Shown one piece after another: positions 1 through 64,000 of a stretch of 64,000 nt of DNA. This DNA is from an uncultured Acidobacteriia bacterium (GTDB taxonomy: Bacteria; Acidobacteriota; Terriglobia; Bryobacterales; Bryobacteraceae). How positions within the stretch are numbered: position 1 is the stretch's first letter; every line of letters begins with the position of its first letter. The notes below the pieces were generated by a model. That model ran no database searches, was not told the origin of the DNA, and worked only from the letters and a program-made list of their open reading frames with translations. Both the position numbers and the translations under genes were made by a program. The stretch lies in NCBI GenBank assembly GCA_903907865.1, contig CAIVPR010000044.1, forward strand, positions 186,001 through 250,000, written 5' to 3'.

Positions 1-1
1 C

Positions 2-1330
2 GCCCGTCGGCTGATCTTGAAAGTCCGCGAATCCCGAGCCGCAAAAACCGGCACGACTGTCTCAACGGGCGATCCGGTCGCACCCGACGGCAAGCGTCGC
101 GCATACATTCTGGACTCCCTGAGAAATCCGGCGGAAGTGCATCTCCTGCGCCACGTCTACCAGGACGCCTTCGTATTGATTGGCGTTGTATGCGAGGAGA
201 GTAAACGCCTGTCCCGGCTCCAACAGGGGAAATACCAAGACGATGGCAGGAAGCCCATCGAGGCTTTCATGTTGCGTGACGCCGAGGCAAAGGAAAAATA
301 TGGCCAACAGGTGGCGGACACCTTCCACCTCTCCGATTTCTTCGTTGACAACACCATAGATCGGTACGTGGATCCGGATAAGAAAGTCGGCAACCCGGAT
401 TGGGACACAAACGACAGGCTGAGCCGACTCGTCAGCATTCTCACACATTCCGAAATCGTCCGGCCCGAAATGGCCGAGATTGCCATGCACCATGCCCGTG
501 GCGCGATGATGCAGAGCGCATGCCTTTCCCGGCAGGTCGGGGCGGCTTTGGTCGATCAGTCTGGCAATGTCGTGGCAACAGGCACCAACGAGGTTCCCAA
601 GGCTGGTGGAGGAGTTTACGGAGAGTTGCGCCCGGACGCGCCAACCTCGTCCTCCCGCCGCAGCCAGGCGACCCCGGGCCAATTTACACCGGCTCAATTT
701 ACAATGCTGCCCGCCGCCGATGACCGATGTGCCTACCGGGCGGACAAGTATTGCAGCAACACAAGGGAACAGAACGACATCATTCTCAAGCTAATCGAAG
801 AAGTGCCCGAGCTCAATTCCGCTTCCCCGGAGAGGAAGGAGCAACTCCGGCTCTCATTGCGCAAAACCAAAATAGGTTCCCTGCTTGAGTTCAGCCGAGC
901 CGTCCACGCTGAGATGGACGCGCTTTTCTCGGCTGCCAGACAAGGCATTTCCCCTGTCGGCACCCGCCTCTACGTGACCACCTATCCGTGCCACTACTGC
1001 GCCCGGCACTTGGTTGCATCCGGAGTGGACGAAGTTCAATTCATCGAGCCCTACCCCAAAAGTCTGGCCATCGAACTGCACAGCGACGCAATCCAGACCA
1101 CCGCAAAGGACTGGCTACCTCCCAGCCAGGGCGGAACCAAAGTTCTGTTCCGTCCATTTTCCGGCGTCGCACCTCGGCTCTTCAACCGTGCGTTCCTGAA
1201 GGACAGACCACTCAAGGACAAGAACACTGGAGTCCTCAAGATCGATGCCCCGGACTGGGGTGCACCATGGCATCTTCGCAAGGAAAGCTACGTAACTTTG
1301 GAAGCCCTTCTGGAGAAGGACCTGCGATGA
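2..1330 (+). CDS. avcD-like: Anti-phage dCTP deaminase, AvcD-like (5' truncated by window edge)
   Basis: The reading frame is open to base 2, so the start lies outside the window; the TTG at 17 is only the first possible internal start. Numbered from there, a zinc-dependent deaminase core is visible: HAE at about 297-299 and PCHYC at about 324-328, giving the His/Glu/Cys/Cys set. The N-terminal part (AYILDSLRNPAEVHLLR, then FVLIGVVCEE) resembles the end of the P-loop kinase-like domain that precedes the deaminase in AvcD-type proteins; the Walker A loop itself would be upstream of the window. Known family members deaminate dCTP/dCMP during phage infection and starve the phage of dCTP. A Ser/Thr/Gln-rich stretch (about 205-228) looks like an insertion in the deaminase domain. 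The stop overlaps the next start (ATGA), so the two are likely co-translated. The family call is good; activity is inferred. Confidence 0.85.
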   Translation, partial: ARRLILKVRESRAAKTGTTVSTGDPVAPDGKRRAYILDSLRNPAEVHLLRHVYQDAFVLIGVVCEESKRLSRLQQGKYQDDGRKPIEAFMLRDAEAKEKYGQQVADTFHLSDFFVDNTIDRYVDPDKKVGNPDWDTNDRLSRLVSILTHSEIVRPEMAEIAMHHARGAMMQSACLSRQVGAALVDQSGNVVATGTNEVPKAGGGVYGELRPDAPTSSSRRSQATPGQFTPAQFTMLPAADDRCAYRADKYCSNTREQNDIILKLIEEVPELNSASPERKEQLRLSLRKTKIGSLLEFSRAVHAEMDALFSAARQGISPVGTRLYVTTYPCHYCARHLVASGVDEVQFIEPYPKSLAIELHSDAIQTTAKDWLPPSQGGTKVLFRPFSGVAPRLFNRAFLKDRPLKDKNTGVLKIDAPDWGAPWHLRKESYVTLEALLEKDLR

Positions 1331-1884
1331 CACTCGAAGAACGCAAAGCCACTTTCCAGCTAATCAAGAAACCGCGCCCGGCGCTCCCGTTTGAAGACCG
1401 TTCCTTCGACACGCCCAGCCAGGCGACGCTCTTTCCCATGCAGGAACCCGACCTGCTCATCTTCCTCTACTTTCCATTTGTGACAGCGGAGGAGTTTACC
1501 CGGACCCTCGAACTTGCCCGCCCCGCCGCAGTCCTCGAGTTGCGCCGCTCCCCGCGCTTCGACTTCGGCCACCTCAACCGCCAGCAAGTGTTTCGCATCT
1601 TCGACGCGATCCATTCCACCTACTACGACCTGGGCCCCATGGAATCCTCCAGTGACCGGTATGCTTCCGATCCTGTCCAACTGGTCGGTGCCTTCCTGCG
1701 GTCTGCCAGCGCTCCCCCAAAAGGCCCCGTCTTGATTCTGCTGAACCAAAAAGGCCTCGAAATCGACGATTCCATCCCTGCCGACATCACGGGCTTGTTC
1801 GCCACAGCGTCCAACCACCCATGGAGGACGTACACGGTGGTGGATTCCCGGACACGGGAGGCTATAGCTGTTTCCTCCGCCTAG
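1327..1884 (+). CDS. Unrecognised 185-residue partner of the dCTP deaminase
   Basis: The start ATG at 1327 overlaps the deaminase TGA as ATGA, a strong sign of translational coupling and the reason for choosing this start. The product is soluble, with no signal peptide or membrane segment. Visible features are a hydrophobic strand LLIFLYFPF near residue 43, then a stretch with LELRRSPRFDFG and YYDLG, and a second hydrophobic strand GPVLILLNQKGLEIDD in the C-terminal third. The arginine-rich LxLRRSPRF plus a later YxDLG loosely recalls DUF488-type Rossmann-like proteins, but this is weak. I do not recognise the family. Its position suggests a regulator, antitoxin or second effector of the deaminase. 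Confidence 0.8.
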   Translation: MTLEERKATFQLIKKPRPALPFEDRSFDTPSQATLFPMQEPDLLIFLYFPFVTAEEFTRTLELARPAAVLELRRSPRFDFGHLNRQQVFRIFDAIHSTYYDLGPMESSSDRYASDPVQLVGAFLRSASAPPKGPVLILLNQKGLEIDDSIPADITGLFATASNHPWRTYTVVDSRTREAIAVSSA

Positions 1885-1965
1885 ACAAATCTTCGCAGCT
1901 TGCGCCGAATCGTGGCGCATGCAATCTTGCGTGCCGCGTTGACAATCCTGTCGACGCCTGTTCTT

Positions 1966-2002
1966 CCCTGTCGCTACGGCTCCCCTGTCGCTACGGCTCC
2001 CC
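1966..2002. repeat. 17-bp tandem repeat between convergent genes
   Basis: Two perfect copies of the 17-mer ccctgtcgctacggctc, followed by the first bases of a third, lie in the 167-bp gap between the deaminase partner and brxL, which converge here. There is no clear hairpin with a T-run. No gene is seen in this gap. Confidence 0.75.
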
Positions 2003-2051
2003 TAGCGCGCCAAGCTGCCAACCCACCGCCTCCGATGTAGGCCAGCGTCCC

Positions 2052-4106
2052 CTATTCCACCAAAGCCTTGAACACGGCATCCGCCGCATCCTTGTAAAAC
2101 TCAATGCTGATCTGCGTCCACAAATCATCCGGCAGATCATTCAACTGCCGTCGTGCCGTCACCGGCATCAGCAACGTCTGCGCCTGCTTGTCGATCGCCA
2201 ATTCCGCAATCTGTACCGCATTCGGAATCATGTCGATTGACCCGCCCAGGTTCAGCGCCCCTACAATGATCGTCCCGCCCTTGGTGTTCTTTCCCAGCAG
2301 CGACCCGCACAACGCCACCAGCGCCGCCAACCCCAGCCCCGTCCCCGACCGGTCCGCGTCAACCGCCCGCATCTGCACCGAGAACTCGTGTTCCCGCGGG
2401 TCCCGGTCTCCTACCAGTTCCTTCGCCCTGGTGTACAAATTCTGCTCGCCCACCCGCACGCTTTCCTTCAATGCCGGTGGTGCCGGCTGGTTTAGAATTT
2501 TTACTCCCGATCCCGGCCCCGACGTCACCTCCAGCCTGTACAGTCCCACCCCCGTCTCCATCGAACCTGTTCCCACCGCCCATACCTGCCCCGGCGGCAG
2601 CGGGTCGGTTTCAATCGCCTCATCGCTGTGCAATTCCGGGGTCGACACAAACTGTTCCACGCCCTCCGCTCCCATCGTGTAGCTGAAATGCGTGTTCCGA
2701 AACTCGCTCTTGAACACCCGCTTCTGCTGCTCTTTGACCCGCCTCCGGCTTTCCAGCGCGATCCGCACCATCCACTCCAGATCCTCGTCCGGCACGCCCG
2801 CGTCCGTTGACGGAAACAGTAGCTTCGTCAAGCCGCTCACGGTCTTGTTGACGGCTTCAATATCCCGACCGCTTAGCGCCCCCCCCAGATACACCCGACC
2901 CTGCAGCACATTCACACGGCTCCCGGCCCGCAGCTTGTTCCAGCACTCGCTCAGGAAATCGCTCACCAGTCCGAAATGGTTCGTCAGATGCTCCGACTGC
3001 TTCAACTTTGGAAAATCCCACCCCGGCACAAATGCATGGATCCGGTCCATGAACGCTGTATCGTTCCGCATCTCCGGCGGCAACGGGCTCAACAGATGGC
3101 CGATCCTCTGCTGCTGATCCACATCCACGTCGAAATTCCCCACCATCACGATGCTCCCGTCCGCCCGGATATTCTCCTTCCCCCGGCTGAACTGGCCCGA
3201 CGCCATATACCCCTTCATGATGTTCACGCCGTCCTTCTGGTCGAACGAGATCCCCGAGACCTCGTCGAAACACACCACGTCGTACTGGCAGACCAACCCG
3301 CGCTGGCCGCTCGCATTGTTGACGAACATCTTCGCCACCGTCGCCTTGCCCCCCGAAATCAAATGGGAGTACGGCGAGATCTGCTGGAATAAGTGGCTCT
3401 TGCCCGTTCCCCTCGGCCCCAGCTCCACCATGTTGTAGTTCCGCTCCACAAAAGGCACCATCCGCAGCAGGGTGACCTTTTTCGCGCGGTCGTCCAGACT
3501 CCCGGCCTCGATCCCGATCGACCGCAACAGCAGGTCAATCCATTCCGACGTCGAAAATTTGGACCGGCCCCGCGCCAGAACCTCCAGAGCGTCCGATTTC
3601 GACATCTGGATCGGCCGCAACGCTTCCACCGCGAACGGGCGGCCCCCGTTCTCCTGGGCCACCACACCGTCGTATGACAGCGTCACTTCCGCATAGAATC
3701 CGTCCGTGAGCATCCGCTCATGCTCTTTCACCAGCTCACCCGGAATCCGCACATCCCGCAGCGTTAGGCTCGGCAACTCGGCCACGTAGCAGTCGTTCCG
3801 CGTATCCAGCCTTGCCTTTACAAGGTCGATCAACTTCACCGACCCCTGCTCCTTCGCCCTGGCCTTGAACAGTTCCTCTTCCCCCGTCCGGACCGCGCGT
3901 TCCCTCAGTTGCTTCTCAACGATCCGCAACCCTTCCTGGATTTCCTCTTCATCCACGCTTGCGCAATACCGGCCCAAAAGGAACTCCACCACGTACGTCG
4001 GCACCGGATATTGGCGCGAGTACTTCTGGACCAAATCCTTCCTCACCAAGTACCCGTCAAACGCCGCCGCCGCCAAGCGGTCCAAGAGATCCATCTCCAT
4101 GCTCAT
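2052..4106 (-). CDS. brxL: BrxL, BREX type 1 AAA+ / Lon-like protein
   Basis: This is the last gene of the BREX operon. The start at 4106 is chosen because its ATG overlaps the pglZ stop (ATGA), giving 684 residues, about the normal BrxL length; longer reading upstream lies antisense-like within pglZ. A Walker A loop GPRGTGKSH is at about 230-238, with Walker B-like VVCFDEVSG about 50 residues later. The C-terminal 150 residues resemble the S16 Lon-type protease fold, with SGTGLGLAALVAL in place of the Lon serine region and a following GGTIIVGALNLGGSI strand pair. Known BrxL proteins form DNA-binding AAA+ rings needed for phage exclusion in type 1 BREX. Whether the Lon-like part is proteolytic cannot be told from sequence. 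Confidence 0.93.
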   Translation of the reverse strand: MSMEMDLLDRLAAAAFDGYLVRKDLVQKYSRQYPVPTYVVEFLLGRYCASVDEEEIQEGLRIVEKQLRERAVRTGEEELFKARAKEQGSVKLIDLVKARLDTRNDCYVAELPSLTLRDVRIPGELVKEHERMLTDGFYAEVTLSYDGVVAQENGGRPFAVEALRPIQMSKSDALEVLARGRSKFSTSEWIDLLLRSIGIEAGSLDDRAKKVTLLRMVPFVERNYNMVELGPRGTGKSHLFQQISPYSHLISGGKATVAKMFVNNASGQRGLVCQYDVVCFDEVSGISFDQKDGVNIMKGYMASGQFSRGKENIRADGSIVMVGNFDVDVDQQQRIGHLLSPLPPEMRNDTAFMDRIHAFVPGWDFPKLKQSEHLTNHFGLVSDFLSECWNKLRAGSRVNVLQGRVYLGGALSGRDIEAVNKTVSGLTKLLFPSTDAGVPDEDLEWMVRIALESRRRVKEQQKRVFKSEFRNTHFSYTMGAEGVEQFVSTPELHSDEAIETDPLPPGQVWAVGTGSMETGVGLYRLEVTSGPGSGVKILNQPAPPALKESVRVGEQNLYTRAKELVGDRDPREHEFSVQMRAVDADRSGTGLGLAALVALCGSLLGKNTKGGTIIVGALNLGGSIDMIPNAVQIAELAIDKQAQTLLMPVTARRQLNDLPDDLWTQISIEFYKDAADAVFKALVE

Positions 4107-6481
4107 GCCCTCTCCCCCACGCACGTGGTTTGTACCGCCAACACGTTTCCGTCCGCGTCCGAAATCACCACGCTCGCGGCCACGCCCTCGTTCGAGTCGT
4201 CGCCGACCACAAGGCTCACCTCCCCGGAAGAACCTGCCTCTTTCTCGGCCACAATGCTCGTCCCAGCCTGCTTCCAATGCTTCCGGACGTCCACTTTGAC
4301 CCGCGGGTCGTTGGTCTCCACGCGCACCCGGCACCGCATTCCCCGCCACTCCACAGACTGAATCACAGCCCGCGCGCCAACCGTCCCCCGCTCCACCACC
4401 AACTCCGGCACCACGCACTCCTGCGGACTCAGTCCACCATGCGCATAAGTGGCTCCCGTACGGAAGCACGCGATCCCCGGTGGTGAGGCAATCTTCACCT
4501 CCGGCCCCCAATGCCACTCCGACACCGGAACATCCAATTGCGGGTCGCCCTTCACCAGCGCGCACCGAGCCCACTTTGTCTCCGTCAGGTAGGCCGGAAG
4601 GTCCACCTTCGGCAACCCCCCGGGCAGCAGCAGCCAGCCGTGGTCCGTCACCACCCGCACCCGCTGCCACCCCGCATCCAGCAGCGCCCCAACCCGTTCC
4701 GCCACACGGTTCACCTCGCCCTGAAGTTGGCCCGCCAGTCGGCCCTCCAGCGCGTGGCCCAAACTGTCTATACTCCCGCTCTCCGTCCAGCCCCCGCCTT
4801 CCGTTCCTGCCGGTACCCGGATTTCATCCCGATCCCAAACCTCCACCCCGGCGCTTTCCAGTGCCTCCCTCAGCAGCGGGGCCGTCAACGGTTTCCAGCC
4901 CGACTTCCCCTCGATCAGCGGCGTGAAATCGACGCCACTTCCCGCCTTGATCCCGGCCACCGTCTCTGCCGACAGGGGCGCGGCCGCCGGTTTCGCCGTT
5001 GCCGTCACCGTCGGCAGCGCCGACATTCTGTGCCGCACCGCCACCCGCAGCGACCTCGCTTCCAGCTTTGCCGCCAGCCCGGCTGCCACGTCAAACCGCA
5101 ACCCGTCCACAAACACCATGCACGTGTCCCGTTCTCCCCCAGCCTGTCCCACAGCCTTCCGCGCTTGGGGACCCTCACGAGTCACCACCTCCTGGAAATG
5201 CCGCGCACTTGCCGCCAGCCACGGCTCGTACATCGTTCGAACAATCCGCCCCAGAATCTCCACCTCCACCGCTTTCCGCCCACAAGCCAACCCCTCCATC
5301 GCTGCGGCGTCCGCCTCCCATCCCCGCGTGGCATACGCTTCCGCCACCGATTGCAACGTGTTCCCCCCCACCGGCACTTGCGCAGCCCGGGCCAACCGTG
5401 CCAACGGATGCAACGCCTGCGCCCAAACACTTCGGTCCATGTGCGCCCAGACCCACTTCCGGCGCGGACCGTGTTTCGCCTCTAGAGCCAATACCCTCTC
5501 GCAGGCCAACCCCTGCGGCAACAGCGCCGCAGCCTCCAGTTCACCCCTCAGTTCCGTCTCCAGCCTCTCGTTCACCAGCGGGTCCCGTTCTTCCTCAAAT
5601 TCCCGGTCCGCCCCGCCGCGCCCCGCAACCGGTTCCGACATCAACCGTGCCACGCCCTCATAGACCTGCGGTGCCTCCAAAAACCTTACCCACACCCGTT
5701 CCAGTGCCGCGTCCCCTGCCATCAGTCGTCCCGCAACCTCCGCGGCGGGGTGATTCTCAGGACTAAAACCAAACTCTGACTGGCACAGCCCGGCAAACGA
5801 CTCCCACCTGCCTCCCGCCCCCCGCGCCCCAGCCCCCCGCGCCAACGCGTCGAACCCCCTCGGGTCATTCAGCCACAGCAGCAAATCCCGCACCGGATCC
5901 GGCACCGTCAGCTTGTTGAAATCGTCCGAGTCCAACCGCCGACCCCGCAGTGTCCGCGCATCCGTTTCTCCCAGCACCGGCAGCGCCCGCAGAAAGGCCT
6001 CCCCGGTCCGCCGATCCTCCGCCACATCCAGCCCCAGCCCGGACTCCGAACACAGCATCGCCCGCACAGTCCAATCATGTCCGTTCGCCTGGTGCCATAC
6101 CCGCCCCCGGTATTGCAGTTCCACCAGAGGCTTCAGCAACTCCGGACACTCCCCCGGTGCCCGCAGTTCCTGCCGGTTCACTCTGGGCAGATACAGCACA
6201 GGCACCGAATCCTCCGGCCCCGCTTCCGGTAATACCCGGTCCACAATGCACTTCAACCAGATGCTGGGCCCGGTACGCTCCGCTGGATTGTACCGGCCCA
6301 GCGTGAACAGGTTGGGCATGGCCGAACGCAGCGCGGGCAGCAACGGCAGCCACTGCCCGTCGGCGTCCGTCCACACCACGGCCACGGGCGGGGCCGAGTC
6401 CTTCGAGCCCTTGGCGGCCTCCGCGAACGATGCGACCACTGCCTCGACCAGAGTCCCGCCCGTCTTTACCCCTTCAATCAT
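4103..6481 (-). CDS. pglZ: PglZ, BREX alkaline phosphatase-superfamily protein
   Basis: The product is 792 residues. The N-terminal region has the PglZ-type WTDADGQW motif (about 37-44) and the pattern VLYLPRVNRQELR. The phosphatase-like domain begins near residue 454 with VFVDGLRFD, where the Asp is the expected metal ligand, and continues to VVTDHGWLLLPGG, a second metal-binding segment. PglZ is one of the two genes found in all BREX types and is needed for BREX methylation and exclusion. Both ends overlap neighbours by ATGA: the upstream AlbA_2 gene and downstream brxL. This indicates a tightly coupled unit. The protein is rich in Ala, Gly and Arg, like the rest of the operon. Confidence 0.95.
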   Translation of the reverse strand: MIEGVKTGGTLVEAVVASFAEAAKGSKDSAPPVAVVWTDADGQWLPLLPALRSAMPNLFTLGRYNPAERTGPSIWLKCIVDRVLPEAGPEDSVPVLYLPRVNRQELRAPGECPELLKPLVELQYRGRVWHQANGHDWTVRAMLCSESGLGLDVAEDRRTGEAFLRALPVLGETDARTLRGRRLDSDDFNKLTVPDPVRDLLLWLNDPRGFDALARGAGARGAGGRWESFAGLCQSEFGFSPENHPAAEVAGRLMAGDAALERVWVRFLEAPQVYEGVARLMSEPVAGRGGADREFEEERDPLVNERLETELRGELEAAALLPQGLACERVLALEAKHGPRRKWVWAHMDRSVWAQALHPLARLARAAQVPVGGNTLQSVAEAYATRGWEADAAAMEGLACGRKAVEVEILGRIVRTMYEPWLAASARHFQEVVTREGPQARKAVGQAGGERDTCMVFVDGLRFDVAAGLAAKLEARSLRVAVRHRMSALPTVTATAKPAAAPLSAETVAGIKAGSGVDFTPLIEGKSGWKPLTAPLLREALESAGVEVWDRDEIRVPAGTEGGGWTESGSIDSLGHALEGRLAGQLQGEVNRVAERVGALLDAGWQRVRVVTDHGWLLLPGGLPKVDLPAYLTETKWARCALVKGDPQLDVPVSEWHWGPEVKIASPPGIACFRTGATYAHGGLSPQECVVPELVVERGTVGARAVIQSVEWRGMRCRVRVETNDPRVKVDVRKHWKQAGTSIVAEKEAGSSGEVSLVVGDDSNEGVAASVVISDADGNVLAVQTTCVGERA

Positions 6482-7764
6482 TTCCCGCGCTCCGGTGCCG
6501 TCATAGCCGACGCCGCAGGAATCACTAGCAGCAGTTCCTCGCCGTCAATCATCCGGTACTCGGCCGGTTTGCCCGCCAGCGCCTCCGTCCGGTCCAGCAC
6601 AATCCGCACCCCTTCCCCGCGCTTGTCCATCATGGCGCTCCGGTCGGTCTCCAATCCGGCCCGTTCGGAAACCGGACAGCGCGCCAACAAGCTGGTCAGC
6701 ACCTCGTTCCGGGCCGACTGCCGTAGAATCAGGCTCTCCACTGTCATCGTGTTCGCCAACGCCCCCGGCGAATACAGTTCCAGTCGGTCCGAGTACATCC
6801 GAAGGCGGATCTTCGACCCGTATATCGAGTAATCCCGGTGTGCCACCGCATTCACCAGCGCCTCGAAAACCGCTGCCAAGTCGTATTGCGGCACATCCTG
6901 CCGCCCGATGTACTTCCTCGCCTCCACCCGCATGTTCCGCCGCACAAAACGGAGCGCCCCCTCCACCTGTCGGTCGAGCGGCCCCGTAATGTCCTCGGCA
7001 TCCAGCTGATAGGCGGAACCGCCTGGCGAAGGGGTCGACGTTTCGCCCCGGTACGCCACGGCTTGAATGAACGCGTTGGGCAGGAATTGCCGAGGGTCTT
7101 CCGTTGCCAGCAGGACACCGGATACACTCGGTCGCCATGTGCCATCCTCGTCCTTGCACGCCAATCCCAACTTGTGAAGCACCACTTCGGGTGCTTCCAC
7201 CGCAGCTTGCCGCGGCGCAAAACGTTGCCACAAGGCAACACTCAGGTCTCCGAGCACCGCGTTTGGCACGGACTGCTCATCGAATCGCACAATCCTCGCC
7301 TGGCTCCGCTGTTGGAACAACCGGGCAAGGTAGTCCGGCTGCATCAACCGTTTGCTGCTTCCAATCCGCAGGAAATACCCACCCGGACTCAGGTGCACAA
7401 ACAGGCTGCGAGGTACATCCACCTTGAGCACGGGGACCGTTTCTCCGCTAGCCATGGGGAGCTGAAACTTTTCGATGTGCGGCGCGATGGCAGGCCGGAT
7501 CGAATCGTTGCAAACCTCCCGTACCAAGCTTTCCACGGCCTCCAGATGTTCCACCGGAATCCCCACAACTTCGCGCGTCTTGTCATCGACGCCCAGCACG
7601 CAAAGGCCACCCCTGGAGTTTGCCAGCGCGGCCAGTTCGTCCGCCAAATCATTCCGCGACGGTGCTGCCACGCGCCCCCCCGCAAACCGGACTTCCTTCA
7701 ACTCCAGCGACGAATCCTCGCCCAACCGGATCTTCGCCAAAAGCTCCTGCGCCGAATCAAACAT
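6478..7764 (-). CDS. AlbA_2 / RecG-like ATP-binding protein embedded in BREX operon
   Basis: The start at 7764 is preferred over an in-frame ATG at 7800. A strong ribosome site (gaaaggggaag) lies just upstream of 7764, and the extra 12 codons would fall inside a dispersed hairpin repeat. The 428-residue product has an N-terminal AlbA_2 (Schlafen-like) domain: the LELKEVRF strand, ALANSRGGLCVLGVDD, and the following GIPVEHLEA. A central HATPase_c_4-like region contains EALVNAVAHRDYS and DRLELYSPGAL, typical of the RecG-like ATP-binding transcriptional regulator group. Genes of this kind recur as non-core members of BREX islands, but the role is unknown. It is translationally coupled to pglZ (ATGA). 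Confidence 0.85.
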   Translation of the reverse strand: MFDSAQELLAKIRLGEDSSLELKEVRFAGGRVAAPSRNDLADELAALANSRGGLCVLGVDDKTREVVGIPVEHLEAVESLVREVCNDSIRPAIAPHIEKFQLPMASGETVPVLKVDVPRSLFVHLSPGGYFLRIGSSKRLMQPDYLARLFQQRSQARIVRFDEQSVPNAVLGDLSVALWQRFAPRQAAVEAPEVVLHKLGLACKDEDGTWRPSVSGVLLATEDPRQFLPNAFIQAVAYRGETSTPSPGGSAYQLDAEDITGPLDRQVEGALRFVRRNMRVEARKYIGRQDVPQYDLAAVFEALVNAVAHRDYSIYGSKIRLRMYSDRLELYSPGALANTMTVESLILRQSARNEVLTSLLARCPVSERAGLETDRSAMMDKRGEGVRIVLDRTEALAGKPAEYRMIDGEELLLVIPAASAMTAPERGK

Positions 7765-7781
7765 CCACTTCCCCTTTCTCA

Positions 7782-7840
7782 CCCGTTGTGGGGCAGCCAT
7801 TCTTGGCTGCAGCCGCCTTTCCAGGCGGCTATGACCGGAC
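7782..7840 (+). repeat. REP-like double-hairpin repeat, copy 1
   Basis: The element begins cccgttgtggggcag and contains two adjacent hairpins. The first is CAGCCA/TGGCTG with a ttct loop (7794-7809). The second is AGCCGCC/GGCGGCT with a six-base loop (7811-7830). A close copy lies at 23647-23700 and a related leader at 16467-16482. It sits in the 144-bp gap inside the BREX operon, between the metallopeptidase and the AlbA_2 gene. Confidence 0.75.
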
Positions 7841-7908
7841 TGCTCGCAGCATGTTCTATGCCCCTGTAGCTTCCAGGCCCCTGTAGCTGGCTGGAAGCCA
7901 TACCGACT

Positions 7909-9012
7909 TCATAGCAACTTCATTTGGACCGAGTCCGCCGCCCGCGAAGGTCGGGGCTCCAGCTTGTGCTTCGCCATGTCTTCAATCCGACCGGCAACCT
8001 TCGCAATCAGGTCCAGTGACACCTTCGGTGGTATCCCCGCTTCTCCAACATAGTGGGACACGTAGGCCGCACTGGCCCCACTCAAGCCCAACCGTGTTGT
8101 CACCAAGTAGGCAACAGACTCCGCTTCCACCTCCACCGTCGTATGGTCTAGATTCCTCCGGCTCGGCCACCAGTAGTCCCCATCCGTTCCTAGATGGCCT
8201 AGGTAGATGTGCGCCAACTCATGGCATAAGACGCCAAATTGGCTAGGCGGGTCCAACTGCGAGTGGACCACAATCCTCATTTTGAACTCGCTGTCGCCCT
8301 CGATCCTCGCCGCAAATCCCGAATTGGTCGCTGACAAACTCTTAAGGTCCACCCGAATCCGATCACGCAATCGGGCACCTGCTACGGCCCGGTCCCACCA
8401 AGCCGGGTCCCAGTCGCCCCGAAACGCGGAGAGCTGCGACAACTGCTCCGGCAGTTCAGGTCCTTCCGTCTGGTCCAAGTCGAAAACCAGCATGACCGGA
8501 TGCATCGGTGCCAGAATCAACATCGGCCTTGCATCCTCCCGCAACCTCCGACCGAAACGGCGTTGCCAATCACTCTCCGTGGCATAAAAACTGCAACTTG
8601 GATTCTGGACCTGCACCAGCATGTTGTTGTACGCCGCGTAGTCTCGGAACCGCCCGATGAAGGTAATCATCTCCTCAAACGCGGTCGAACTCCGATACGC
8701 GGCAGACTGCCGCAACAACGCGTCGATTCCTGTTTGGACCTCTCGGCGCGGTCCTGAAGTCCCCGCCAAAGCGGCCTCCAAGTCACCGCTTTGCACAACC
8801 GAGTCGATGTACTGTCGGATCAGCCTTGTGCAAGAGGCATCGTTGGCGAACTGTAACAGGGCCTTTCGGATCGTCGATCTTGCCCTCCACCCGAGTTCCT
8901 TTTCAACACGCTCTACAAGTTCCCAAGCCGATGGACAGCGCTCAGGGCGCAGCTGGGATCCTATGAAGTCGTATGTCTCCCGCTCAAGATCCTCGTAGCT
9001 TGCAGTGCTCAT
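7909..9012 (-). CDS. ArdC-like / ImmA-IrrE-type zinc metallopeptidase in BREX operon
   Basis: The product is 367 residues. It has a clear zinc-protease site HELAH at about 264-268, followed by VEVEAESVAYLV near 293-304, which supplies the usual third (Glu) ligand of ImmA/IrrE-type gluzincins. Upstream, about residues 105-180, the FRDYAAYNNMLVQVQNP pattern followed by an aromatic-rich strand matches the N-terminal ssDNA-binding part of ArdC-like antirestriction proteins; this assignment is by resemblance only. The start ATG overlaps the pglX stop (ATGA), so it is translated right after the methyltransferase. ImmA/IrrE proteases usually cleave a repressor; ArdC proteins bind ssDNA and block restriction. 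A role in controlling BREX or restraining PglX is therefore an inference. Confidence 0.85.
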   Translation of the reverse strand: MSTASYEDLERETYDFIGSQLRPERCPSAWELVERVEKELGWRARSTIRKALLQFANDASCTRLIRQYIDSVVQSGDLEAALAGTSGPRREVQTGIDALLRQSAAYRSSTAFEEMITFIGRFRDYAAYNNMLVQVQNPSCSFYATESDWQRRFGRRLREDARPMLILAPMHPVMLVFDLDQTEGPELPEQLSQLSAFRGDWDPAWWDRAVAGARLRDRIRVDLKSLSATNSGFAARIEGDSEFKMRIVVHSQLDPPSQFGVLCHELAHIYLGHLGTDGDYWWPSRRNLDHTTVEVEAESVAYLVTTRLGLSGASAAYVSHYVGEAGIPPKVSLDLIAKVAGRIEDMAKHKLEPRPSRAADSVQMKLL

Positions 9013-12000
9013 AGCTCCGCGCCGCGCCTCCGTGCCTGCGCACCCCTCTTCACTTGTAGGGAATAATGCAAATCATTCCACCGAGCCCCGTCAAACTCGC
9101 TCCCGCCCGCAAACTCCTCCGACTTCTCATCCCACTTCCAAAACCACGGGAAATCCTCTTTCGCCCGCTGCGGCTCCTTCCCCCGGTCCTTCCCGTACAC
9201 CACCTTCGGCGTCACCCGCAGCACGCAAGCGCCCTTCTTCGGCTTCGTCCCCGGTGCAAGCGTTGTTTGCAACCACGGTCGCAGATTCAACCGCACCCCG
9301 TCATTCAGATCCGGCTCCCACCCGACCGCCTGTTCATGCAACGGCTTCCACCGGACAAACAAGTCATACGGCTTCTCACCCCCAAGAATCTTCTCCAGTT
9401 CCCCCTTCAGGTGCAGCGCCGCCGATAGCCGCCCGTCCGCGCCCTCCGCGCCGGACGAAACCTCGGCCCGCTGCCGAGTAATCCAGTCTCCGAGAAACGT
9501 GTAAATCAACTTTTCCAGCGTCTTCCGCCCCTCGCCATCCGGACCCGCCAGCTTGTGATAGTTCACCAGCGCATGGAACCCGTCCTTGCGACCGTCCCAG
9601 ATGTGCCAGACAAACGGACGCTGGTGGAAGATCCGGCAATGCTCCTCGAAGAACTCGTCCCGCAACCAGACTTCCAGCGACTCGCACCCGCCAAGCAGTT
9701 CCGACAGCTTCGACGCCGACCACTCCTCCCCATATGCGTCCGCCAGCAAAGCTCGCAACCGGTCGGACGCCGACGCCTCCCCGCCAATCGAGTTCAAACA
9801 CACGATGCCGTCCGCGTCGGCATGAGCTTCGAGGCCGTCCGGGGGCAGGGCAGGGCAGTCCGGCAAACTAAAGTCTCGAGCTCGCGGCCAGATATACCCC
9901 ACTAATCGGGCAACCGCAGTGCCCAGCGGGTGATTGGAGTTGATCGGCCCCCCAGAAAACGACCATTGGGTAGGGTCGGTGGAGTCGAGGCTGCATCGGC
10001 CTGGACAGGTGGACAATGCGACGGCTTGCCACTGGTCCGGGTCGAACGTAACCTTACGCAGCGTTTGGTTCGTCACTTTCAAGGTCTGGTCCAAGTTGCG
10101 AACCATGGCCACAAAGCGATCTGACTTGCAGAAGCACAGGAGTGGTAGTAGTAGCCGCTCATCGCTCGGGATGAGAACCGCCACGTTGTTGTCGAATTTG
10201 ACACCCTCGTAGGGGACACATGCCAGTGCACCTATCCTGTTCACGGCGATCCCGCGCAGTCCCCAGGCACGTTGACCGCTCTCATGCATATCATGAAGCT
10301 GGTTGCGAGTTTCAATTGCGTACCTGGAAAGTGCTCCCGTGCCCCGTTCCCACCGGATAGCACACATCAGTCCGGTATCAGCGTTGGTTCCTAAGACGGC
10401 CGTCCTGAAGGGCTCCCAGATATCCGGGTAGGTTAGTATTTCCCAATGGAATGCTGTAAACCGTTCAAGGTCACCAGTAACCGCACCTTGGTAGCTCGCG
10501 GCAAACTGACCCAATGTATTTGCAGTGTCAGCTGATTCCTCAAATAACAGCCTATGGTCTGGGTTCGCCAGTTGAAGCTGCTGGACGAGCCGCGCCAGCT
10601 CTGCGTGCTTTAGAATATTCATCTTGTCCGCCGGGTTCTGTGCTGAAGCGGCATCCAACGCAACGAGTGCGTGCCCGGAGGCCGGACACCTGTTGCTGAT
10701 AGATATTAGAGATACCGTCACAATTTCACCTGTAATTGTGTCGAAAGCACGGGGGCCGAGCCGCGCGAGGATATTCCAGTCCATACGGGACAGTACTCCC
10801 GACCGCAGTCGCTTGTATGCCGAAAGGAATAGCCAGTTTTGCGGCGTCACCAGTGCCACAGATCCGCTATTCTGGCAGAACTTCAAGCACCTGTCGACGA
10901 ATACTGTTGCGAGATCTGCGCTCGAATCAGCGTGGAACTCGCTACAGTACTGCGCTAGAGTTGCGGTCTGCTTTCCTCGTCCAAGGTAAGGGACATTCGT
11001 TGTGACCAGCACGAAAGTATGGGAAAGGATCTTGAATGCGGCGAACACACCGTGAGCGGCAATCGCTAACTCGTTGAATTCAGCATCAATGGACTCGATT
11101 GCAAGTGCGGCTTCCAGAATCTGTAACACCTCATCCGTGCCAGCCGCAAACACATTTGCCTCGAGACCCATCGGGTCTATCAGGCTACCTAGCGTCGGCG
11201 CATCCTTGAACAGCGAGTACAATCGCCTCATCGCTTCTCGCGCAAGGCCATCCTCGCCCGCAAGTTCCACCCACTCGCTCTCGCCAGCATTGATCCCCAA
11301 CCCCGAGCACGCCAAATTCAACTCCGGCAAACCAATATGTTCACCCGTCATCCGCCAAGCCGCCAATGCCAAGTTGAACGCCGCTATCTGCGCGCACCTC
11401 GGATCAATCTCCAACCCGAACAAGTTATCCCGCAACACCGCACCCAGCGCGTGCTGCAGCGACAACCCCTCCTCCGCCATTCGCATTCGCGCCAGAATCG
11501 GCAACGCAAACGTCAGGAAATGCCCGCTCCCCATGCATGGGTCCAACACACGCAGCTCCCGCGCAGTCCGGGGCCAGCCCTCAAACCCGCCCGCCGCCGG
11601 TGAACCGTCCTCGTTCATCCGCAGATACGTCCAGTCATATCCCGGCAACCCCGGCTCAAATCCCGCCGCCCGGCGTTTCGCCGTCCACCACGCCCCGAGC
11701 GTGTTCTCTAGCAGAAACAGGACCATGTAGTCCTCGGTGAACAACTGTGTCACCGCCGGAAGCTCCCGTGCCCCGATCTTCACCTCGGACTTGTTGACCC
11801 GGTCCTTCTCGTCCTTCTGCCAGAACTGGTACACCCACCCCAAACTGTCGTCGGCCCGGAAGATATCAGCGGGCAGCGACGCCATCCGGCTCTCCAACGC
11901 CTGCCGGGTCTCCGGTGGCAATGAAACCCGCAGCACGGGGTCATCCGGCCGGAACACCGCCAACAGCATCCGCTGCGCCAGTTCCGCGGCAACTTCCAAC

Positions 12001-12386
12001 CAGTCCCGACCCTGCTCCCGCGCCAGTTCCCGGACCTCGTCCAACGTCATCGCCAACCCGTGCTCGGCGTCCAGCAGCAGATCGTTCTCCGCCAGAAACC
12101 GTGCAAACAACATCCGGTGCCAATGCTCGTATGCGCATGCCTGCACCAAATGAAAGGTCTCTTGGGTGCCCAGTCGATCATCCCGCTTATCCCCCAGCTG
12201 CCTGCCATTCGCCCGCAACTGCTTCCGCAACTCGCGGTCCTCCGGCGTCATGTGCGGCCAGGGTTCGTGGTGGTGCACGGCATACTGGTCCGTCAGCACT
12301 TTCCGTGCCCCGTCCTCGGCCACGGCCCGCGCCTTGGCGACCGTGTTCTCCAACAATCGGCGGTATTCGCGGTTCAACGTCGGCAT
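9009..12386 (-). CDS. pglX: PglX, BREX type 1 adenine-specific DNA methyltransferase
   Basis: The product is 1125 residues, close to the usual 1100-1200 for type 1 PglX. It begins with the family's typical N-terminus (MPTLNREYRRLLENTV). The S-adenosylmethionine site DPCMGSGHF is at about 282-290, and the catalytic loop is NVPY at about 464-467, a variant of NPPY also common in PglX. The C-terminal half carries target-recognition and spacer regions. Known PglX enzymes methylate N6 of adenine in a 6-7 bp non-palindromic site and mark self DNA. It starts 9 bp after brxC and overlaps the metallopeptidase gene by ATGA. No frame disruption is seen; PglX is often phase-variable, but no homopolymer tract was noticed here. 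Confidence 0.95.
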   Translation of the reverse strand: MPTLNREYRRLLENTVAKARAVAEDGARKVLTDQYAVHHHEPWPHMTPEDRELRKQLRANGRQLGDKRDDRLGTQETFHLVQACAYEHWHRMLFARFLAENDLLLDAEHGLAMTLDEVRELAREQGRDWLEVAAELAQRMLLAVFRPDDPVLRVSLPPETRQALESRMASLPADIFRADDSLGWVYQFWQKDEKDRVNKSEVKIGARELPAVTQLFTEDYMVLFLLENTLGAWWTAKRRAAGFEPGLPGYDWTYLRMNEDGSPAAGGFEGWPRTARELRVLDPCMGSGHFLTFALPILARMRMAEEGLSLQHALGAVLRDNLFGLEIDPRCAQIAAFNLALAAWRMTGEHIGLPELNLACSGLGINAGESEWVELAGEDGLAREAMRRLYSLFKDAPTLGSLIDPMGLEANVFAAGTDEVLQILEAALAIESIDAEFNELAIAAHGVFAAFKILSHTFVLVTTNVPYLGRGKQTATLAQYCSEFHADSSADLATVFVDRCLKFCQNSGSVALVTPQNWLFLSAYKRLRSGVLSRMDWNILARLGPRAFDTITGEIVTVSLISISNRCPASGHALVALDAASAQNPADKMNILKHAELARLVQQLQLANPDHRLLFEESADTANTLGQFAASYQGAVTGDLERFTAFHWEILTYPDIWEPFRTAVLGTNADTGLMCAIRWERGTGALSRYAIETRNQLHDMHESGQRAWGLRGIAVNRIGALACVPYEGVKFDNNVAVLIPSDERLLLPLLCFCKSDRFVAMVRNLDQTLKVTNQTLRKVTFDPDQWQAVALSTCPGRCSLDSTDPTQWSFSGGPINSNHPLGTAVARLVGYIWPRARDFSLPDCPALPPDGLEAHADADGIVCLNSIGGEASASDRLRALLADAYGEEWSASKLSELLGGCESLEVWLRDEFFEEHCRIFHQRPFVWHIWDGRKDGFHALVNYHKLAGPDGEGRKTLEKLIYTFLGDWITRQRAEVSSGAEGADGRLSAALHLKGELEKILGGEKPYDLFVRWKPLHEQAVGWEPDLNDGVRLNLRPWLQTTLAPGTKPKKGACVLRVTPKVVYGKDRGKEPQRAKEDFPWFWKWDEKSEEFAGGSEFDGARWNDLHYSLQVKRGAQARRRGAEL

Positions 12387-12395
12387 GGGCTTCTC

Positions 12396-15300
12396 CTACT
12401 GGATCTGAACCGGTCCGCGCGCCAGCTTGTCCAGCAAATGTGCCCTCTGCCGGGACAGCCACGCGTCCACATCCGTCTCCGACTTCAGCACACTGCGCTC
12501 CAAAGTCAGGAATTGCACTTGCGGCTCCAGCAGTTGGGCGGCAGCCTGCAGCGCCTTGGCTACGCGCGCCGGAATCGCCTCCGCTTCCATGCGCCGCGCC
12601 GCAAGATTCGCGGAATCCAGGGTGGCCAGAAGCGCGTCGTCATTGCCCACCGAAGGCTCTGCGGGAGCCCGGAGTCCAACGGCGTTCAGGATGCGTGCTT
12701 GGTCGGCAGCCGCAAGCTTCTGCCAAGTCGCGTTTCCGGCGAAACCCTCCATCGCGGCGCGGTAGGCTGCGACTTGCTCATCTTGGGCAGAACGGATGGC
12801 CTGTCGGAGCAGATCGGCCAGCCCGACGCGCAACGGCGCGACCGGGTCCGGCTGCGTCAGCAGGAGCCTGTTTTCATGCACTGCGTCCCGCTGGGCGAGC
12901 AATTCGGAGGCTTGCGCTAGGCCCTGCGTATGCGCTGCCAGCCGCTCCACCACGGTCCAGTGCGGCAAACGCCGCCCGATCAGGTCGCCAGTCCGTTTCC
13001 AGTCGGCAATCCGGGCCCGCAAGTCGGACTCGACAGCCCGCAGTGCTGCAAGCCGGTCATTTCCGATCAACCGGCGAATGTCTTCGATATCCTCCACCGA
13101 CGGCCGCACAGGTGCCGGGGCATCGCCGCCCGCCCCCGAAGCAAGGCGCAGAAGGGCCGCAAGGAAGTCCGCAGCCTTGGCATCCAACTCCTCCCCCCTA
13201 GCCCTGACGTCGACCTCTTGGTACAAGGCACGCAGGGCATTCCGTTCGGGGATCGTGAGCGTAATTTTCTCTACCCGCAATTCCGCCTTTGGAATCTTGT
13301 TTTGGTCCAGTTGTCCGGGCGGCACCGGCGCACCGTTCAGCGTCGCCGTAAGATGCTGGCTACGGTGCAGGGCGATAAGCGCCGTGTCCACCGCGTCCTG
13401 CGGCCAGCCGAACGGGCTGCCCATCAGTTCCTTGCGGATCTGTGTGCCGATCTTGCCCGGTCCAATCGCAGTGAGCGTCTGGCGGCAGACCGGGTGTTGC
13501 TCGATGGGTCCGTCGTACTGAATCAGTGAGAAGGGGCGGTCCGCGCCATCGCGCGCCCGTTTCAGCGTGGATTCCCACGTCGAACCGGAGAAATCCGCCT
13601 CCCGGAATCGGGGGAAGAGCCGCGCCAGCGCCGCGTCCGCGCCCGCCCGGATCTTCTCGTCCAAGGAAAGCTGCAGCAGTTCATTGCCCCCGCCTTGGAA
13701 AACCTTGGTGCCTCCCACAATTTCCGCCACCAGTACCTCGCGCTGCCGTTTGGCCAGTGCGTGGCGGCTCTCCATGCTTTGGCGGGCCAGTTGCCCCTCC
13801 GGCGTCGAGGGCACCCCCTTTGCTTGGATCGTTTGTTCCGCAGCCTGTTCCGTGGCGATCGACCCAAGCAGCTCATCCCGTGATTTCCCGGGGATGAAAA
13901 CGAAGAGCATCGGGCTGTTCACCCCAACCCCGCGCGCCGCGTTTAGAATCTCCCGTTCCGCAGTGGAGAATCCGTCCCGCAACCAAACCGGGATCGAGTC
14001 GCTTTCCGCCTTCGGCAAGTCCAGCGTTCGGTGTACTTGGAACTCCCTCTTGACTTTGGCCGCGCCTTGGAAAAGCTTGATCTTGTCGATGACCTTCTGC
14101 ACCTCGGCGGCCAGCAATTGTTCCCGGCGCTCTTCAAAGAACGCCGTGTCGTTCTTCAAGCGTGCTTCCCGCTGCTGGAAGTCGGAATGCCAGTTCCGGC
14201 CCTCTTCCGTCTGGATGCGGAACTCGTCACCGACCTGCATCAGCACGCCCTCGGCGGCCAATGCATCCAACAACCGCGCAACATCCGCCCGCAGCTTGCC
14301 GTTGTCCGCCGTCAAGTCCTGCACCAGCAGGTCCGCTACATGCACCTTGGTGGCACGGACGCCGATGTCGGCACCGCCCTCCCTCGGCAACTGTCCAATT
14401 AGGAACACCAGGCCGCAGATGCGCTGTCGAAGGCGTCCATCCCCCGTCCCGCCACTTGCCCCGTCGCGCCCGAGTGCCAGGATTCGCTCATTGATCTCGC
14501 GGGGCAGCGCCCCGGTCGTGACCATCTCCGGGGCCAGCGCTTCATAAAGGTCGTCACCCGGAATCAGCCTTCCCAGAGGTTGGGAGCTCAACCGGGCAAC
14601 ACAGTCATGGATGATCCGGAGTTGCGAGCGCAACTGGCTCTGCGTACCCGCAGTGTCCACCTGTCGGAAACAGTGCTCCCAGAATCGCCGCCGGACCGGC
14701 AGCAACGGGTAGTCCTGCGCGATCACCCGCTTGTCTTCCTGCCGTTCGCCGATCTTTGTTCCCTGCAGTTGCCGCGAGACTTCCCCTCCATGCTCCGCCA
14801 GCATCTCCGCAATCGGGGACAGGGCGGACGGCTGTTTGCTGAGCAGGACTTTTCGGGTAACGGTTTCCACGTCGGTATCTGACAACTGGATGCGGATCGT
14901 GAACCGGTCCAACAGTTTGTTCAGCAGGCTGGTGCCGGTAAGCGCGGACTGGCCCGCGGCCACCAGCATCACCTGGCTGTCCATCTGCTTGCAGAGAGCC
15001 TCCGCAGCTTCGGTGATCAACACCGAGCGCGTCTCCGAATTCCCGATGTACTGCTGCACCTCGTCGAGGATCAGGATCGTGCAAGGAATCCGGCCATCCC
15101 TACCCGCGCGCTTCAGCACCCGCTTGGTGGCTTGGAGGAACTCTTCGGTGGTCAGGTCGGAGCTCCGCAGCGGAAACTGCGCTTTAATGGTCTCCCGTGC
15201 CGCCATTTCGCTGGAGGCGAAGTTTGGATCGCATGCCAGCACGGCCTTGCTGAGCAGGGGACTCACATAGAGGTTGTTCAACTCCTGCGCCCAAGCTTTG

Positions 15301-15881
15301 CCGCCGTTCTCCACCGCGGCCTTCACGGCATCCAGGAACCCGCGCTCTTCCAGCCACAATTGGAACTGGGCCTGCGTGTACTGCATCGGAAGCCCGCACG
15401 CCCGCAGCAGGATTCCCAGAATGCTCAACCGGACATTGTCGGTTGTTCCGGCGGGAAGGCTGCCAGCCGCAGCCAGCATGCCGCCGCTTCTGCGACCGAC
15501 GATATCGAGCTCCCGCAGCAACTCCCGCACTTCCTCCGGCAACTCCGGCACCAAGCTCCGGGCGGTTGCGCCGTCGGGGAATGTAGTATCCACCCACAGG
15601 TGGCACAACATCTTGAGAAGGTGGGATTTGCCGCTGCCGAAGAACCCGCTCACCCATGCGGCCTTCTGGCTGGTTTGGCTCCGGCCTCCCACAAAGGAGG
15701 AGAGGATCTTGATCATCCCCTCCGCGTATTGCCCCTCGCAGACAAAGGTCGAAAGTTCGCCACGGAGTTCGCTGGTGACGTTGTCATTCGGCCCTTCGCC
15801 CGAGATTCGGGCTTGGCCGTTATTGACCAATCCTGCTGTGGCTGGGTCGCGCAGTAGCGTCTGGCCGATGAGTAGCGGCAT
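12396..15881 (-). CDS. brxC: BrxC, BREX ATP-binding protein
   Basis: The start at 15881 is chosen because it overlaps the brxB stop as TGATG and is preceded by a G-rich ribosome site (tcggggggata); an in-frame ATG further upstream would run into brxB. The product is 1161 residues. Walker A GFFGSGKSH is at about 79-87 within a typical BrxC/PglY N-terminal segment (WVSGFFGSGKSHLLKMLCHL). Walker B-like TILILDEVQQYIG follows about 190 residues later. The middle is rich in charged helices. BrxC is a large P-loop ATPase present in almost all BREX types, thought to work with PglX and PglZ in recognising or blocking phage DNA. Confidence 0.95.
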   Translation of the reverse strand: MPLLIGQTLLRDPATAGLVNNGQARISGEGPNDNVTSELRGELSTFVCEGQYAEGMIKILSSFVGGRSQTSQKAAWVSGFFGSGKSHLLKMLCHLWVDTTFPDGATARSLVPELPEEVRELLRELDIVGRRSGGMLAAAGSLPAGTTDNVRLSILGILLRACGLPMQYTQAQFQLWLEERGFLDAVKAAVENGGKAWAQELNNLYVSPLLSKAVLACDPNFASSEMAARETIKAQFPLRSSDLTTEEFLQATKRVLKRAGRDGRIPCTILILDEVQQYIGNSETRSVLITEAAEALCKQMDSQVMLVAAGQSALTGTSLLNKLLDRFTIRIQLSDTDVETVTRKVLLSKQPSALSPIAEMLAEHGGEVSRQLQGTKIGERQEDKRVIAQDYPLLPVRRRFWEHCFRQVDTAGTQSQLRSQLRIIHDCVARLSSQPLGRLIPGDDLYEALAPEMVTTGALPREINERILALGRDGASGGTGDGRLRQRICGLVFLIGQLPREGGADIGVRATKVHVADLLVQDLTADNGKLRADVARLLDALAAEGVLMQVGDEFRIQTEEGRNWHSDFQQREARLKNDTAFFEERREQLLAAEVQKVIDKIKLFQGAAKVKREFQVHRTLDLPKAESDSIPVWLRDGFSTAEREILNAARGVGVNSPMLFVFIPGKSRDELLGSIATEQAAEQTIQAKGVPSTPEGQLARQSMESRHALAKRQREVLVAEIVGGTKVFQGGGNELLQLSLDEKIRAGADAALARLFPRFREADFSGSTWESTLKRARDGADRPFSLIQYDGPIEQHPVCRQTLTAIGPGKIGTQIRKELMGSPFGWPQDAVDTALIALHRSQHLTATLNGAPVPPGQLDQNKIPKAELRVEKITLTIPERNALRALYQEVDVRARGEELDAKAADFLAALLRLASGAGGDAPAPVRPSVEDIEDIRRLIGNDRLAALRAVESDLRARIADWKRTGDLIGRRLPHWTVVERLAAHTQGLAQASELLAQRDAVHENRLLLTQPDPVAPLRVGLADLLRQAIRSAQDEQVAAYRAAMEGFAGNATWQKLAAADQARILNAVGLRAPAEPSVGNDDALLATLDSANLAARRMEAEAIPARVAKALQAAAQLLEPQVQFLTLERSVLKSETDVDAWLSRQRAHLLDKLARGPVQIQ

Positions 15882-16441
15882 CAATATCCCCCCGAACTGT
15901 GTACCGTAATCGGCACTGCCAAATAGTTCCACCCGTCTCGTGCGTCAAGCAGGCGGTAGTTGTTGTCCTGGCATCCGCCTGGAAAGAAGACCACCAAGCG
16001 GCCTTGTACGGACTGTTCCACCAGCTTCAAGATCCCGGCAACACGTGCAAATCCGAATAGCGTGCCGACCCCGAATACTGCCACCACCGAGGTCTTGGAC
16101 ACCTCTGGACGCTCCAGCGCTGCCCGTATTCGCGCGGCGACATATTCGGAAAACTCCGATTCCAGCTTAAGCTGCAAGTCTTCGGGCGATTCGAAATACG
16201 CATCCCGGTACTCCTCCGAGGCCATCCACTCGCCGAATGCCCGCGAGATGTCGACCTCGAACCATTCGTGTCCGGCATCCTTCGTCGCGATCTCGAACTG
16301 CGTCTTCCGCGATTGCAGGATCCTCTCGTCGGCTTTGTCATAGACAACCATGAGGATCCGCTGCGCCCCGGCAATGGTCTGCTGCCACGGCAGCGCCACA
16401 TGCTGGCGATACTTCTCGGCGAGTTGTTCGATCTTCCCCAT
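15881..16441 (-). CDS. brxB: BrxB, DUF1788 family BREX protein
   Basis: The product is 186 residues from the ATG at 16441. A longer reading from 16489 would put about ten codons inside a repeat leader (gttgtagggca), so the shorter form, beginning MGKIEQLAEKYRQHVALPWQ, is preferred; the ribosome site is weak in both cases. The body has the DUF1788 pattern: RILMVVYDKADERI, a VFGVGTLFGF segment, and LVVFFPGG near the end. BrxB is a small core component of type 1 BREX needed for protection, with no known enzymatic activity. It overlaps brxC as TGATG and is separated from brxA by 141 bp that hold a hairpin. Confidence 0.88.
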   Translation of the reverse strand: MGKIEQLAEKYRQHVALPWQQTIAGAQRILMVVYDKADERILQSRKTQFEIATKDAGHEWFEVDISRAFGEWMASEEYRDAYFESPEDLQLKLESEFSEYVAARIRAALERPEVSKTSVVAVFGVGTLFGFARVAGILKLVEQSVQGRLVVFFPGGCQDNNYRLLDARDGWNYLAVPITVHSSGGY

Positions 16442-16466
16442 CAGTCTGTCCAAGTCTTCCGTTTTT

Positions 16467-16582
16467 CCCGTTGTAGGGCAGGTTGTCAATCTGCGGCCGG
16501 GTCGCCGACACGGCCACGCGACCAGCGGTCGCGCCGCTTGGTTGCGGCTCCGCTGCTCTGCGGCCAGCCGTCCCGTCCCGTC
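16467..16582. repeat. Repeat leader and hairpin in brxA-brxB gap
   Basis: The gap starts with cccgttgtagggcag, shared with the REP-like elements at 7782 and 23647 (one or two differences), but then diverges. It holds a perfect 7-bp stem with a 3-base loop, CGCGACC-agc-GGTCGCG, at 16517-16533, among other GC-rich inverted repeats. In the BREX transcript this hairpin lies between the brxA stop and the brxB start. No open gene is seen. Confidence 0.6.
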
Positions 16583-17398
16583 CTAAAAGCTCCGCCCCGA
16601 CCGTCCTGCCCCAGGGTCCAACCGATCCAAATTCATGTCGATCACATCCCCGGCCATCCGTAGTTCAATCAACCCTTGCCGTTTCGCCTTCCCCGCCAAT
16701 TCCAGCACCTCGGACCGACTGCAGTCGAGAACCCGCACCCAATCCGAAGTCAAGCTTTCCGCCACGCCCATGCCCGCCACCCTTGCCAGAAGCAAAGCAA
16801 AGGCGACCGAGCCGGGCGTCGCCTGCACCCGGCGACGCGATTTGAAAGTTCGCCCGACCAAGTGCCCCGACTGCACCCACGTGCTCGAAGTGTTGCGGAC
16901 AATCTTGTCAATCGTATCCTCCTTCATCCGCCCATGCACCGAGTCGGCCACAGCGCTTGTCATGGCACCACGCGACAATTCGGCACCCGGTGGCATTCCC
17001 GCAATCACCGCCGAGGTCGCCCGCAGCAGGGGGTCGCGGGCCAAGCTGCACAACAGGGCCAGGAGGGGGTGGCTCTCCGAATCGATCCGCCAAAGTCCCG
17101 CCAGGACCCGGAACAATGGTAGTCCCGTGTCCAATCCGTATAGTTCCCGCAGATGTTGCAGCGAGTGGCGGCGGGTGGCGGCAGTCTGTTTTCCCAGGCA
17201 ATTCTCTTCCACGATGGCAGCGGCATACGCCTCCGGCTGGCTGTCCGCCGGCACCTGCGACAGCACAGCCTTCAGTTCATCCAGCATCATTGTTCTGCTG
17301 GAGTGCGTGCCAACATGTCCGAATCGAAAACCGTAGTTCCCAGCCAGGGCGTAGTTGCACCCCGGCTGGAAAAACGAATTGCTGCTTGCCTGGTCCAT
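16583..17398 (-). CDS. brxA: BrxA, DUF1819-like BREX protein
   Basis: The product is 271 residues and starts 3 bp after the upstream nuclease-like gene. Visible family-like features are the N-terminal LAGNYGFRFG segment, AIVEENCLGKQTAATRRHSL, LFRVLAGLWRID, and the SSTWVQSGHLVGRTFK block near residue 160-175. The C-terminal region is winged-helix-like and rich in charged helices. DUF1819/BrxA proteins are small all-helical DNA-binding members of BREX types 1, 3 and 6. It matches its position directly before brxB and brxC. The assignment rests on position and general pattern, so it is slightly less sure than the other core genes. Confidence 0.8.
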   Translation of the reverse strand: MDQASSNSFFQPGCNYALAGNYGFRFGHVGTHSSRTMMLDELKAVLSQVPADSQPEAYAAAIVEENCLGKQTAATRRHSLQHLRELYGLDTGLPLFRVLAGLWRIDSESHPLLALLCSLARDPLLRATSAVIAGMPPGAELSRGAMTSAVADSVHGRMKEDTIDKIVRNTSSTWVQSGHLVGRTFKSRRRVQATPGSVAFALLLARVAGMGVAESLTSDWVRVLDCSRSEVLELAGKAKRQGLIELRMAGDVIDMNLDRLDPGAGRSGRSF

Positions 17399-17401
17399 TC
17401 T

Positions 17402-18943
17402 CTATGCCGCCATTGGAAGCGCGATCCTCAGCCCGTTCAGTTGACGGTCCAACGATTCGATCTCCCTCTTCAAGTCTGCTCGCATCTTGGTTGCTCGTTC
17501 TACCACTTTGTCGCCATTGCTGCGGACCGTCTCCGCCCAGGTCTTGATCTGCTCCAGACTGTCCAATTGCTTCTCAATGGCACGTGTCGCAACGTCAATC
17601 GCCTTCAGTGCATGATCGCTCTCGATGGAATCATGGCTTTCCCGGATCACTAGGGCGCGCGCAACGCTAAAGGCAACTTGAACGCGCAGGTCGCTATCGA
17701 CATTCTCCGAGTCCCACGTTATCAATATGTCATCGCCATAGCGGGCGAAGGGCCCCAACGATTCTGGTGCAGTCTTCGTGGAGAAGACAAAGATCCCAAT
17801 CTGCGCTTGGCGATTCTTGCGTCCCTCTGCAACTTCAGCCAGCGCGCGTGTCAGGTTGTAGCTTCCATCCTCCTTCGCTTCCCATACAATCCGGGCTCCG
17901 GGAGCCGCGCTGTCGGGCCCGAGGGTTGTGACAAAGTCTCCGGTCTTGCAGTTCTTAATCACACCGGTCGTCTGCCCCACAGACTCGAACGGGTCGTTCT
18001 GCTTTTGTGCTTCTACTGCCAAGAGGCGACCCAACTCCGCTTCGAACGTGTTGCCGTGGCGTTTGGAGCGCGAAGCTTCCTTCTTTGTAGCCTGCATTGC
18101 CGCCAAGGCCTCCCGGACATCGCTGCGGAATGTGGCATTGTCCTTGGCAATCCCTTCCACCAAATGCACCAGTTCCCGCTTGATACGAGACAACGGTGAC
18201 GCTTCGTCGTCCAACGTCAAGCTCTCGTGAATTCGGCTCCGTGCGCTTTCGACGCCTTGCACCAGCCGCGACAACGCCGAGTCCGGGTGGTCAAGAGAGA
18301 ATTCCTTAGCCAACCGGTCAACCTCTCCTTGCAACTCCGTTTTCAGTACGCCATTGCTCGTCGTCAGCTCCCGAACCATCCTGGTAAGCGCGGAGGCCGG
18401 ATTGTCCAGCGAGAATTCTTTCAATACCCGGGCCTGTTGCTCTGTCAAGACCGTTGCTACAGTCTTTTCAATGTCGCCCTTGAGTTGGGAGAGCGGACTG
18501 CCGGCACCCAAATGTTTAGTAAGGGATTCGGTCAATGTGGAGTTTTGTCCGCCCAGATGGGCTCGCAGCATCTTGTCCAATTCCCCGTCTCCCCGCACCA
18601 ACGCCTCGATGCGTTGCGGGAAGCAGCCTGTAGTGGGATCAAAATACTGGGTAACCGTCTTGGTAATCGATTGAAGAATGTCGTTGCCCCGGCTCTCCAA
18701 TGTGTGCTCCATATCGGCAATCATTTTTTCGCCAGCATTGCGGATGGTCGTGGCATCAAGTTCGCCCGCAGCTTGCCGGAGTGCCAATACCCCCAATCGT
18801 AGTGCCCCAGTTGCGTACTGTTCGCGTGGGGTCCCTTCGGGATACTTCCGTAGTTCTGTTATCACGTCAGGATCCGAAACCTCCAATTGCAAGCGGACGT
18901 TCGTCTGGGAAAAACCATGTTCTGTGTGTGTCTGTGTCTGCAT
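17402..18943 (-). CDS. Coiled-coil protein with PD-(D/E)XK nuclease-like C-terminus, first gene of BREX operon
   Basis: The product is 513 residues. The N-terminal two thirds are charged and helical with a repeated motif: GSPLSQLKGDIEKTV (about 148), FSLDNPASALTRMV (about 177), FSLDHPDSALSRLV (about 215) and LTLDDEASPLSRIKREL (about 242). The consensus is hxLDxxxSxLxRhh. After a basic linker (SRSKRHG, about 291) the C-terminal domain has FEAELGRLL, GDFVTTL (Asp336) and IVWEAKED (Glu355, Lys357), then NRQAQIGIFVFS. This is the D...ExK order of a PD-(D/E)XK nuclease, as in DUF2130-like proteins. A final coiled coil ends the chain. It is not a BREX core gene, yet it is promoter-proximal and only 3 bp from brxA. 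A DNA-sensing or cleaving accessory is the most natural reading; nuclease activity is inferred. Confidence 0.85.
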   Translation of the reverse strand: MQTQTHTEHGFSQTNVRLQLEVSDPDVITELRKYPEGTPREQYATGALRLGVLALRQAAGELDATTIRNAGEKMIADMEHTLESRGNDILQSITKTVTQYFDPTTGCFPQRIEALVRGDGELDKMLRAHLGGQNSTLTESLTKHLGAGSPLSQLKGDIEKTVATVLTEQQARVLKEFSLDNPASALTRMVRELTTSNGVLKTELQGEVDRLAKEFSLDHPDSALSRLVQGVESARSRIHESLTLDDEASPLSRIKRELVHLVEGIAKDNATFRSDVREALAAMQATKKEASRSKRHGNTFEAELGRLLAVEAQKQNDPFESVGQTTGVIKNCKTGDFVTTLGPDSAAPGARIVWEAKEDGSYNLTRALAEVAEGRKNRQAQIGIFVFSTKTAPESLGPFARYGDDILITWDSENVDSDLRVQVAFSVARALVIRESHDSIESDHALKAIDVATRAIEKQLDSLEQIKTWAETVRSNGDKVVERATKMRADLKREIESLDRQLNGLRIALPMAA

Positions 18944-18960
18944 TGTCAGCCGTTTCTGTC

Positions 18961-18978
18961 ACCGGCAGATTAGCCGGT
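18961..18978. promoter_or_regulatory. 18-bp palindrome A, candidate operator downstream of BREX promoter
   Basis: The sequence is ACCGGC-agatta-GCCGGT. It shares both half-sites with palindrome B at 19024-19041. It would lie at about +3 to +20 of the predicted BREX transcript, upstream of the first start codon. Confidence 0.65.
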
Positions 18979-18987
18979 CACAAATCC

Positions 18988-19016
18988 ATTGTGCCATGGG
19001 CAGATGAAAAGGTCAA
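18988..19016 (-). promoter_or_regulatory. Predicted sigma-70-type promoter of the BREX operon
   Basis: On the minus strand a -35 box TTGACC (19016-19011) and a -10 box CACAAT (18993-18988) are separated by 17 bp. This places the transcript start near 18981, about 40 bp before the first gene. An AT-rich stretch (gtaattat) precedes the -35 box. The promoter is bracketed exactly by two 18-bp palindromes. Coordinates may be off by one base. Confidence 0.6.
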
Positions 19017-19023
19017 TAATTAC

Positions 19024-19041
19024 ACCGGCAAACTTGCCGGT
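19024..19041. promoter_or_regulatory. 18-bp palindrome B, candidate operator upstream of BREX promoter
   Basis: The sequence is ACCGGCAA-ac-TTGCCGGT. Its outer six bases on each side are identical to palindrome A. The two centres are 63 bp apart, about six turns of B-DNA, so a bound regulator would sit on the same face on both sides of the promoter. Confidence 0.65.
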
Positions 19042-19271
19042 TAAAGAACCGGGCAGAAGATGTCAAACTGCTCCTTCAAGCCGTTCTCTCGCACACTGGT
19101 GTCGCTAACCCCTCAGAACTGTGGCAACCGAAATCGGAGTCACCAACAACGAAAATAAATCCGTGTCCCCCCAACCCCAACAAAATAAATCCCAAACCCC
19201 CACCAACCTACCCCCTCCACCCTCACCCACCCCCGTTTTCCCCGCCCCTCCGTTCTAAACTCAATCCCGTT
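19042..19271. other. Intergenic stretch, strongly C/A-rich on the + strand
   Basis: No gene is seen. From about 19140 to 19260 the + strand is almost devoid of G and contains two copies of aaaataaatcc about 30 bp apart within runs of C. It leads directly to the start of the frameshifted repeat-family gene at 19272. Confidence 0.5.
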
Positions 19272-20112
19272 ATGGAGCACTTCATCCCCACCACCCCAAC
19301 CCGCTTGGCTGCTACCCGCACCGCCGCCCAAATCGCGGCCGCCCGTGCCAACGGAGCCAAATCCCGCGGCCCCGTCACCCCCGAAGGCAAGGCCGTCTGC
19401 GCCCGCAACGCCCTCCGCCACGGGCACCTCGCCAAAATGGCCGTCGTTCCCCGCGAATCCGAAGAAGCCTTCATCGAACTCTCCCGCGATATCCACGCCG
19501 CCTTCGCGCCCCGCGACGAGCACGAGCGCGCCCTCGTCGACACCATGATCCTCTCCCGCTGGCGCCGCACCCGCTATGTCGTCCGCCGCCCTCGCCCAGC
19601 AAATGGCCGACCACGAGGCCGCGCCCGAGATCCCCACAGAGCAGCTCACCGACCCCGGCCACGCCCTCTACCTCGCCGTCTCCACCCTCGCCGCCGGCGA
19701 CACCGCCTTCACCCTCCTCGAACGCTACGAAACCCGCCACACCCGCGCCTACGAACGCGCCGCCCGCAGCCTCATGCTCTACCGCAAGTTCCGTCAGGAC
19801 GACCCCGCCCCAACCGCCACCGAGCAGTTCACCGACACCGCCATTGCCGAACCTACCCCCGAACCTGTTGACGCACCCGCCGCCCCGATCGCCGTCGAAT
19901 CGGTCGCCGCCGAATCTGCCGCCGTCGAACCTGTCGCCACCCCCCAGCCCCCCGCCGCCGACTCGCAAACACGTTTTTGCCAAACAAACCCGGGCCCCGC
20001 CTCCGCGCCAAACCCAACGCCAACCAATCCCGACAAATCTGTTCCCAACCACCCCCGCCCGGAGTCTCCTACAACCGACCCCGACCCCGAAAACCGCGTC
20101 AAAACCCAATGA
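19272..20112 (+). pseudogene. Frameshifted acidobacterial repeat-family protein
   Basis: The first frame (19272 to about 19580) encodes an N-terminus with ARANGAKSRGPVTPEGKA, NALRHGHLAK and DEHERALVDTMILSRWRRTR. This matches a paralogous family common in Acidobacteriota and planctomycetes whose members carry a 'GPxTPEGKxxxxxNAxxHG' motif followed by a helical domain with a RW.LRR element. The continuation of that domain (ALAQQMADHEAAPE ... TLLERYETRHTRAYERAARSLMLYRKF) is in another frame, starting around 19576. A single frameshift between about 19565 and 19590 would join them. The 3' part is a low-complexity tail rich in Pro, Thr and Ala. It could be a real decayed gene or a base error; function of the family is unknown. 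Confidence 0.65.
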
Positions 20113-20288
20113 CACCCACCCCTCCCGCACCATGCCAACCCGACGCCGACCCCCTCTCGCACCACCCGTGCGCCTACTCGATTTCCGAACGTCTGAAGTG
20201 GCAAGCGGCACCCCGGCGCAATGCCACACCCGGAGTCACACATTTCACCCCCGGACGTGTTAGAGTGGCTGCTAAGCGAGGGCGTAGA

Positions 20289-23200
20289 ATGATGTTGCGC
20301 GTACCGGTATTAATCCTTTCCTGTTCACTCACTCTTCTGGCCAGCCAAGCCACCGACCGTGCCCACAAGCTTGAGGACACTGGCGATTCCACCGGAGCGC
20401 GCGCCGCCTACGCCGAAGCCCTGAAAGCCACGCCCAACGACGCCGAACTCCGCGCCGCATGGGCCGAATTCCTCGAACGCTACCACGATCCCGCCGCCCG
20501 CGCAGAGTACCGCAAGGCTGCCGCCGGCTGGAAGTCCGCCGGCAACAACGCCAATTCCACCGCCGCAGCCCGCCGCGCCGTCATTCTCGACCTGCTTTCA
20601 GGAGACCGCCAGGCCGCCGAGTCCGACCTTGCGCTCTACCAGTCCGCTGGCGGCAAGGACCTTGCCCTTCCGGCCCCCCCGGCCCCGGACGCGGCCCGTC
20701 CGATGATCGATATCCCGGGCCCCCTGCGCTCCTTCGCCCGTATGGCGGCAATCTCCGGCGATTCCAATCCCGATACCGTGCTCCCCGCGCTGGCCCGCAA
20801 CGTCGTCACCAACGGCTATCAGGCCTCCCGCAGCAACGAGGCGCTCGAAGAAACCGAGTACCTGAAACTCGTCCACCGCTACGTCGCCCAGGCCCGCGAA
20901 CTCGACAAGATGGCCGGGCCCGATAAGGTCATCAAGGTCCCCAACTGCGAATCCACCCAGACTAACGACCTGCTCCGCATTCTCGGCTACCGCATGCGCG
21001 GCGGCTGTGGCAGCGAGGTGGTCCTCGAAACCGTCAACGCCCAGCGCGCCTTCCTCACCACCGACTCCGGTTTCCCGCTCTCCCAACTCGAACAGGCCCT
21101 GCGCACCGACAAGCCCTTCACCCACGACTTCCATCCCACCCAAGTCCCCGTCCTCTACACGCCGGACTACTGGATCACCGGCAAGGAGAAATCGGGCGAT
21201 TTTCTGGATGCGTTTTTGGGCGACCCAACCCTCTGCCGCCTCTACCTAGGGATGTCGAAGCTGGATCCCGAAACCGCCAGCTCCCTGAAGCAGGCGATGA
21301 CGCCGACAAGGCTCCGGGCCTTCGCCAGCGTGCTCGACTTCTTCGGAGGCAATTTCGAGATCCGCCAAGGGAAGGCCGTAGTGCCCGGCGGCGCGAAGTC
21401 GGCCGCCATGTGGACGGAACTGGCTGGTGCGTCCCCCGACAAGGGCCCCGAATTCATCGAAAAGCTCATGATCAAGGACGACGGCTGGCTCGCGAGTCTC
21501 TACGACGCCCTCGCCCGCATCCAGGGCCCGGTCCGCGACTATCTGACGGACCCGGCGCGCATGAAGCGCTTCTACGCCGCCGTCCGCGGGAAGATCACCA
21601 CGCCGGGTCCCGCGCGTCCCGTCTTCCGCTCCAATGCCGACATGATGCTGCTCACCACGCGCCTCCAACTGGACGCGGCGGGCAACCCGAAAATCCCCGG
21701 TGGCATCGAAGTCTGGAAGGGCTTGTTCGCGAAGAACCCGCGCGGCAAGTACGACGCCAAGCTCAGCAAGGCGGCAGCCACCTGGAAGGACGCCGACGAC
21801 GTTCTCGAAGCGCTCTTCGCCCTCTCGCGCAAGCCGGTCGACAACGAGCCGCTCAAGATCTTCATGAGCCTGTCCGATATTGATCGCGGTCGCGCCGCCC
21901 CCTTGGACACGGCCACCGTGGACGCGCTGGTCAAGGTCTGGAACGTCTACGGCTCGCAGTACTCCATGTTCGGCGATGCCGCGACGATGGACAAGACCAT
22001 CCTTGCGTGGCTCACCGCGGCCCAGGCCGTGGACAAGCTCCACGACAACCAGTTGCGTCAGGATTCCATCGGCACCCTTCAAGGTCTGACGGGCCTTTGG
22101 CAGATCTTCTGCCGCCAAGGCAGCCTCCCGGTCACCAAGGCTGACGACGTTCTGGCCGGAATCGTCGCCCCCTTTGCCGACATCAAGAGCAACCGGGTGC
22201 TGTTCGACGCCGGCCGCAACGGGTTGACCCTGCTTGTGAAGAATACCGGCGCGTCGACCGGGACCCTACAGGACCGCATCCTCGGCCTCTTGGCTGGTGG
22301 TGCCAAGCTTGACGACAGCGAGGCGCGGGTCACCCTGGTCCAGGAGGAGCAGCGCGTCTTCGAGGCACAGAAACTGCTTCCCGCCGACCTCGTCTTTGAA
22401 CTGGCCGACAACCTCGAAGCCGTCACCAAGGGCGAAAAACTCAACTCACAGTTGGCCTCCCGCATGGCCGCCCGCGTTGCAGACATCCAGCTTCCGCGCA
22501 ACTCCATGACCGGAATCGAGAAGAACGCCATGGCCTTCGGCTATTTCGTCGACAAGCACATTGACGACGAGCGCAAGCTGAACTTCCGGGCCATGATCGA
22601 CAAGGCTTCGAAGGATCCCGAGAAGCTGAAGGACATCCGCGGCCTGCTCGCCCCCACGCTGCGCGACACCATCATCGGCTACAACTACATCCACTACGCC
22701 CCGCCGGGTGCACAGATCCTGATGACCAACCCGTTGTTCGTGCGCGGGCATGACTTTATCGGCATGCAGGGAGCCAACCGCAGTTGGCGGACCACCGAAA
22801 TGTACGGCACTGGCTGGCCCTCTAACGCTGGAGGCCGACTGGTGGGCTCGCTCTCAGGCCTGCCCTACGCGCTGGCCGAGGCCGAACAGAACTTCCTGGT
22901 GCCGACCCAGACCCAGGCGCTGATCTGGGGCGACTTGGTGCCGCAGATGATCCTGACCGCCAAAGCCCCCCGCTTCTGGAACGTCCGACCGACCCAGATG
23001 CACTGGGTTGCGTTGAATATGCGGTTTGCCGAGTCGGAATTGGCCGAGGCCTCGGTGAATCCGGCCGAACGGGAGCCGGTCTTCGCGGCCCTGCAGACGG
23101 TCTCCAGTCCCTGGCGTGCCGCGCTGGTGCGCAAGGCCATCACGGACGGCGACGCCAAGCAGGCGGTGGAACTGATGACGCCGTCGGAACTCTGGTTCAT

Positions 23201-23645
23201 GGCCCGCATCTTGTCCGGTCAGAAGCTGGGTGCCGATACGCCGGTTGGCCGCGAGGTGGCGCATTACAGGCTGGTCGCCGCGGAGGACACCAGCAACACC
23301 GAGACTTCCAAGGCCTGGGGTACGCCCAAGCCGACGCTGGCCAATTCGTACCGGTCCGAACTGTTGAACGTCCGCACCTTCCCGACGCTGATGGGGTATT
23401 CCAGCCGGATCATGGCGGAAAGCTGGGAGTCGAACTTGCTCTACTGGGCGGACGTGGCCGACGAGGCGGGCATCTCGCCGTCGCAGTTGAACGTTCTCGT
23501 TCCCGACTGGACCCGCCAGGTGGTCGAACGTATCTTCGCCTCGCACCTTGAGGACTGGCCCGCGCTCCTGAAGAGCCTCCGCGCGGTAGGCGAAGAGGTC
23601 CGTACCAAGAATTCGCAAGCCCCGGCCAAAGCCGGCACCGAATAA
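20289..23645 (+). CDS. Large exported protein of unknown function with N-terminal TPR-like region
   Basis: The open frame runs further upstream, but the preceding 104 codons overlap the low-complexity tail of the previous gene. The ATG pair at 20289/20292 is followed by a good signal peptide (MLRVPVLILSCSLTLLASQA), so the start is placed there, giving 1118 residues. Residues about 25-100 have the alternating small/aromatic pattern of TPR helices (KLEDTGDSTGARAAYAEAL, AWAEFLERYHDPAARAEYRKA). The remainder is mixed alpha with repeated aromatic/Asp segments and no motif I recognise: no catalytic triad, no heme site, no membrane anchor. It is followed by a REP-like repeat and a VWA protein, both probably independently transcribed. 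An envelope or periplasmic scaffold is possible but not shown. Confidence 0.85.
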   Translation: MMLRVPVLILSCSLTLLASQATDRAHKLEDTGDSTGARAAYAEALKATPNDAELRAAWAEFLERYHDPAARAEYRKAAAGWKSAGNNANSTAAARRAVILDLLSGDRQAAESDLALYQSAGGKDLALPAPPAPDAARPMIDIPGPLRSFARMAAISGDSNPDTVLPALARNVVTNGYQASRSNEALEETEYLKLVHRYVAQARELDKMAGPDKVIKVPNCESTQTNDLLRILGYRMRGGCGSEVVLETVNAQRAFLTTDSGFPLSQLEQALRTDKPFTHDFHPTQVPVLYTPDYWITGKEKSGDFLDAFLGDPTLCRLYLGMSKLDPETASSLKQAMTPTRLRAFASVLDFFGGNFEIRQGKAVVPGGAKSAAMWTELAGASPDKGPEFIEKLMIKDDGWLASLYDALARIQGPVRDYLTDPARMKRFYAAVRGKITTPGPARPVFRSNADMMLLTTRLQLDAAGNPKIPGGIEVWKGLFAKNPRGKYDAKLSKAAATWKDADDVLEALFALSRKPVDNEPLKIFMSLSDIDRGRAAPLDTATVDALVKVWNVYGSQYSMFGDAATMDKTILAWLTAAQAVDKLHDNQLRQDSIGTLQGLTGLWQIFCRQGSLPVTKADDVLAGIVAPFADIKSNRVLFDAGRNGLTLLVKNTGASTGTLQDRILGLLAGGAKLDDSEARVTLVQEEQRVFEAQKLLPADLVFELADNLEAVTKGEKLNSQLASRMAARVADIQLPRNSMTGIEKNAMAFGYFVDKHIDDERKLNFRAMIDKASKDPEKLKDIRGLLAPTLRDTIIGYNYIHYAPPGAQILMTNPLFVRGHDFIGMQGANRSWRTTEMYGTGWPSNAGGRLVGSLSGLPYALAEAEQNFLVPTQTQALIWGDLVPQMILTAKAPRFWNVRPTQMHWVALNMRFAESELAEASVNPAEREPVFAALQTVSSPWRAALVRKAITDGDAKQAVELMTPSELWFMARILSGQKLGADTPVGREVAHYRLVAAEDTSNTETSKAWGTPKPTLANSYRSELLNVRTFPTLMGYSSRIMAESWESNLLYWADVADEAGISPSQLNVLVPDWTRQVVERIFASHLEDWPALLKSLRAVGEEVRTKNSQAPAKAGTE

Positions 23646-23646
23646 A

Positions 23647-23700
23647 TTGTAGGGCAGCCATTCTTGGCTGCAAGCCGCCTTTCCAAGCGGCCATAACCGT
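23647..23700 (+). repeat. REP-like double-hairpin repeat, copy 2
   Basis: Starts attgtagggcagcc directly after the stop of the large exported protein. It has the hairpins CAGCCA/TGGCTG (23655-23670) and GCCGC/GCGGC (23674-23691). It matches copy 1 at 7782 with few changes, including the segment after the second hairpin (cataaccg versus tatgaccg). It may also end transcription of the upstream gene. Confidence 0.75.
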
Positions 23701-23761
23701 AGTATCCGGAGCGTCAGCAAGACAAAGTACGATCTCGAACAGGATTGGGAGCAATCAACGA

Positions 23762-24775
23762 ATGGTCTGGAAGTCAAACATCCGTACACTAGTCGCAGCA
23801 ACCCTACTAGCCGCCACCACCGCCGGAGTCTGGCTATGGGCGCAGGAAGGCCCGACACCCGTCTTCAAATCCAAAGTCGACCTTGTCGTCCTAAGCTTCA
23901 CGGTGACCGACAACAAGGGCAAGTACGTCAACGGCCTGAAGCCATCCGACTTCAAGATCACCGAGGACACCATCCCCCAAAAGCTGGCCACCTTCGCCGA
24001 AGGCAGCAAGCCCCCGATGCAGATCCTCGCGGACGGCAGCATGCGCCCCTTGCTCCCCGGCTCGCCGGAAGCCCAAAAACAGGGCACAGGGACCCTGAGC
24101 GCCGACGCCTTTGTCGGCACCAACGTCTTTGTGCTCTTTGACACCAGCAACTTCATGTACCGCGGTTTCGTCTACGCCGAAGACGCCATCGCCGACTTCG
24201 TCCGTGGCCTCGACAAGGCCGACTCCGTCGCCGTCTACACCTTCAGTCGGAACCTCTCGCGCGCCGCGTCCCTGACGCCGGACCGCAACGAGGCGCTTCT
24301 CGGTCTCCGCAAGGCCGTGGCGGGCGACGATACGGCGCTCTACAACGGACTGCTGCTTTCCCTGCGAGATGCCGCCAAGGTGCCGGGCCGCAAAGTGGTG
24401 ATCGTGTTCTCGAACGGTCCAGACAACGCCAGCATGGTGGCCCCCGACGACGTCCGCGCCGTCGCCGAGGATGAGGGCATTCCGATCTACGTCATCTCCA
24501 CCAACGACGTAAACAAGGATCCGATCTCGGCAAGCGTCTTCAAGCGCCTGGCGACCCGGACCGGCGGCAAGGCCTACTGGGCGAAGACGTGGCAGAAGCA
24601 GGTGGAGGCCTTCGACCAGATCCGCGAGGACTTGGGCAATTCCTACACCGTCACCTATTACCCGGCCCCGAACCCGAACGAGGGTTTCCGCAAGATCAAC
24701 ATCCAAGTGGCGGGCGATACAGGAAAGAAATACCGCATCCAGTCGCGCCCCGGCTACCGGCCGCGGACCTACTAG
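23762..24775 (+). CDS. VWFA-related Acidobacterial domain protein
   Basis: The product is 337 residues with an N-terminal signal peptide (LVAATLLAATTAGVWLWA). After it comes a beta-rich segment with VDLVVLSFTVTDNKGKYVNGLKPSDFKITED, the hallmark opening of the VWFA-related Acidobacterial family (TIGR03436). The von Willebrand A domain starts at NVFVLFDTSNFMYRG. The canonical MIDAS DxSxS is DTSNF here, so one metal-coordinating Ser is replaced by Phe. A second strand, RKVVIVFSNGPDNAS, precedes the C-terminal part, which ends in YRIQSRPGYRPR, again typical. These proteins are exported and of unknown role, with many paralogues per genome. It converges on mreD with only 2 bp between stop codons. 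Confidence 0.9.
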   Translation: MVWKSNIRTLVAATLLAATTAGVWLWAQEGPTPVFKSKVDLVVLSFTVTDNKGKYVNGLKPSDFKITEDTIPQKLATFAEGSKPPMQILADGSMRPLLPGSPEAQKQGTGTLSADAFVGTNVFVLFDTSNFMYRGFVYAEDAIADFVRGLDKADSVAVYTFSRNLSRAASLTPDRNEALLGLRKAVAGDDTALYNGLLLSLRDAAKVPGRKVVIVFSNGPDNASMVAPDDVRAVAEDEGIPIYVISTNDVNKDPISASVFKRLATRTGGKAYWAKTWQKQVEAFDQIREDLGNSYTVTYYPAPNPNEGFRKINIQVAGDTGKKYRIQSRPGYRPRTY

Positions 24776-24777
24776 AC

Positions 24778-25320
24778 CTACTCGTATCGTCGCAGATTGT
24801 CGAGCGCCCGGAACAGCACCACCCCGATCAGCGCATTGACACCGGCCAGAATCAACTCCGGCACGATGTCGAACGCGAACGGCTGGTCGAGCAGCGCCCT
24901 CTGCAGCACCCAGTAGAGGAACTGGTGGAAGAGGTAGAAAACGAAGCAGATCACCAGCCGTACCATCGAGTTTTCCACGTCGAACTGCATGCCGATGGAC
25001 GCCGCGAAGTACCCCGAGATCGTTTTGCAGATCCCGAACATGCCGATGTAGTATCGGGAAAACGAGTCCTGCGCCAGGCCCAGCGCGATCCCGATGCTGA
25101 GCCCCCGGATCTGGGAGTGGCTCATCAGGGCGAAGTAGATCGTGACCAGCAGTGGCAGTTCGATGCGCGAGACGAAACGCAGCGTTTGGAAGAGCGGCAG
25201 GTAGACCTGGATCAGCAGCGCGCCCAGCGGCACGGCGAAGTACACCCAGAACGGGTATTTGACGCTCTGCAACTGGCGAGCATCGTCGACCAGCAGACGC
25301 TCCGTCTTGTAGGGCATCAA
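24778..25320 (-). CDS. mreD: Rod shape-determining protein MreD
   Basis: The product is 180 residues with five to six hydrophobic segments (VYFAVPLGALLIQVYLPLF, LPLLVTIYFALM, LSIGIALGLAQDSF, MVRLVICFVFYLFHQFLYWVL, ILAGVNALIGVVLF). The GxxxGLxQDxF pattern is typical of MreD. It is the last gene of mreB-mreC-mreD and its start overlaps the mreC stop by ATGA. MreD is an inner-membrane partner of MreC in the elongasome that positions peptidoglycan synthesis along rod cells. Confidence 0.9.
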   Translation of the reverse strand: MMPYKTERLLVDDARQLQSVKYPFWVYFAVPLGALLIQVYLPLFQTLRFVSRIELPLLVTIYFALMSHSQIRGLSIGIALGLAQDSFSRYYIGMFGICKTISGYFAASIGMQFDVENSMVRLVICFVFYLFHQFLYWVLQRALLDQPFAFDIVPELILAGVNALIGVVLFRALDNLRRYE

Positions 25321-26474
25321 GGCTTGGGCTCCGCAGGTTTCGGGGCTATGGTGCTGGGGCCCCGGCCCGTCCCCCCCGTTGGTCCGCTGGACCCGGTCGG
25401 TCCCTGGGGCTTGACGTTGAAGTTCGGAATGGCGGAATTCAGGTCGCCGAAAGGTGCCTTTTGCGACTCGCTGATCCGTCGATACTGCTCCATGATCTGG
25501 TCGGCCTGGGTGGTGCCGCGACCCCGGGCCGGGGCGGCCGCGGCTCCCGTCGTTCCCGTCGCGCCAGCCGCCGGAGCGACTGCGGGTGGCGGTGCCTCCG
25601 GTTGGACGTCCGGCCCGAGGAATACTGGAGTCTCCTGTGTTGGTGCCTCGGGAATCTCCTGGTGGACGGGATCGATGATGACCAGGACCTCTTCCGGCGC
25701 GGCCTCGACCCCGGTAGGTTGCACAAAGACTTCCTGGAAGGTGGCCCCGTCCTTCACGGAAGTCACCTTGCCCGCCGGCAGGCCCTTCGGGAAGATGCGG
25801 TCTTCGCCCGAAGTGAAGAACATCTCGCCCTGTTCCAGCTTCTGGCCCGTCGGCACGTAGTCGACCTTGGAGATGGCGTTCCCGGTCCCCTTGAGCACGC
25901 CGCGCGCATGGACTTTCTGGGACTCCACGCCCGCCGCGAACGCCGGATCGGACACCGACATCACCTGGCTGGCGAACGGGTACACCGCGAGGATCTTGCC
26001 GACGATTCCGGCCGGGGTGACCACCGCCATGCCCTTGCGGACCCCGGACGACGAGCCGCGGTCGATCAGCACCGACTTGGCACCAGATCCGGACGTGGTC
26101 CCGATCACGCGCGCCCCCAGCATCTTGGATGGCGTCCGGGCTTGGAAACCGGCTAGAGCACCAGCCCGCTGCGAGGACTCGAGTTCATTCCGCAGAAGTT
26201 GGTTCTCGATGCGCAGCCTGTCCACCTCGGACTTGAACTGCTTGTTCTGCTGGCGCGCGTCCCGAAGGGCGAAGTAATTGCCGAAGAACCCCGTGGTGCC
26301 GTTTCGGACGTTCTCGATGGCGCTCGCGACCGGCGTCACCGCCGTAATCGCCCAGACGCGCACCAACGGCACATCGTTCTCGCTCTTGATCTGCCAAGCG
26401 AGCAGGATGAGCTGCGCGAAGATCAGCACCAGCAATACCGTGATGTTGCGGTACCGGTAGAAAATCGATTCCAT
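25317..26474 (-). CDS. mreC: Rod shape-determining protein MreC
   Basis: The product is 385 residues. A single N-terminal membrane anchor (ITVLLVLIFAQLILLAWQ) is followed by a coiled coil (LRDARQQNKQFKSEVDRLRIENQLLRNEL). The MreC beta-barrel domain then has GARVIGTTSGSGAKSVLIDRG, GMAVVTPAGIVGKIL and FTSGEDRIFPKGLPAGKV. About 100 extra C-terminal residues are rich in Pro, Ala, Glu and Gln; such low-complexity tails are common in Acidobacteriota MreC. It lies 33 bp after mreB in the same operon. Confidence 0.93.
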   Translation of the reverse strand: MESIFYRYRNITVLLVLIFAQLILLAWQIKSENDVPLVRVWAITAVTPVASAIENVRNGTTGFFGNYFALRDARQQNKQFKSEVDRLRIENQLLRNELESSQRAGALAGFQARTPSKMLGARVIGTTSGSGAKSVLIDRGSSSGVRKGMAVVTPAGIVGKILAVYPFASQVMSVSDPAFAAGVESQKVHARGVLKGTGNAISKVDYVPTGQKLEQGEMFFTSGEDRIFPKGLPAGKVTSVKDGATFQEVFVQPTGVEAAPEEVLVIIDPVHQEIPEAPTQETPVFLGPDVQPEAPPPAVAPAAGATGTTGAAAAPARGRGTTQADQIMEQYRRISESQKAPFGDLNSAIPNFNVKPQGPTGSSGPTGGTGRGPSTIAPKPAEPKP

Positions 26475-26507
26475 GGGCGGCGCGGACCCGGTCTTGGGGC
26501 CCAGCTA

Positions 26508-27533
26508 CTAGTCTATCGAGATCTTCTTGAGAAGTTTGAAGTCGCTCAGCATTTTGCCCGTGCCAAGGACCACGGACGCCAGCGGATCGTCGGCGATCGA
26601 AACCGGCAGACCGGTTTCCTCGCGGATGCGCTTGTCGAGGTTCTTGATCAACGCGCCACCGCCGGTGAGGACGATGCCGCGGTCGCTGATGTCGGCACTG
26701 AGTTCTGGTGGGGTGCGTTCTAGGCAGACGCGGATGGCGTTGACGATGGTCGCGATGCACTCCGAAAGCGCCTCCCGGACTTCGTCGTCCTGGATTGTGA
26801 TGGTCTTGGGCACGCCCTCGATCAGGTTCCGGCCCTTGATTTCCATCGTGAGGGGCTTGTCGAGCACATAGGCGGAGCCGATCTCCATTTTGATCGCCTC
26901 GGCCGTCCGCTCGCCAATGAGCAGGTTGTACTTCCGCTTCATGAACTGGCCGACGGCCTCGTCCATGGCGTTGCCCGCCACCCGCACCGAGCGGGAGTAG
27001 ACGATGCCGGAGAGCGAGATGACCGCGACGTCCGTGGTACCGCCGCCGATGTCGACGACCATGTTGCCGGAGGGTTCCGTGATGGGCAGCCCGGCGCCGA
27101 TGGCGGCCACCATCGCCTGTTCCACGAGGTAAACTTCGCTCGCCTTGGCACGGAACGCCGAGTCCATGACGGCCCGCTTTTCCACCTGCGTGATCTCGCT
27201 GGGAACACCGATGACGATGCGGGGGTGCACCAGCATCTTGCGGTTGTGGGCCTTCTGGATGAAGTAGTTCAGCATCTTCTCGGTGACTTTGAAGTCAGCG
27301 ATGACGCCGTCTTTCATCGGCTTGATAGCCACGATGTTGCCCGGCGTGCGGCCAAGCATTTCCTTGGCTTCCTTGCCGACAGCCTCTACTTCGCCGGTGT
27401 TCTTGTTGAGCGCGACGATGGAAGGTTCATTGACGACGATGCCTTTGCCTTTGGCGTAGACGAGGGTGTTGGCGGTTCCGAGATCGATCGCGAGGTCGGA
27501 GGAGAAAAGACTGAAGAGTGACCGGAGGTTCAT
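26508..27533 (-). CDS. mreB: Rod shape-determining protein MreB, actin homologue
   Basis: The product is 341 residues, the normal length. The actin-fold ATP site is complete: phosphate-1 DLGTANTLVYAKGKG near residue 17, phosphate-2 VDIGGGTTDVAV near 162, and adenosine motif LTGGGALIKNLD near 290. MreB filaments under the inner membrane organise wall synthesis in rod-shaped cells. It heads mreB-mreC-mreD, a common arrangement. The 77-bp gap upstream, before the toxin gene, may contain its promoter, but I could not settle a clear site. Confidence 0.96.
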   Translation of the reverse strand: MNLRSLFSLFSSDLAIDLGTANTLVYAKGKGIVVNEPSIVALNKNTGEVEAVGKEAKEMLGRTPGNIVAIKPMKDGVIADFKVTEKMLNYFIQKAHNRKMLVHPRIVIGVPSEITQVEKRAVMDSAFRAKASEVYLVEQAMVAAIGAGLPITEPSGNMVVDIGGGTTDVAVISLSGIVYSRSVRVAGNAMDEAVGQFMKRKYNLLIGERTAEAIKMEIGSAYVLDKPLTMEIKGRNLIEGVPKTITIQDDEVREALSECIATIVNAIRVCLERTPPELSADISDRGIVLTGGGALIKNLDKRIREETGLPVSIADDPLASVVLGTGKMLSDFKLLKKISID

Positions 27534-27610
27534 CTAAGTTGTTGGAATCTAAGGGTGGAGACAGCCGGGACAGTGCTGTCCAAGCCTTAAGGGTAGCACA
27601 ATCGGAAGGG

Positions 27611-27985
27611 TCAATCGCGGGGGATGTGGCGGACGAGGTCGCGGCTATCGTGCAGGATACGGAGTATCTCAATGGTTTGAGGCCCGGTGATTCGGTATAT
27701 CAACAGGTGGCGCGGTGACTTGACATTTGGACCTCGTACGTGAAAGCGGCTGAAGGACAGGTGGTAGGTCCTTAGGCCTTCCGGATAGAGGTCGGGCCGA
27801 GCTTTGGAGCCTGGCCGCAATGGATCTTCTGACACATCGCGAAGTGCTTGCCGGATCAACGACCGGTATCTCGCCGCGGCACTCTTGCCGAATTCCCTCT
27901 TGCTCCAATGTCCGATCTCGACTAGATCCAGCTGGAGATCTTCGCCGAGATCGACATGGAACCGTCGGCTGGGTCTTTCAGGCAA
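27611..27985 (-). CDS. ParE/RelE-superfamily toxin
   Basis: The product is about 124 residues if the TTG at 27985 is the start. This TTG overlaps the antitoxin stop and there is no in-frame ATG or GTG nearby, so the start is uncertain. The pattern QLDLVEIGHWSKREFGKSAAARYRSLIRQAL, then LRTYHLSFSRF and HLLIYRITGPQTIEILRILHDSRDLVRHIP, is typical of ParE toxins, including the final LH..RD segment. Family members inhibit gyrase or, in the RelE branch, cleave mRNA. It is encoded right after a ribbon-helix-helix antitoxin, as expected for a ParDE-type module. Confidence 0.85.
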   Translation of the reverse strand: MPERPSRRFHVDLGEDLQLDLVEIGHWSKREFGKSAAARYRSLIRQALRDVSEDPLRPGSKARPDLYPEGLRTYHLSFSRFHVRGPNVKSPRHLLIYRITGPQTIEILRILHDSRDLVRHIPRD

Positions 27986-28280
27986 CCGCAGCCTCGTCCA
28001 AGTCGTCGTCCATTGCCGATTCCCACACATGATCGACAAAACTGTCAATCTCCTCGGGAGTGTGCAGCCGGACAAATCGGCCCGCCTCGATTCCAATGAT
28101 CGCCTTGCGAACTGCGGCGTTCATCCACTCGATCTTGGACTGGTCTTCCCGCTCGCGCTCCGCCAAGTCCCGCAGGCTTTCGGTCACGGCCTCGCTCGCG
28201 CTCGAGAAACGACCGGAAAGCACTCCTGCGTTGACAAACGTCTCGAGTTGTTCTGGGATCTCCACACTGAGGGTGCGCAT
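27978..28280 (-). CDS. ParD-like ribbon-helix-helix antitoxin
   Basis: The product is 100 residues from the ATG at 28280. The N-terminus MRTLSVEIPEQLETFVNAGV followed by GRFSSASEAVTESLRDL is the ParD/CopG-type ribbon-helix-helix, which would bind its own promoter. The C-terminal half is acidic (DSFVDHVWESAMDDDLDEA) and would wrap the toxin. It overlaps the toxin gene by 8 bp. A YkgJ-like gene begins on the opposite strand near its start, so the two probably share a divergent control region. Confidence 0.85.
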   Translation of the reverse strand: MRTLSVEIPEQLETFVNAGVLSGRFSSASEAVTESLRDLAEREREDQSKIEWMNAAVRKAIIGIEAGRFVRLHTPEEIDSFVDHVWESAMDDDLDEAAVA

Positions 28281-28335
28281 GCTCTTGTCCGCATGGTACC
28301 AAAAAACTGGTTTCGCGGAAGTCGTACAATGGGCC

Positions 28336-28746
28336 TTGTCGTCGATCCAACAAACCGAAGTTCCCTGCGGCACATGCACGGAATGCTGCAAGAGTGGCCA
28401 AGGCCTCTTCCTCCATCCGGAACAGGGTGACCAAGTGGACTCTTACCGCCACCAAGTTGCGGAGGGTCCCGAAGGCAAGCCGGTTTTCCTGCTGGAGACC
28501 ACCAACGGGGCCTGTGTGTATTTGGGACCATCGGGCTGCACGATCTACGAACGCCGCCCTCTTCTGTGCCGCACCTTCGATTGCCGCAAGCACTACCTCA
28601 TTCTGCCCCGGCAGGACCGCGATAACTTGGTTCAACTGGGCCTGTCGTCGCGCGTCGTGTTCAACGCAGGACGGGCGCGTTTGAAGACGTTGAGCGAGTC
28701 CGAGCGGCAGGCGTGCGTCGACATGAGGGACGAGTTCTTCGCGTAA
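28336..28746 (+). CDS. YkgJ-type cysteine-cluster protein
   Basis: The recognisable protein runs from about PCGTCTECC to the stop at 28746. Its cysteines, CGTCTECC, then ACVYL, GCTIYERRPLLCRTFDC, follow the YkgJ/CxxCxxCC zinc- or iron-chelating family. The start is unclear. TTG at 28336 gives 136 residues and lies just after a good -10-like TACAAT (28325-28330), which would make an almost leaderless message. An in-frame ATG at 28279 would give 155 residues but overlaps the antitoxin start on the other strand. Function of the family is not well defined. Confidence 0.75.
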   Translation: MSSIQQTEVPCGTCTECCKSGQGLFLHPEQGDQVDSYRHQVAEGPEGKPVFLLETTNGACVYLGPSGCTIYERRPLLCRTFDCRKHYLILPRQDRDNLVQLGLSSRVVFNAGRARLKTLSESERQACVDMRDEFFA

Positions 28747-28857
28747 AGTCGGCGCGGTGGCCGGCGGGCCTTCGTGGGGAGTCTTGCCACGGTTCGCGCT
28801 GCCACGTTCGCCGTCTCGGATCCGGCGGCCACCGTCGGATAGACTCGTAGTTTCGCC

Positions 28858-29970
28858 ATGCAACGCCGCAACTTCCTCCTCTCGCTCAGCGCCACCCCGC
28901 TGCTTGCCCAAACGCCCGCCGCTCCGGCCCAGCCCGCTCCGAAGGAGCCCGATCTGGACTGGTATGATGCCCGCAAATTTGCCGTTGAGGGCCTTGGCTT
29001 CAAGGACGTGAAGTCGCCCTTCGACCGGCTCCCGGCGCGTGCCGAAGGCGTCGTCCGGCCCGAGGTCTGGAACCTTAGCCGAGACTCCGCCGGGGTCGCC
29101 ATCCGGTTTGTCGCTTCGACCACCGCCATCCACGCGCGTTGGACGCTCACCGGAAAGAGCTTGGCCGGTGCCAACATCACCGCCGTGGCGTCGAGCGGCC
29201 TCGATCTCTACGCCCGCACAGACGCTGGCAAATGGCGCTGGATGGGATTTGGCACGCCGACCAAGGCGGGCGGTGAAAACACGGCGGTCTTGGTCACGGG
29301 GATTCCGTCCGCGCAGCGCGAGTTCATGCTCTACCTGCCATTGCGCAACGCCGTGGCGTCGATTGAACTTGGTTTCCCGAAAGGCAGCACCGCCGCACCC
29401 GGACCGGCGCGAGCCGCGGGCTCGAAGCCGATCCTGTTCTACGGGACGTCGATCACCCATGGAATCGGGGCCTCACGTGCAGGGATGACACACGTGGCGA
29501 TGCTTGGGCGCACTTTCGACCGCGAAGTGATCAATCTTGGCTTTTCAGGCAACGGAAAGATGGAGCCCGAGGTCCTGAAGTTCGTCGCCGAGTTGGACCC
29601 GGCGGTGTTCGTCCTCGACTGCTTGCCGAACTTGGCGGCGAAGGAAACGCGCGAGCGGACGGTTCCGGGCGTGAAGCAACTGCGGGCCGCCCATCCCGAC
29701 ACGCCCATCCTGCTGGTGGAAGACCGCGTCAACGCCAACAGCTTCTGGGTGGAGTCGCGCCGCAAAAGCCACGAGGCCAACCATGCCGCCCTTCGCGAAT
29801 CCTACGCCGAGCTCCAAGCCGCGAAAGTCCCGAGTTTGTCCTACTTGAAGGGCGACGATCTTATTGGGGACGACGGCGACGGAACCGTCGACGGATCCCA
29901 CCCCACCGACCTAGGCTTCATGCGGCAGGCCGCGCAGTTCGAGGCTGCCCTGAGGCCGATCCTGAAGTAG
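28858..29970 (+). CDS. Exported SGNH/GDSL-type hydrolase
   Basis: The product is 370 residues with a short Tat- or Sec-like N-terminus (MQRRNFLLSLSATPLLAQ). The first half (about 40-185) is a beta-sandwich domain that often precedes this hydrolase type. The catalytic domain starts at ILFYGTSITHG (block I, nucleophile Ser in GTS), continues with NLGFSGNGKME (blocks II-III, Gly and Asn of the oxyanion hole) and ends with DGSHPTDLG (block V, Asp-x-x-His). All SGNH residues are present. These enzymes act as esterases or acetylesterases on carbohydrates or lipids; substrate unknown. The stop codon lies within a hairpin shared with the convergent gene. Confidence 0.9.
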   Translation: MQRRNFLLSLSATPLLAQTPAAPAQPAPKEPDLDWYDARKFAVEGLGFKDVKSPFDRLPARAEGVVRPEVWNLSRDSAGVAIRFVASTTAIHARWTLTGKSLAGANITAVASSGLDLYARTDAGKWRWMGFGTPTKAGGENTAVLVTGIPSAQREFMLYLPLRNAVASIELGFPKGSTAAPGPARAAGSKPILFYGTSITHGIGASRAGMTHVAMLGRTFDREVINLGFSGNGKMEPEVLKFVAELDPAVFVLDCLPNLAAKETRERTVPGVKQLRAAHPDTPILLVEDRVNANSFWVESRRKSHEANHAALRESYAELQAAKVPSLSYLKGDDLIGDDGDGTVDGSHPTDLGFMRQAAQFEAALRPILK

Positions 29971-29992
29971 TCCGCAATACGCGGACTACTTC
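29964..29992. terminator. Perfect 12-bp stem hairpin between convergent genes
   Basis: The arms GAAGTAGTCCGC and GCGGACTACTTC are perfect complements around a 5-base loop aatac. The stop codons of both convergent genes (TAG at 29968-29970 and 29988-29986) lie within the stem. There is no clear T-run on either side, so it would act as a bidirectional terminator or 3'-end stabiliser of non-classical type. Confidence 0.7.
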
Positions 29993-30384
29993 GTCGGCAG
30001 AGCTTGGTTGGACGAGCCCGCGAACAGCTTGCGACCGTCTTGGAACGTAACCGTGTTCACATTGGCGGTATTCGAGCCGTTCCGCGCCTGCCAACCGTCC
30101 ACCACAATCACGGTGCCCGACGGCAGGTCGTTCCGCTTCCAGCCGCGGCGGATCAGCGCGTTGGCCGCACCGGTTTCCAAGGACCACTTTACGGGCTTGC
30201 CATCCGTCATCACTTCCACGCAGATCCAAGCGTGTGGATTGGCCCAGTTCATCTCGATCACTTTGCCTGTGAACTTGACGGGCTTGTTCTGGTCGAACTC
30301 GGCCGTGAACGAATGGTGCGCCAGCAGCGTGCCGGCGGCAAACGCGAGCGAGGCGGCCAACGTGGCCAGATTGCGGAATCTCAT
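29986..30384 (-). CDS. DUF6152 family exported protein
   Basis: The product is 132 residues with a signal peptide (RNLATLAASLAFAAGTLLAHHS). The mature part starts AHHSFTAEFDQNKPVKFTGKV, followed by NPHAWICVEV, both hallmarks of the DUF6152 family. It is predicted to be a small periplasmic beta-barrel of OB-like fold, rich in Val and Thr. It follows the duplicated beta-rich protein with a 4-bp ATGA overlap, which suggests they work together, but the role of neither is known. Confidence 0.88.
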   Translation of the reverse strand: MRFRNLATLAASLAFAAGTLLAHHSFTAEFDQNKPVKFTGKVIEMNWANPHAWICVEVMTDGKPVKWSLETGAANALIRRGWKRNDLPSGTVIVVDGWQARNGSNTANVNTVTFQDGRKLFAGSSNQALPTK

Positions 30385-31964
30385 TTTGCGGTCTCCTTCT
30401 TTATTTTCGCCCGATAATCGTCGCGGACGTCCTTCAGATGCTGCAAATCCCCGTTGTCTTCATGGCAGGCGACTTCCAACAGCTCCTCGTTCTCGCGGTT
30501 GAGGGGCATCTCAATGGTCCACGGGCGCGAATAGACGATCGGGTCGCTCACCGTCGCGCGGTACAGGATCTTCTTGGAATCGACCGGGATGAACCGTTCC
30601 GCCACCTTCTCGGCGTGGCTGACGAAATCGCCGAACTCGTTGAGCCAGGTCTTGCCATTGAAGTTCGTGGTTTCGACCACCAGGACATCGCCTTCCCAGT
30701 GTCCGACCGAATCGCCCTGCCATAGCCGGACGCTGTCGGAGATGTGCTTGCGCCCATCCAGCGGGATGATGCGCCACGCCATGCGCTCGTGCAGGATCAC
30801 AATGTAGCCCGGCGGCTGCAGGATCTGGAACGGCGACGGCACATACATGGAGCGGGGCACGCCTGCGACGTAGCAGTGCGCAGTCGGGTCGTCATAACCA
30901 CGGTAGGGTTTGGCGCGCTCGTCGCGATCCTTGCGGGCCCACGGCTGGTAGGGGAGCAGGCGGTCGGACGGGTCGACCACGATCCCGCGGGTGGCGGGCG
31001 TGAACTCAATCTTGGCGTGCTTTTCCAGTCCTTGGTTGGCGGTACCGCTGTCGGACTGGAAGTAGCCCGTGAGATTGGGCTTGCCATCTGCCGTGCGGGG
31101 GAAGCTTGGGTCGGTCTTGGGCTCGGGCAGGGCCACAGATTGGGCGGCACCGGCAGGGAAAGCCGGAGTCTTGGTCGGAGTGCCGACCGGCGGGTACCAA
31201 GTGATCGGATCGCGTTCGAAAGCACCGTTCGCCTCCTCAACCTCGGCCTGGCACAGGTATTCGTAAAGCCGGTCCGCGTCCTTCTGGCGGATGATCGGAA
31301 CGCTGATCTTCCAAGGCTTGGTGTAGGTCTTGTCGTCCTGGATCTCGGCCTCGTAGCGGATCGTATCAGCGTCGAGCATGGTGAAGCGCTCGGTCACGAC
31401 CAAAGCACCGCTGTGGAAGTCGCCAGCCATGTCGAACCATGTCTTGTCGTTGACATCGGTGACCTTGACCACGAGTGTGTCGCCTTCCCAGTGGCCGCGG
31501 GAATCGCCCATCCAGGATTCGGAGGGATGCATGGCCGGCTTGCCGTCGGTATAGATGAGGCGGTGGACCAGGTTCCACTCGAAGGTGATGGCAACATGTT
31601 CCGGGGTCTGGAAGACCTGGAACGGGAAATCCATGTACATGATCCGAGGGACGCCGGGGAAGAAGCAACTGCGCACCGGGTCGGCGGTCTTGCGGTTGTT
31701 GTAGTTTTGCAGCTTCTTGGCGGCAGCGGCGGGCTGGTAGGGGATCTGGCCGCCTACAACAACGCCTTTTCCGGCGGGCATGTCGAGGGTGGCGGCGTGG
31801 TCTTGCAGGTCGTAGGCTGCGCGGGCGGTCGCCTTCCAAATGCCTTGCAGATTGGGTTTGCCGTTGGCTGCGCGGGGAATTTGGCCTTCCGCGTACGAGC
31901 CCGTCATCGCCATGAGGGCGGTTGCGAGCAAGAGGTGGTGTGTTTGATGGAACCTTGGGAACAT
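30381..31964 (-). CDS. Exported protein with two tandem copies of an acidobacterial domain
   Basis: The start at 31964 gives a signal peptide (HHLLLATALMAMTGSYAEG) and 527 residues; an in-frame ATG 34 codons upstream is preceded by a non-secretory sequence. The chain is an internal duplication. Copy 1 begins AANGKPNLQGIWK and ends HWEGDTLVVKVTDVNDKTW ... YTKPWKISVPI. Copy 2 begins TADGKPNLTGYFQ and ends HWEGDVLVVETTNFNGKTW ... YSRPWTIEMPL. The GKPNLxGxW opening and HWEGDxLVVxTT are typical of a large paralogous family in Solibacter-like genomes, of unknown function. It overlaps the DUF6152 gene (ATGA). Confidence 0.85.
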   Translation of the reverse strand: MFPRFHQTHHLLLATALMAMTGSYAEGQIPRAANGKPNLQGIWKATARAAYDLQDHAATLDMPAGKGVVVGGQIPYQPAAAAKKLQNYNNRKTADPVRSCFFPGVPRIMYMDFPFQVFQTPEHVAITFEWNLVHRLIYTDGKPAMHPSESWMGDSRGHWEGDTLVVKVTDVNDKTWFDMAGDFHSGALVVTERFTMLDADTIRYEAEIQDDKTYTKPWKISVPIIRQKDADRLYEYLCQAEVEEANGAFERDPITWYPPVGTPTKTPAFPAGAAQSVALPEPKTDPSFPRTADGKPNLTGYFQSDSGTANQGLEKHAKIEFTPATRGIVVDPSDRLLPYQPWARKDRDERAKPYRGYDDPTAHCYVAGVPRSMYVPSPFQILQPPGYIVILHERMAWRIIPLDGRKHISDSVRLWQGDSVGHWEGDVLVVETTNFNGKTWLNEFGDFVSHAEKVAERFIPVDSKKILYRATVSDPIVYSRPWTIEMPLNRENEELLEVACHEDNGDLQHLKDVRDDYRAKIKKETAK

Positions 31965-32102
31965 GGAATCGCGCCTCTGACTGGGAGAGCCCGGCGGGTG
32001 GACCTCCCGCCGACAGACCCAGTATATTACGTTGGCCGCGAGCTTTTTCCGTCCTGCAATCCGCATGTTAGATTAGGTGCCAAGAAAGGATACCGAAATC
32101 GG

Positions 32103-32501
32103 ATGAACAACACACTCGACGAACTCAAGCTCGCGATGGCCGACACGAACGGCCTCTTCAACACGGAGGTCTTCGGAAAGCAAAACTTTGACGCGATCGA
32201 CGATATTTACACCCTGGATGCACATATCCTGCCTCCCGGGGCTCCGATGGTCTCGGGGCGGGCGGCGATCAAAGACTTCTGGGCCGTTGCGATCCGGTCG
32301 TTGAGCGCAACGGCGGCTGTGCTCACGTCCGTCGACATCGCGGTGGAGGGCGACAGCATTGTCGAAATTGGTGGCGCGTTGCTGACTCTGCAGGCGGAGG
32401 GGCAGGCCGCAGTGCAAGTCGAGGTGAAGTACGTGGTGCACTGGCGCGAGGAGGATGGCCGCTGGAAGTGGCACACCGACATCTGGAACATGAACGGCTA
32501 A
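32103..32501 (+). CDS. SnoaL/DUF4440-like NTF2-fold protein
   Basis: The product is 132 residues, the size of a single NTF2-like domain. The pattern FNTEVFGKQNFDAIDDIYTLDAHILPPGAPMVSGRAAIKDFW followed by strands ending VKYVVHWREEDGRWKWHTDIWN is typical of DUF4440/SnoaL-like proteins, which include ketosteroid isomerase-type enzymes and proteins of unknown role. No signal peptide. It is transcribed away from the duplicated exported protein; the 138-bp gap between them should hold both promoters. Confidence 0.85.
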   Translation: MNNTLDELKLAMADTNGLFNTEVFGKQNFDAIDDIYTLDAHILPPGAPMVSGRAAIKDFWAVAIRSLSATAAVLTSVDIAVEGDSIVEIGGALLTLQAEGQAAVQVEVKYVVHWREEDGRWKWHTDIWNMNG

Positions 32502-32653
32502 CGGCTGCTGTCCCGGCACGACAAAACAATGTGCGGATTGGACAAACCGGCGATCGGCTCGTCGCGGCGAGTTCATGTTAACCTACCTTTTACGATTCGG
32601 CGGACGGCGCTGTCCGGGCCAGTTCGCCGCTCTCCTCCCTTTTGAAACCAACC

Positions 32654-34003
32654 ATGAACCGTAGGGAATTCCTCAAATCCACAGCCACGTTCGGGGCCGG
32701 GGCCGCCGGCTGCGGCTCCATTGACCTAGCGGCACAGACCACGGGGGCGCGAAAGCCCAACATTGTGTTCATCTTGGCGGACGATCTCGGGATCAACGGC
32801 CTCGCATGCTACGGTGCCGACAATTACAAGACTCCGAACATCGACAAACTGGCCCGCGAAGGCACGCGCTACACCCACGCCTACACGGCACCACTCTGCG
32901 GACCATCCCGAGCCCTGATCATGACCGGCCGGTACGCATTCCGCACCGGCGCGACCAACCAGGACGCCACAGGCCTGATGACGCCGAACGGCGAGACCTT
33001 CATGCCGAAGATCCTGAAACAGGCGGGCTACAAGACTGCGGCAGTCGGCAAGTGGGGGCAGTTGCCGCTCGGTCCCGCCGAGTTCGAGTTCGACGAATAC
33101 TTGAAGTTCAGCGGCAGCGGCGTCTACTGGAACACGCAGGACAAGGGTAAGAACTACACGTTGAATGGGCGGGTACTGCAGCTTCGGGACAAGGAATACC
33201 TGCCCGACGTGATGCACAACACGGCGGTCGATTTCATTGCCCGCAACCGGAACAACCCGTTCTATCTCTATTACTCGATGTCGCACGTGCATGTGGAGAT
33301 CCTGCCGACGCCCGACAGCAAGCCCGACAGCAAGGACATTTACGCCGACAACATCGCGTACATGGACAAGCTCGTGGGAAAGATGATGGCCGAACTCGAG
33401 CGGCTGAAGCTGCGCGAGAATACGCTCGTGATCTTTGTCGGTGACAACGGCACAGGCGGAGGATACGCGGCGCAATCGACCATCGGCGGACGCCGGTTGG
33501 CCGGCGAGAAGGGCTCGATGCTGGAAGGCGGCGCGAACGTGCCGCTGATCGTGAACTGGCCGGGACGCATCCCGGCGGGCAAGGTGTCGACCCAACTGAT
33601 TGACTCGACGGACTTCGTTCCCACTTTTGCCGAACTAGCCGGTGCCAAGCTGCCGGAGAACAAGGTGGTGGACGGCCAGAGCTTCCTGCCGCAGATCTAC
33701 GGCAAGCCGGGCAAGACGCGGGATTGGATCTTCATCGAATTGGCCCGGAAGTGGTATGTGCGCGAGCAGGCGTTCAAGTTGAACGAATCCGGCGAGCTGT
33801 ACGACATGAGCAAATCGCCCTTCGAGGAGCTTCTGGTTCCGGCAGATACCAAGGATCCGGCGGCGTTGACGGCAAAGAAGCGGCTGTCGGCCGCACTCGC
33901 CATGCTGAATCCGGCGGGCGGAATCGTCGATCAAGGCGACGGCACCGGACGCCATGCCAGTCGCGAAGAAAACCGCGCCAGGAAGAAGAAACGGAAGCAG
34001 TAG
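32654..34003 (+). CDS. Tat-exported sulfatase (alkaline phosphatase superfamily)
   Basis: The start at 32654 gives MNRREFLKSTATFGAGAAG, a good Tat signal; a TTG four codons earlier is also in frame. The product is 449 residues. The metal-binding ADDLG is at about 42-46. The sulfatase signature LCGPSR is at about 81-86, with Cys82 the expected formylglycine precursor, and FVGDNG supplies the second metal pair. One oddity: the usual GKWH motif, whose Lys and His both contact the sulfate, reads GKWG here. The His is missing and no nearby substitute is obvious. The C-terminus is very basic (RARKKKRKQ). It may be a sulfatase with a changed mechanism, or inactive. Confidence 0.88.
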   Translation: MNRREFLKSTATFGAGAAGCGSIDLAAQTTGARKPNIVFILADDLGINGLACYGADNYKTPNIDKLAREGTRYTHAYTAPLCGPSRALIMTGRYAFRTGATNQDATGLMTPNGETFMPKILKQAGYKTAAVGKWGQLPLGPAEFEFDEYLKFSGSGVYWNTQDKGKNYTLNGRVLQLRDKEYLPDVMHNTAVDFIARNRNNPFYLYYSMSHVHVEILPTPDSKPDSKDIYADNIAYMDKLVGKMMAELERLKLRENTLVIFVGDNGTGGGYAAQSTIGGRRLAGEKGSMLEGGANVPLIVNWPGRIPAGKVSTQLIDSTDFVPTFAELAGAKLPENKVVDGQSFLPQIYGKPGKTRDWIFIELARKWYVREQAFKLNESGELYDMSKSPFEELLVPADTKDPAALTAKKRLSAALAMLNPAGGIVDQGDGTGRHASREENRARKKKRKQ

Positions 34004-34040
34004 CCGACCGGCGCGTTCGCTACCCGCTACAGTATTTTGA

Positions 34041-34514
34041 ATGGACCCGAACATCCACATCCGGTCGTTCGAGCCGGGCGACGCCTCCGCATTCCGCGAA
34101 CTGAACGAACGCTGGATTGTCGAGCATTTCGAACTGGAGCGCGCCGATATTGAGGCTCTGTCGCACCCCTACTCCCACTACATCGAGCCGGGCGGCGCGA
34201 TCCTCATGGTCGTCGACGGAGATTCGACAGTCGGTTGCTGCGCCCTGGTGGCCGCGGGCAACGGCGTGTACGAGGTATCGAAGATGACCATCCGCGAGGA
34301 CTACCGGGGGAAGGGAATCGGCAAGGCCCTGCTATTGGCCATCATTGACGCTGCCCGAAACAAGGGTGCCTCGTTGGTGTACTTGGTGATGAGCGACAAG
34401 CTACAAACTGCCGTGAGGCTCTATGAAGCGGTTGGGTTCCGTCACGTACCGAGGGAGCAGCTTCCGCCATCCCACTACGAACGGTCCAACGTGTTCATGG
34501 CAATGCGGCCATAA
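34041..34514 (+). CDS. GNAT family N-acetyltransferase
   Basis: The product is 157 residues, a single GNAT domain. The acetyl-CoA-binding motif A is clear: VYEVSKMTIREDYRGKGIGKALL, with the RGxGIGxxL-type loop, followed by ARNKGASLVYLVMSDKLQTAVRLYEAVGFRHV, the usual motif B. Substrate cannot be told. It starts 37 bp after the sulfatase gene and converges on the small coiled-coil gene. Confidence 0.92.
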   Translation: MDPNIHIRSFEPGDASAFRELNERWIVEHFELERADIEALSHPYSHYIEPGGAILMVVDGDSTVGCCALVAAGNGVYEVSKMTIREDYRGKGIGKALLLAIIDAARNKGASLVYLVMSDKLQTAVRLYEAVGFRHVPREQLPPSHYERSNVFMAMRP

Positions 34515-34527
34515 GAGCCGCATCGGC

Positions 34528-34944
34528 CTACACGCCGCGCGCCAACCGTAGTTCGTCCTCGATTTCGTACACCTTGTCTTCCAGATTCCGCGAGGGTTTT
34601 CCGGCCGCCTTGGCCGCGTCCACCTTGCCCTTGGCCGTCGCCAGCTTCTTCTCCAGCCCCGGAATCTTGGGATTCGGTGCACTTGGGACTGCTGGGGCGA
34701 CCGGTTCCGGAAGAGCCTTGGCAGTCACCTTCTTCACTGCGCCAGGAGCCGCCTTGTAACGGAACTCGGTCACCTCGGCGGGGGGCTTCAGGGCCGTCCC
34801 GAAGTCCGTCTGGTAGTCGCGTGCCAAGCGCGCGGCCTCGCCCAACAACTCGTGGAAGCGCGCCTCCATCGCCTGTTTCGCCTGCGCGCGCAGTGCCTCG
34901 CCCTGCTGCTTCCACTTCTGGTATTCGGAGAGGATGTTTTCCAC
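34528..34944 (-). CDS. Small coiled-coil protein of unknown function
   Basis: The start is taken as GTG at 34944 because a good ribosome site (gaagggaaag) lies just upstream and the first residues then read MENILSEYQKWKQQGEALRAQ. The product is 138 residues: an N-terminal helix rich in Lys, Gln and Glu; a middle linker rich in Pro, Ala and Lys (KKVTAKALPEPVAPAVPSAP); and a C-terminal helix pair (LEKKLATAKGKVDAAKAAGK). This Lys/Ala/Pro make-up is reminiscent of nucleoid-associated proteins, but no DNA-binding motif is recognisable. It follows mqnB in the same direction, 22 bp away. Confidence 0.75.
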   Translation of the reverse strand: MENILSEYQKWKQQGEALRAQAKQAMEARFHELLGEAARLARDYQTDFGTALKPPAEVTEFRYKAAPGAVKKVTAKALPEPVAPAVPSAPNPKIPGLEKKLATAKGKVDAAKAAGKPSRNLEDKVYEIEDELRLARGV

Positions 34945-34966
34945 GTTGTTCTTTCCCTTCAGTATT

Positions 34967-35611
34967 CTAAGCCCGTACGAATAATTCCCCGGCCCCCAGC
35001 GCGCGCAGCAATTCCTGCTGTGCCGCCACTGCCGCTTCACGCACCCGCCATGCCGACCGGTCGCGGTTCCCGACCGGATTGCTGATTCCACGAACCTCGC
35101 CCGCTGGAATCCCGTAGAGCCGCGCAACGTGCGCGATCGCGGCACCTTCCATGCTTTCCACCGCGCCGCCCGTGCGCGCCGCGAGCAATCTCGCGGTTCC
35201 GTCATCCCCAGTGCAGGTGTTGACGGTGACGAATGGCCACGTCGGCGCTCCCTCTGGCCGCAGCGTCATGGGTAGCTGGTTGTACACGGGTTCGGATCCC
35301 CCGATTACGGGAAAGCCCAGCGCCGCCATGTCCAGAAACCCGTCCGCCGACGCCGCCCCAAGGTCTCCGTAACATTCGCTGGCGGCCCATGCCACCGACC
35401 CGACCGCCAAACCGGAGCCCGGATAGGCGCCTCCGATCCCGCAAACCACCACCGAATGCGCGCCTGTTCGTTCGAGAAAGCGCGTCAGCGCGCAAGCCGC
35501 GTTCACAGCGCCAACGCCCGTGACGACAAGCGCGACCCCCTCCGGCAAAGCGGTTCGCAAGACCGCCCCTTCCAATTCCGTTGACACACATACCACTAGT
35601 TCCACGGCCAT
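34967..35611 (-). CDS. mqnB: Futalosine hydrolase
   Basis: The product is 214 residues of the nucleoside phosphorylase/hydrolase fold. Diagnostic features are LVVTGVGAVNAACALTRFL, VVVCGIGGAYPGSGLAVG and ECYGDLG, then ESMEGAAIAHVARLYGIP with the catalytic-type Glu, and GEVRGISNPVGNRD. These match MqnB, which removes hypoxanthine from futalosine in the alternative menaquinone route. Menaquinone by the futalosine pathway is common in Acidobacteriota. It starts 5 bp after the helicase gene, though the two have no obvious functional link. No other mqn gene lies in the window. Confidence 0.88.
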   Translation of the reverse strand: MAVELVVCVSTELEGAVLRTALPEGVALVVTGVGAVNAACALTRFLERTGAHSVVVCGIGGAYPGSGLAVGSVAWAASECYGDLGAASADGFLDMAALGFPVIGGSEPVYNQLPMTLRPEGAPTWPFVTVNTCTGDDGTARLLAARTGGAVESMEGAAIAHVARLYGIPAGEVRGISNPVGNRDRSAWRVREAAVAAQQELLRALGAGELFVRA

Positions 35612-35616
35612 GCGGT

Positions 35617-38010
35617 TTAGGCTGCTTTCTCCATATCCAGCATGTTGGCTCTAAGTCTGTCGAGTATGGCGGCGGCCACGAGCTTGCCACGGTCTCCGAT
35701 TTCGCCAGCAGGTCCGACGCAGGCCGGACAACCAGCCTCGCACGTGCACGCCGCGATCAGTTCAGACGAATACTGGAGCAACCGGTCGCACAGCCGGAAT
35801 AGCGGCGCGCTGAGGCCGGTGCCGCCCGCGTAGCCGTCATAGAGATAAAGGTTGGGCTCCCAGCCATCCATGGCCGCTTCGACATTCTCCGATAGTGCCA
35901 CGCCGAGGTCGCGCGGGTCGCACATCAAAAGCAGCGCCCCGACCGTTCGGAAGCAGTTTCCGAGCCCGGTAAGGCCGTTTTGCCGCTCCGTGGGGGTGAA
36001 GTCGGTCAATGACGCGAGGAACGGGGCGTCGAAATGCAGCCAGAAGGCCGTCGTGTGCATTTCCTGCTCCGGCATCGACAGGTCTCCCGCGCCCACGTTT
36101 TCGCCCGTGTAGAACTTGATCTTTTTGAAGCCGACGATTTGCCGGTTCACACGAACATCGCCGTGGACCCGCTGCACGGACTCCACCACCGGCACGTTCT
36201 CGAATTCGCGCAATGGCTTGACTTGGGTGTGGTCGATGGCGTCGGTGTAATAGTCGCTGTCGACCGCCTTCACATAGGCCTTGCGCTCCTTGTAGTCGAA
36301 GCGCTCCACGTGGAACTGTTTGGCCTCGTGGAGGTAGATCGCCTTCTCGTGCAGAGTGGTCAGGGCTGCCGTGAATGAGACTTCGCCGATGATGCGCGGT
36401 TCGCGGGTGATGTCCACCACCACGAAGTTGTCGGATGAGACCGAGCGGAGGCTGACGGCATCCGCGGGATAGCTGTCCGAGGTCCAGTGCCATGCGTCGC
36501 CGGACTTGTGGAGTAGACCGGCATCGGAGAGGAACTCGCAGAGGTCCTTGGTGTCGTGCTTGCCGAACTTTTCGCCGTCTTGAAGCGGCAACTCGAATGC
36601 CGCGCACTTCAGGTGGCTGAGCAGGACTTCGAGGTTGTCGGCGTTGACGTAGGCCTGCTCGGCGGGGCGGCCGAACATGTAGTCGGGGTGCTCGATGATG
36701 TATTGGTCGACGGGGGCGCTGGAGGCCACGAGGATCGCCATCGAGGTTGTGTGCCGCCGCCCGGCGCGGCCGGAACGCTGCCATGTGGAGGCGATGGTGC
36801 CCGGATAACCCGCCATAACGACCGCGTCGAGCGACCCGACGTCGATGCCCAACTCAAGAGCATTGGTGGCAACCACGGCGCGGGTCTCACCGGAACGCAG
36901 CCGCTTCTCGATCTCACGCCGTTCGCGCGGCAGGTAGCCGCCACGGTAGCCGCGCACGGAGTCCTTCGGGATGCGTCCCTTGTCGCAGGCGTCCTTCAGG
37001 TAGGTCAGCAGGACTTCGGTGGCAAGCCGGTTGTTCGTGAAGACGAGGGTCTGCTGTCCGTGGTCGAGAAGCTCCAGCGCGATGCGTCGTGATTCGTTCA
37101 GGTAGCTGCGCCGGATGCCCAACTGGCGGTTGACGATGGGCGGGTTGTAGCAGACGAAAATCTTCTCGCCTGCCGGCGCGCCGTTCTTGTCGATCAGCTC
37201 GAACGGCACCTCCATCAGGCTTTCGGCCAGTTCCTTGGGGTTGGCGATGGTGGCCGAGCAGGCGATGAACTGGGGCTTCGACCCGTAGAATTCGCACAGG
37301 CGCATCAGCCGGCGCATGATGTTGGCCAGATGGCTACCGTAGACGCCCCGGTAGTAGTGCAGTTCGTCGACGACGATGTAGCGCAGGTTTTCGAACAACT
37401 TGGCCCACTTGGTGTGGTGGGGCAGGATGCCGGTGTGCAGCATGTCCGGATTCGTCAGGATGATGTTGGCGCGCTGACGGATGGCGCGGCGGGCGTCCTG
37501 CGGGGTGTCGCCGTCGTAGGTGAAGGTGCAAATGTCGGAGCCCATCTCCTCGATCACGCCGTGGAGTTCCTCCAGTTGGTCCTCGGACAGGGCCTTGGTG
37601 GGGAAGAGGTACATGGCTCGGGCACCCGGTTCGCGGGTTAGGTGGTCGAGGACGGGCAGGTTGTAGCAGAGGGTCTTGCCGCTAGCCGTGGGCGTGACGA
37701 TGACGACGTTGGCCCCGGCTTGAATGCGGTCGAAGGCCTCCCGCTGGTGGCTGTAGAGCTTGTCGATGCCGCGGCTGGCGTAGACTTGGCGGAGTTTCGG
37801 ATTGACGGATTCCGGAAACGGCTCGTACTCGGCGGCGCGAGGCGGGGTGCGGCGGATGGCGCGGATGGACGAATCCTCGTGCTGGGCCATCAGTTCGAAC
37901 TTGCGGATCATGGGCTCGAGGTCGTGGCGGGGCCTCGGCGGGGGCAGGTCGGGGAACAGCGGTTCGAGCGCGCCAGCGTCCGGAAACATGAGGGATTGGG
38001 AGTCGGACAT
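35617..38010 (-). CDS. mrfA: DEAD/DEAH-box helicase with DUF1998 zinc-type C-terminus, MrfA/YprA-like
   Basis: The product is 797 residues. The N-terminal linker is followed by LYSHQREAFDRI (Q motif), TPTASGKTLCYNLP (Walker A, motif I), FPTKALSEDQ (Ia), DELHYY (motif II, DELH variant), SATIANPKEL (III), then the second RecA domain with TNNRLATEVLLTYL, NALELGIDVGSLDAV and QRSGRAGR (VI). The last 60 residues contain CTCEAGCPACVGP, the four-Cys cluster of the DUF1998 domain. This is the MrfA/YprA arrangement, a 3'-5' helicase involved in mitomycin-type DNA damage repair in Bacillus. It heads a three-gene unit with mqnB and the small coiled-coil protein. Confidence 0.88.
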   Translation of the reverse strand: MSDSQSLMFPDAGALEPLFPDLPPPRPRHDLEPMIRKFELMAQHEDSSIRAIRRTPPRAAEYEPFPESVNPKLRQVYASRGIDKLYSHQREAFDRIQAGANVVIVTPTASGKTLCYNLPVLDHLTREPGARAMYLFPTKALSEDQLEELHGVIEEMGSDICTFTYDGDTPQDARRAIRQRANIILTNPDMLHTGILPHHTKWAKLFENLRYIVVDELHYYRGVYGSHLANIMRRLMRLCEFYGSKPQFIACSATIANPKELAESLMEVPFELIDKNGAPAGEKIFVCYNPPIVNRQLGIRRSYLNESRRIALELLDHGQQTLVFTNNRLATEVLLTYLKDACDKGRIPKDSVRGYRGGYLPRERREIEKRLRSGETRAVVATNALELGIDVGSLDAVVMAGYPGTIASTWQRSGRAGRRHTTSMAILVASSAPVDQYIIEHPDYMFGRPAEQAYVNADNLEVLLSHLKCAAFELPLQDGEKFGKHDTKDLCEFLSDAGLLHKSGDAWHWTSDSYPADAVSLRSVSSDNFVVVDITREPRIIGEVSFTAALTTLHEKAIYLHEAKQFHVERFDYKERKAYVKAVDSDYYTDAIDHTQVKPLREFENVPVVESVQRVHGDVRVNRQIVGFKKIKFYTGENVGAGDLSMPEQEMHTTAFWLHFDAPFLASLTDFTPTERQNGLTGLGNCFRTVGALLLMCDPRDLGVALSENVEAAMDGWEPNLYLYDGYAGGTGLSAPLFRLCDRLLQYSSELIAACTCEAGCPACVGPAGEIGDRGKLVAAAILDRLRANMLDMEKAA

Positions 38011-38200
38011 TCGCCTTGTCTTCGCCTCCCAGTATAGCTTGGAGGGTGGGTGCGGGGCTAGCTGGAGATGCAGTGGAAGCGCATCTCTTCAAGAGTATTC
38101 CCACGGTAAACCTTCAGGTGGCTGTCGGTCTGGGCACCAAAAATGCCGCCCGTCGCTCCAGCCACCTTTTCAGTTCAGCGCTCGTCACGGTAGAAGGTAT

Positions 38201-39370
38201 CTACACCTTACCGGCGTACCACCCCTTGATCCGCCGCAAAGCCTCCATCAGATTCTCCATGGAATTGGCATAGCTGAACCGGATGTACCCCTTGCCGTAT
38301 TCCCCGAACCCGGCCCCGTCCAGACACGCAACGCCCGCCTCCAGAAGCAGCTTGTCGGCCAGTTCCTTCGACGACATTCCCGTCGCCTTGATATTCGCGA
38401 ACGCGTAGAACGCCCCGCCCGGAATCTCGCACTTCCAGCCCGGAATCTCGTTGAGGCCCGCGCAGAACGCGTCGCGCCGCCGCTGGAACTCCTCCTTCAT
38501 GTGCTCTACCGGCTCCTGCGACCCCTTCAACGCCTCAACGCCCGCAATTTGCGTGAACGTCGCCGTGCAAGACGTTGAATTCACCATCAGCTTGCCCACC
38601 GCCAGCGCCAGCCACTCCGGCATCACGCCGTAGCCCAGCCGCCATCCGGTCATCGCGTAGGTCTTCGAGAACCCGTCGAGGATGATCGTCTTTTCCAACA
38701 TCCCCGGCATGCTCGCGATCGACACAGGCTCCTCATTCCCGTAGATGATGCGCGAGTAGATCTCGTCCGACAGCACCATGATGTCTCGGTCGCGGATCAG
38801 GTCTGCGATGGCCGCGATGTCGGCTGCAGGGATGATGCCACCCGTCGGATTCTGCGGCGAATTCAGGATCACCATCTTCGTCTTGTCGTTCAGGCTGGCC
38901 TTGAAGACGTCCATGTCGAACGAGAAGCCGCGCTCCTCGACGAGCGGGATCGGCACCGGCGTGGCACCGCAGAACTGGATCATCGACTCGTAGATCGGGA
39001 AGCCGGGATTCGGGTAGATCACCTCGTCACCGGGCTCCAGGAGCGCCAACAGGGGGAAGAAGATGATCGGCTTGCCGCCCGGCACCACGACCACGTTTTT
39101 CAGTTCGACGGGGATGCCTCGCGTCTTGGAGACATAGTCGGCAATGGTCTGGCGCAGTTCCGGCAGGCCCGGGGTGGGGCCGTAGTGGGTGAAGCCGTTG
39201 TCGAGGGCCTTCTTGCCGGCATCGATCACGTTCGAGGGCGTTTCAAAATCGGGCTCGCCGATTTCGAGGTGGATGATGCTCCGGCCCTGGGCTTCCAGGT
39301 TGCGGGCGCGCAGAAGGACGTCGAAGGCTGACTCGACGAGGAGGTTGGACATCCGGTTGGCAAGTTGCAT
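38201..39370 (-). CDS. Class I/II pyridoxal-phosphate aminotransferase
   Basis: The product is 389 residues of fold type I. Motifs include LEIGEPDFETPSNVIDAG, GPTPGLPELRQTIADY, NPGFPIYESM, NSPQNPTGGII, LSDEIYSRIIYG and the PLP-lysine segment LDGFSKTYAMTGWRLGY. The order and spacing match aspartate/aromatic aminotransferases of subgroup I-gamma. The exact substrate cannot be assigned. It starts 3 bp after the OB-fold gene and shares direction with the thiolase upstream, so it probably lies in the same transcript. Confidence 0.92.
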   Translation of the reverse strand: MQLANRMSNLLVESAFDVLLRARNLEAQGRSIIHLEIGEPDFETPSNVIDAGKKALDNGFTHYGPTPGLPELRQTIADYVSKTRGIPVELKNVVVVPGGKPIIFFPLLALLEPGDEVIYPNPGFPIYESMIQFCGATPVPIPLVEERGFSFDMDVFKASLNDKTKMVILNSPQNPTGGIIPAADIAAIADLIRDRDIMVLSDEIYSRIIYGNEEPVSIASMPGMLEKTIILDGFSKTYAMTGWRLGYGVMPEWLALAVGKLMVNSTSCTATFTQIAGVEALKGSQEPVEHMKEEFQRRRDAFCAGLNEIPGWKCEIPGGAFYAFANIKATGMSSKELADKLLLEAGVACLDGAGFGEYGKGYIRFSYANSMENLMEALRRIKGWYAGKV

Positions 39371-39373
39371 GGT

Positions 39374-39592
39374 TTAGAGAGGTTCCTGGAGTTTTTGAAA
39401 TGTCGGGATATTCCCGTGCTGGGCGGCTTCCGCCACCCGGTCGCCGATTGCGACGCGTTCGCCGGAAGAGCGGCCTACGACTCGGGTGCCGTCAGCCAAT
39501 TCGACGATCACCACCTGGTAGGGGGCGTCGGCGGAGAAGCGCTCTGGCGCGGCGTGGACGACGGTCTCGGTGTAAACAGTCCCGGTACGCAT
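39374..39592 (-). CDS. DUF35-type OB-fold protein, thiolase partner
   Basis: The ATG at 39592 follows the thiolase TAA by 1 bp; the product is only 72 residues. The pattern TGTVYTETVVHAAPERFSADAPYQVVIVELADGTRVVGRS ... GDRVAEA is the OB-fold half of DUF35/ChsH2-like proteins that pair with thiolases and acyl-CoA dehydratases. The usual N-terminal zinc ribbon (two CxxC pairs) is absent. Known DUF35 proteins bridge thiolase with another acyl-CoA enzyme and bind CoA substrate. This one would be a minimal form. Confidence 0.82.
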   Translation of the reverse strand: MRTGTVYTETVVHAAPERFSADAPYQVVIVELADGTRVVGRSSGERVAIGDRVAEAAQHGNIPTFQKLQEPL

Positions 39593-39593
39593 T

Positions 39594-40784
39594 TTATAGC
39601 ACCCGTCCTTCTCCCCGGCCGCTTTGCCCCAGGATGGTGACGACGCAGGATGCCCCGCTGCCCCCCAGATTCTGCGCCAGGCCGATACCGTGCTTGGCCA
39701 ATTGCATGTCACCGGCGGTGCCGCGGATCTGCCGCACGACGTCGCAAACCTGCGCCACGCCGGTCGCGCCCACCGGATGCCCCTTCGACTTCAGGCCGCC
39801 ACTGGCGTTGACCGGTAAGCGCCCGTCGCGCGAAGTCTCGCCGTCGAACACCGCGAAGCCGCCCCGGCCGGGTTCGACGAATCCCAAATCCTCGGTTGCG
39901 ACGATCTCGGCGATGGTGAAGCAGTCGTGGATCTCGGCGAAGTCGATGTCTCCGGGACCGACGCCCGCCATCGAGTAGGCGCGGAACGCTGCTTCCTGGA
40001 CGGCGGGGAAGGTGGTGATGGTCCGTTTCTGATCCAGCGCCACGTAGTCCGACGCTTGGGCGGCACCCAGAACTTGGACCGCGTCCGGACCGCAGAGGTC
40101 TGATGCCCGCAGGACAACAGCCGCCGCCCCGTCGCTGACCAGCGAGCAGTCATAGAGGTTGAGCGGATCCGCGATTGGGCGACCGTTGAGGGCTTGTTCG
40201 AGCGTGATCAGTTTGCGCAACTGGGCGTCGGGATTGAGGAAGCCGTTGGCGTGGTTCTTGACCGCGACGGCGGCGAGATGTTCGCGCAGGGTGCCGTATT
40301 CGTGCATGTGGCGGCGCGCGATCATGGCGAAGAGGGAAGGGAAAGTAGACCCTGCCGCCATCTCGCCGCCCGCACCGCAATCACCGGCGCCGCACAGGAT
40401 TTCGGTGACCCGCGGCACCGGTTGGCAGGTCATCTTTTCGACGCCGAGCACCATCACGGTGTCGTAGATGCCCGCCGCGACGGCAAGGAACGCGTGGAAG
40501 AAGGCCGCGCCGCTGGAAGCGCAGGCCGCCTCGAAGCGCGTCGAGGGAATGCCGGTCATCCCGAGGGCGGTAGAGATGTAGGGTGCGAGGTGGTTCTGGG
40601 TGGTGAATTCGGGTCCGGCAAAGTTGCCCAAGTAGAAGGCTTGGATGTCGTCCGGCCCGATTCCAGAGTCTGCGAGCGCCTTGTTTCCGGCCTCCACGGC
40701 CAGACTGCGCAGGTCGCGGTCGGCAAACGCGCCGAACTTGGTCTTGCCGATGCCCGCTACCGAAACTGTCCGCCGCAATGCCAT
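39594..40784 (-). CDS. Thiolase family protein (SCP-x/acetyl-CoA acetyltransferase-like)
   Basis: The product is 396 residues. The active-site Cys segment is ASSGAAFFHAFLAV preceded by FEAAC, with the Cys in the ACASSGAA stretch near residue 85. The His and second-Cys regions are recognisable as NASGGLKSKGHPVGATGVAQ and GSGASCVVTILG. It lacks the features of a classical degradative thiolase and resembles the SCP-x/nonspecific lipid-transfer type, as found next to DUF35 proteins. It follows the Uma2 gene by 22 bp and is co-transcribed with the OB-fold gene. It likely acts on acyl-CoA; the pathway is not clear. Confidence 0.9.
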   Translation of the reverse strand: MALRRTVSVAGIGKTKFGAFADRDLRSLAVEAGNKALADSGIGPDDIQAFYLGNFAGPEFTTQNHLAPYISTALGMTGIPSTRFEAACASSGAAFFHAFLAVAAGIYDTVMVLGVEKMTCQPVPRVTEILCGAGDCGAGGEMAAGSTFPSLFAMIARRHMHEYGTLREHLAAVAVKNHANGFLNPDAQLRKLITLEQALNGRPIADPLNLYDCSLVSDGAAAVVLRASDLCGPDAVQVLGAAQASDYVALDQKRTITTFPAVQEAAFRAYSMAGVGPGDIDFAEIHDCFTIAEIVATEDLGFVEPGRGGFAVFDGETSRDGRLPVNASGGLKSKGHPVGATGVAQVCDVVRQIRGTAGDMQLAKHGIGLAQNLGGSGASCVVTILGQSGRGEGRVL

Positions 40785-40806
40785 GTTTGAGCCGAGTGGG
40801 CGCGAC

Positions 40807-41406
40807 CTAGACGACCGGGTTCCAGACCCGCGTCAGATCCAGCACGAATCCCTCGACCGGTCCCTCACCGACGATGCTGGCGATGTCCACCAGCGCCTTT
40901 GGTTCCGCTCCGGGCCGGAATATTTCCACCGCGCGGCGGTCGGGGTCCACCAGCCACCCGAGTTGGACACGGTTTGCGATCCATTCCTTCATTTTGCGCC
41001 GCGCCGTCGCCAGTCGGTCGGTTTCCGATTTCAGTTCGACGACGAAATTTGGGCACAGCAGCCAAGTTCGGCCACGCCCGGTTACTGCCATGCCGTCGAT
41101 ACGGTCGCGCGAGATCCATGCGGCGTCGGGACTGCGTCGGGCACCGTTGGGAAGCCGGAATCCGCCGGAGGCGTCCACGACCACTCCGCCAACTTGGTAA
41201 GCCCAGTTTCCAAGTTGCACCAGAATCGCGCCGCTCCGCGCAGCCGTAAACCAATACGCAGGGGGCATCAGGATCACCTCGCCTTCGGCTGACATCTCGA
41301 CCATGCAGTCCGGGTGCTCCGCGCAGAAGGCCTCGAACTGGGCGTCTGTCATAGGCCCAGAGGTCAACCGCGCCGGAAGGTATTTTTCGTCGATGACAAC
41401 CGGCAT
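40807..41406 (-). CDS. Uma2 family (DUF820) PD-(D/E)XK nuclease-like protein
   Basis: The start at 41406 gives 199 residues, the family's usual size; upstream in-frame codons run into the sigma-factor promoter region. The Uma2 pattern is clear: VEMSAEGEVILMPPA, GFRLPNGARRSPDAAWIS with the catalytic Asp, then FVVELKSETDRL with Glu-x-Lys, and GWLVDPDRRAVEIFRPG. Uma2 proteins are very numerous in some cyanobacteria and Acidobacteriota and are of unknown biological role; the nuclease-type residues are intact here. Confidence 0.9.
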   Translation of the reverse strand: MPVVIDEKYLPARLTSGPMTDAQFEAFCAEHPDCMVEMSAEGEVILMPPAYWFTAARSGAILVQLGNWAYQVGGVVVDASGGFRLPNGARRSPDAAWISRDRIDGMAVTGRGRTWLLCPNFVVELKSETDRLATARRKMKEWIANRVQLGWLVDPDRRAVEIFRPGAEPKALVDIASIVGEGPVEGFVLDLTRVWNPVV

Positions 41407-41532
41407 AGCCACATTGTACCCCCGCGATTTGCCATCATCCCCTGGACCGTAAGCTGATCCAACTATACTGTTCCTAGCGCGAGAGAAAACCTTCCACGCC
41501 CTGCCGTTGTGCATCGTCAAGTGTTGCAGGGA

Positions 41533-42111
41533 ATGACGCTTCTCGCCACACGAACGGTATACATGGAACAGGACGGCGCGCTCGACCCGGTTACGACCCT
41601 ATCCGCCGAGACGCGCGACCGTTTCGTGGCGGAGAACATGCGCCGCATCTTCCGCCAGATGTACCGCATGGTCGGCAACATCGAGGATGCGCAGGACCTG
41701 ACGCAAGAGGCCTTCATCAAGGCTCTCCAGCGCCAAGACCAGATCCGCGAGGGCGAAAAGGCCACGCACTGGCTGTCGCGCATCGCCACCAACACGGCGC
41801 TCGACTTCCTGCGCCGCCACAAGCGCGTGTCGTTTGTCGATCTGACGGAAGTCTATGGCGACAACCATGCCAGCCACGGTCCGACGCCGGAAGGGATGGC
41901 GATCCAATCCCAGGAACGCGACTGGCTGAATGCGGGTCTCGACAAGTTGACAGCCCGCGAACGATCCGCGCTGGTACTCCGCGACGTGGAGGAACTGCCT
42001 GCCGAAGAGGTCGCCGAGCAACTCGGTTGTTCCAAGGCGACGATCCGCTCCCACATCGCCAACGCTAGAATCAAGCTCCGGAAGTTCGCCGATAAAAGGA
42101 AGGCGTCATGA
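41533..42111 (+). CDS. ECF-type RNA polymerase sigma factor
   Basis: The start is uncertain between GTG 41509, ATG 41533 and ATG 41563; 41533 is taken. Region 2 is visible as FRQMYRMVGNIEDAQDLTQEAFIKAL, with the DLTQEAF core, followed by ATHWLSRIATNTALDFLRRHKR. Region 4 is LTARERSALVLRDVEELPAEEVAEQLGCSKATIRSHIANARIKLRK, a complete HTH. The stop overlaps the anti-sigma gene by ATGA, so the pair is a standard ECF/anti-sigma unit. Confidence 0.88.
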   Translation: MTLLATRTVYMEQDGALDPVTTLSAETRDRFVAENMRRIFRQMYRMVGNIEDAQDLTQEAFIKALQRQDQIREGEKATHWLSRIATNTALDFLRRHKRVSFVDLTEVYGDNHASHGPTPEGMAIQSQERDWLNAGLDKLTARERSALVLRDVEELPAEEVAEQLGCSKATIRSHIANARIKLRKFADKRKAS

Positions 42112-42662
42112 CACACCCCACCGAATCCGAACTCGCGCTCTACGCCGGTGGCGACTGCGGCCGGATCGCACGATTCTTCCTCAACCGCCACATCCGCGAT
42201 TGCGGCGAATGCCAGGAAACCGTGGCCGAGTTCGAGATGCTGCGCCTCGAAACCGCATCCGCCGATTTCCCGGTCGTTAACTGGAACCAACTGGCGCGGG
42301 AGATGCACGCCAACATCAACCTTGGTCTCGAAGCCGGGGCATGTGTGGCACCGGTCCGCGTCAACCGCGTTTGGGAACCCAGGATGGCCTTCGCCTTCGC
42401 CAGCCTCCTGTTCCTCGCGGGATCCGCGTTCTTCCTCAGCCAACCGGGTAAACCGGTGCCATCGCCGGTGGCAGCGGCCCAGACGGTGCTCGAATCGAGC
42501 GGTGCGGGTCTCGAAGTCCGATCGGGCGGCACCAGCATCACCTTACTCAACCGTCATGGCGCAGTGGCGGAACAAACGGTCGGAGCGCAGGGCGAAATCC
42601 GGGCCCGCTACATCGACGGCGAAACCGGCGCGGTCACAATCAACAATGTCTATCTTGAATAA
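42108..42662 (+). CDS. Zinc-finger anti-sigma factor
   Basis: The product is 184 residues, translationally coupled to the sigma factor (ATGA). The ZAS-type motif HIRDCGEC (His-x3-Cys-x2-Cys) is near residue 28-35, with an upstream His missing from the fullest form. One membrane helix (FAFASLLFLAGSAFFL, about 90-106) separates a cytoplasmic N-terminus from a periplasmic beta-rich C-terminus. This topology suits a membrane-bound anti-sigma that holds the sigma factor until an envelope signal arrives. Confidence 0.85.
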   Translation: MTHPTESELALYAGGDCGRIARFFLNRHIRDCGECQETVAEFEMLRLETASADFPVVNWNQLAREMHANINLGLEAGACVAPVRVNRVWEPRMAFAFASLLFLAGSAFFLSQPGKPVPSPVAAAQTVLESSGAGLEVRSGGTSITLLNRHGAVAEQTVGAQGEIRARYIDGETGAVTINNVYLE

Positions 42663-43809
42663 CATCGCGCGGACTGCCTGCATCCTGACCCTGGCGCTGC
42701 CTCTGGCCGCGCAGGAGACGGCGCTCGACCCCGCCAGCGCCGTCAAGATCGACCTCCCGGCCGACTCGCCCGTGGCATTGGTCTCCACCAGCATGGGTGA
42801 ATCGCGGGCCAACGCCCGCGGCGGCGCCATGGTGATCGACCTCCACATGGCCCTCACGCTCCGCAACACCGGCGCGCGCAGGGTCCGGGGCGTGGTCCTG
42901 CTGGTCACCGCGCAGGAATTCGCCCCCGGCGGCAAGGGCTCCGTTGCACGTCCCTGCATCGACGTCCCTCCGACCCAAGAGTTCACTGTTCCCGTCGATA
43001 TCCGTCTCGTCCGTCCAGCCCAGATGGCGGGAGGGCCGCTCGTTAGGGTCCAACTCGACGGCGTCCTCTTCGACGACCTCAGCTTCTTCGGTCCCAACCG
43101 GCTCAATTCGCAACGCGCCATGACCTTCTGGGAAACCGAGGCCCAGCGCGACCGCGCCTACTTCCGCAAGGTCCTCCAAGCCAAGGGCGAACGGGGACTC
43201 CGCGAAGAAATGCTGCTCAGCATGGCCAAGCAGGCTGATCGGTCGCAACTCGATGTCGCCATGAACCGGAATGGCCGGGGCGTGGGCAACGCCGCCGCCG
43301 CCCAGACGACGACCTCCGCTTCCGTAGCCCAATTCGCCTTTTTGAAGATGCCTGGAGCGCCCGTGGAGCCCGTGGAAGGCTCGGCGGAACTCTATGGGAA
43401 CGAGGCCCGGGCCCCACACATCGAGGTCCTGAACCGCTCCACCAAGCCCGTCCGATACGTGGAAATCGGCTGGATGGTCAAGACCGACGACGGCCACGAG
43501 TATCTTGCGGGTTCCGTCCCCGGCTCCAGCACCGCGATGGTTCTGTCACCGGGCCAACGCAGTCGTTTGGTGCCCGATACCGCCCTGCGCTTCTCGAAAG
43601 CGGGCAAGCCTGTTGAGATCAAGGGCATGACCGGCTTCGTCAGCCAAGTGGAATACGCCGACGGCAAGGTCTGGATCCCTACCCGTGAGGAGCTCAACGC
43701 CTCCCCCCTGCTGCGGATTCTAGCCCCGTCGCCCGAGGAGCAGCGCCTAGCCGACCTCTACGCCAAAAAAGGCTTGGCCGCCCTGGCCGCCGACCTGTCC
43801 AAGTATTAG
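42646..43809 (+). CDS. Exported protein of unknown function linked to sigma/anti-sigma unit
   Basis: The ATG at 42646 lies 17 bp before the anti-sigma stop in another frame, so the three genes are tightly linked. The product is 387 residues with a signal peptide (ARTACILTLALPLAAQ). It is mostly beta: ALVSTSMGESRANARGGAMVIDLHMALTLRNTGARRVRGVVLLV near the start, and HIEVLNRSTKPVRYVEIGWMV in the middle. These look like two immunoglobulin-type or DUF4384-like strands, with a helical stretch between. I do not recognise the family. A periplasmic sensor or target of the sigma system is plausible. Confidence 0.85.
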   Translation: MSILNNIARTACILTLALPLAAQETALDPASAVKIDLPADSPVALVSTSMGESRANARGGAMVIDLHMALTLRNTGARRVRGVVLLVTAQEFAPGGKGSVARPCIDVPPTQEFTVPVDIRLVRPAQMAGGPLVRVQLDGVLFDDLSFFGPNRLNSQRAMTFWETEAQRDRAYFRKVLQAKGERGLREEMLLSMAKQADRSQLDVAMNRNGRGVGNAAAAQTTTSASVAQFAFLKMPGAPVEPVEGSAELYGNEARAPHIEVLNRSTKPVRYVEIGWMVKTDDGHEYLAGSVPGSSTAMVLSPGQRSRLVPDTALRFSKAGKPVEIKGMTGFVSQVEYADGKVWIPTREELNASPLLRILAPSPEEQRLADLYAKKGLAALAADLSKY

Positions 43810-43843
43810 GTTGGCTGCTGATATCGTAAGATTCAGCAGTCAG

Positions 43844-46800
43844 ATGCGCCGCATCCCCACAGTATTGGCCTTCCTCGCCGCGTTGCCGGTGTCCTGTGCT
43901 TCCGCCCAGCAGCGGCCCTTGGACTACGACCGCGACGTCCGTCCGATCCTCGCCGAAAACTGTTTCCAGTGCCACGGTCAGGATCCCAAGAAGCGCATGG
44001 CCGGGTTGCAACTCGACTCCTTCGAGGCTGCGACCGCCGACCGAAACGGCCACGCGGCACTGGTCCCCGGCAAGCCCGAATCCAGCGCCATCTACCAGCG
44101 CATCACGTCTGAGTCCAATTCCGGCCGCATGCCGCCCGCCTTCTCCAACAAGAAGCTGGCCTCGGAACAGGTCGCGACGCTGAAACGCTGGATCCAGGAG
44201 GGCGGCAAGTACTCCAAGCACTGGGCCTTCGTGCCGCCGGTGCGAGCTGCCGTCCCCCTGCGTCAGGACCCGTGGGTGCGTCGGCCCCTCGATGGCTTTG
44301 TTTTGCAAAAACTGCGCGAGGAAGGTCTGCGGCCCTCCCGCGAGGCAACACCAGAGGCTTGGTTGCGCCGCGTTTCACTAGATCTGACCGGTCTGCCACC
44401 CTCGCCCGCCGACCTTGACGCGTTCGCCGCCGCCGTCAGGACGCGTGGCGAGACAGCCTACACATCGGTCGTGGACCGGCTGATGGCCGATCCCGCCTAC
44501 GGGGAACGAATGGCCTCCGACTGGCTCGACGTCGCCCGCTACGCCGACACGCACGGCTTTAACAACGACGCCGAACGGTCCATGTGGCGTTGGCGTGACT
44601 GGGTGATCGACAGTTTCAACGCCAACATGCCATACAACCGCTTCATCAAGGAGCAGTTGGCGGGCGACCTACTCCCCAAGCCGAGTCTCGACCAGCGCAT
44701 CGCCACCGGCTTTGGGCGCAACCACGTCATCAACTCCGAAGGCGGCATCATCGAGGAGGAGTACCGCGTCGAGTACGTGACCGACCGGGTCCGCACCCTC
44801 GGCATGGCGTGGCTGGGCCTCACTCTCGAGTGCGCCCACTGCCACGACCACAAATTCGACCCGATCACCCAAAAGGATCACTACCGCTTCTTCGCCTTCT
44901 TCAACAACATGCCCGAACTGGGCGAAGACGGCCGCGTGGCCAACGCCGTGCCGATGATTCCGGCGCCGACCACGGCCCAACAACGCCGCATGCGTGAATT
45001 GGAGGCCGGGATCGCGGCGGTCACGGCAACTGTCCGCCAGCGCGAGCGGACGTGGAAGTGGACAGACTCCGTCCGCTACGCGCCCCCAAAATTGCCGGAC
45101 GGCGCAGTGCTCCAAATCCCGTGCGACGTCGGCGAGGGACCGTCGGGCCACGCCTGCGCCCCTGGTTCCATGGAACCGAAACCCCAAACAGCCGAGAAGG
45201 TGCCCGTTTCCAAGCGCGCCGGGCTGACCTTCGGGATATGGCTGAAGCCCGCCCAGTCGGATCGCGACGTGGCGCTGCTCTCGGCCATCGATTACTCCAA
45301 AAACATGGCAGCCGTCGGCTATGGAAGCGGCATCGACCTCCACTTGGTTGCGGGAGAACTGGAGTTCCGTTTCAGCCAGCGGTTCCCGAACTACTCCGTC
45401 CGCGTGCGCTCCGACGGTGCCGGATTGGGTGCCGACCAATGGCGGCACGTGAGCCTGGTCTACAGCGGGGCGGGGAAGGACGCGCAGCGCGTTGAGGCCG
45501 CATGGGTTCGAATTTTCGTCGATGGACGCGAGGTGACAACCGTTGCTCTGAATGACGATGTCACTTTGCCCGACGCCAATGGCGACAAGCCTTCGCCAAC
45601 AACTTTCCGCATCGGTTGGGATACCGCCGCCAAGAGTGCCCGCTACGCCGGGCTGATGGACGAGGTCGCGATCTGGGGACGGGCTCTCAAGGACTCCGAG
45701 ATTCTGGAGCTCTTTGAGGGCAGGGCATTGCCCTTCGCCGCCACCCGGCAGCGCGAAGGCCGGGCCAGCGCCACCGAACTGGGTTGGTTGAGGTCGGTCG
45801 ATCCCGCTTTCGCCCCCGAGTTGGCCGAACGCGATACATTGGCACACGAACTCTACCGGCTTCGCCGCGAGGCTCCCACCGTGATGGTGATGGAAGAACT
45901 GCCTGGGGCGCGTGAGACCCATGTGCTCGTCCGCGGCTCCTATGATGCGCCGGGCGAAAAGGTGGAAGCGGGCGTCCCGGAGAATCTCCTCGGCGCATGG
46001 CCCACTGGAGCGCCAAGGAACCGGCTCGGGTTGGCGGAGTGGCTGACGAAACCCGACCATCCACTCACCTCGCGCGTCGTGGTGAACCGCTTCTGGCAGC
46101 AACTATTCGGTGTCGGCCTAGTGAAGACCAGCGATAATTTCGGCATGCAGGGCGAGTGGCCCAGCCACCCTGAACTCCTCGACCTGCTGGCGCGTGACTT
46201 TGTCGATTCCGGCTGGAACGTCAAGGCGTTGATCAAGGGCATCGTCCTGTCGGCGACGTACCGGCAGGATTCCTCCGTGTCCCCCGAACTGGTTGCCCGC
46301 GACCCCGAAAACCGGCTCCTTGCACGTGGCCCGCGATTCCGCATGCCGGCTGAAATGCTTCGCGACCATGCGCTGCAGATTTCGGGCCTGTTGACACGCA
46401 AGGTTGGCGGCCCCAGCGTCTTCCCGTACCAACCCGCGAATCTCTACAAGGGAATCGTGGTCGCGGCAACCTATCCGGGCACGCAATACGTCGAGAGCGT
46501 CGGCGACGACCTATACCGGCGCAGCCTGTACACCTACTGGAAGCGCACGGTGCCGCATCCCACGATGAATGTGTTCGACGCTCCCGACCGCGAAGTCTGC
46601 ATCGTCCGCCGCAACACCACAAACACGCCGTTGCAGTCGTTGACACTGCTGAACGACCCCATCTTTGTCGAAGCCGCCCGCAAGTTTGCGGAGCGATTGA
46701 TTCACGAGGGCGGGGAAACGGTCGAAGGCCGGTTGTTGTTGGCTTTCCGATTGTCGATGGGCCGGGTGCCGCTGCCTAGCGAAGTCGACATTCTGCGAAA

Positions 46801-46972
46801 GTCGCTGGAGAGCTCCCGCCTCGCTTTCGTTGCCGACGAGCCAGGCGCCAAGGCACTGGTCGGCGTGGGAGCGTCCAAGTCCGATCCGGGCATACCCGTG
46901 CAAGAGCTTGCCGCTTGGACCGTCGTGGCGAACATCATCCTGAACATGGATGAAGCGATCACGAAGGGCTAA
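43844..46972 (+). CDS. DUF1549-LamG-DUF1553 cytochrome c-like exported protein (PSCyt/PSD1 type)
   Basis: The start at 43844 gives a signal peptide (MRRIPTVLAFLAALPVSCASA) and 1042 residues. A heme c motif CFQCH (about residue 39-43) opens the PSC-type cytochrome domain with DYDRDVRPILAENCFQCHG. DUF1549 follows (RRPLDGFVLQKLREEGLRPS ... RRVSLDLTGLPPS ... DWLDVARYADTHGFN ... LGLTLECAHCHDHKFDPI). A LamG/concanavalin-like domain sits in the middle (GLTFGIWLKPAQSD ... MDEVAIWGRAL). DUF1553 ends the chain (NRLGLAEWLTKPDHPLTSRVVVNRFWQQLFG, LLNDPIFVEAARKFAERL). CAHCHDHKFD is a second CxxCH. This family is typical of planctomycetes and Acidobacteriota and of unknown activity. It is 34 bp downstream of the previous gene and may share its transcript. 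Confidence 0.92.
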   Translation: MRRIPTVLAFLAALPVSCASAQQRPLDYDRDVRPILAENCFQCHGQDPKKRMAGLQLDSFEAATADRNGHAALVPGKPESSAIYQRITSESNSGRMPPAFSNKKLASEQVATLKRWIQEGGKYSKHWAFVPPVRAAVPLRQDPWVRRPLDGFVLQKLREEGLRPSREATPEAWLRRVSLDLTGLPPSPADLDAFAAAVRTRGETAYTSVVDRLMADPAYGERMASDWLDVARYADTHGFNNDAERSMWRWRDWVIDSFNANMPYNRFIKEQLAGDLLPKPSLDQRIATGFGRNHVINSEGGIIEEEYRVEYVTDRVRTLGMAWLGLTLECAHCHDHKFDPITQKDHYRFFAFFNNMPELGEDGRVANAVPMIPAPTTAQQRRMRELEAGIAAVTATVRQRERTWKWTDSVRYAPPKLPDGAVLQIPCDVGEGPSGHACAPGSMEPKPQTAEKVPVSKRAGLTFGIWLKPAQSDRDVALLSAIDYSKNMAAVGYGSGIDLHLVAGELEFRFSQRFPNYSVRVRSDGAGLGADQWRHVSLVYSGAGKDAQRVEAAWVRIFVDGREVTTVALNDDVTLPDANGDKPSPTTFRIGWDTAAKSARYAGLMDEVAIWGRALKDSEILELFEGRALPFAATRQREGRASATELGWLRSVDPAFAPELAERDTLAHELYRLRREAPTVMVMEELPGARETHVLVRGSYDAPGEKVEAGVPENLLGAWPTGAPRNRLGLAEWLTKPDHPLTSRVVVNRFWQQLFGVGLVKTSDNFGMQGEWPSHPELLDLLARDFVDSGWNVKALIKGIVLSATYRQDSSVSPELVARDPENRLLARGPRFRMPAEMLRDHALQISGLLTRKVGGPSVFPYQPANLYKGIVVAATYPGTQYVESVGDDLYRRSLYTYWKRTVPHPTMNVFDAPDREVCIVRRNTTNTPLQSLTLLNDPIFVEAARKFAERLIHEGGETVEGRLLLAFRLSMGRVPLPSEVDILRKSLESSRLAFVADEPGAKALVGVGASKSDPGIPVQELAAWTVVANIILNMDEAITKG

Positions 46973-46977
46973 GGGGT

Positions 46978-49617
46978 CTATTCGCCCGTCTGCTGCATCA
47001 GTTTTGCCACCACGCCGGTCCAGCCGGTCTGGTGGGCTGCCCCAATCCCCATCCCGTTGTCTCCATGGAAGTACTCATGGAACAGCAGCAGATCGCGCCA
47101 ATGTGGGTCTTTGGCGTATCGCTCCAAAGGGGCCAGAGCGGGTCGGACGCCATCCGCATCCCTCAGGAAAAGATGCGTGAGACGACGCGATAGCTCAGCT
47201 GCTACGTCCCATAGATTCATGTAGTTGCCCGACCCCGTCGGACATTCTACTTGAAAGGATGGGCCGAAGTAATGGTGGTACTTTTGGAGCGACTCGATCA
47301 ACAACAAGTTCACCGGGAACCACACCGGTCCGCGCCAATTCGAATTCCCGCCAAACAAGTACGTCCGGGACTCTCCGGGCTCGTAGGCCACCGAAAACTC
47401 CTGGTCCTCCACCTTGATCCGGTACGGCAACTCGGCATGGGCGCGCGAAAGCGACCGGATCCCGTGGGGCGACAGGAACTCCGTCTCGTCCAGCATCACC
47501 TCCAGGATCCGCCGCAACTGGTCGCTGTCGACGATCGATAGCAGAAGCCGGTTCTCAACGCCCGCCTCGCGCATGCTGGCAACATTGTTGGTTAGGTCGG
47601 GGCGGTTTCCGATGAACCACTCCATCCGGCGCTTGAAACCGGGCAGGCTGGCCACCAGATCCGCTTCCAGCGTCTCCACGGCAAACAGCGGAATCAGGCC
47701 GACCATCGACCGTATCCGCATCGGCTCCGCCTTCTTGCCCGGCAGGTGGAGCGCGTCGTAGAAAAAGCCGTCCATGGCATCCCACAGCCCATTGCCGTCG
47801 CCCGCCATGCTGTTGATGGCGTTGGCGATATGCAGGAAGTGCTCCCAGAACTTGCTGGCCACGTCCTCGTAAGCGGGGTCCTCGCGGGCCAGTTCCAGTG
47901 CGATTGCCAACAGATTGAGGCTGTACATCGCCATCCAACCGGTACCGTCGGCCTGTTCGATGTGGCCACCAGTGGGGAGTGGAGCACTACGGTCGAACAC
48001 CCCGACGTTGTCGAGTCCGAGGAAGCCGCCCTGAAACACATTGCGGCCCTCGGAATCCTTCCGATTGACCCACCAGGTGAAATTGAGCATCAACTTGTGG
48101 AAGATGCGTTTCAGAAAGGCGACATCGCCTACGCCCCGCAGCTTGCGGTCGATCTTGTAGACCCGCAAGGCCGCCCAGGCGTGGACGGGCGGATTAACGT
48201 CGCCGAGCGCCCATTCGTAGGCTGGCAACTGCCCGTTGGGGTGCATGTACCATTCCCGGACCATCAACATCAGCTGTTCCTTGGCGAAATCGGGGTCGAC
48301 CATCGCCAGCGGGATGCAATGGAAGGCCAGATCCCAGGCGGCGTACCAAGGATACTCCCACTTGTCGGGCATCGAGACTACATCGGCGTTGAACAAGTGG
48401 GTCCACTCGTGGTTGCGGCCGGTCAGCCGCTCCTTCGGGGGCGGGGGAGTGCCAATGTCGCCGCTCAGCCAGTCCCGAACCACATAGTGGTAGAACTGCT
48501 TGGACCAAAGCATTCCGGCAATCGCCTGCCGCATCACGTTGCGTGCGTCGTCGGAGAGATCGGGAGGTATGATTCCCGAGTAGTATTCGTCGGCCTCGCG
48601 GATACGGTCGGCAAAAACCTGGTCGTGGGCCTCGGCATTGATCGGCGAAGGCAAGGCATCGGAAAGACGGGCTCTTACGACAACCTCGCCGCCCGGGGGG
48701 ATCTCGAAACTGTAGTAGCCCGCGGCCTTGGTGCCGACACGGTGCGGATTGATCGTGTTTCGGTTGCCGCTAATGACGTAGTCGCCGAACGCATCCTTCT
48801 TGCAGGGCGTGTTCGCAAAGTCGTAAAGCCTTCCGACGTTGGTCTCGTTGTCGGTGTAGAGGATCTCGGGCGGGTTCTCTAGAACCAGCCAGCGCTTGCC
48901 GTAGTAGGGATCCTGCAGTTCGATGGTGCCCGGCAGGGTCGCGCACCGTCGCAACCAGGGGCGTTTCGACTTGCCCCCCCAGGACCATGTATTTCTGAAC
49001 CAGATGGTGGGAAGAAGGTGGACGACACTCGTCTCGGGACCGCGGTTTGCGATCGTGATCCGGACCAGAATCTCCTCGGGCGTGGACTTGGCGTATTCGG
49101 TGATGACGTCGAAGTACCGGTTCTCGTCGAAGATGCCGGTGTCCTCGAGGTTGAAGGCTGGCACGTCGCGATTGCGCGCGGCGTTTTCGGCGACGAGGCG
49201 CTTGTACGGAAACTCGGCCTGCGGATACTTGTACACGTGCTTCATGTACGAGTGGGTGGGGGTGCTGTCCACGTAGTAGTAGCACTCCTTCACGTCCTCG
49301 CCGTGGTTGCCCTGGTTGCCCGTTAGGCCGAACATCCGTTCCTTGAGGATGGGGTCCCGGCCGTTCCACAAGGATAGAGCGAAACAGATTCGCTGGTGGC
49401 GGTCGCAGATTCCGGCCAAGCCTTCTTCGTTCCAACGGTAGGCCTTGGAACGGGCCTGGTCATGTGGCAGATATTCCCACGCGGTGCCCTTGGCGCTGTA
49501 GTCCTCGCGCACGGTACCCCAAGCGCGTTCGCTGACGTAGGGGCCCCACCGCTTCCAGTGGCACTCGCGTCCGGCGGACTGGTCCAAGCGCTGCTGTTCC
49601 GCTGTAGGTTCTGTCAC
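46978..49617 (-). CDS. GH63-like glucosidase (MGH1-type glycoside hydrolase)
   Basis: The product is 879 residues with no signal peptide, so probably cytoplasmic. Typical segments are the N-terminus [21 protein letters not shown], the [19 protein letters not shown] motif, [19 protein letters not shown] in the catalytic (alpha/alpha)6 barrel, and the C-terminal [20 protein letters not shown]. These match the bacterial GH63/mannosyl-glycerate or glucosylglycerate hydrolase-like group rather than true processing glucosidase I. Its start overlaps the stop of the upstream anti-sigma gene by ATGA, so this enzyme is the effector end of a sigma/anti-sigma operon. Substrate is likely a small alpha-glucoside or alpha-glucan. 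Confidence 0.88.
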
Positions 49618-50462
49618 AGTTCCAGCTTATCCGCAACGCCCGCGAGTTCCGCGGACATGGTGGAAAGCATGGAAAGATTGCGGTCCGCCGACAGGTCTGA
49701 GACGAGGAACACGAGGAAGCCTGACGTCTCAAAGCCCGCAAGCTGGAAGCGTTTCGCGCCGGAAGCATACAGCGGGATGCCGGTTTCGTTCGCCACCGAA
49801 CGCAGGTCCCGTTCGAAAGCTTCGCCGGAGCCGCGACGGGTGAAGAGCAGGGAAATGAAGTGGTCGCCTTTCCTGGCGACCAGATGCAAGTACCTGCGGC
49901 CCTGGACCTCGCACTTATGGCCTTCGATGACTTGGTAACCCTCGGGAATGTGCTTGGCAAGGGCCGGGTAAAGCTGGGCGTTTCGGAGCCCGAGGCTTTT
50001 GAGGATCTCCTGGAGGTCGAACCTTTGTGCGAAGTTCTTGCCGAAGATGGTGCAGTGCAGGTGGTCGGCGAATCCGACGCGCATGACAGGCGTCAGGGAC
50101 CGCGACACGGTCTCCACGTAGGCGGTCTGGGTTTCGGGCGTGAGGCGCAGGTAATCTGTTTGCCAAGCCTCGTTCAGACCCAGTGCGGCCAGCACGGAAG
50201 CTGCAATCGCCAACGGAAGCCAGATCCGCGGCTTGGACTTTCGTTCGGCATCCAGTCGGCTCTCGATGCCCGACCGGAGGTTGGCTGGCGGCAAGAAGCT
50301 ACGGGCGGCTTGGCGCAGTCGCGCCCGCGTCTGAACGGCGGCGTCGTGTTCGGCGCGGCATTCCGGACAGTCGGCCAAGTGCTTGGCGACACCGGCCAAG
50401 TCGCGGGGCGGCAATTCGCCGTCCATGAAGCGGTCGAGCATTGGCAGTACGTGGTTGCTCAC
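49614..50462 (-). CDS. Zinc-finger anti-sigma factor (zf-HC2)
   Basis: The product is 282 residues. The zf-HC2 motif HLADCPEC (His-x3-Cys-x2-Cys) is at about 28-35, with [14 protein letters not shown] before it. One membrane helix ([16 protein letters not shown], about 80-95) is followed by about 185 extracytoplasmic residues, including [15 protein letters not shown] and [19 protein letters not shown]. It overlaps the sigma-factor gene upstream and the glucosidase gene downstream, each by 4 bp. Confidence 0.88.
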
Positions 50463-51124
50463 GAGGAACCCTCCTTTCGTTCGCCTTTGAGAATTCCATA
50501 GGACCTCGCGGTTTCCTCCAATTTCGCCCGCAGTGCTTTCCTGCCGCGGCTCAGGCGGGACATGACCGTTCCGATGGGCACTCCCAGAACTTCCGATGCG
50601 TCCTTGTAGGCGAACTCCTCCACGTCGACCAGCAATACAACCGCCCGGTAGTCATCGGGGATCTGGTCGAGCGCTTCGAGCACCTGGGCGTCGGAAAGCT
50701 TGTCGGCCACGGGCAGCGGACTGGCTGCGAGAGTTTCCAGCACTTCCTCGGAGTCGCCCGCGGAGGGGAAGCGGAGCCACTTCCTACGCTGGTGGTGGAC
50801 GCAATTGAACAGCACCTTGTAGAGCCAGGCGCGGCCGTTCGTGCCGCTTTCGAAGCGGTCGAAGGACTTCCACGCCTGCAAATAGGCTTCCTGGACCGCA
50901 TCCTCGGCGCGGGCGCGGTCACGCGTCATGCGGAGGGCCATGCGGAACAGGTCGTCCATGTAGGGCAGGGCTTCAGCGTCGAAGGAGCGCGTACGGGCTT
51001 GGGCGTCCGTGGTCCGGACGTCTGCTGGCTTGCGCTGGAAGGGAAGTATTGGCACGCTGCGAATCAGTTGGTCGAGTCCGGTCCATGGGGTGCGACCGAG
51101 ATTGGTGACTTGCAGCGGGAACAT
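50459..51124 (-). CDS. ECF-type RNA polymerase sigma factor
   Basis: The product is 221 residues. Region 2 is FRMALRMTRDRARAEDAVQEAYLQAWKSFDRF, with the DAVQEAYLQAW core, and NGRAWLYKVLFNCVHHQRRK follows. Region 4 is LDQIPDDYRAVVLLVDVEEFAYKDASEVLGVPIGTVMSRLSRGRKALR. The first 45 residues (MFPLQVTNLGRTPWTGLDQL ...) are an unusual extension; no later start with a better ribosome site is obvious, so the full form is kept. First gene of a sigma/anti-sigma/glucosidase operon. Confidence 0.88.
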   Translation of the reverse strand: MFPLQVTNLGRTPWTGLDQLIRSVPILPFQRKPADVRTTDAQARTRSFDAEALPYMDDLFRMALRMTRDRARAEDAVQEAYLQAWKSFDRFESGTNGRAWLYKVLFNCVHHQRRKWLRFPSAGDSEEVLETLAASPLPVADKLSDAQVLEALDQIPDDYRAVVLLVDVEEFAYKDASEVLGVPIGTVMSRLSRGRKALRAKLEETARSYGILKGERKEGSS

Positions 51125-51220
51125 TCATACGGTGAATGATGGCTCCGTCTCGTTTTGTTCCCGATCCAGGTCATTTCTTGCCCCTTGGAATATTATGGGG
51201 CACCGGGGTCATAATCGGGC

Positions 51221-51931
51221 ATGGAGACACGATTGCTCTTGATTACCGCCATCGCCGGCATGGCGTGGCAGGCGGCTGCGGCCGAGCGGGTGCCGGTGTT
51301 GGTGGAACTGTTCACGTCGGAAGGCTGCTCCAGTTGCCCTCCGGCTGACCGCGTCTTGCAGCGCTTCGACCACGAGGGACCGGTGCAGGATGCTGAAGTC
51401 GTGGTGTTGAGCGAACACGTCGATTATTGGAACAGCTTGGGCTGGCGCGATCCGTTTTCTTCCGCGGCAATGACCCAACGGCAGCGGGACTACGCCTTCC
51501 GGCTACACGGCGACGTATACACGCCGGAGATGGTGGTGGACGGGGCGAAGGGGTTCGTGGGGAGCGACGTTGCGGAGGCTGTGAAGGCGATATTAGAGGC
51601 CGCGCGGGCGGACAAGGTCGCGCTGCGGGTGGACGTTGAAGGGACGGAAGGGAAGTCCAAGGTGAGGGTCCATGCGGATCGTCCTGTTTCAGGGACACTG
51701 TTCGTGGCTCTAGCCCGCGACGAGATGCGGTCCAAGGTGACGGCGGGAGAGAACAACGGGAAGGATCTGGCGCATGTGGCCGTGGTCTACCAGATGGTCA
51801 AGGTGGGCAAGTGGGAGGGCGCGGAGAGGGCGGTCGAGGTTGGGGCCATCGGGTCGGGCGTCCGCGTCGTGGCTTTCGTTTCGGACGGGGTCGGCGGGCG
51901 CGTTTCCGCATTGGGCGTGGCCCGGCGCTAG
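51221..51931 (+). CDS. DUF1223 family exported thioredoxin-like protein
   Basis: The product is 236 residues with a signal peptide (RLLLITAIAGMAWQAAAA). The DUF1223 hallmark VELFTSEGCSSCPPADRVL puts a Cys pair (CSSC) at the thioredoxin position. HVDYWNSLGWRDPFSS and YTPEMVVDGAKGFVGSD follow, both typical. The role of this family is not known; a disulfide or redox function in the envelope is likely. Divergent from the sigma operon. Confidence 0.9.
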   Translation: METRLLLITAIAGMAWQAAAAERVPVLVELFTSEGCSSCPPADRVLQRFDHEGPVQDAEVVVLSEHVDYWNSLGWRDPFSSAAMTQRQRDYAFRLHGDVYTPEMVVDGAKGFVGSDVAEAVKAILEAARADKVALRVDVEGTEGKSKVRVHADRPVSGTLFVALARDEMRSKVTAGENNGKDLAHVAVVYQMVKVGKWEGAERAVEVGAIGSGVRVVAFVSDGVGGRVSALGVARR

Positions 51932-51990
51932 GCCGGGGCGAGTCTTTGCTGGCGTGTCAACCTTTGCCGTGTCCGCGCGTATTGACCGGC

Positions 51991-52339
51991 ATGAAGAGAT
52001 TTGCGGCGGTGGTGATGTTGGGCTGGGCGGTGGGTGCGCCGGCGCAGTTCGAGGCCGCATTCGTGCATGCGTCCGAAATGACGTCCCACGAGGTGTCGCG
52101 GGTCCAAGTGGGACGAACTCGGTCAGCATGGGCCGGACTGGATGGAGTCCAGCGGATTTGACATCGTGGCCAAGGCGTCGGCACCGGTGGCGAGCGAGCG
52201 TGAGTTGCGAGGGTCCCAGTTGGGGGTGAAGTTGGAGACTAGGAAGGGCTCGGTGCAGGTGGTTTTGGTGGATCGTGTTGAGAAGGAGCCGATGGCGAAC
52301 CGAGGCGCGGCGAGGACCCGAACACATAATTTGACATAA
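51991..52339 (+). pseudogene. Relic of a TIGR03435-family gene (internally deleted)
   Basis: Three pieces of one family are recognisable. The first frame has a signal peptide and MLGWAVGAPAQFEAAFVHASE, like the family's N-terminus (FEVASVKPS). A second frame from 52142 begins MESSGFDIVAKAS, like the TGFDIVAK core. Directly after comes GSQLGVKLETRKGSVQVVLVDRVEKEPMAN, which is the family's C-terminus. Most of the middle, including the RF.L.v and KEMPVYxLxxAK parts, is missing and the frame changes near 52140. Intact members are about 250-300 residues. This is a decayed, internally deleted copy. Confidence 0.8.
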
Positions 52340-52370
52340 TATACGTTATCGGAAGTAGATGGGCGGGGCC

Positions 52371-53945
52371 TTAGCCCCGAAGGATCTCCCGAGCCGCGTT
52401 GTACCCCGGAGCCCCCATCACGCCCCCGCCAGGGTGGGCCCCCGACCCGCAGAGATACAACCCCTCGACCGGCGTCTTGTACTTCGCCCACCCGATGACC
52501 GGCCGCATGAAGAACATCTGGTCCAAGCTCATCTCGCCGTGGAAGATGTTGCCGCCGGAAATCGCGAACCGTCGTTCCAAGTCCAGCGGCGACAGCACCT
52601 GTCGCTCCCGGACGATCTCCCGCATGTTGGGCGCGTACTCGCCGATGACTTCGAGCACCCGGTCGCCGTAGGGCTCCCGAAGTTCGTCCCACGTCGCACG
52701 GCGCAGCGTGTAAGGCGCGTACTGCAGGAAGATGCCCATGATGTGGCGGCCCTTGGGGGCGAGCGACGGATCGTAGACCGTCGGACACGTCATCTCGATC
52801 AGCGGGTTCTGCGACGGCCTGCCGTACTTCGCGTCGTCCCAAGCGCGCTCCACGTATTCAACCGACGGGCAGATATGCATCGTCGCCCCGTGCTGCGGAC
52901 CCGGCGTACCCGGAAGCGCCGTGAAATCCGGCAAGCCTTCCAACGACAGGTTCATCTTCAAGGAGGTGCCTTCCACCCGGAAGCGCTCAATCTGCTCGCG
53001 AAACTCCGGCTCCAAATTGGCCGATCCCACCAACTTTAGAAACGTCTGTTTGGGATCCAGATTGGACGCCACAATGTCCGCCCGCAACTCGTCGCCATTG
53101 TCCAGGACTACGCCGCGCGCCCGCCCATTTTCCAAGAGAACCCGGGACACCGGTGTGTTCACACGGATCTCCGCGCCCTTCGCCTTGGCCGAGTTCGCAA
53201 TGGCCTCGGACACCGCGCCCATGCCGCCCTGCACGAATCCCCAGAGCCCGCGCTGGCCCCCGACGCCGCCCATGCAGTGGTGCATCAAAATGTACGCCGT
53301 CCCGGCCGACCGCGGTCCGCCATTGGCCCCGATCACGCCGTCCGTCGCCAGTGTCACCTTGATTTCCGGCGACTCGAACCATTCGTCCAGCAGGTCCGCC
53401 GCGCTTTGGGTGAAGATCTTGACCAACCCCGCGATATCGCTCCTACCCAAGCCCCGGAACTTGGCCAGGAGCTTCAGGTAGTCGATCAGGTCGGACGCCC
53501 TGCGTGGCGGCAACTCGGGCGGCGTCACCAGCAGCAACGATTCCACGACGCGCGCCAGGCGTTCGATGTAGGCCTCGTACTTCGGGAAGTTTTCGGCGTC
53601 CCGCCGCGAGAATTTCGCGATCTCAGCCAGGGTGCGCTTCTCGTCGCGCCAGAAGAATAGGTGCCGACCGTCGGGATAGACCGAAAAGAAGGACGGATCC
53701 TTGGGGACGGCCTTGTATCCAAAGCGCTCCAGCTCCAACTCCTGGACGATCCGGTCCTGGAGCAGGCTCACCAGATACGCGCCGGTCGAGACCCGGTGGC
53801 CGGGCCAAAGTTCCTCGGTCGGGGCACAGCCGCCCAGGACTTCCCGGCGCTCCAGAACGACCACCCTCTTCCCTGCCCTGGCCAGGACCGCCGCCGTCAC
53901 CAGTCCGTTGTGGCCGCCGCCAATGATGATCGCGTCGTAGCGCAT
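52371..53945 (-). CDS. FAD-dependent phytoene desaturase-like oxidoreductase
   Basis: The start at 53945 is the first ATG that gives the expected MRYDAIIIGGGHNGLVTAAVLARAGKRVVVLERR; the open frame continues upstream with non-coding-like sequence. The product is 524 residues. The dinucleotide-binding GGGHNG is at residues 9-14, the substrate domain is long, and the C-terminal FAD motif reads YLCGSGAHPGGGVMGAPGYNAA. This end matches the CrtI/PYROXD2-like group of NAD(P)/FAD oxidoreductases. No carotenoid gene is nearby, so carotenoid synthesis is not implied. Confidence 0.9.
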   Translation of the reverse strand: MRYDAIIIGGGHNGLVTAAVLARAGKRVVVLERREVLGGCAPTEELWPGHRVSTGAYLVSLLQDRIVQELELERFGYKAVPKDPSFFSVYPDGRHLFFWRDEKRTLAEIAKFSRRDAENFPKYEAYIERLARVVESLLLVTPPELPPRRASDLIDYLKLLAKFRGLGRSDIAGLVKIFTQSAADLLDEWFESPEIKVTLATDGVIGANGGPRSAGTAYILMHHCMGGVGGQRGLWGFVQGGMGAVSEAIANSAKAKGAEIRVNTPVSRVLLENGRARGVVLDNGDELRADIVASNLDPKQTFLKLVGSANLEPEFREQIERFRVEGTSLKMNLSLEGLPDFTALPGTPGPQHGATMHICPSVEYVERAWDDAKYGRPSQNPLIEMTCPTVYDPSLAPKGRHIMGIFLQYAPYTLRRATWDELREPYGDRVLEVIGEYAPNMREIVRERQVLSPLDLERRFAISGGNIFHGEMSLDQMFFMRPVIGWAKYKTPVEGLYLCGSGAHPGGGVMGAPGYNAAREILRG

Positions 53946-53989
53946 GCAGATATTATCGTCACTCGCCCCACTCAAGACTACGGAGAGGG

Positions 53990-55129
53990 TCACGCGGCGC
54001 TGAACAAGGACATCTGCAGGGGGCCGGGGTCGGCGGGCGCGTCGGTGAACGGGGTATCGCGCAGCCAGCATAGTTCTCGCTCGATGCGGAAAAGCGCCTG
54101 CTGGTCGGCGTTGGCCTGGGCTGCGGGCAGCATCAGGTCGAGGAATTCGGCGGCCTCGGTGTTTCGCTCCCAGTTGCGGAGGAGCGCGAGGACGGCCCAG
54201 CCGAGGCGCTTGCCGGTTTCGTAGTCGTTGGCGAGCAGCGCGGGGAGGTGGGCGTAGGCGGCTCCGAGGAGGTCGGCGCAACGTTCCAGGTCGCGCGGCC
54301 AGCCGAAGAAGGACTCGCAGACGGTGTTGGCGGCGACTTCGACTCGCGATTCCGGGGCGACGAAGATGGTCGAAGCCTTTCCGCCGAATGAAACCAGTTC
54401 GCGCTGGTCCTGCGAAAGATTCTGGAAGACCAGCAGGTCCCGGTTGGACTCGCAGTAGCGCGCGACATCGCCGCGGGAGTCCTCAGTTGTGCCGGGCAAA
54501 CGCAGACCGAGTACGCGACCGATCTGCCCGAAAATCCCGGCGGGTGTACGGTCAGAGCAGTCGATCCGGTGCACGGCGTGGAAATCGCGGGCACAGGCAT
54601 CGATAAACGAGGATGTATCGGCGTCGGACAAATCGACGGCGATACCCGGCCGGTCGGCCAACCGGACGCGAAGGTCGGCGATACCGGAATCCATCGACTC
54701 GGTTTTGGTAATGGGCCGTTCGGGGTCCAGCAGCCACTGGTTCAGGCGGCGCGCAACCGGGACGAAGTCGCCGGTGAGGTCGAAGAACGGACGGCGACGG
54801 AACAATTCGGGAAACGCGCACGCGCGCATCAGGACAAACCCGAGTTGGCACCCGAGTTCCGCTTGTTCTTGGACGAAGACAGGCTCCCAACGGGCGCGCT
54901 CCCATTTGGCGGGCACGGAGTCCGGCGAAAGCAGCACCAGCACCGCCTCGGCGGAAAGGGCGATCTCGACCGTGTCGATCAGATCGAGGTCCGCCGTGAC
55001 CACGCCCTCCTCGCGGGCGACGCGGAACGGCAGGTTGGCTTCAAAGAAATCGGCAAGACGCAGGGCGGTTTCGGCGTCGGCTGGGGCATGGCAGATGACG
55101 AGTTGGCGCAAGCTTGGATTATCGCGCAT
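53990..55129 (-). CDS. TIR-domain-like protein with unknown C-terminal region
   Basis: The product is 379 residues. The N-terminal 125 residues have a TIR-like layout: LRQLVICHAPADAETALRLADFF (betaA and alphaA), TVEIALSAEAVLVLLSPDSVPAKW (betaC-D and the 'SPxxxxSxW' loop), then LGFVLMRACAFPELFRRRPFFDLTG. At the position where NADase TIRs have the catalytic Glu, four residues after the loop Trp (Trp76), this protein has Arg80. The remaining 250 residues look like a P-loop-less STAND or helical repeat module (LGWAVLALLRNWERNTEAAEF) with no Walker A. A TIR adaptor or a degraded immune sensor is possible. It starts 23 bp from the divergent enolase-superfamily gene. Confidence 0.75.
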   Translation of the reverse strand: MRDNPSLRQLVICHAPADAETALRLADFFEANLPFRVAREEGVVTADLDLIDTVEIALSAEAVLVLLSPDSVPAKWERARWEPVFVQEQAELGCQLGFVLMRACAFPELFRRRPFFDLTGDFVPVARRLNQWLLDPERPITKTESMDSGIADLRVRLADRPGIAVDLSDADTSSFIDACARDFHAVHRIDCSDRTPAGIFGQIGRVLGLRLPGTTEDSRGDVARYCESNRDLLVFQNLSQDQRELVSFGGKASTIFVAPESRVEVAANTVCESFFGWPRDLERCADLLGAAYAHLPALLANDYETGKRLGWAVLALLRNWERNTEAAEFLDLMLPAAQANADQQALFRIERELCWLRDTPFTDAPADPGPLQMSLFSAA

Positions 55130-55152
55130 ATACTAGCTATCTGAAGGACCAC

Positions 55153-56394
55153 ATGAACCGAAGAACGTTCCTCCGCGCCGCCGCAGCCGCTTCCGCCGTC
55201 ACCACCATCGCCGCCCCTCTGGCAAACGCGGCTTTGCCGAAGATGAAGATAACACGGATCCGCGCCTACGCGCCTCCGAATCCCAATCCGCTCTTCAACC
55301 AGGCCGATACGGTGGTCACAATCGAGACCGACGCCGGGATCACGGGCATCGGCGAGGGTGGTTTCACCGACACGATCCGCCAATGCGCCGGTCGGCTCAT
55401 CGGCCAGGACCCCGCCAAGATCGAGCATTTATGGCAGGACATGCAGCGCTCCTTCTTCTACCCGCCAGGCCGCGAGAAGACACACGCGTTGGGCGCACTC
55501 GACATGGCGCTGTGGGACATCAAGGGCAAGGTGCTGAAGCTGCCCGTACACCAGATCCTCGGCGGGGCTTCGCGCAATTTCGTCGAGTGCTACAACACGG
55601 CGGGCTCGATTCCGGGCATCAAGCCCGGCATGTCGGTGAAGGAACGCGCCGCGCTGACCATCGCAGCCGGCTACCGGGCGTTCCGCATGGACGCAGCGTC
55701 GCTTGGCCGCGGCAATTCCGTCTTCAATACCCGCGAGCGCGTGCTGCAGGTCTACGAGGACTGCGCCCAGGCACGCGAAGGCGTCGGCAAGAACGGCGAC
55801 TTCTGCATTGACTTCCACCAGCGCTTCGACCTGATCGACGCCGTCCGCGCAGCCAACCTGATCGAGCCGCTGGCACCGCTCTTCGTCGAAGATCCCATGC
55901 GCACCGAGGTCTTCGACCAAGACCTGCCCAAATTCCGCCAGATGGCCAAGGTCCCCATCGCGGCAGGCGAGGAGTGGGGCAACAAGTGGGATTTCAATCG
56001 GCTGGTGGAAAACCATGACATCGACTATGTCCGCGCGACATTGCCGAACGTGGGCGGCATCACGGAGATGATGAAGATCGCGGCGATCTGCGAAACGCAT
56101 TTCGTGGGTATCATTCCGCACTTCACGGGACCCATCGCGACGGCGGCGCTGGTGAATTGCCTCTCGACGTTCTCCGGGCCAGTGCTGATGGAATACAACT
56201 TCCAAGGCCGTACCCTGCCCCACCTGCCGGTCTGCCTCGATTTCAAGGAGGGAAAGCTCTATCCGAACGAGCGGCCCGGCCTGGGTGTGGAACTGGACAT
56301 GAAGCCTCTGACGCTGCTGACGGAAGTCGACAAGTACGACACGAACCGGGCGCAGACATACTTCCGGCCGGACGGGTCGATCACGAACTGGTAA
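55153..56394 (+). CDS. Enolase superfamily (mandelate racemase/muconate lactonising) enzyme, Tat-exported
   Basis: The start at 55153 gives a twin-arginine signal (MNRRTFLRAAAAASAVTTIAAPLANA); the product is 413 residues. MR/MLE features include VVTIETDAGITGIGEGGF at the capping domain, HALGALDMALWDIKGKVLKLPVHQILGG, FRMDAASLGRGNS in the barrel, DFCIDFHQRFD (first metal Asp), FVEDPM (Glu) and AGEEWGNKW (third ligand). The overall form resembles the galactonate/mandelate dehydratase subgroup, but the substrate cannot be assigned. Export of such an enzyme is common in Acidobacteriota and planctomycetes. Confidence 0.9.
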   Translation: MNRRTFLRAAAAASAVTTIAAPLANAALPKMKITRIRAYAPPNPNPLFNQADTVVTIETDAGITGIGEGGFTDTIRQCAGRLIGQDPAKIEHLWQDMQRSFFYPPGREKTHALGALDMALWDIKGKVLKLPVHQILGGASRNFVECYNTAGSIPGIKPGMSVKERAALTIAAGYRAFRMDAASLGRGNSVFNTRERVLQVYEDCAQAREGVGKNGDFCIDFHQRFDLIDAVRAANLIEPLAPLFVEDPMRTEVFDQDLPKFRQMAKVPIAAGEEWGNKWDFNRLVENHDIDYVRATLPNVGGITEMMKIAAICETHFVGIIPHFTGPIATAALVNCLSTFSGPVLMEYNFQGRTLPHLPVCLDFKEGKLYPNERPGLGVELDMKPLTLLTEVDKYDTNRAQTYFRPDGSITNW

Positions 56395-56403
56395 GCGTTC
56401 GAT

Positions 56404-57279
56404 CTACGCGAACAAGTCCTCAATGCGATGGGCGTCGAACAGCCGGAGACCGGTGGCGGTCAGTTGTGCGGCGCTCATTGATGTGAGGCGTTTTAGCGTT
56501 CCCGCGGGTAGCGGTTTGCCGAAGCGGCCCTCGATCATGGTGGTGAGGATTTCCAATTGGCCCTCTACCCTGCCTTTGAGCAACCCCTGTTCCAAGCCTT
56601 GGGCGATCCCCTTCTCCATGCCCTCTGCCAACCCACGGGCCAGCCCCTCGCGGATGGACGGGCCAAACACCGCGTTCTCCATCAAGTCGTATGTCACCGG
56701 CATCCTGCTTGCCTCCTCCCTTACTTCTTCCGAAAGCCGTCGCAATCCCGACAGTATCGCCAACTCCGTCAATGCTTCCCCGCGCTCGGCACCCGGACCG
56801 GTGGCGATTCGCTCCAGGACCTTGCGCACTACGCCCGCCTGTGTGCCAAGCCGGGTCAAGACCGCAACCACATTATCTCCCAAATGCGGGCTGTCGAGCA
56901 ACGCTTCCCCGTCGAGCTCGCGGACATCCACAAAATGCCAGCGCAGGTAGTGGTCAGCGCCCCGCGTGGAGTCCGGCATGGTCAGTCGGTCCGGTCCGAT
57001 GAACAGCACCACCTGCCTCGGCATCCGCTTGAGCATCCGCGCCGTTCCGAATTGGTATTCGCCGATGCGGAAGCCGAAGTCCGGCTCGTTCTCCACTTGG
57101 ATCTCGATACCCACCAGTTCCGAGTCCGGCAATTCACCGATCAGGTCCCGGCGTGTATTGCGCACCCGCGGCACCTCCACGTTCAACCACCGCACTTCAC
57201 GCGCTCCGGTCAGCTTCTCCAGCAGCAGGCTCCCCGGCTTCATCAGGAGGTTCTTCATCGCCACATCGTAGTCGTGCAT
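56404..57279 (-). CDS. Rpn/PD-(D/E)XK family putative transposase-like nuclease
   Basis: The product is 291 residues. The N-terminus DYDVAMKNLLMKPGSLLLEKLTG followed by ELVGIEIQVENEPDFGFRIGEYQF is the Rpn-type nuclease domain, with Asp and Glu-x-Gln in place of the usual E-x-K. The pattern RMPRQVVLFIGPDRLTMP is also typical. The C-terminal part contains the repeat-like GLAEGMEKGIAQGLEQGLLKGRVEGQLE and a DUF4351-like GRFGKPLPAGTL. Rpn proteins act as recombination-promoting nucleases in E. coli; here the role is unknown. Converges with the enolase gene with 9 bp between. Confidence 0.88.
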   Translation of the reverse strand: MHDYDVAMKNLLMKPGSLLLEKLTGAREVRWLNVEVPRVRNTRRDLIGELPDSELVGIEIQVENEPDFGFRIGEYQFGTARMLKRMPRQVVLFIGPDRLTMPDSTRGADHYLRWHFVDVRELDGEALLDSPHLGDNVVAVLTRLGTQAGVVRKVLERIATGPGAERGEALTELAILSGLRRLSEEVREEASRMPVTYDLMENAVFGPSIREGLARGLAEGMEKGIAQGLEQGLLKGRVEGQLEILTTMIEGRFGKPLPAGTLKRLTSMSAAQLTATGLRLFDAHRIEDLFA

Positions 57280-57458
57280 GTTCGGCTATCGAAGTAGTGC
57301 GTCGACGGCGGAAACTTCTCAAGAAAACTAGCTTGGTCACCGTTACGGAGGCTGTGTGCCGCTCCAACCACGGCTAATGTGCTGACAACAGGCAAACCGT
57401 TACGACTTGCGACGCGATCATGCCGCCCAGGCGTAGGCCTTTTCCCGTGCGCTCGCCC

Positions 57459-57499
57459 TTGACGACGCCCCGTCGTCAGTGTATTCTGTACATGTACAG
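57459..57499 (+). promoter_or_regulatory. Sigma-70-type promoter and palindromic operator of the GntR gene
   Basis: A -35 box TTGACG (57459-57464) and -10 box TATTCT (57482-57487) are separated by 17 bp. A perfect 14-bp palindrome CTGTACATGTACAG (57486-57499) overlaps the end of the -10 box and reaches the first base of the GTG start codon. Within the spacer a GACGAC/GTCGTC inverted repeat is also present (57461-57477). The layout suggests that the GntR protein represses its own promoter, with a very short leader. Confidence 0.7.
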
Positions 57500-57894
57500 T
57501 GGACAGGCAAGTTCCAGTCATCGTCATCCATTCGTCCTCCCAGGATCCGGCGCGGAAGCAGATCCTCGACCAAATCCGTTCCGCGATCATCGAAGGCCAG
57601 TTGCGAACCGGCGACAACCTGCCTTCCGTGCGACGTCTGGCAATCGACCTTGGTGTGCATTTCAACACCGTCGCCGAGGCGTACCGCAGCCTGGCGGTGG
57701 AGGGGTGGCTCGATATCTCCCACGGTCGCGGTGCAACGGTCATCGAGCGGGCTGGCCAAACAGCCCCGGACGGCGTGGGACAGGATCAATTCCGCCAACG
57801 GGCCCGCCACTTGGTCGCCGAAATGCGCGCCAGCGGAATCCCTCCCCGGTCGATCCGCGAGATCTTCCTCAATGTTCTGGAGGCAATTCAATGA
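57499..57894 (+). CDS. GntR family (YtrA subfamily) transcriptional regulator
   Basis: The product is 131 residues from the GTG at 57499. The winged-helix N-terminus is QILDQIRSAIIEGQLRTGDNLPSVRRLAIDLGVHFNTVAEAYRSLAVEGWLDISHGRGATV, a textbook GntR HTH. The short C-terminus with no ligand domain is typical of the YtrA subfamily, which regulates membrane or transport genes next to it. It overlaps the DUF1648 gene by ATGA, so that gene is its likely target. Confidence 0.93.
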   Translation: MDRQVPVIVIHSSSQDPARKQILDQIRSAIIEGQLRTGDNLPSVRRLAIDLGVHFNTVAEAYRSLAVEGWLDISHGRGATVIERAGQTAPDGVGQDQFRQRARHLVAEMRASGIPPRSIREIFLNVLEAIQ

Positions 57895-58910
57895 ACGACT
57901 TCAAAGTCGGCACAGCAGTCATTCTAGCCATGCCCCTCGTCATCGGCAGCATGTTCCTACTGGGACCAATGATTCGAAGGCGCTCGCTCCTTTTCGGGGT
58001 CCGCGTGAGCCAGGCATGGACGGAGACCGGCGAGGCTGGACGAATCATCCGCAACTACCGAATCCAGATCGGCGTCCTAACCCTGCTCGCGACCGCGGCA
58101 GCGTGGCTCGGATTCGAGAACCGGATGGCTTGGATCCAGGTTGCGTGGCCTCTGGCGCTGACGGGCGGTGCCTTGTTACCGTACTTCGCGGCCCGGCGTG
58201 CTGCCCTGCCCTACGCCGACAGGACCGAGCCCGCGCGCACCGCGGCGCTGTTGGACGATAGTCCTGGCAGCAATCCGGCACACTCCATCATTCCCCTGCT
58301 CCTAATGGTGTTGGCCGCAGCATGGCTGCAAATGCACTGGGACGAGATCCCCGACAGGTTCCCCATCCACTGGGACATCGCCGGACGCCCGAACGGCTGG
58401 TCCACGCGGACGGTGCCGGGCGTGTACGGCCCGCTTCTCATCGGAGTATTCATACTTGTCGTCCTGAAGCTGTCGGAATGGGGGATTCTGTACGGGTCGC
58501 CCCGCGTAGCTGGCGGCAGCGCGACGGTTCGATGGCAGTCCCTGCGGATGCTCCAGCGGATGGGATGTCTGATGGGCATTTTGTTCTCGTCCATCGCGCT
58601 TGCACCGCTGCGTCCGGATCTATTCCGTCCCGGGCTAATCGTGTTCGTCATCCTCTTCGCGGTTGCGTTGATGGTGATCCCGCTGATCCGGGCTGCCGGC
58701 AATCCCGAGGGCTCGGTCGCCGACAACACGCCGGACTCGGCTTGGAAGTTCGGCCTCATTTACTACAACCCGGACGACCCGGCACTGATGGTGGAAAAAA
58801 GGATCGGCATCGGGTACACGCTGAATTTCGCCCATCGTCTAGCATGGGTCTCGATGGCGGCGTTGCTGTTGATTCCAATCGGAATCCTGATTTTGAAACG
58901 GATGGGCTAG
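57891..58910 (+). CDS. DUF1648/DUF5808 membrane protein
   Basis: The product is 339 residues with about seven to eight hydrophobic segments (VILAMPLVIGSMFLLGPM, LTLLATAAAWLGF, IIPLLLMVLAAAWL, LLIGVFILVVLKL, GLIVFVILFAVALMVIPL, LAWVSMAALLLIPIGILIL). The DUF1648 motif is IPDRFPIHWDIAGRPNGW, and the DUF5808 motif WKFGLIYYNPDDPALMVEKRIGIGYTLNF lies near the end. SdpI-like relatives confer immunity or act in membrane stress; here the role is unknown. It is controlled by the coupled GntR regulator. Confidence 0.9.
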   Translation: MNDFKVGTAVILAMPLVIGSMFLLGPMIRRRSLLFGVRVSQAWTETGEAGRIIRNYRIQIGVLTLLATAAAWLGFENRMAWIQVAWPLALTGGALLPYFAARRAALPYADRTEPARTAALLDDSPGSNPAHSIIPLLLMVLAAAWLQMHWDEIPDRFPIHWDIAGRPNGWSTRTVPGVYGPLLIGVFILVVLKLSEWGILYGSPRVAGGSATVRWQSLRMLQRMGCLMGILFSSIALAPLRPDLFRPGLIVFVILFAVALMVIPLIRAAGNPEGSVADNTPDSAWKFGLIYYNPDDPALMVEKRIGIGYTLNFAHRLAWVSMAALLLIPIGILILKRMG

Positions 58911-58919
58911 CCGGCAGCT

Positions 58920-59258
58920 TCACTTGCCGCCGTTCGTCAAGACAGCTTTCCGTTCCTCCAGGGCCGCGACGCGCTTCTTCAACTCCGCCAACTCCCGGTT
59001 GATGGCCAGGAGTTCGGTACGCACCACACGCGAGTCCAAATACTGGTCGCCGCGCAGCTTGCGGACCAGCACCTCCACTTCGCGGCGCAGCAGCCGGTAC
59101 CACGGGACACCGTAGATCACGCTCTCACGAAATTGGAGCGTGCCGTCGTCGATGCCCGCCAGGATCTCGTCCTGCGTCAACCCAAACTCCTTGCGGACGC
59201 TCTTGTCGCTCATGGTCGCGCCCTTGCGAGTCCACTCGCCGTAATTGTCCAAATCCAT
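58920..59258 (-). CDS. Small conserved-looking protein with C-terminal coiled coil
   Basis: The product is 112 residues. The ATG at 59258 is preferred over one at 59213 because a strong ribosome site (aggag, 7 bp upstream) precedes it. The N-terminal part is MDLDNYGEWTRKG, then GLTQDEILAGIDDGTLQFRESVIYGVPWYRLLRREVEVLVRKL, which looks like a winged-helix or MerR-type fold, followed by a coiled coil (INRELAELKKRVAALEERKAVL). The family is not recognised with certainty. It converges on the DUF1648 gene. Confidence 0.75.
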   Translation of the reverse strand: MDLDNYGEWTRKGATMSDKSVRKEFGLTQDEILAGIDDGTLQFRESVIYGVPWYRLLRREVEVLVRKLRGDQYLDSRVVRTELLAINRELAELKKRVAALEERKAVLTNGGK

Positions 59259-59387
59259 CAGGAACTCCTGTCGTGGCGTATCCCACTGCTTGTGCGGGGC
59301 CGGTAGAACCCCAGTGATACACTTTAGCCCACTCCACCGACCAGTAGCCCCCTTGCTACACTGGAGTTTCCCCCTCCTTTACCTGCC

Positions 59388-60998
59388 GTGATCTCTGTAA
59401 ATAATGTAAGCATGCGCTACGGCGCCAAGATTTTGTTCGAGGACGTCACCACTGTCTTCCAGACGGGGCGTCGCTACGGCCTGTCGGGACCCAACGGGTC
59501 CGGCAAGTCGACGTTCATGAAGATCCTAACCGGCGAGTTGGATTCCCAAAAGGGCGACGTCGTGCGCCCGAGGCGGGTCGGCATTCTCCGCCAGGACCAG
59601 TTCGCCTTCGACGCTTACCGGGTCATCGACACGGTGATCATGGGCAATCCGTCCCTTTGGGCGGCCCTTGAGGAGCGCGACCGGCTCTACGAAAAGCTCG
59701 ACATGACCGACGAGGACGGCATGCGGCTGGGCGAACTCGAATCCGTGGTTGCCGAGAACGACGGCTACACGGCAGAGAGCGACGCAGCCATCCTGCTCGA
59801 CGGCTTGGACATCCCCGAGTACATGCACGAGAAGAAGATGAGCGAACTGCAGGGCGGCGAAAAAGTCCGCGTGCTGCTCGCCCAGGCGCTTTTCGGTGGT
59901 CCCGAAGGCCTGCTGCTGGACGAACCGACAAACCACCTTGACTTGGAATCCATCCACTGGCTCCAGGACTTCCTTAACCGCTACCAAGGGACGATGATCG
60001 TCATCTCGCACGATCGCCACTTCCTCAACAGCGTCACAACCCACACGGCAGACATCGACTACCAAACGATCATCACCTACACCGGCGGCTACGACGAGAT
60101 GGTGCTGGCCAAGACGCAGATCCGGTCGCGCTTGGAATCGCAGCAGGCGCAGCGCGAAAAGAAGATCGAACAGTTGAAGGACTTCATCGCCAAGTTCTCG
60201 GCCGGTACCCGGTCGAGCCAAGTGATGTCGCGCAAGAAGGAAGTGGAGCGCCTGCAGTCGGGCGATCTCGCCAGATCCAACATCGCGCGCCCCTTCATCC
60301 GCTTCGAAATGAAGCGGCCTTCGGGCAAGCATGCGCTCGAGATCAAGGGCATCGCGAAGTCGTACGGCGAGGGCACGGTGATTCCGCCGTTCACCGCAAG
60401 TATCACGCGCGGGGAGAAGATCGGCATCCTTGGTCGCAACGGCGCAGGCAAGACGACGCTTATCCGGTCGCTCATCGCGGGCGGACCCGGTGCGGGCGAC
60501 GAGCCATTCACCGTGGACGCAGGGGTTGCGGAATGGGGCCACGAGGTTAACATCGGCTACTTCCCGCAGGATCCTCGGTCTTGGATCCAGACCGGCATGA
60601 CGATCTTCGACTGGCTGCAGAACTACGACCCGCAAGCCGGCAACGAAGAGTTGCGGGGATTGTTGGGCCAGATGCTGTTCGCCCGCGACGAAGTTTTCAA
60701 GCCCACCGACGCGCTGTCGGGCGGCGAGGTGGCGCGGCTGTACTTCTGCCGGCTGTTCCTGCAGAAGCCGAATGTGTTGGTGTTCGACGAACCGACCAAC
60801 CACTTGGACCTCGAATCGATCAACGCGCTCAACATCGCGTTGCAGAAGTTCGAGGGGACACTTTTCCTGGTCACCCATGACCACGACTTGATTGAAGAAA
60901 CCGCAACGCGCATTTGGAACGTTGGTGGCGGTAAGATCGAGGACTTCCGCGGCGGCTATGAGGAGTACCAGGTCGAAGTGGCTAAGCGAAAGAAGTAG
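59388..60998 (+). CDS. ABC-F family ATPase (YbiT-like)
   Basis: The product is 536 residues from a GTG at 59388. Two nucleotide-binding domains are complete: Walker A GPNGSGKST and GRNGAGKTT, signatures LQGGEKVR and LSGGEVAR, Walker B LLLDEPTNHLD and LVFDEPTNHLD. The inter-domain linker (about 240-310, RSRLESQQAQREKKIEQLKDFIAKF) is the ABC-F P-site linker. There is no membrane segment. ABC-F proteins act on stalled ribosomes or in translation; the overall order and the absence of an arm insertion best match the YbiT subfamily. No antibiotic resistance role is implied. Confidence 0.93.
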   Translation: MISVNNVSMRYGAKILFEDVTTVFQTGRRYGLSGPNGSGKSTFMKILTGELDSQKGDVVRPRRVGILRQDQFAFDAYRVIDTVIMGNPSLWAALEERDRLYEKLDMTDEDGMRLGELESVVAENDGYTAESDAAILLDGLDIPEYMHEKKMSELQGGEKVRVLLAQALFGGPEGLLLDEPTNHLDLESIHWLQDFLNRYQGTMIVISHDRHFLNSVTTHTADIDYQTIITYTGGYDEMVLAKTQIRSRLESQQAQREKKIEQLKDFIAKFSAGTRSSQVMSRKKEVERLQSGDLARSNIARPFIRFEMKRPSGKHALEIKGIAKSYGEGTVIPPFTASITRGEKIGILGRNGAGKTTLIRSLIAGGPGAGDEPFTVDAGVAEWGHEVNIGYFPQDPRSWIQTGMTIFDWLQNYDPQAGNEELRGLLGQMLFARDEVFKPTDALSGGEVARLYFCRLFLQKPNVLVFDEPTNHLDLESINALNIALQKFEGTLFLVTHDHDLIEETATRIWNVGGGKIEDFRGGYEEYQVEVAKRKK

Positions 60999-61029
60999 TT
61001 TCCGAGTCGCCCGGTAGAATGGAGCGAGC

Positions 61030-62169
61030 ATGTCTCAAGTCGATGCGAAGCTCCGGGCCTGGTGGTCCCACAAACAAGGTCTCGATGGTCGGCTGGCCGG
61101 GAAGTCCGCTGCCGAAGTTCTGGCCGAAACGGGGTGGCAACGGTCGGTCGGCGGGGCTTCCCCCTACCTCGCGTTGTTCGCCCGCGCGGGTCTGAGGCGG
61201 GCGGAAGTCGATGCCGCACTCGCTGCGGTCGAGATCCATGAACTGCCCAGTGCACGGGGATGCACGTATATCCTCCCGGCATCGGATTTCGCGCTCGGCC
61301 TCGGCGCCGGTCAGGGATTCTCGGCAGAGCCCGAGATGAAAGTCGCTATGAAGCTGGGCGTCACCGGGGAGGAAGTCGCCGTACTGCGAAAGGCCGTCCT
61401 GAGCGCCTTGGAAGATGGCCCCCTCGATCCCGACGCGCTTCGGGCCGCCGTCGGTTCCGCGACCCGGTCGTTGGGGCCGGAAGGCACGAAGAAGGGAATC
61501 TCCAGTACCCTGCCCCTCGCCCTTGGCTACCTGCAGGAGACGGGCGAGATCCGCCGGATCCCGGTCAACGGTCGCATCGACCAGCAGCGCTACAAGTACG
61601 CCTTGTGGGGACTGAAGCCGCAGGATGACGACCAAGTCTACATCGACTTGGCCCGGCATTTCTTCGCTTGGTCAGGTCCCGCGACGGAGGCCGAATTCCG
61701 AACGTTCTCCAGCCTCGGCGTCAAGGCAGCGAAGGCAGCAATGGCACCGCTTGGACTCGAGCCCGTCGAGGGCGGGCTAATCTTGCCTGGAGATCGCGCT
61801 GAGTACGAGGCGTTCGAAGTCCCGCGCTCCCCGGCCTATTCGCTGATCGGCAGCATCGACAACCTGATCCAACCGCGGGGAGACTACGCCGCGCTGCTTG
61901 GTCCGGACGATCAACACCGCGCCAAAGGGGCAAAGGGCCACGCCATCGTCGACCGGGGTCGGGTCGTCGGCTTCTGGGAGTACGACACTGCCACTGAAAC
62001 CATCGTCTGGATGGCGTTCGGCAAGCCGGACCAAGCGTTGTCCGACGCCGTGGCCCGCACCGAGGCGTTCATCCGCGAAGACCTGGGCGACGCCCGCAGC
62101 TTCAGCCTCGACAGTCCGAAGTCCCGCGAGCCCAAGATCGCGGCGATCCGGCAGGGGACGCTGGCATGA
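61030..62169 (+). CDS. HTH_42 / winged-helix DNA-binding protein (AlkZ-like fold)
   Basis: The product is 379 residues. The pattern LGVTGEEVAVLRKAVLSALEDGPLDPDALRAAVG followed by TLPLALGYLQETGEIRRIPVNGRIDQQRYKYALW matches the winged-helix tandem of the HTH_42/AlkZ-like family. The segment LPSARGCTYILPASDFALGL is also family-like. True AlkZ glycosylases carry a catalytic QxQ motif; none is obvious here, so glycosylase activity is doubtful. It overlaps the histone deacetylase-like gene by ATGA and starts 31 bp after the ABC-F gene. Confidence 0.82.
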   Translation: MSQVDAKLRAWWSHKQGLDGRLAGKSAAEVLAETGWQRSVGGASPYLALFARAGLRRAEVDAALAAVEIHELPSARGCTYILPASDFALGLGAGQGFSAEPEMKVAMKLGVTGEEVAVLRKAVLSALEDGPLDPDALRAAVGSATRSLGPEGTKKGISSTLPLALGYLQETGEIRRIPVNGRIDQQRYKYALWGLKPQDDDQVYIDLARHFFAWSGPATEAEFRTFSSLGVKAAKAAMAPLGLEPVEGGLILPGDRAEYEAFEVPRSPAYSLIGSIDNLIQPRGDYAALLGPDDQHRAKGAKGHAIVDRGRVVGFWEYDTATETIVWMAFGKPDQALSDAVARTEAFIREDLGDARSFSLDSPKSREPKIAAIRQGTLA

Positions 62170-63083
62170 CCGCCTTACTGGCTGATCCCATCTCCAAGCT
62201 CCATGACACAGGCCCCGGCCATCCTGAACAGATTGCCCGTTGGGATGCTGCGATCCGGGGACTGGACGGCGTGGGCCTGACCCCGGTCGCGCCACGCGGC
62301 GCGACCGTCGAAGAACTCGCCGTCTGCCACACCCGCGACTACATCGGAACCGCGCGGCGGGATGTCGAATCGGGCCGCGACGTCCTTTCGACCGGCGACA
62401 CCGACATCTGTGCCCACTCCTATGAGGTAGCGTTGCACGCGGCGGGCACGTGCCTGAATGGCGTTGACCTCGTGATGGGCGGCAAGGCCCGGAACGCGTT
62501 CTGCATTGTGCGCCCGCCCGGACACCACGCGTCGCAAGCGCGCGGCATGGGCTTCTGCCTGTTCAACAACATCGCGGTAGCGGCCCGCTATGCGCAGCGG
62601 AAATACGGAATCGAACGAGTCGCGATCGCCGACTGGGACGTCCACCATGGCAACGGCACCCAGGACATCTTCTGCCGCGACAAGTCCGTCTTCTTCTTCA
62701 GTACCCACCAGAGCCCGTGGTATCCGGGGACCGGCATGCGCACCGAGACGGGCGTGGGCACGACGATGAACCGTCCGTTCCCGGCTGGTGCCGGGCGCGA
62801 ACAGATCTTGACCGCCTTCCGCAAGGACTTCGCCCCCAAGATGGACGAGTTCAAGCCCGATCTGGTCCTGATCTCGGCCGGTTTCGACTCCCGGTTGGGC
62901 GATCCGCTCGGCCACTTCCGCCTGAGCGACGCCGACTTCGCCGAACTCACCACCATTCTGATGGAGATCGCCGACAAGCACAGCGGAGGGCGGCTGGTTT
63001 CGGTGCTGGAAGGCGGTTACAACCTCGAAGGGCTGACCAAGGCAGTCACCGCCCACAGCAAGGCGCTCCAAAGCGCTACTTGA
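62166..63083 (+). CDS. Histone deacetylase-like amidohydrolase
   Basis: The product is 305 residues of the arginase/deacetylase fold. Key segments: PGHPEQIARWDAAI, VRPPGHHASQARGMGFCLFNN (two catalytic-type His), AIADWDVHHGNGTQDIF (zinc Asp and His), SAGFDSRLGDPLGHF (second zinc Asp), and LEGGYNLEGL at the end. All residues expected for a class II-type zinc deacetylase are present. Bacterial members act on acetylpolyamines or acetoin-related substrates. It is translationally coupled to the HTH_42 gene and its stop overlaps that of the convergent DUF1080 gene by 8 bp. Confidence 0.93.
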   Translation: MTALLADPISKLHDTGPGHPEQIARWDAAIRGLDGVGLTPVAPRGATVEELAVCHTRDYIGTARRDVESGRDVLSTGDTDICAHSYEVALHAAGTCLNGVDLVMGGKARNAFCIVRPPGHHASQARGMGFCLFNNIAVAARYAQRKYGIERVAIADWDVHHGNGTQDIFCRDKSVFFFSTHQSPWYPGTGMRTETGVGTTMNRPFPAGAGREQILTAFRKDFAPKMDEFKPDLVLISAGFDSRLGDPLGHFRLSDADFAELTTILMEIADKHSGGRLVSVLEGGYNLEGLTKAVTAHSKALQSAT

Positions 63084-64000
63084 TCTCCCGGATTCGCACG
63101 TTGCGGAACATCACGGTTGAGAACCGGTCGTGGAGTTGGAGGCCGATGGGGCCGACTTTGGAACGTCCCGATTCGCCGGGGTATTCGGACACCAGTTCGC
63201 CGTTCAGCCGCACCCGGATGGAGCCGTTACGGGACTCGATGTCCATCGCATTCCAGTCGGCGTGGCGCATCGCACCGACCTTGGCGGAGTCGAAGGTGTA
63301 GACGGAGCCGGTCGGGTACTTTTCGCCGCTTGGATGAAGTGGGTCGTCATCGAGGATCTGGATCTCGTAGCCGATGTGGGCCGGTGTGCTCTTGATCGGT
63401 CCGGCCAGTTCCGGGTGTGTCGTGTCGGGCTCGTTGATGGCGTAGTGGGCACGGGAAAGGTCGCGGATCGAGACTCCGCTGTTTCCTCCGACGGGGAGCC
63501 AGAACTCGACGTGTAGGTCGAATTCGGCGTAGTCGTTGCGGTTGGTGTAGAGCCACGCCTGCGGATTGACCCAGGAGCGGAAGGTGTTGCGGTCGATGGG
63601 CCACTTCTGCGAGGGGTCGGGGTGGGTGCGCTGGCCGAGCAGGGTACCGTCCTTCATGACGGTCCACGTGCATTCGCCCCGGGGCTCCCAGCCGTCGAGG
63701 TTCTTGCCGGTGAACATCGGCTTCCACCCAAGATCGGCGGGAATGGTCACCTTGCCGGATGCTGCCCACTCGGTGCCGCGGGCGAGGAGGGTCTGGAAGT
63801 TGACGTCGTCGAGGTTGGGGTTCGACTCCTTGTCCCACGTGTGACCCAGCATCGTCGTGTAGACCCGGCCGTTGCCGTATTGCTTGGTCCAAGCCATCGG
63901 CTCGCCCTGGTGCGAGACCTCCGAAAAGGCGTAGGTCAGGACGGTCAAGCCCTGCGCCGGGCCGTGTTGGCCGTGCGTGAGCTGCTCGGACGGGTGCAGC
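63076..64000 (-). CDS. ThuA-DUF1080 fusion protein (5' truncated by window edge)
   Basis: The frame is open to the right edge, so the true start lies outside; at least 308 residues are within the window. The N-terminal visible part, TVLTYAFSEVSHQGEPMAWTKQYGNGRVYTTMLGHTWD, is the end of a ThuA-like (trehalose utilisation) domain. From about WKPMFTGKNLDGWEPRG the chain is a DUF1080 (3-keto-disaccharide hydrolase) jelly roll, with YAEFDLHVEFWLPVGGNSGVSIRDLS and GYEIQILDDD typical of that family. Such fusions are common in planctomycetes and Acidobacteriota and act on carbohydrates in the envelope. Confidence 0.88.
   Translation of the reverse strand, partial: LHPSEQLTHGQHGPAQGLTVLTYAFSEVSHQGEPMAWTKQYGNGRVYTTMLGHTWDKESNPNLDDVNFQTLLARGTEWAASGKVTIPADLGWKPMFTGKNLDGWEPRGECTWTVMKDGTLLGQRTHPDPSQKWPIDRNTFRSWVNPQAWLYTNRNDYAEFDLHVEFWLPVGGNSGVSIRDLSRAHYAINEPDTTHPELAGPIKSTPAHIGYEIQILDDDPLHPSGEKYPTGSVYTFDSAKVGAMRHADWNAMDIESRNGSIRVRLNGELVSEYPGESGRSKVGPIGLQLHDRFSTVMFRNVRIREIK

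Follow-up and report, generated by a model that had tools for sequence, protein, structure and literature searches.

Nucleases of described BREX systems

PglZ of type I BREX has been described as a metal-dependent nuclease, and a nuclease-dead PglZ lowers type I BREX defence by about three logs while the system is still active (PMC12205998). Because this loss costs about three logs and not all of the defence, other DNA-damaging parts of BREX are worth seeking. A catalogue of 2026 lists auxiliary PD-(D/E)XK enzymes found in BREX loci, and a back-up role was proposed for such nucleases (PMC12839542). In the Acinetobacter BREX system the first gene encodes the WYL regulator BrxR (PMC9122589). Outside BREX, RmuC was predicted to cleave unusual DNA structures; its PD-(D/E)XK domain, most closely related to McrC, is flanked on either side by coiled coils (PMC1189080). 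CoCoNuTs likewise pair coiled coils with nuclease domains.

We analysed a stretch of 64,000 nucleotides from an uncultured Acidobacteriia bacterium (contig CAIVPR010000044.1, positions 186,001 to 250,000), hereafter the window, in which a repeat-bearing, nuclease-like protein is encoded at the head of a BREX operon. A sequence-only reading of this DNA had proposed that the protein could supply a DNA-breaking step, on the usual view that BREX lacks one; given the PglZ nuclease (PMC12205998) and the auxiliary PD-(D/E)XK enzymes (PMC12839542), that premise is outdated. In the window, as in that catalogue, a PD-(D/E)XK enzyme is encoded beside or among the core genes together with PglZ, and a Schlafen-type accessory is present as well. 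Unlike the protein studied here, the auxiliary nucleases described in that source either stand alone or are fused to HARE-HTH, ATPase, helicase or Shedu-type sensory modules (PMC12839542). The terms DUF2130, RmuC, Mrr and Acidobacter are absent from the main text of that paper, the supplementary tables of which may list the family. In our literature search no paper joining BREX with DUF2130 was found, and none of the DUF2130 papers was on BREX judging by title.

A predicted nuclease gene heads a type 1 BREX operon

The ORF list and translation gave an open reading frame of 513 amino acids with an ATG start at 17402-18943 on the minus strand, and its relatives and predicted fold identify it as a predicted repeat-bearing PD-(D/E)XK nuclease, gene 1 of the BREX operon. 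Its TAG stop codon is followed by AGA and then by the ATG of BrxA on the same strand, leaving a gap of 3 bases, so that its position at the operon head, as read earlier, was confirmed. From the gene order downstream, it opens a type 1 BREX operon in which all six core genes are present, namely BrxA, BrxB, BrxC, PglX, PglZ type B and BrxL.

All of these lie on the minus strand. BrxA (16583-17398) matched PADLOC PDLC02450 with an E-value of 1.4e-90, BrxB (15881-16489) matched PF08747 above the cut-off and the PADLOC BrxB profile at E 8.5e-76, and the BrxC ATPase (12396-15932) scored 726 bits against NF033441 (cut-off 400). PglX, or BrxX, the adenine methyltransferase (9009-12386), reached 1361 bits with the PADLOC PglX profile and contains an Eco57I methylase domain; with the NCBIfam BREX-1 PglX model it scored 310 bits, below the cut-off of 500. 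PglZ type B (4103-6481) was recognised by NF033450 (790 bits, cut-off 400) and BrxL (2052-4670) by PF13337 and PF20442. Two accessory genes lie within this series, also on the minus strand. The first (7909-9012, 367 amino acids) has a weak similarity to IrrE/M78 metallopeptidases (19.9 bits, cut-off 22) and overlaps PglX by 4 bases. The second (6478-7800), placed inside the operon between the 367-residue gene and PglZ, has domain matches to Schlafen AlbA_2 and HATPase_c_4, and its product is similar to the Schlafen-type accessory reported from BREX loci (PMC12839542). Beyond the 3' end of the operon, on the opposite strand, the gene at 17-1330 (+) encodes a product in which a cytidine deaminase domain was recognised (E 8.6e-15).

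Upstream of the nuclease gene we observed a sigma-70-like promoter match (18988-19016, minus strand), which is a consensus match only at 9/12, and an inverted repeat (19041-19024) that is likewise a consensus match only. A role of the protein as a promoter-proximal sensor, which the sequence-only reading had put forward, was not supported.

Being encoded together with the core genes, the protein might, in this BREX variant, be the primary restriction nuclease and replace the nuclease activity of PglZ. The window PglZ, however, retains the acidic, threonine and histidine residues that are invariant in the six aligned PglZ rows (D459, T493, T495, D572, H576, D613, H614 and H681), so there is no sign of an inactivated PglZ, and we regard a primary role as very improbable. 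For the same reason, loss of PglZ was rejected as an explanation for a second nuclease. As nuclease-dead PglZ systems stay active (PMC12205998) and the window PglZ looks intact, a second nuclease would be a back-up, and the operon supplies one that can be tested.

Predicted fold and catalytic residues of the nuclease domain

The predicted structure of residues 296-440 (17624-18058, minus strand) contains the core order helix-strand-strand-strand-helix-strand of PD-(D/E)XK enzymes, and the closest solved folds were those of Can2, McrC and Bax1. In the model, Asp336 (codon at 17936-17938, minus strand) lies at the start of one strand and Glu355 and Lys357 (codons of Glu355-Ala356-Lys357 at 17873-17881, minus strand) at the end of the next, as would suit a catalytic D and ExK. 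The translation reproduced the coordinates and residue numbers of the earlier reading exactly (G335-D336-F337 and E355-A356-K357).

All three residues are invariant across 39 family members. In the larger alignment of 77 family rows, Asp336 is conserved in 72 (four gaps, one histidine), Glu355 in 72 and Lys357 in 73, with three gaps at each of the latter two positions. The complete triad is present in 72/77 rows; the remainder consists of four fragments and one diverged copy. A diverged relative of 353 amino acids (locus L116, 9801-10862) has H, D and R aligned at the D, E and K positions and is perhaps an inactive or misaligned copy. The predicted fold, together with conservation of the named residues in the family, supports the reading of the protein as a nuclease. 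We place the window protein in the PD-(D/E)XK superfamily and in no named family, and its nuclease activity is predicted.

Helical repeats, a conserved N-terminal block and a closing helix

The N-terminal half bears genuine repeats and is helical in the model. Three canonical copies were found on the minus strand, from residue 177 (FSLDNPASALTRM, motif FSLDNPASAL; 18356-18415), residue 215 (FSLDHPDSALSRL, motif FSLDHPDSAL; 18242-18301) and residue 242 (LTLDDEASPLSRI, motif LTLDDEASPL; 18161-18220). Four copies had been read from the sequence; the fourth, which our motif search placed at residues 146-154 (GAGSPLSQL; 18482-18508, minus strand), is degenerate and lacks the LD. A loose form of the motif gave six overlapping matches at four places in the window protein, while only 63 of 20,000 shuffled proteins had at least one match and never more than three. 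Successive copies in the 77 family rows, fragments included, are most often 27 (73 times) or 38 residues apart (56 times), with seven other values; 10 of these rows have no copy that fits the motif pattern used. The alignment also showed an extra 27-residue block beside the third copy of the window in some relatives, and in L035, L041 and L052 the stretch of 38 residues between the first and second copies is missing. Repeat units are therefore gained and lost as blocks. Helices were modelled between the motif loops with pLDDT of about 55-70, and the N-terminal half alone had a pTM of 0.26.

The C-terminus is formed by a long closing helix (residues 441-513; 17405-17623, minus strand), modelled as a helix over residues 415-512, in agreement with the earlier reading; it is probably a coiled coil. 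Together with the closing helix, the helical repeats of 27 residues would probably form an elongated arm that may self-associate and by which two or more nuclease domains are probably held along DNA or a partner.

In front of the repeats, the family alignment revealed a strongly conserved N-terminal block (residues 17-58; 18770-18895, minus strand; L.LxVxDxDxI..L...ALRIGVLALRQA). Two helices are predicted in it (25-31 and 38-58), and the mean pLDDT of blocks within residues 21-50 was 86-89 in the model of the N-terminal half. A role like that of ribbon-helix-helix proteins is only a guess.

The conservation of this block would suit a protein that stands in the place of BrxR as a regulator or scaffold, the block and the repeats binding DNA or BREX proteins and the nuclease domain serving for folding or for rare use. 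The first-gene slot can indeed hold a regulator, as BrxR does in Acinetobacter BREX (PMC9122589) and as a WYL gene immediately upstream of BrxA does in L082. Nevertheless, no DNA-binding domain was recognised by Pfam in the window protein, the catalytic triad is strictly conserved, and L040 has both a WYL regulator and the nuclease, so that the two are not alternatives there. We therefore consider a regulatory or scaffolding role improbable.

No library searched has a name for the family of the protein

The best Pfam match of the window protein was DUF2130 (PF09903), which covers residues 276-502, that is, the nuclease domain and the closing helix. The score of 24.0 bits is below the gathering cut-off of 26.7, and only 1 of 39 members matched DUF2130 at E <=0.01; DUF2130, suggested beforehand as a family to compare, was accordingly rejected as the family name and is at best a distant relative. 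Other library matches, all weak and scattered, were set aside. In Pfam these were Mrr_cat (PF04471; 2/39 members, as weak as that to DUF2130) and Baculo_PEP_C (4/39 members), and NCBIfam EzrA was found in 1/39 members (E 0.0043). PADLOC PDC-S06 matched 14/39 members (best E 5.8e-5) and the window protein at residues 151-299 only (E 0.066), and the 11 PHROGs that matched did so in at most 2/39 members each (best E 4.1e-4). The family is thus without a name in Pfam, NCBIfam, PADLOC and PHROGs, and no confident match to a non-nuclease family, which would have spoken against a nuclease, was found.

RmuC shares the layout of the protein, and McrC is among the closest solved folds of its nuclease domain. 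However, RmuC (PF02646) gave no match to the window protein at E up to 1, and the hydrophobic N-terminal segment of RmuC, a transmembrane helix, has no counterpart judging by eye, as residues 1-30 are not hydrophobic. Aligned by hhalign with the 39-member profile, E. coli RmuC obtained a probability of 0.3%, a weak test with RmuC as a single sequence. Unlike McrC and CoCoNuT systems, the nine operon proteins scanned gave no match to an McrB-like GTPase family. Full-length homologues were found in three haloarchaeal proteins and one methanogen protein (hhalign E 1e-32). The window protein clustered, in a tree built from 68 rows, with two Myxococcales proteins, one of which (L041) is 48% identical to it; this grouping is not firm, because its support was 95/47. 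A grouping with an Acidobacteriota protein had support of 99/96.

The family occurs mostly apart from BREX

A pattern-led scan of 84,980 species genomes yielded 42 loci with a relative of the nuclease, mostly from Planctomycetota and some from Myxococcota, Acidobacteriota, Pseudomonadota, a Poribacterium and a Coriobacteriia bin; with 33 more, 75 loci were examined. Searching their ORFs with the BREX proteins of the window and of other loci, we saw no BREX system in any of the 75, several of which are contigs of less than 6 kb and too short to exclude one. The lone match in this search was that of PglX to a 1,016-residue protein in L052 (E 6.8e-5), which is taken for a generic methyltransferase.

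The converse search began from BrxA, homologues of which were detected in the phylum of the window in 10 of 297 genomes, its own included, and in seven plasmid records. The profile of the nuclease family had no match in 12 other BREX loci (10 genome loci other than the window and two of the seven plasmid records); the contig of L071 stops about 0.8 kb past BrxA. Other genes stand 5' of BrxA elsewhere, such as the WYL regulator of L082 mentioned above and a helicase in L079. The window is the sole case that we saw of this family in a BREX operon, so the link between the nuclease and BREX that the sequence-only reading drew is a single instance. A new core gene of BREX was rejected on these grounds, as the gene was not found in the 12 other BREX loci and BREX was not seen in the 75 loci of relatives, some of them short contigs. 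A neighbourhood conserved with BREX in several genomes, by which an auxiliary effector may be recognised, was not seen beyond this one case.

The prevalence of the gene varied strongly among groups, each of which includes the genome at its centre. Among the window's relatives it was present in 1 of 61 genomes, the window's own; in the class, 2/299 genomes carry it, the second as a broken remnant, and in the phylum 4/297, one as a short remnant. Similarly, it was found in 13/282 genomes of the phylum of a Myxococcales bin (L014), in 10/199 of the phylum of Lacipirellula, and in 1/74 of the family of a betaproteobacterial bin (L022), that bin itself. In the planctomycete family of Lacipirellula, 32 of 43 genomes carry the gene, in one place each, while BrxC was above the cut-off in only 3/43 (7/43 at E <=0.001); two of these three carry the nuclease gene. 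The gene is therefore common and independent of BREX in this family.

These counts bear on the strongest rival, according to which the protein is a genome-maintenance nuclease, working like RmuC, that came to lie 5' of BrxA by chance, is merely co-transcribed and has no role in phage exclusion. The wide presence of the gene in the Lacipirellula family, with so little BrxC, is what would be expected of such a bystander, as is its absence from the 12 other BREX loci. The chromosomal neighbourhood in that family also recurs: a gene for 1,323-1,416 amino acids often precedes the nuclease gene, which is followed by an AAA ATPase and then an RNA methyltransferase (PF04452), and among the first 42 loci these neighbour clusters occur in 8, 9 and 8. 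The product of the large gene had no Pfam match in the one locus checked (L033). On the other hand, none of the 60 other genomes among the window's relatives has the gene, suggesting arrival by transfer; the gene occupies the exact 5' end of the operon with a gap of 3 bases; and some relatives adjoin other modification-based defence systems. We consider a co-transcribed bystander rather unlikely, though it is the main rival.

From the computed fold, triad, repeats, tight operon position, BREX-free occurrence and rarity in the lineage, the reading that we favour, with somewhat more confidence than doubt, is that of a metal-dependent PD-(D/E)XK superfamily DNA nuclease, from a family that is mostly free of BREX, acting here as a co-produced auxiliary DNA-cutting effector. 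Its gene would have arrived by transfer, and the protein would cleave DNA, probably aberrant, branched or incoming, and thereby may contribute to phage exclusion. As an auxiliary effector it would be a borrowed extra weapon rather than a core part of BREX, because its relatives lie mostly among unrelated genes and a few beside other defence systems.

Defence genes beside some relatives

Ten defence-type queries found similar genes in six of the 75 loci; because these queries were drawn from those same loci, recurrence is limited to L115, L022 and the pair L031-L055, in addition to a weak helicase match in L050. In L031 and L055, a helicase, a DUF1156 methyltransferase and a DUF499 ATPase are encoded directly upstream of the relative, which is the makeup described for a type 1 BREX-related system (PMC12839542), and L115 contains a helicase and a methyltransferase similar to theirs. 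In a betaproteobacterium (L040, 8461-21075), a WYL regulator lies upstream of the relative, and HNH, a UvrD-type helicase, DrmA and DrmB (DISARM) lie downstream; L022 has a homologous WYL regulator. A nuclease homologue is also present in seven plasmid records, four regions of which were examined. Two of the three haloarchaeal regions have AAA, VWA and MBL-fold genes near the homologue, and the methanogen plasmid has a methyltransferase and helicases.

A broader reading, which we offer tentatively and hold to be rather unlikely as a whole, would see in this unnamed PD-(D/E)XK family a portable nuclease arm with expandable 27-residue helical repeats. It would serve genome maintenance in some planctomycetes, and several modification-based defence systems would each have taken it up on their own, namely BREX (in the window), the BREX-related DUF499/DUF1156 systems, DISARM and the archaeal AAA/VWA/MBL clusters. 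The number of repeats would tune the reach along DNA, and the nuclease would destroy DNA that the host system had marked as foreign. This family connects a chromosomal gene of planctomycetes with BREX, BREX-related and DISARM systems, and could show how a DNA-processing enzyme gets recruited into defence.

Further nucleases were noticed close to individual relatives. An Mrr-type nuclease is encoded near the relative in L050. In L055 (9929-18293), the relative is present as two overlapping ORFs, a split that may be real or an assembly error, with the DUF499/DUF1156 system on one side and an Argonaute and a Cas4-like nuclease on the other.
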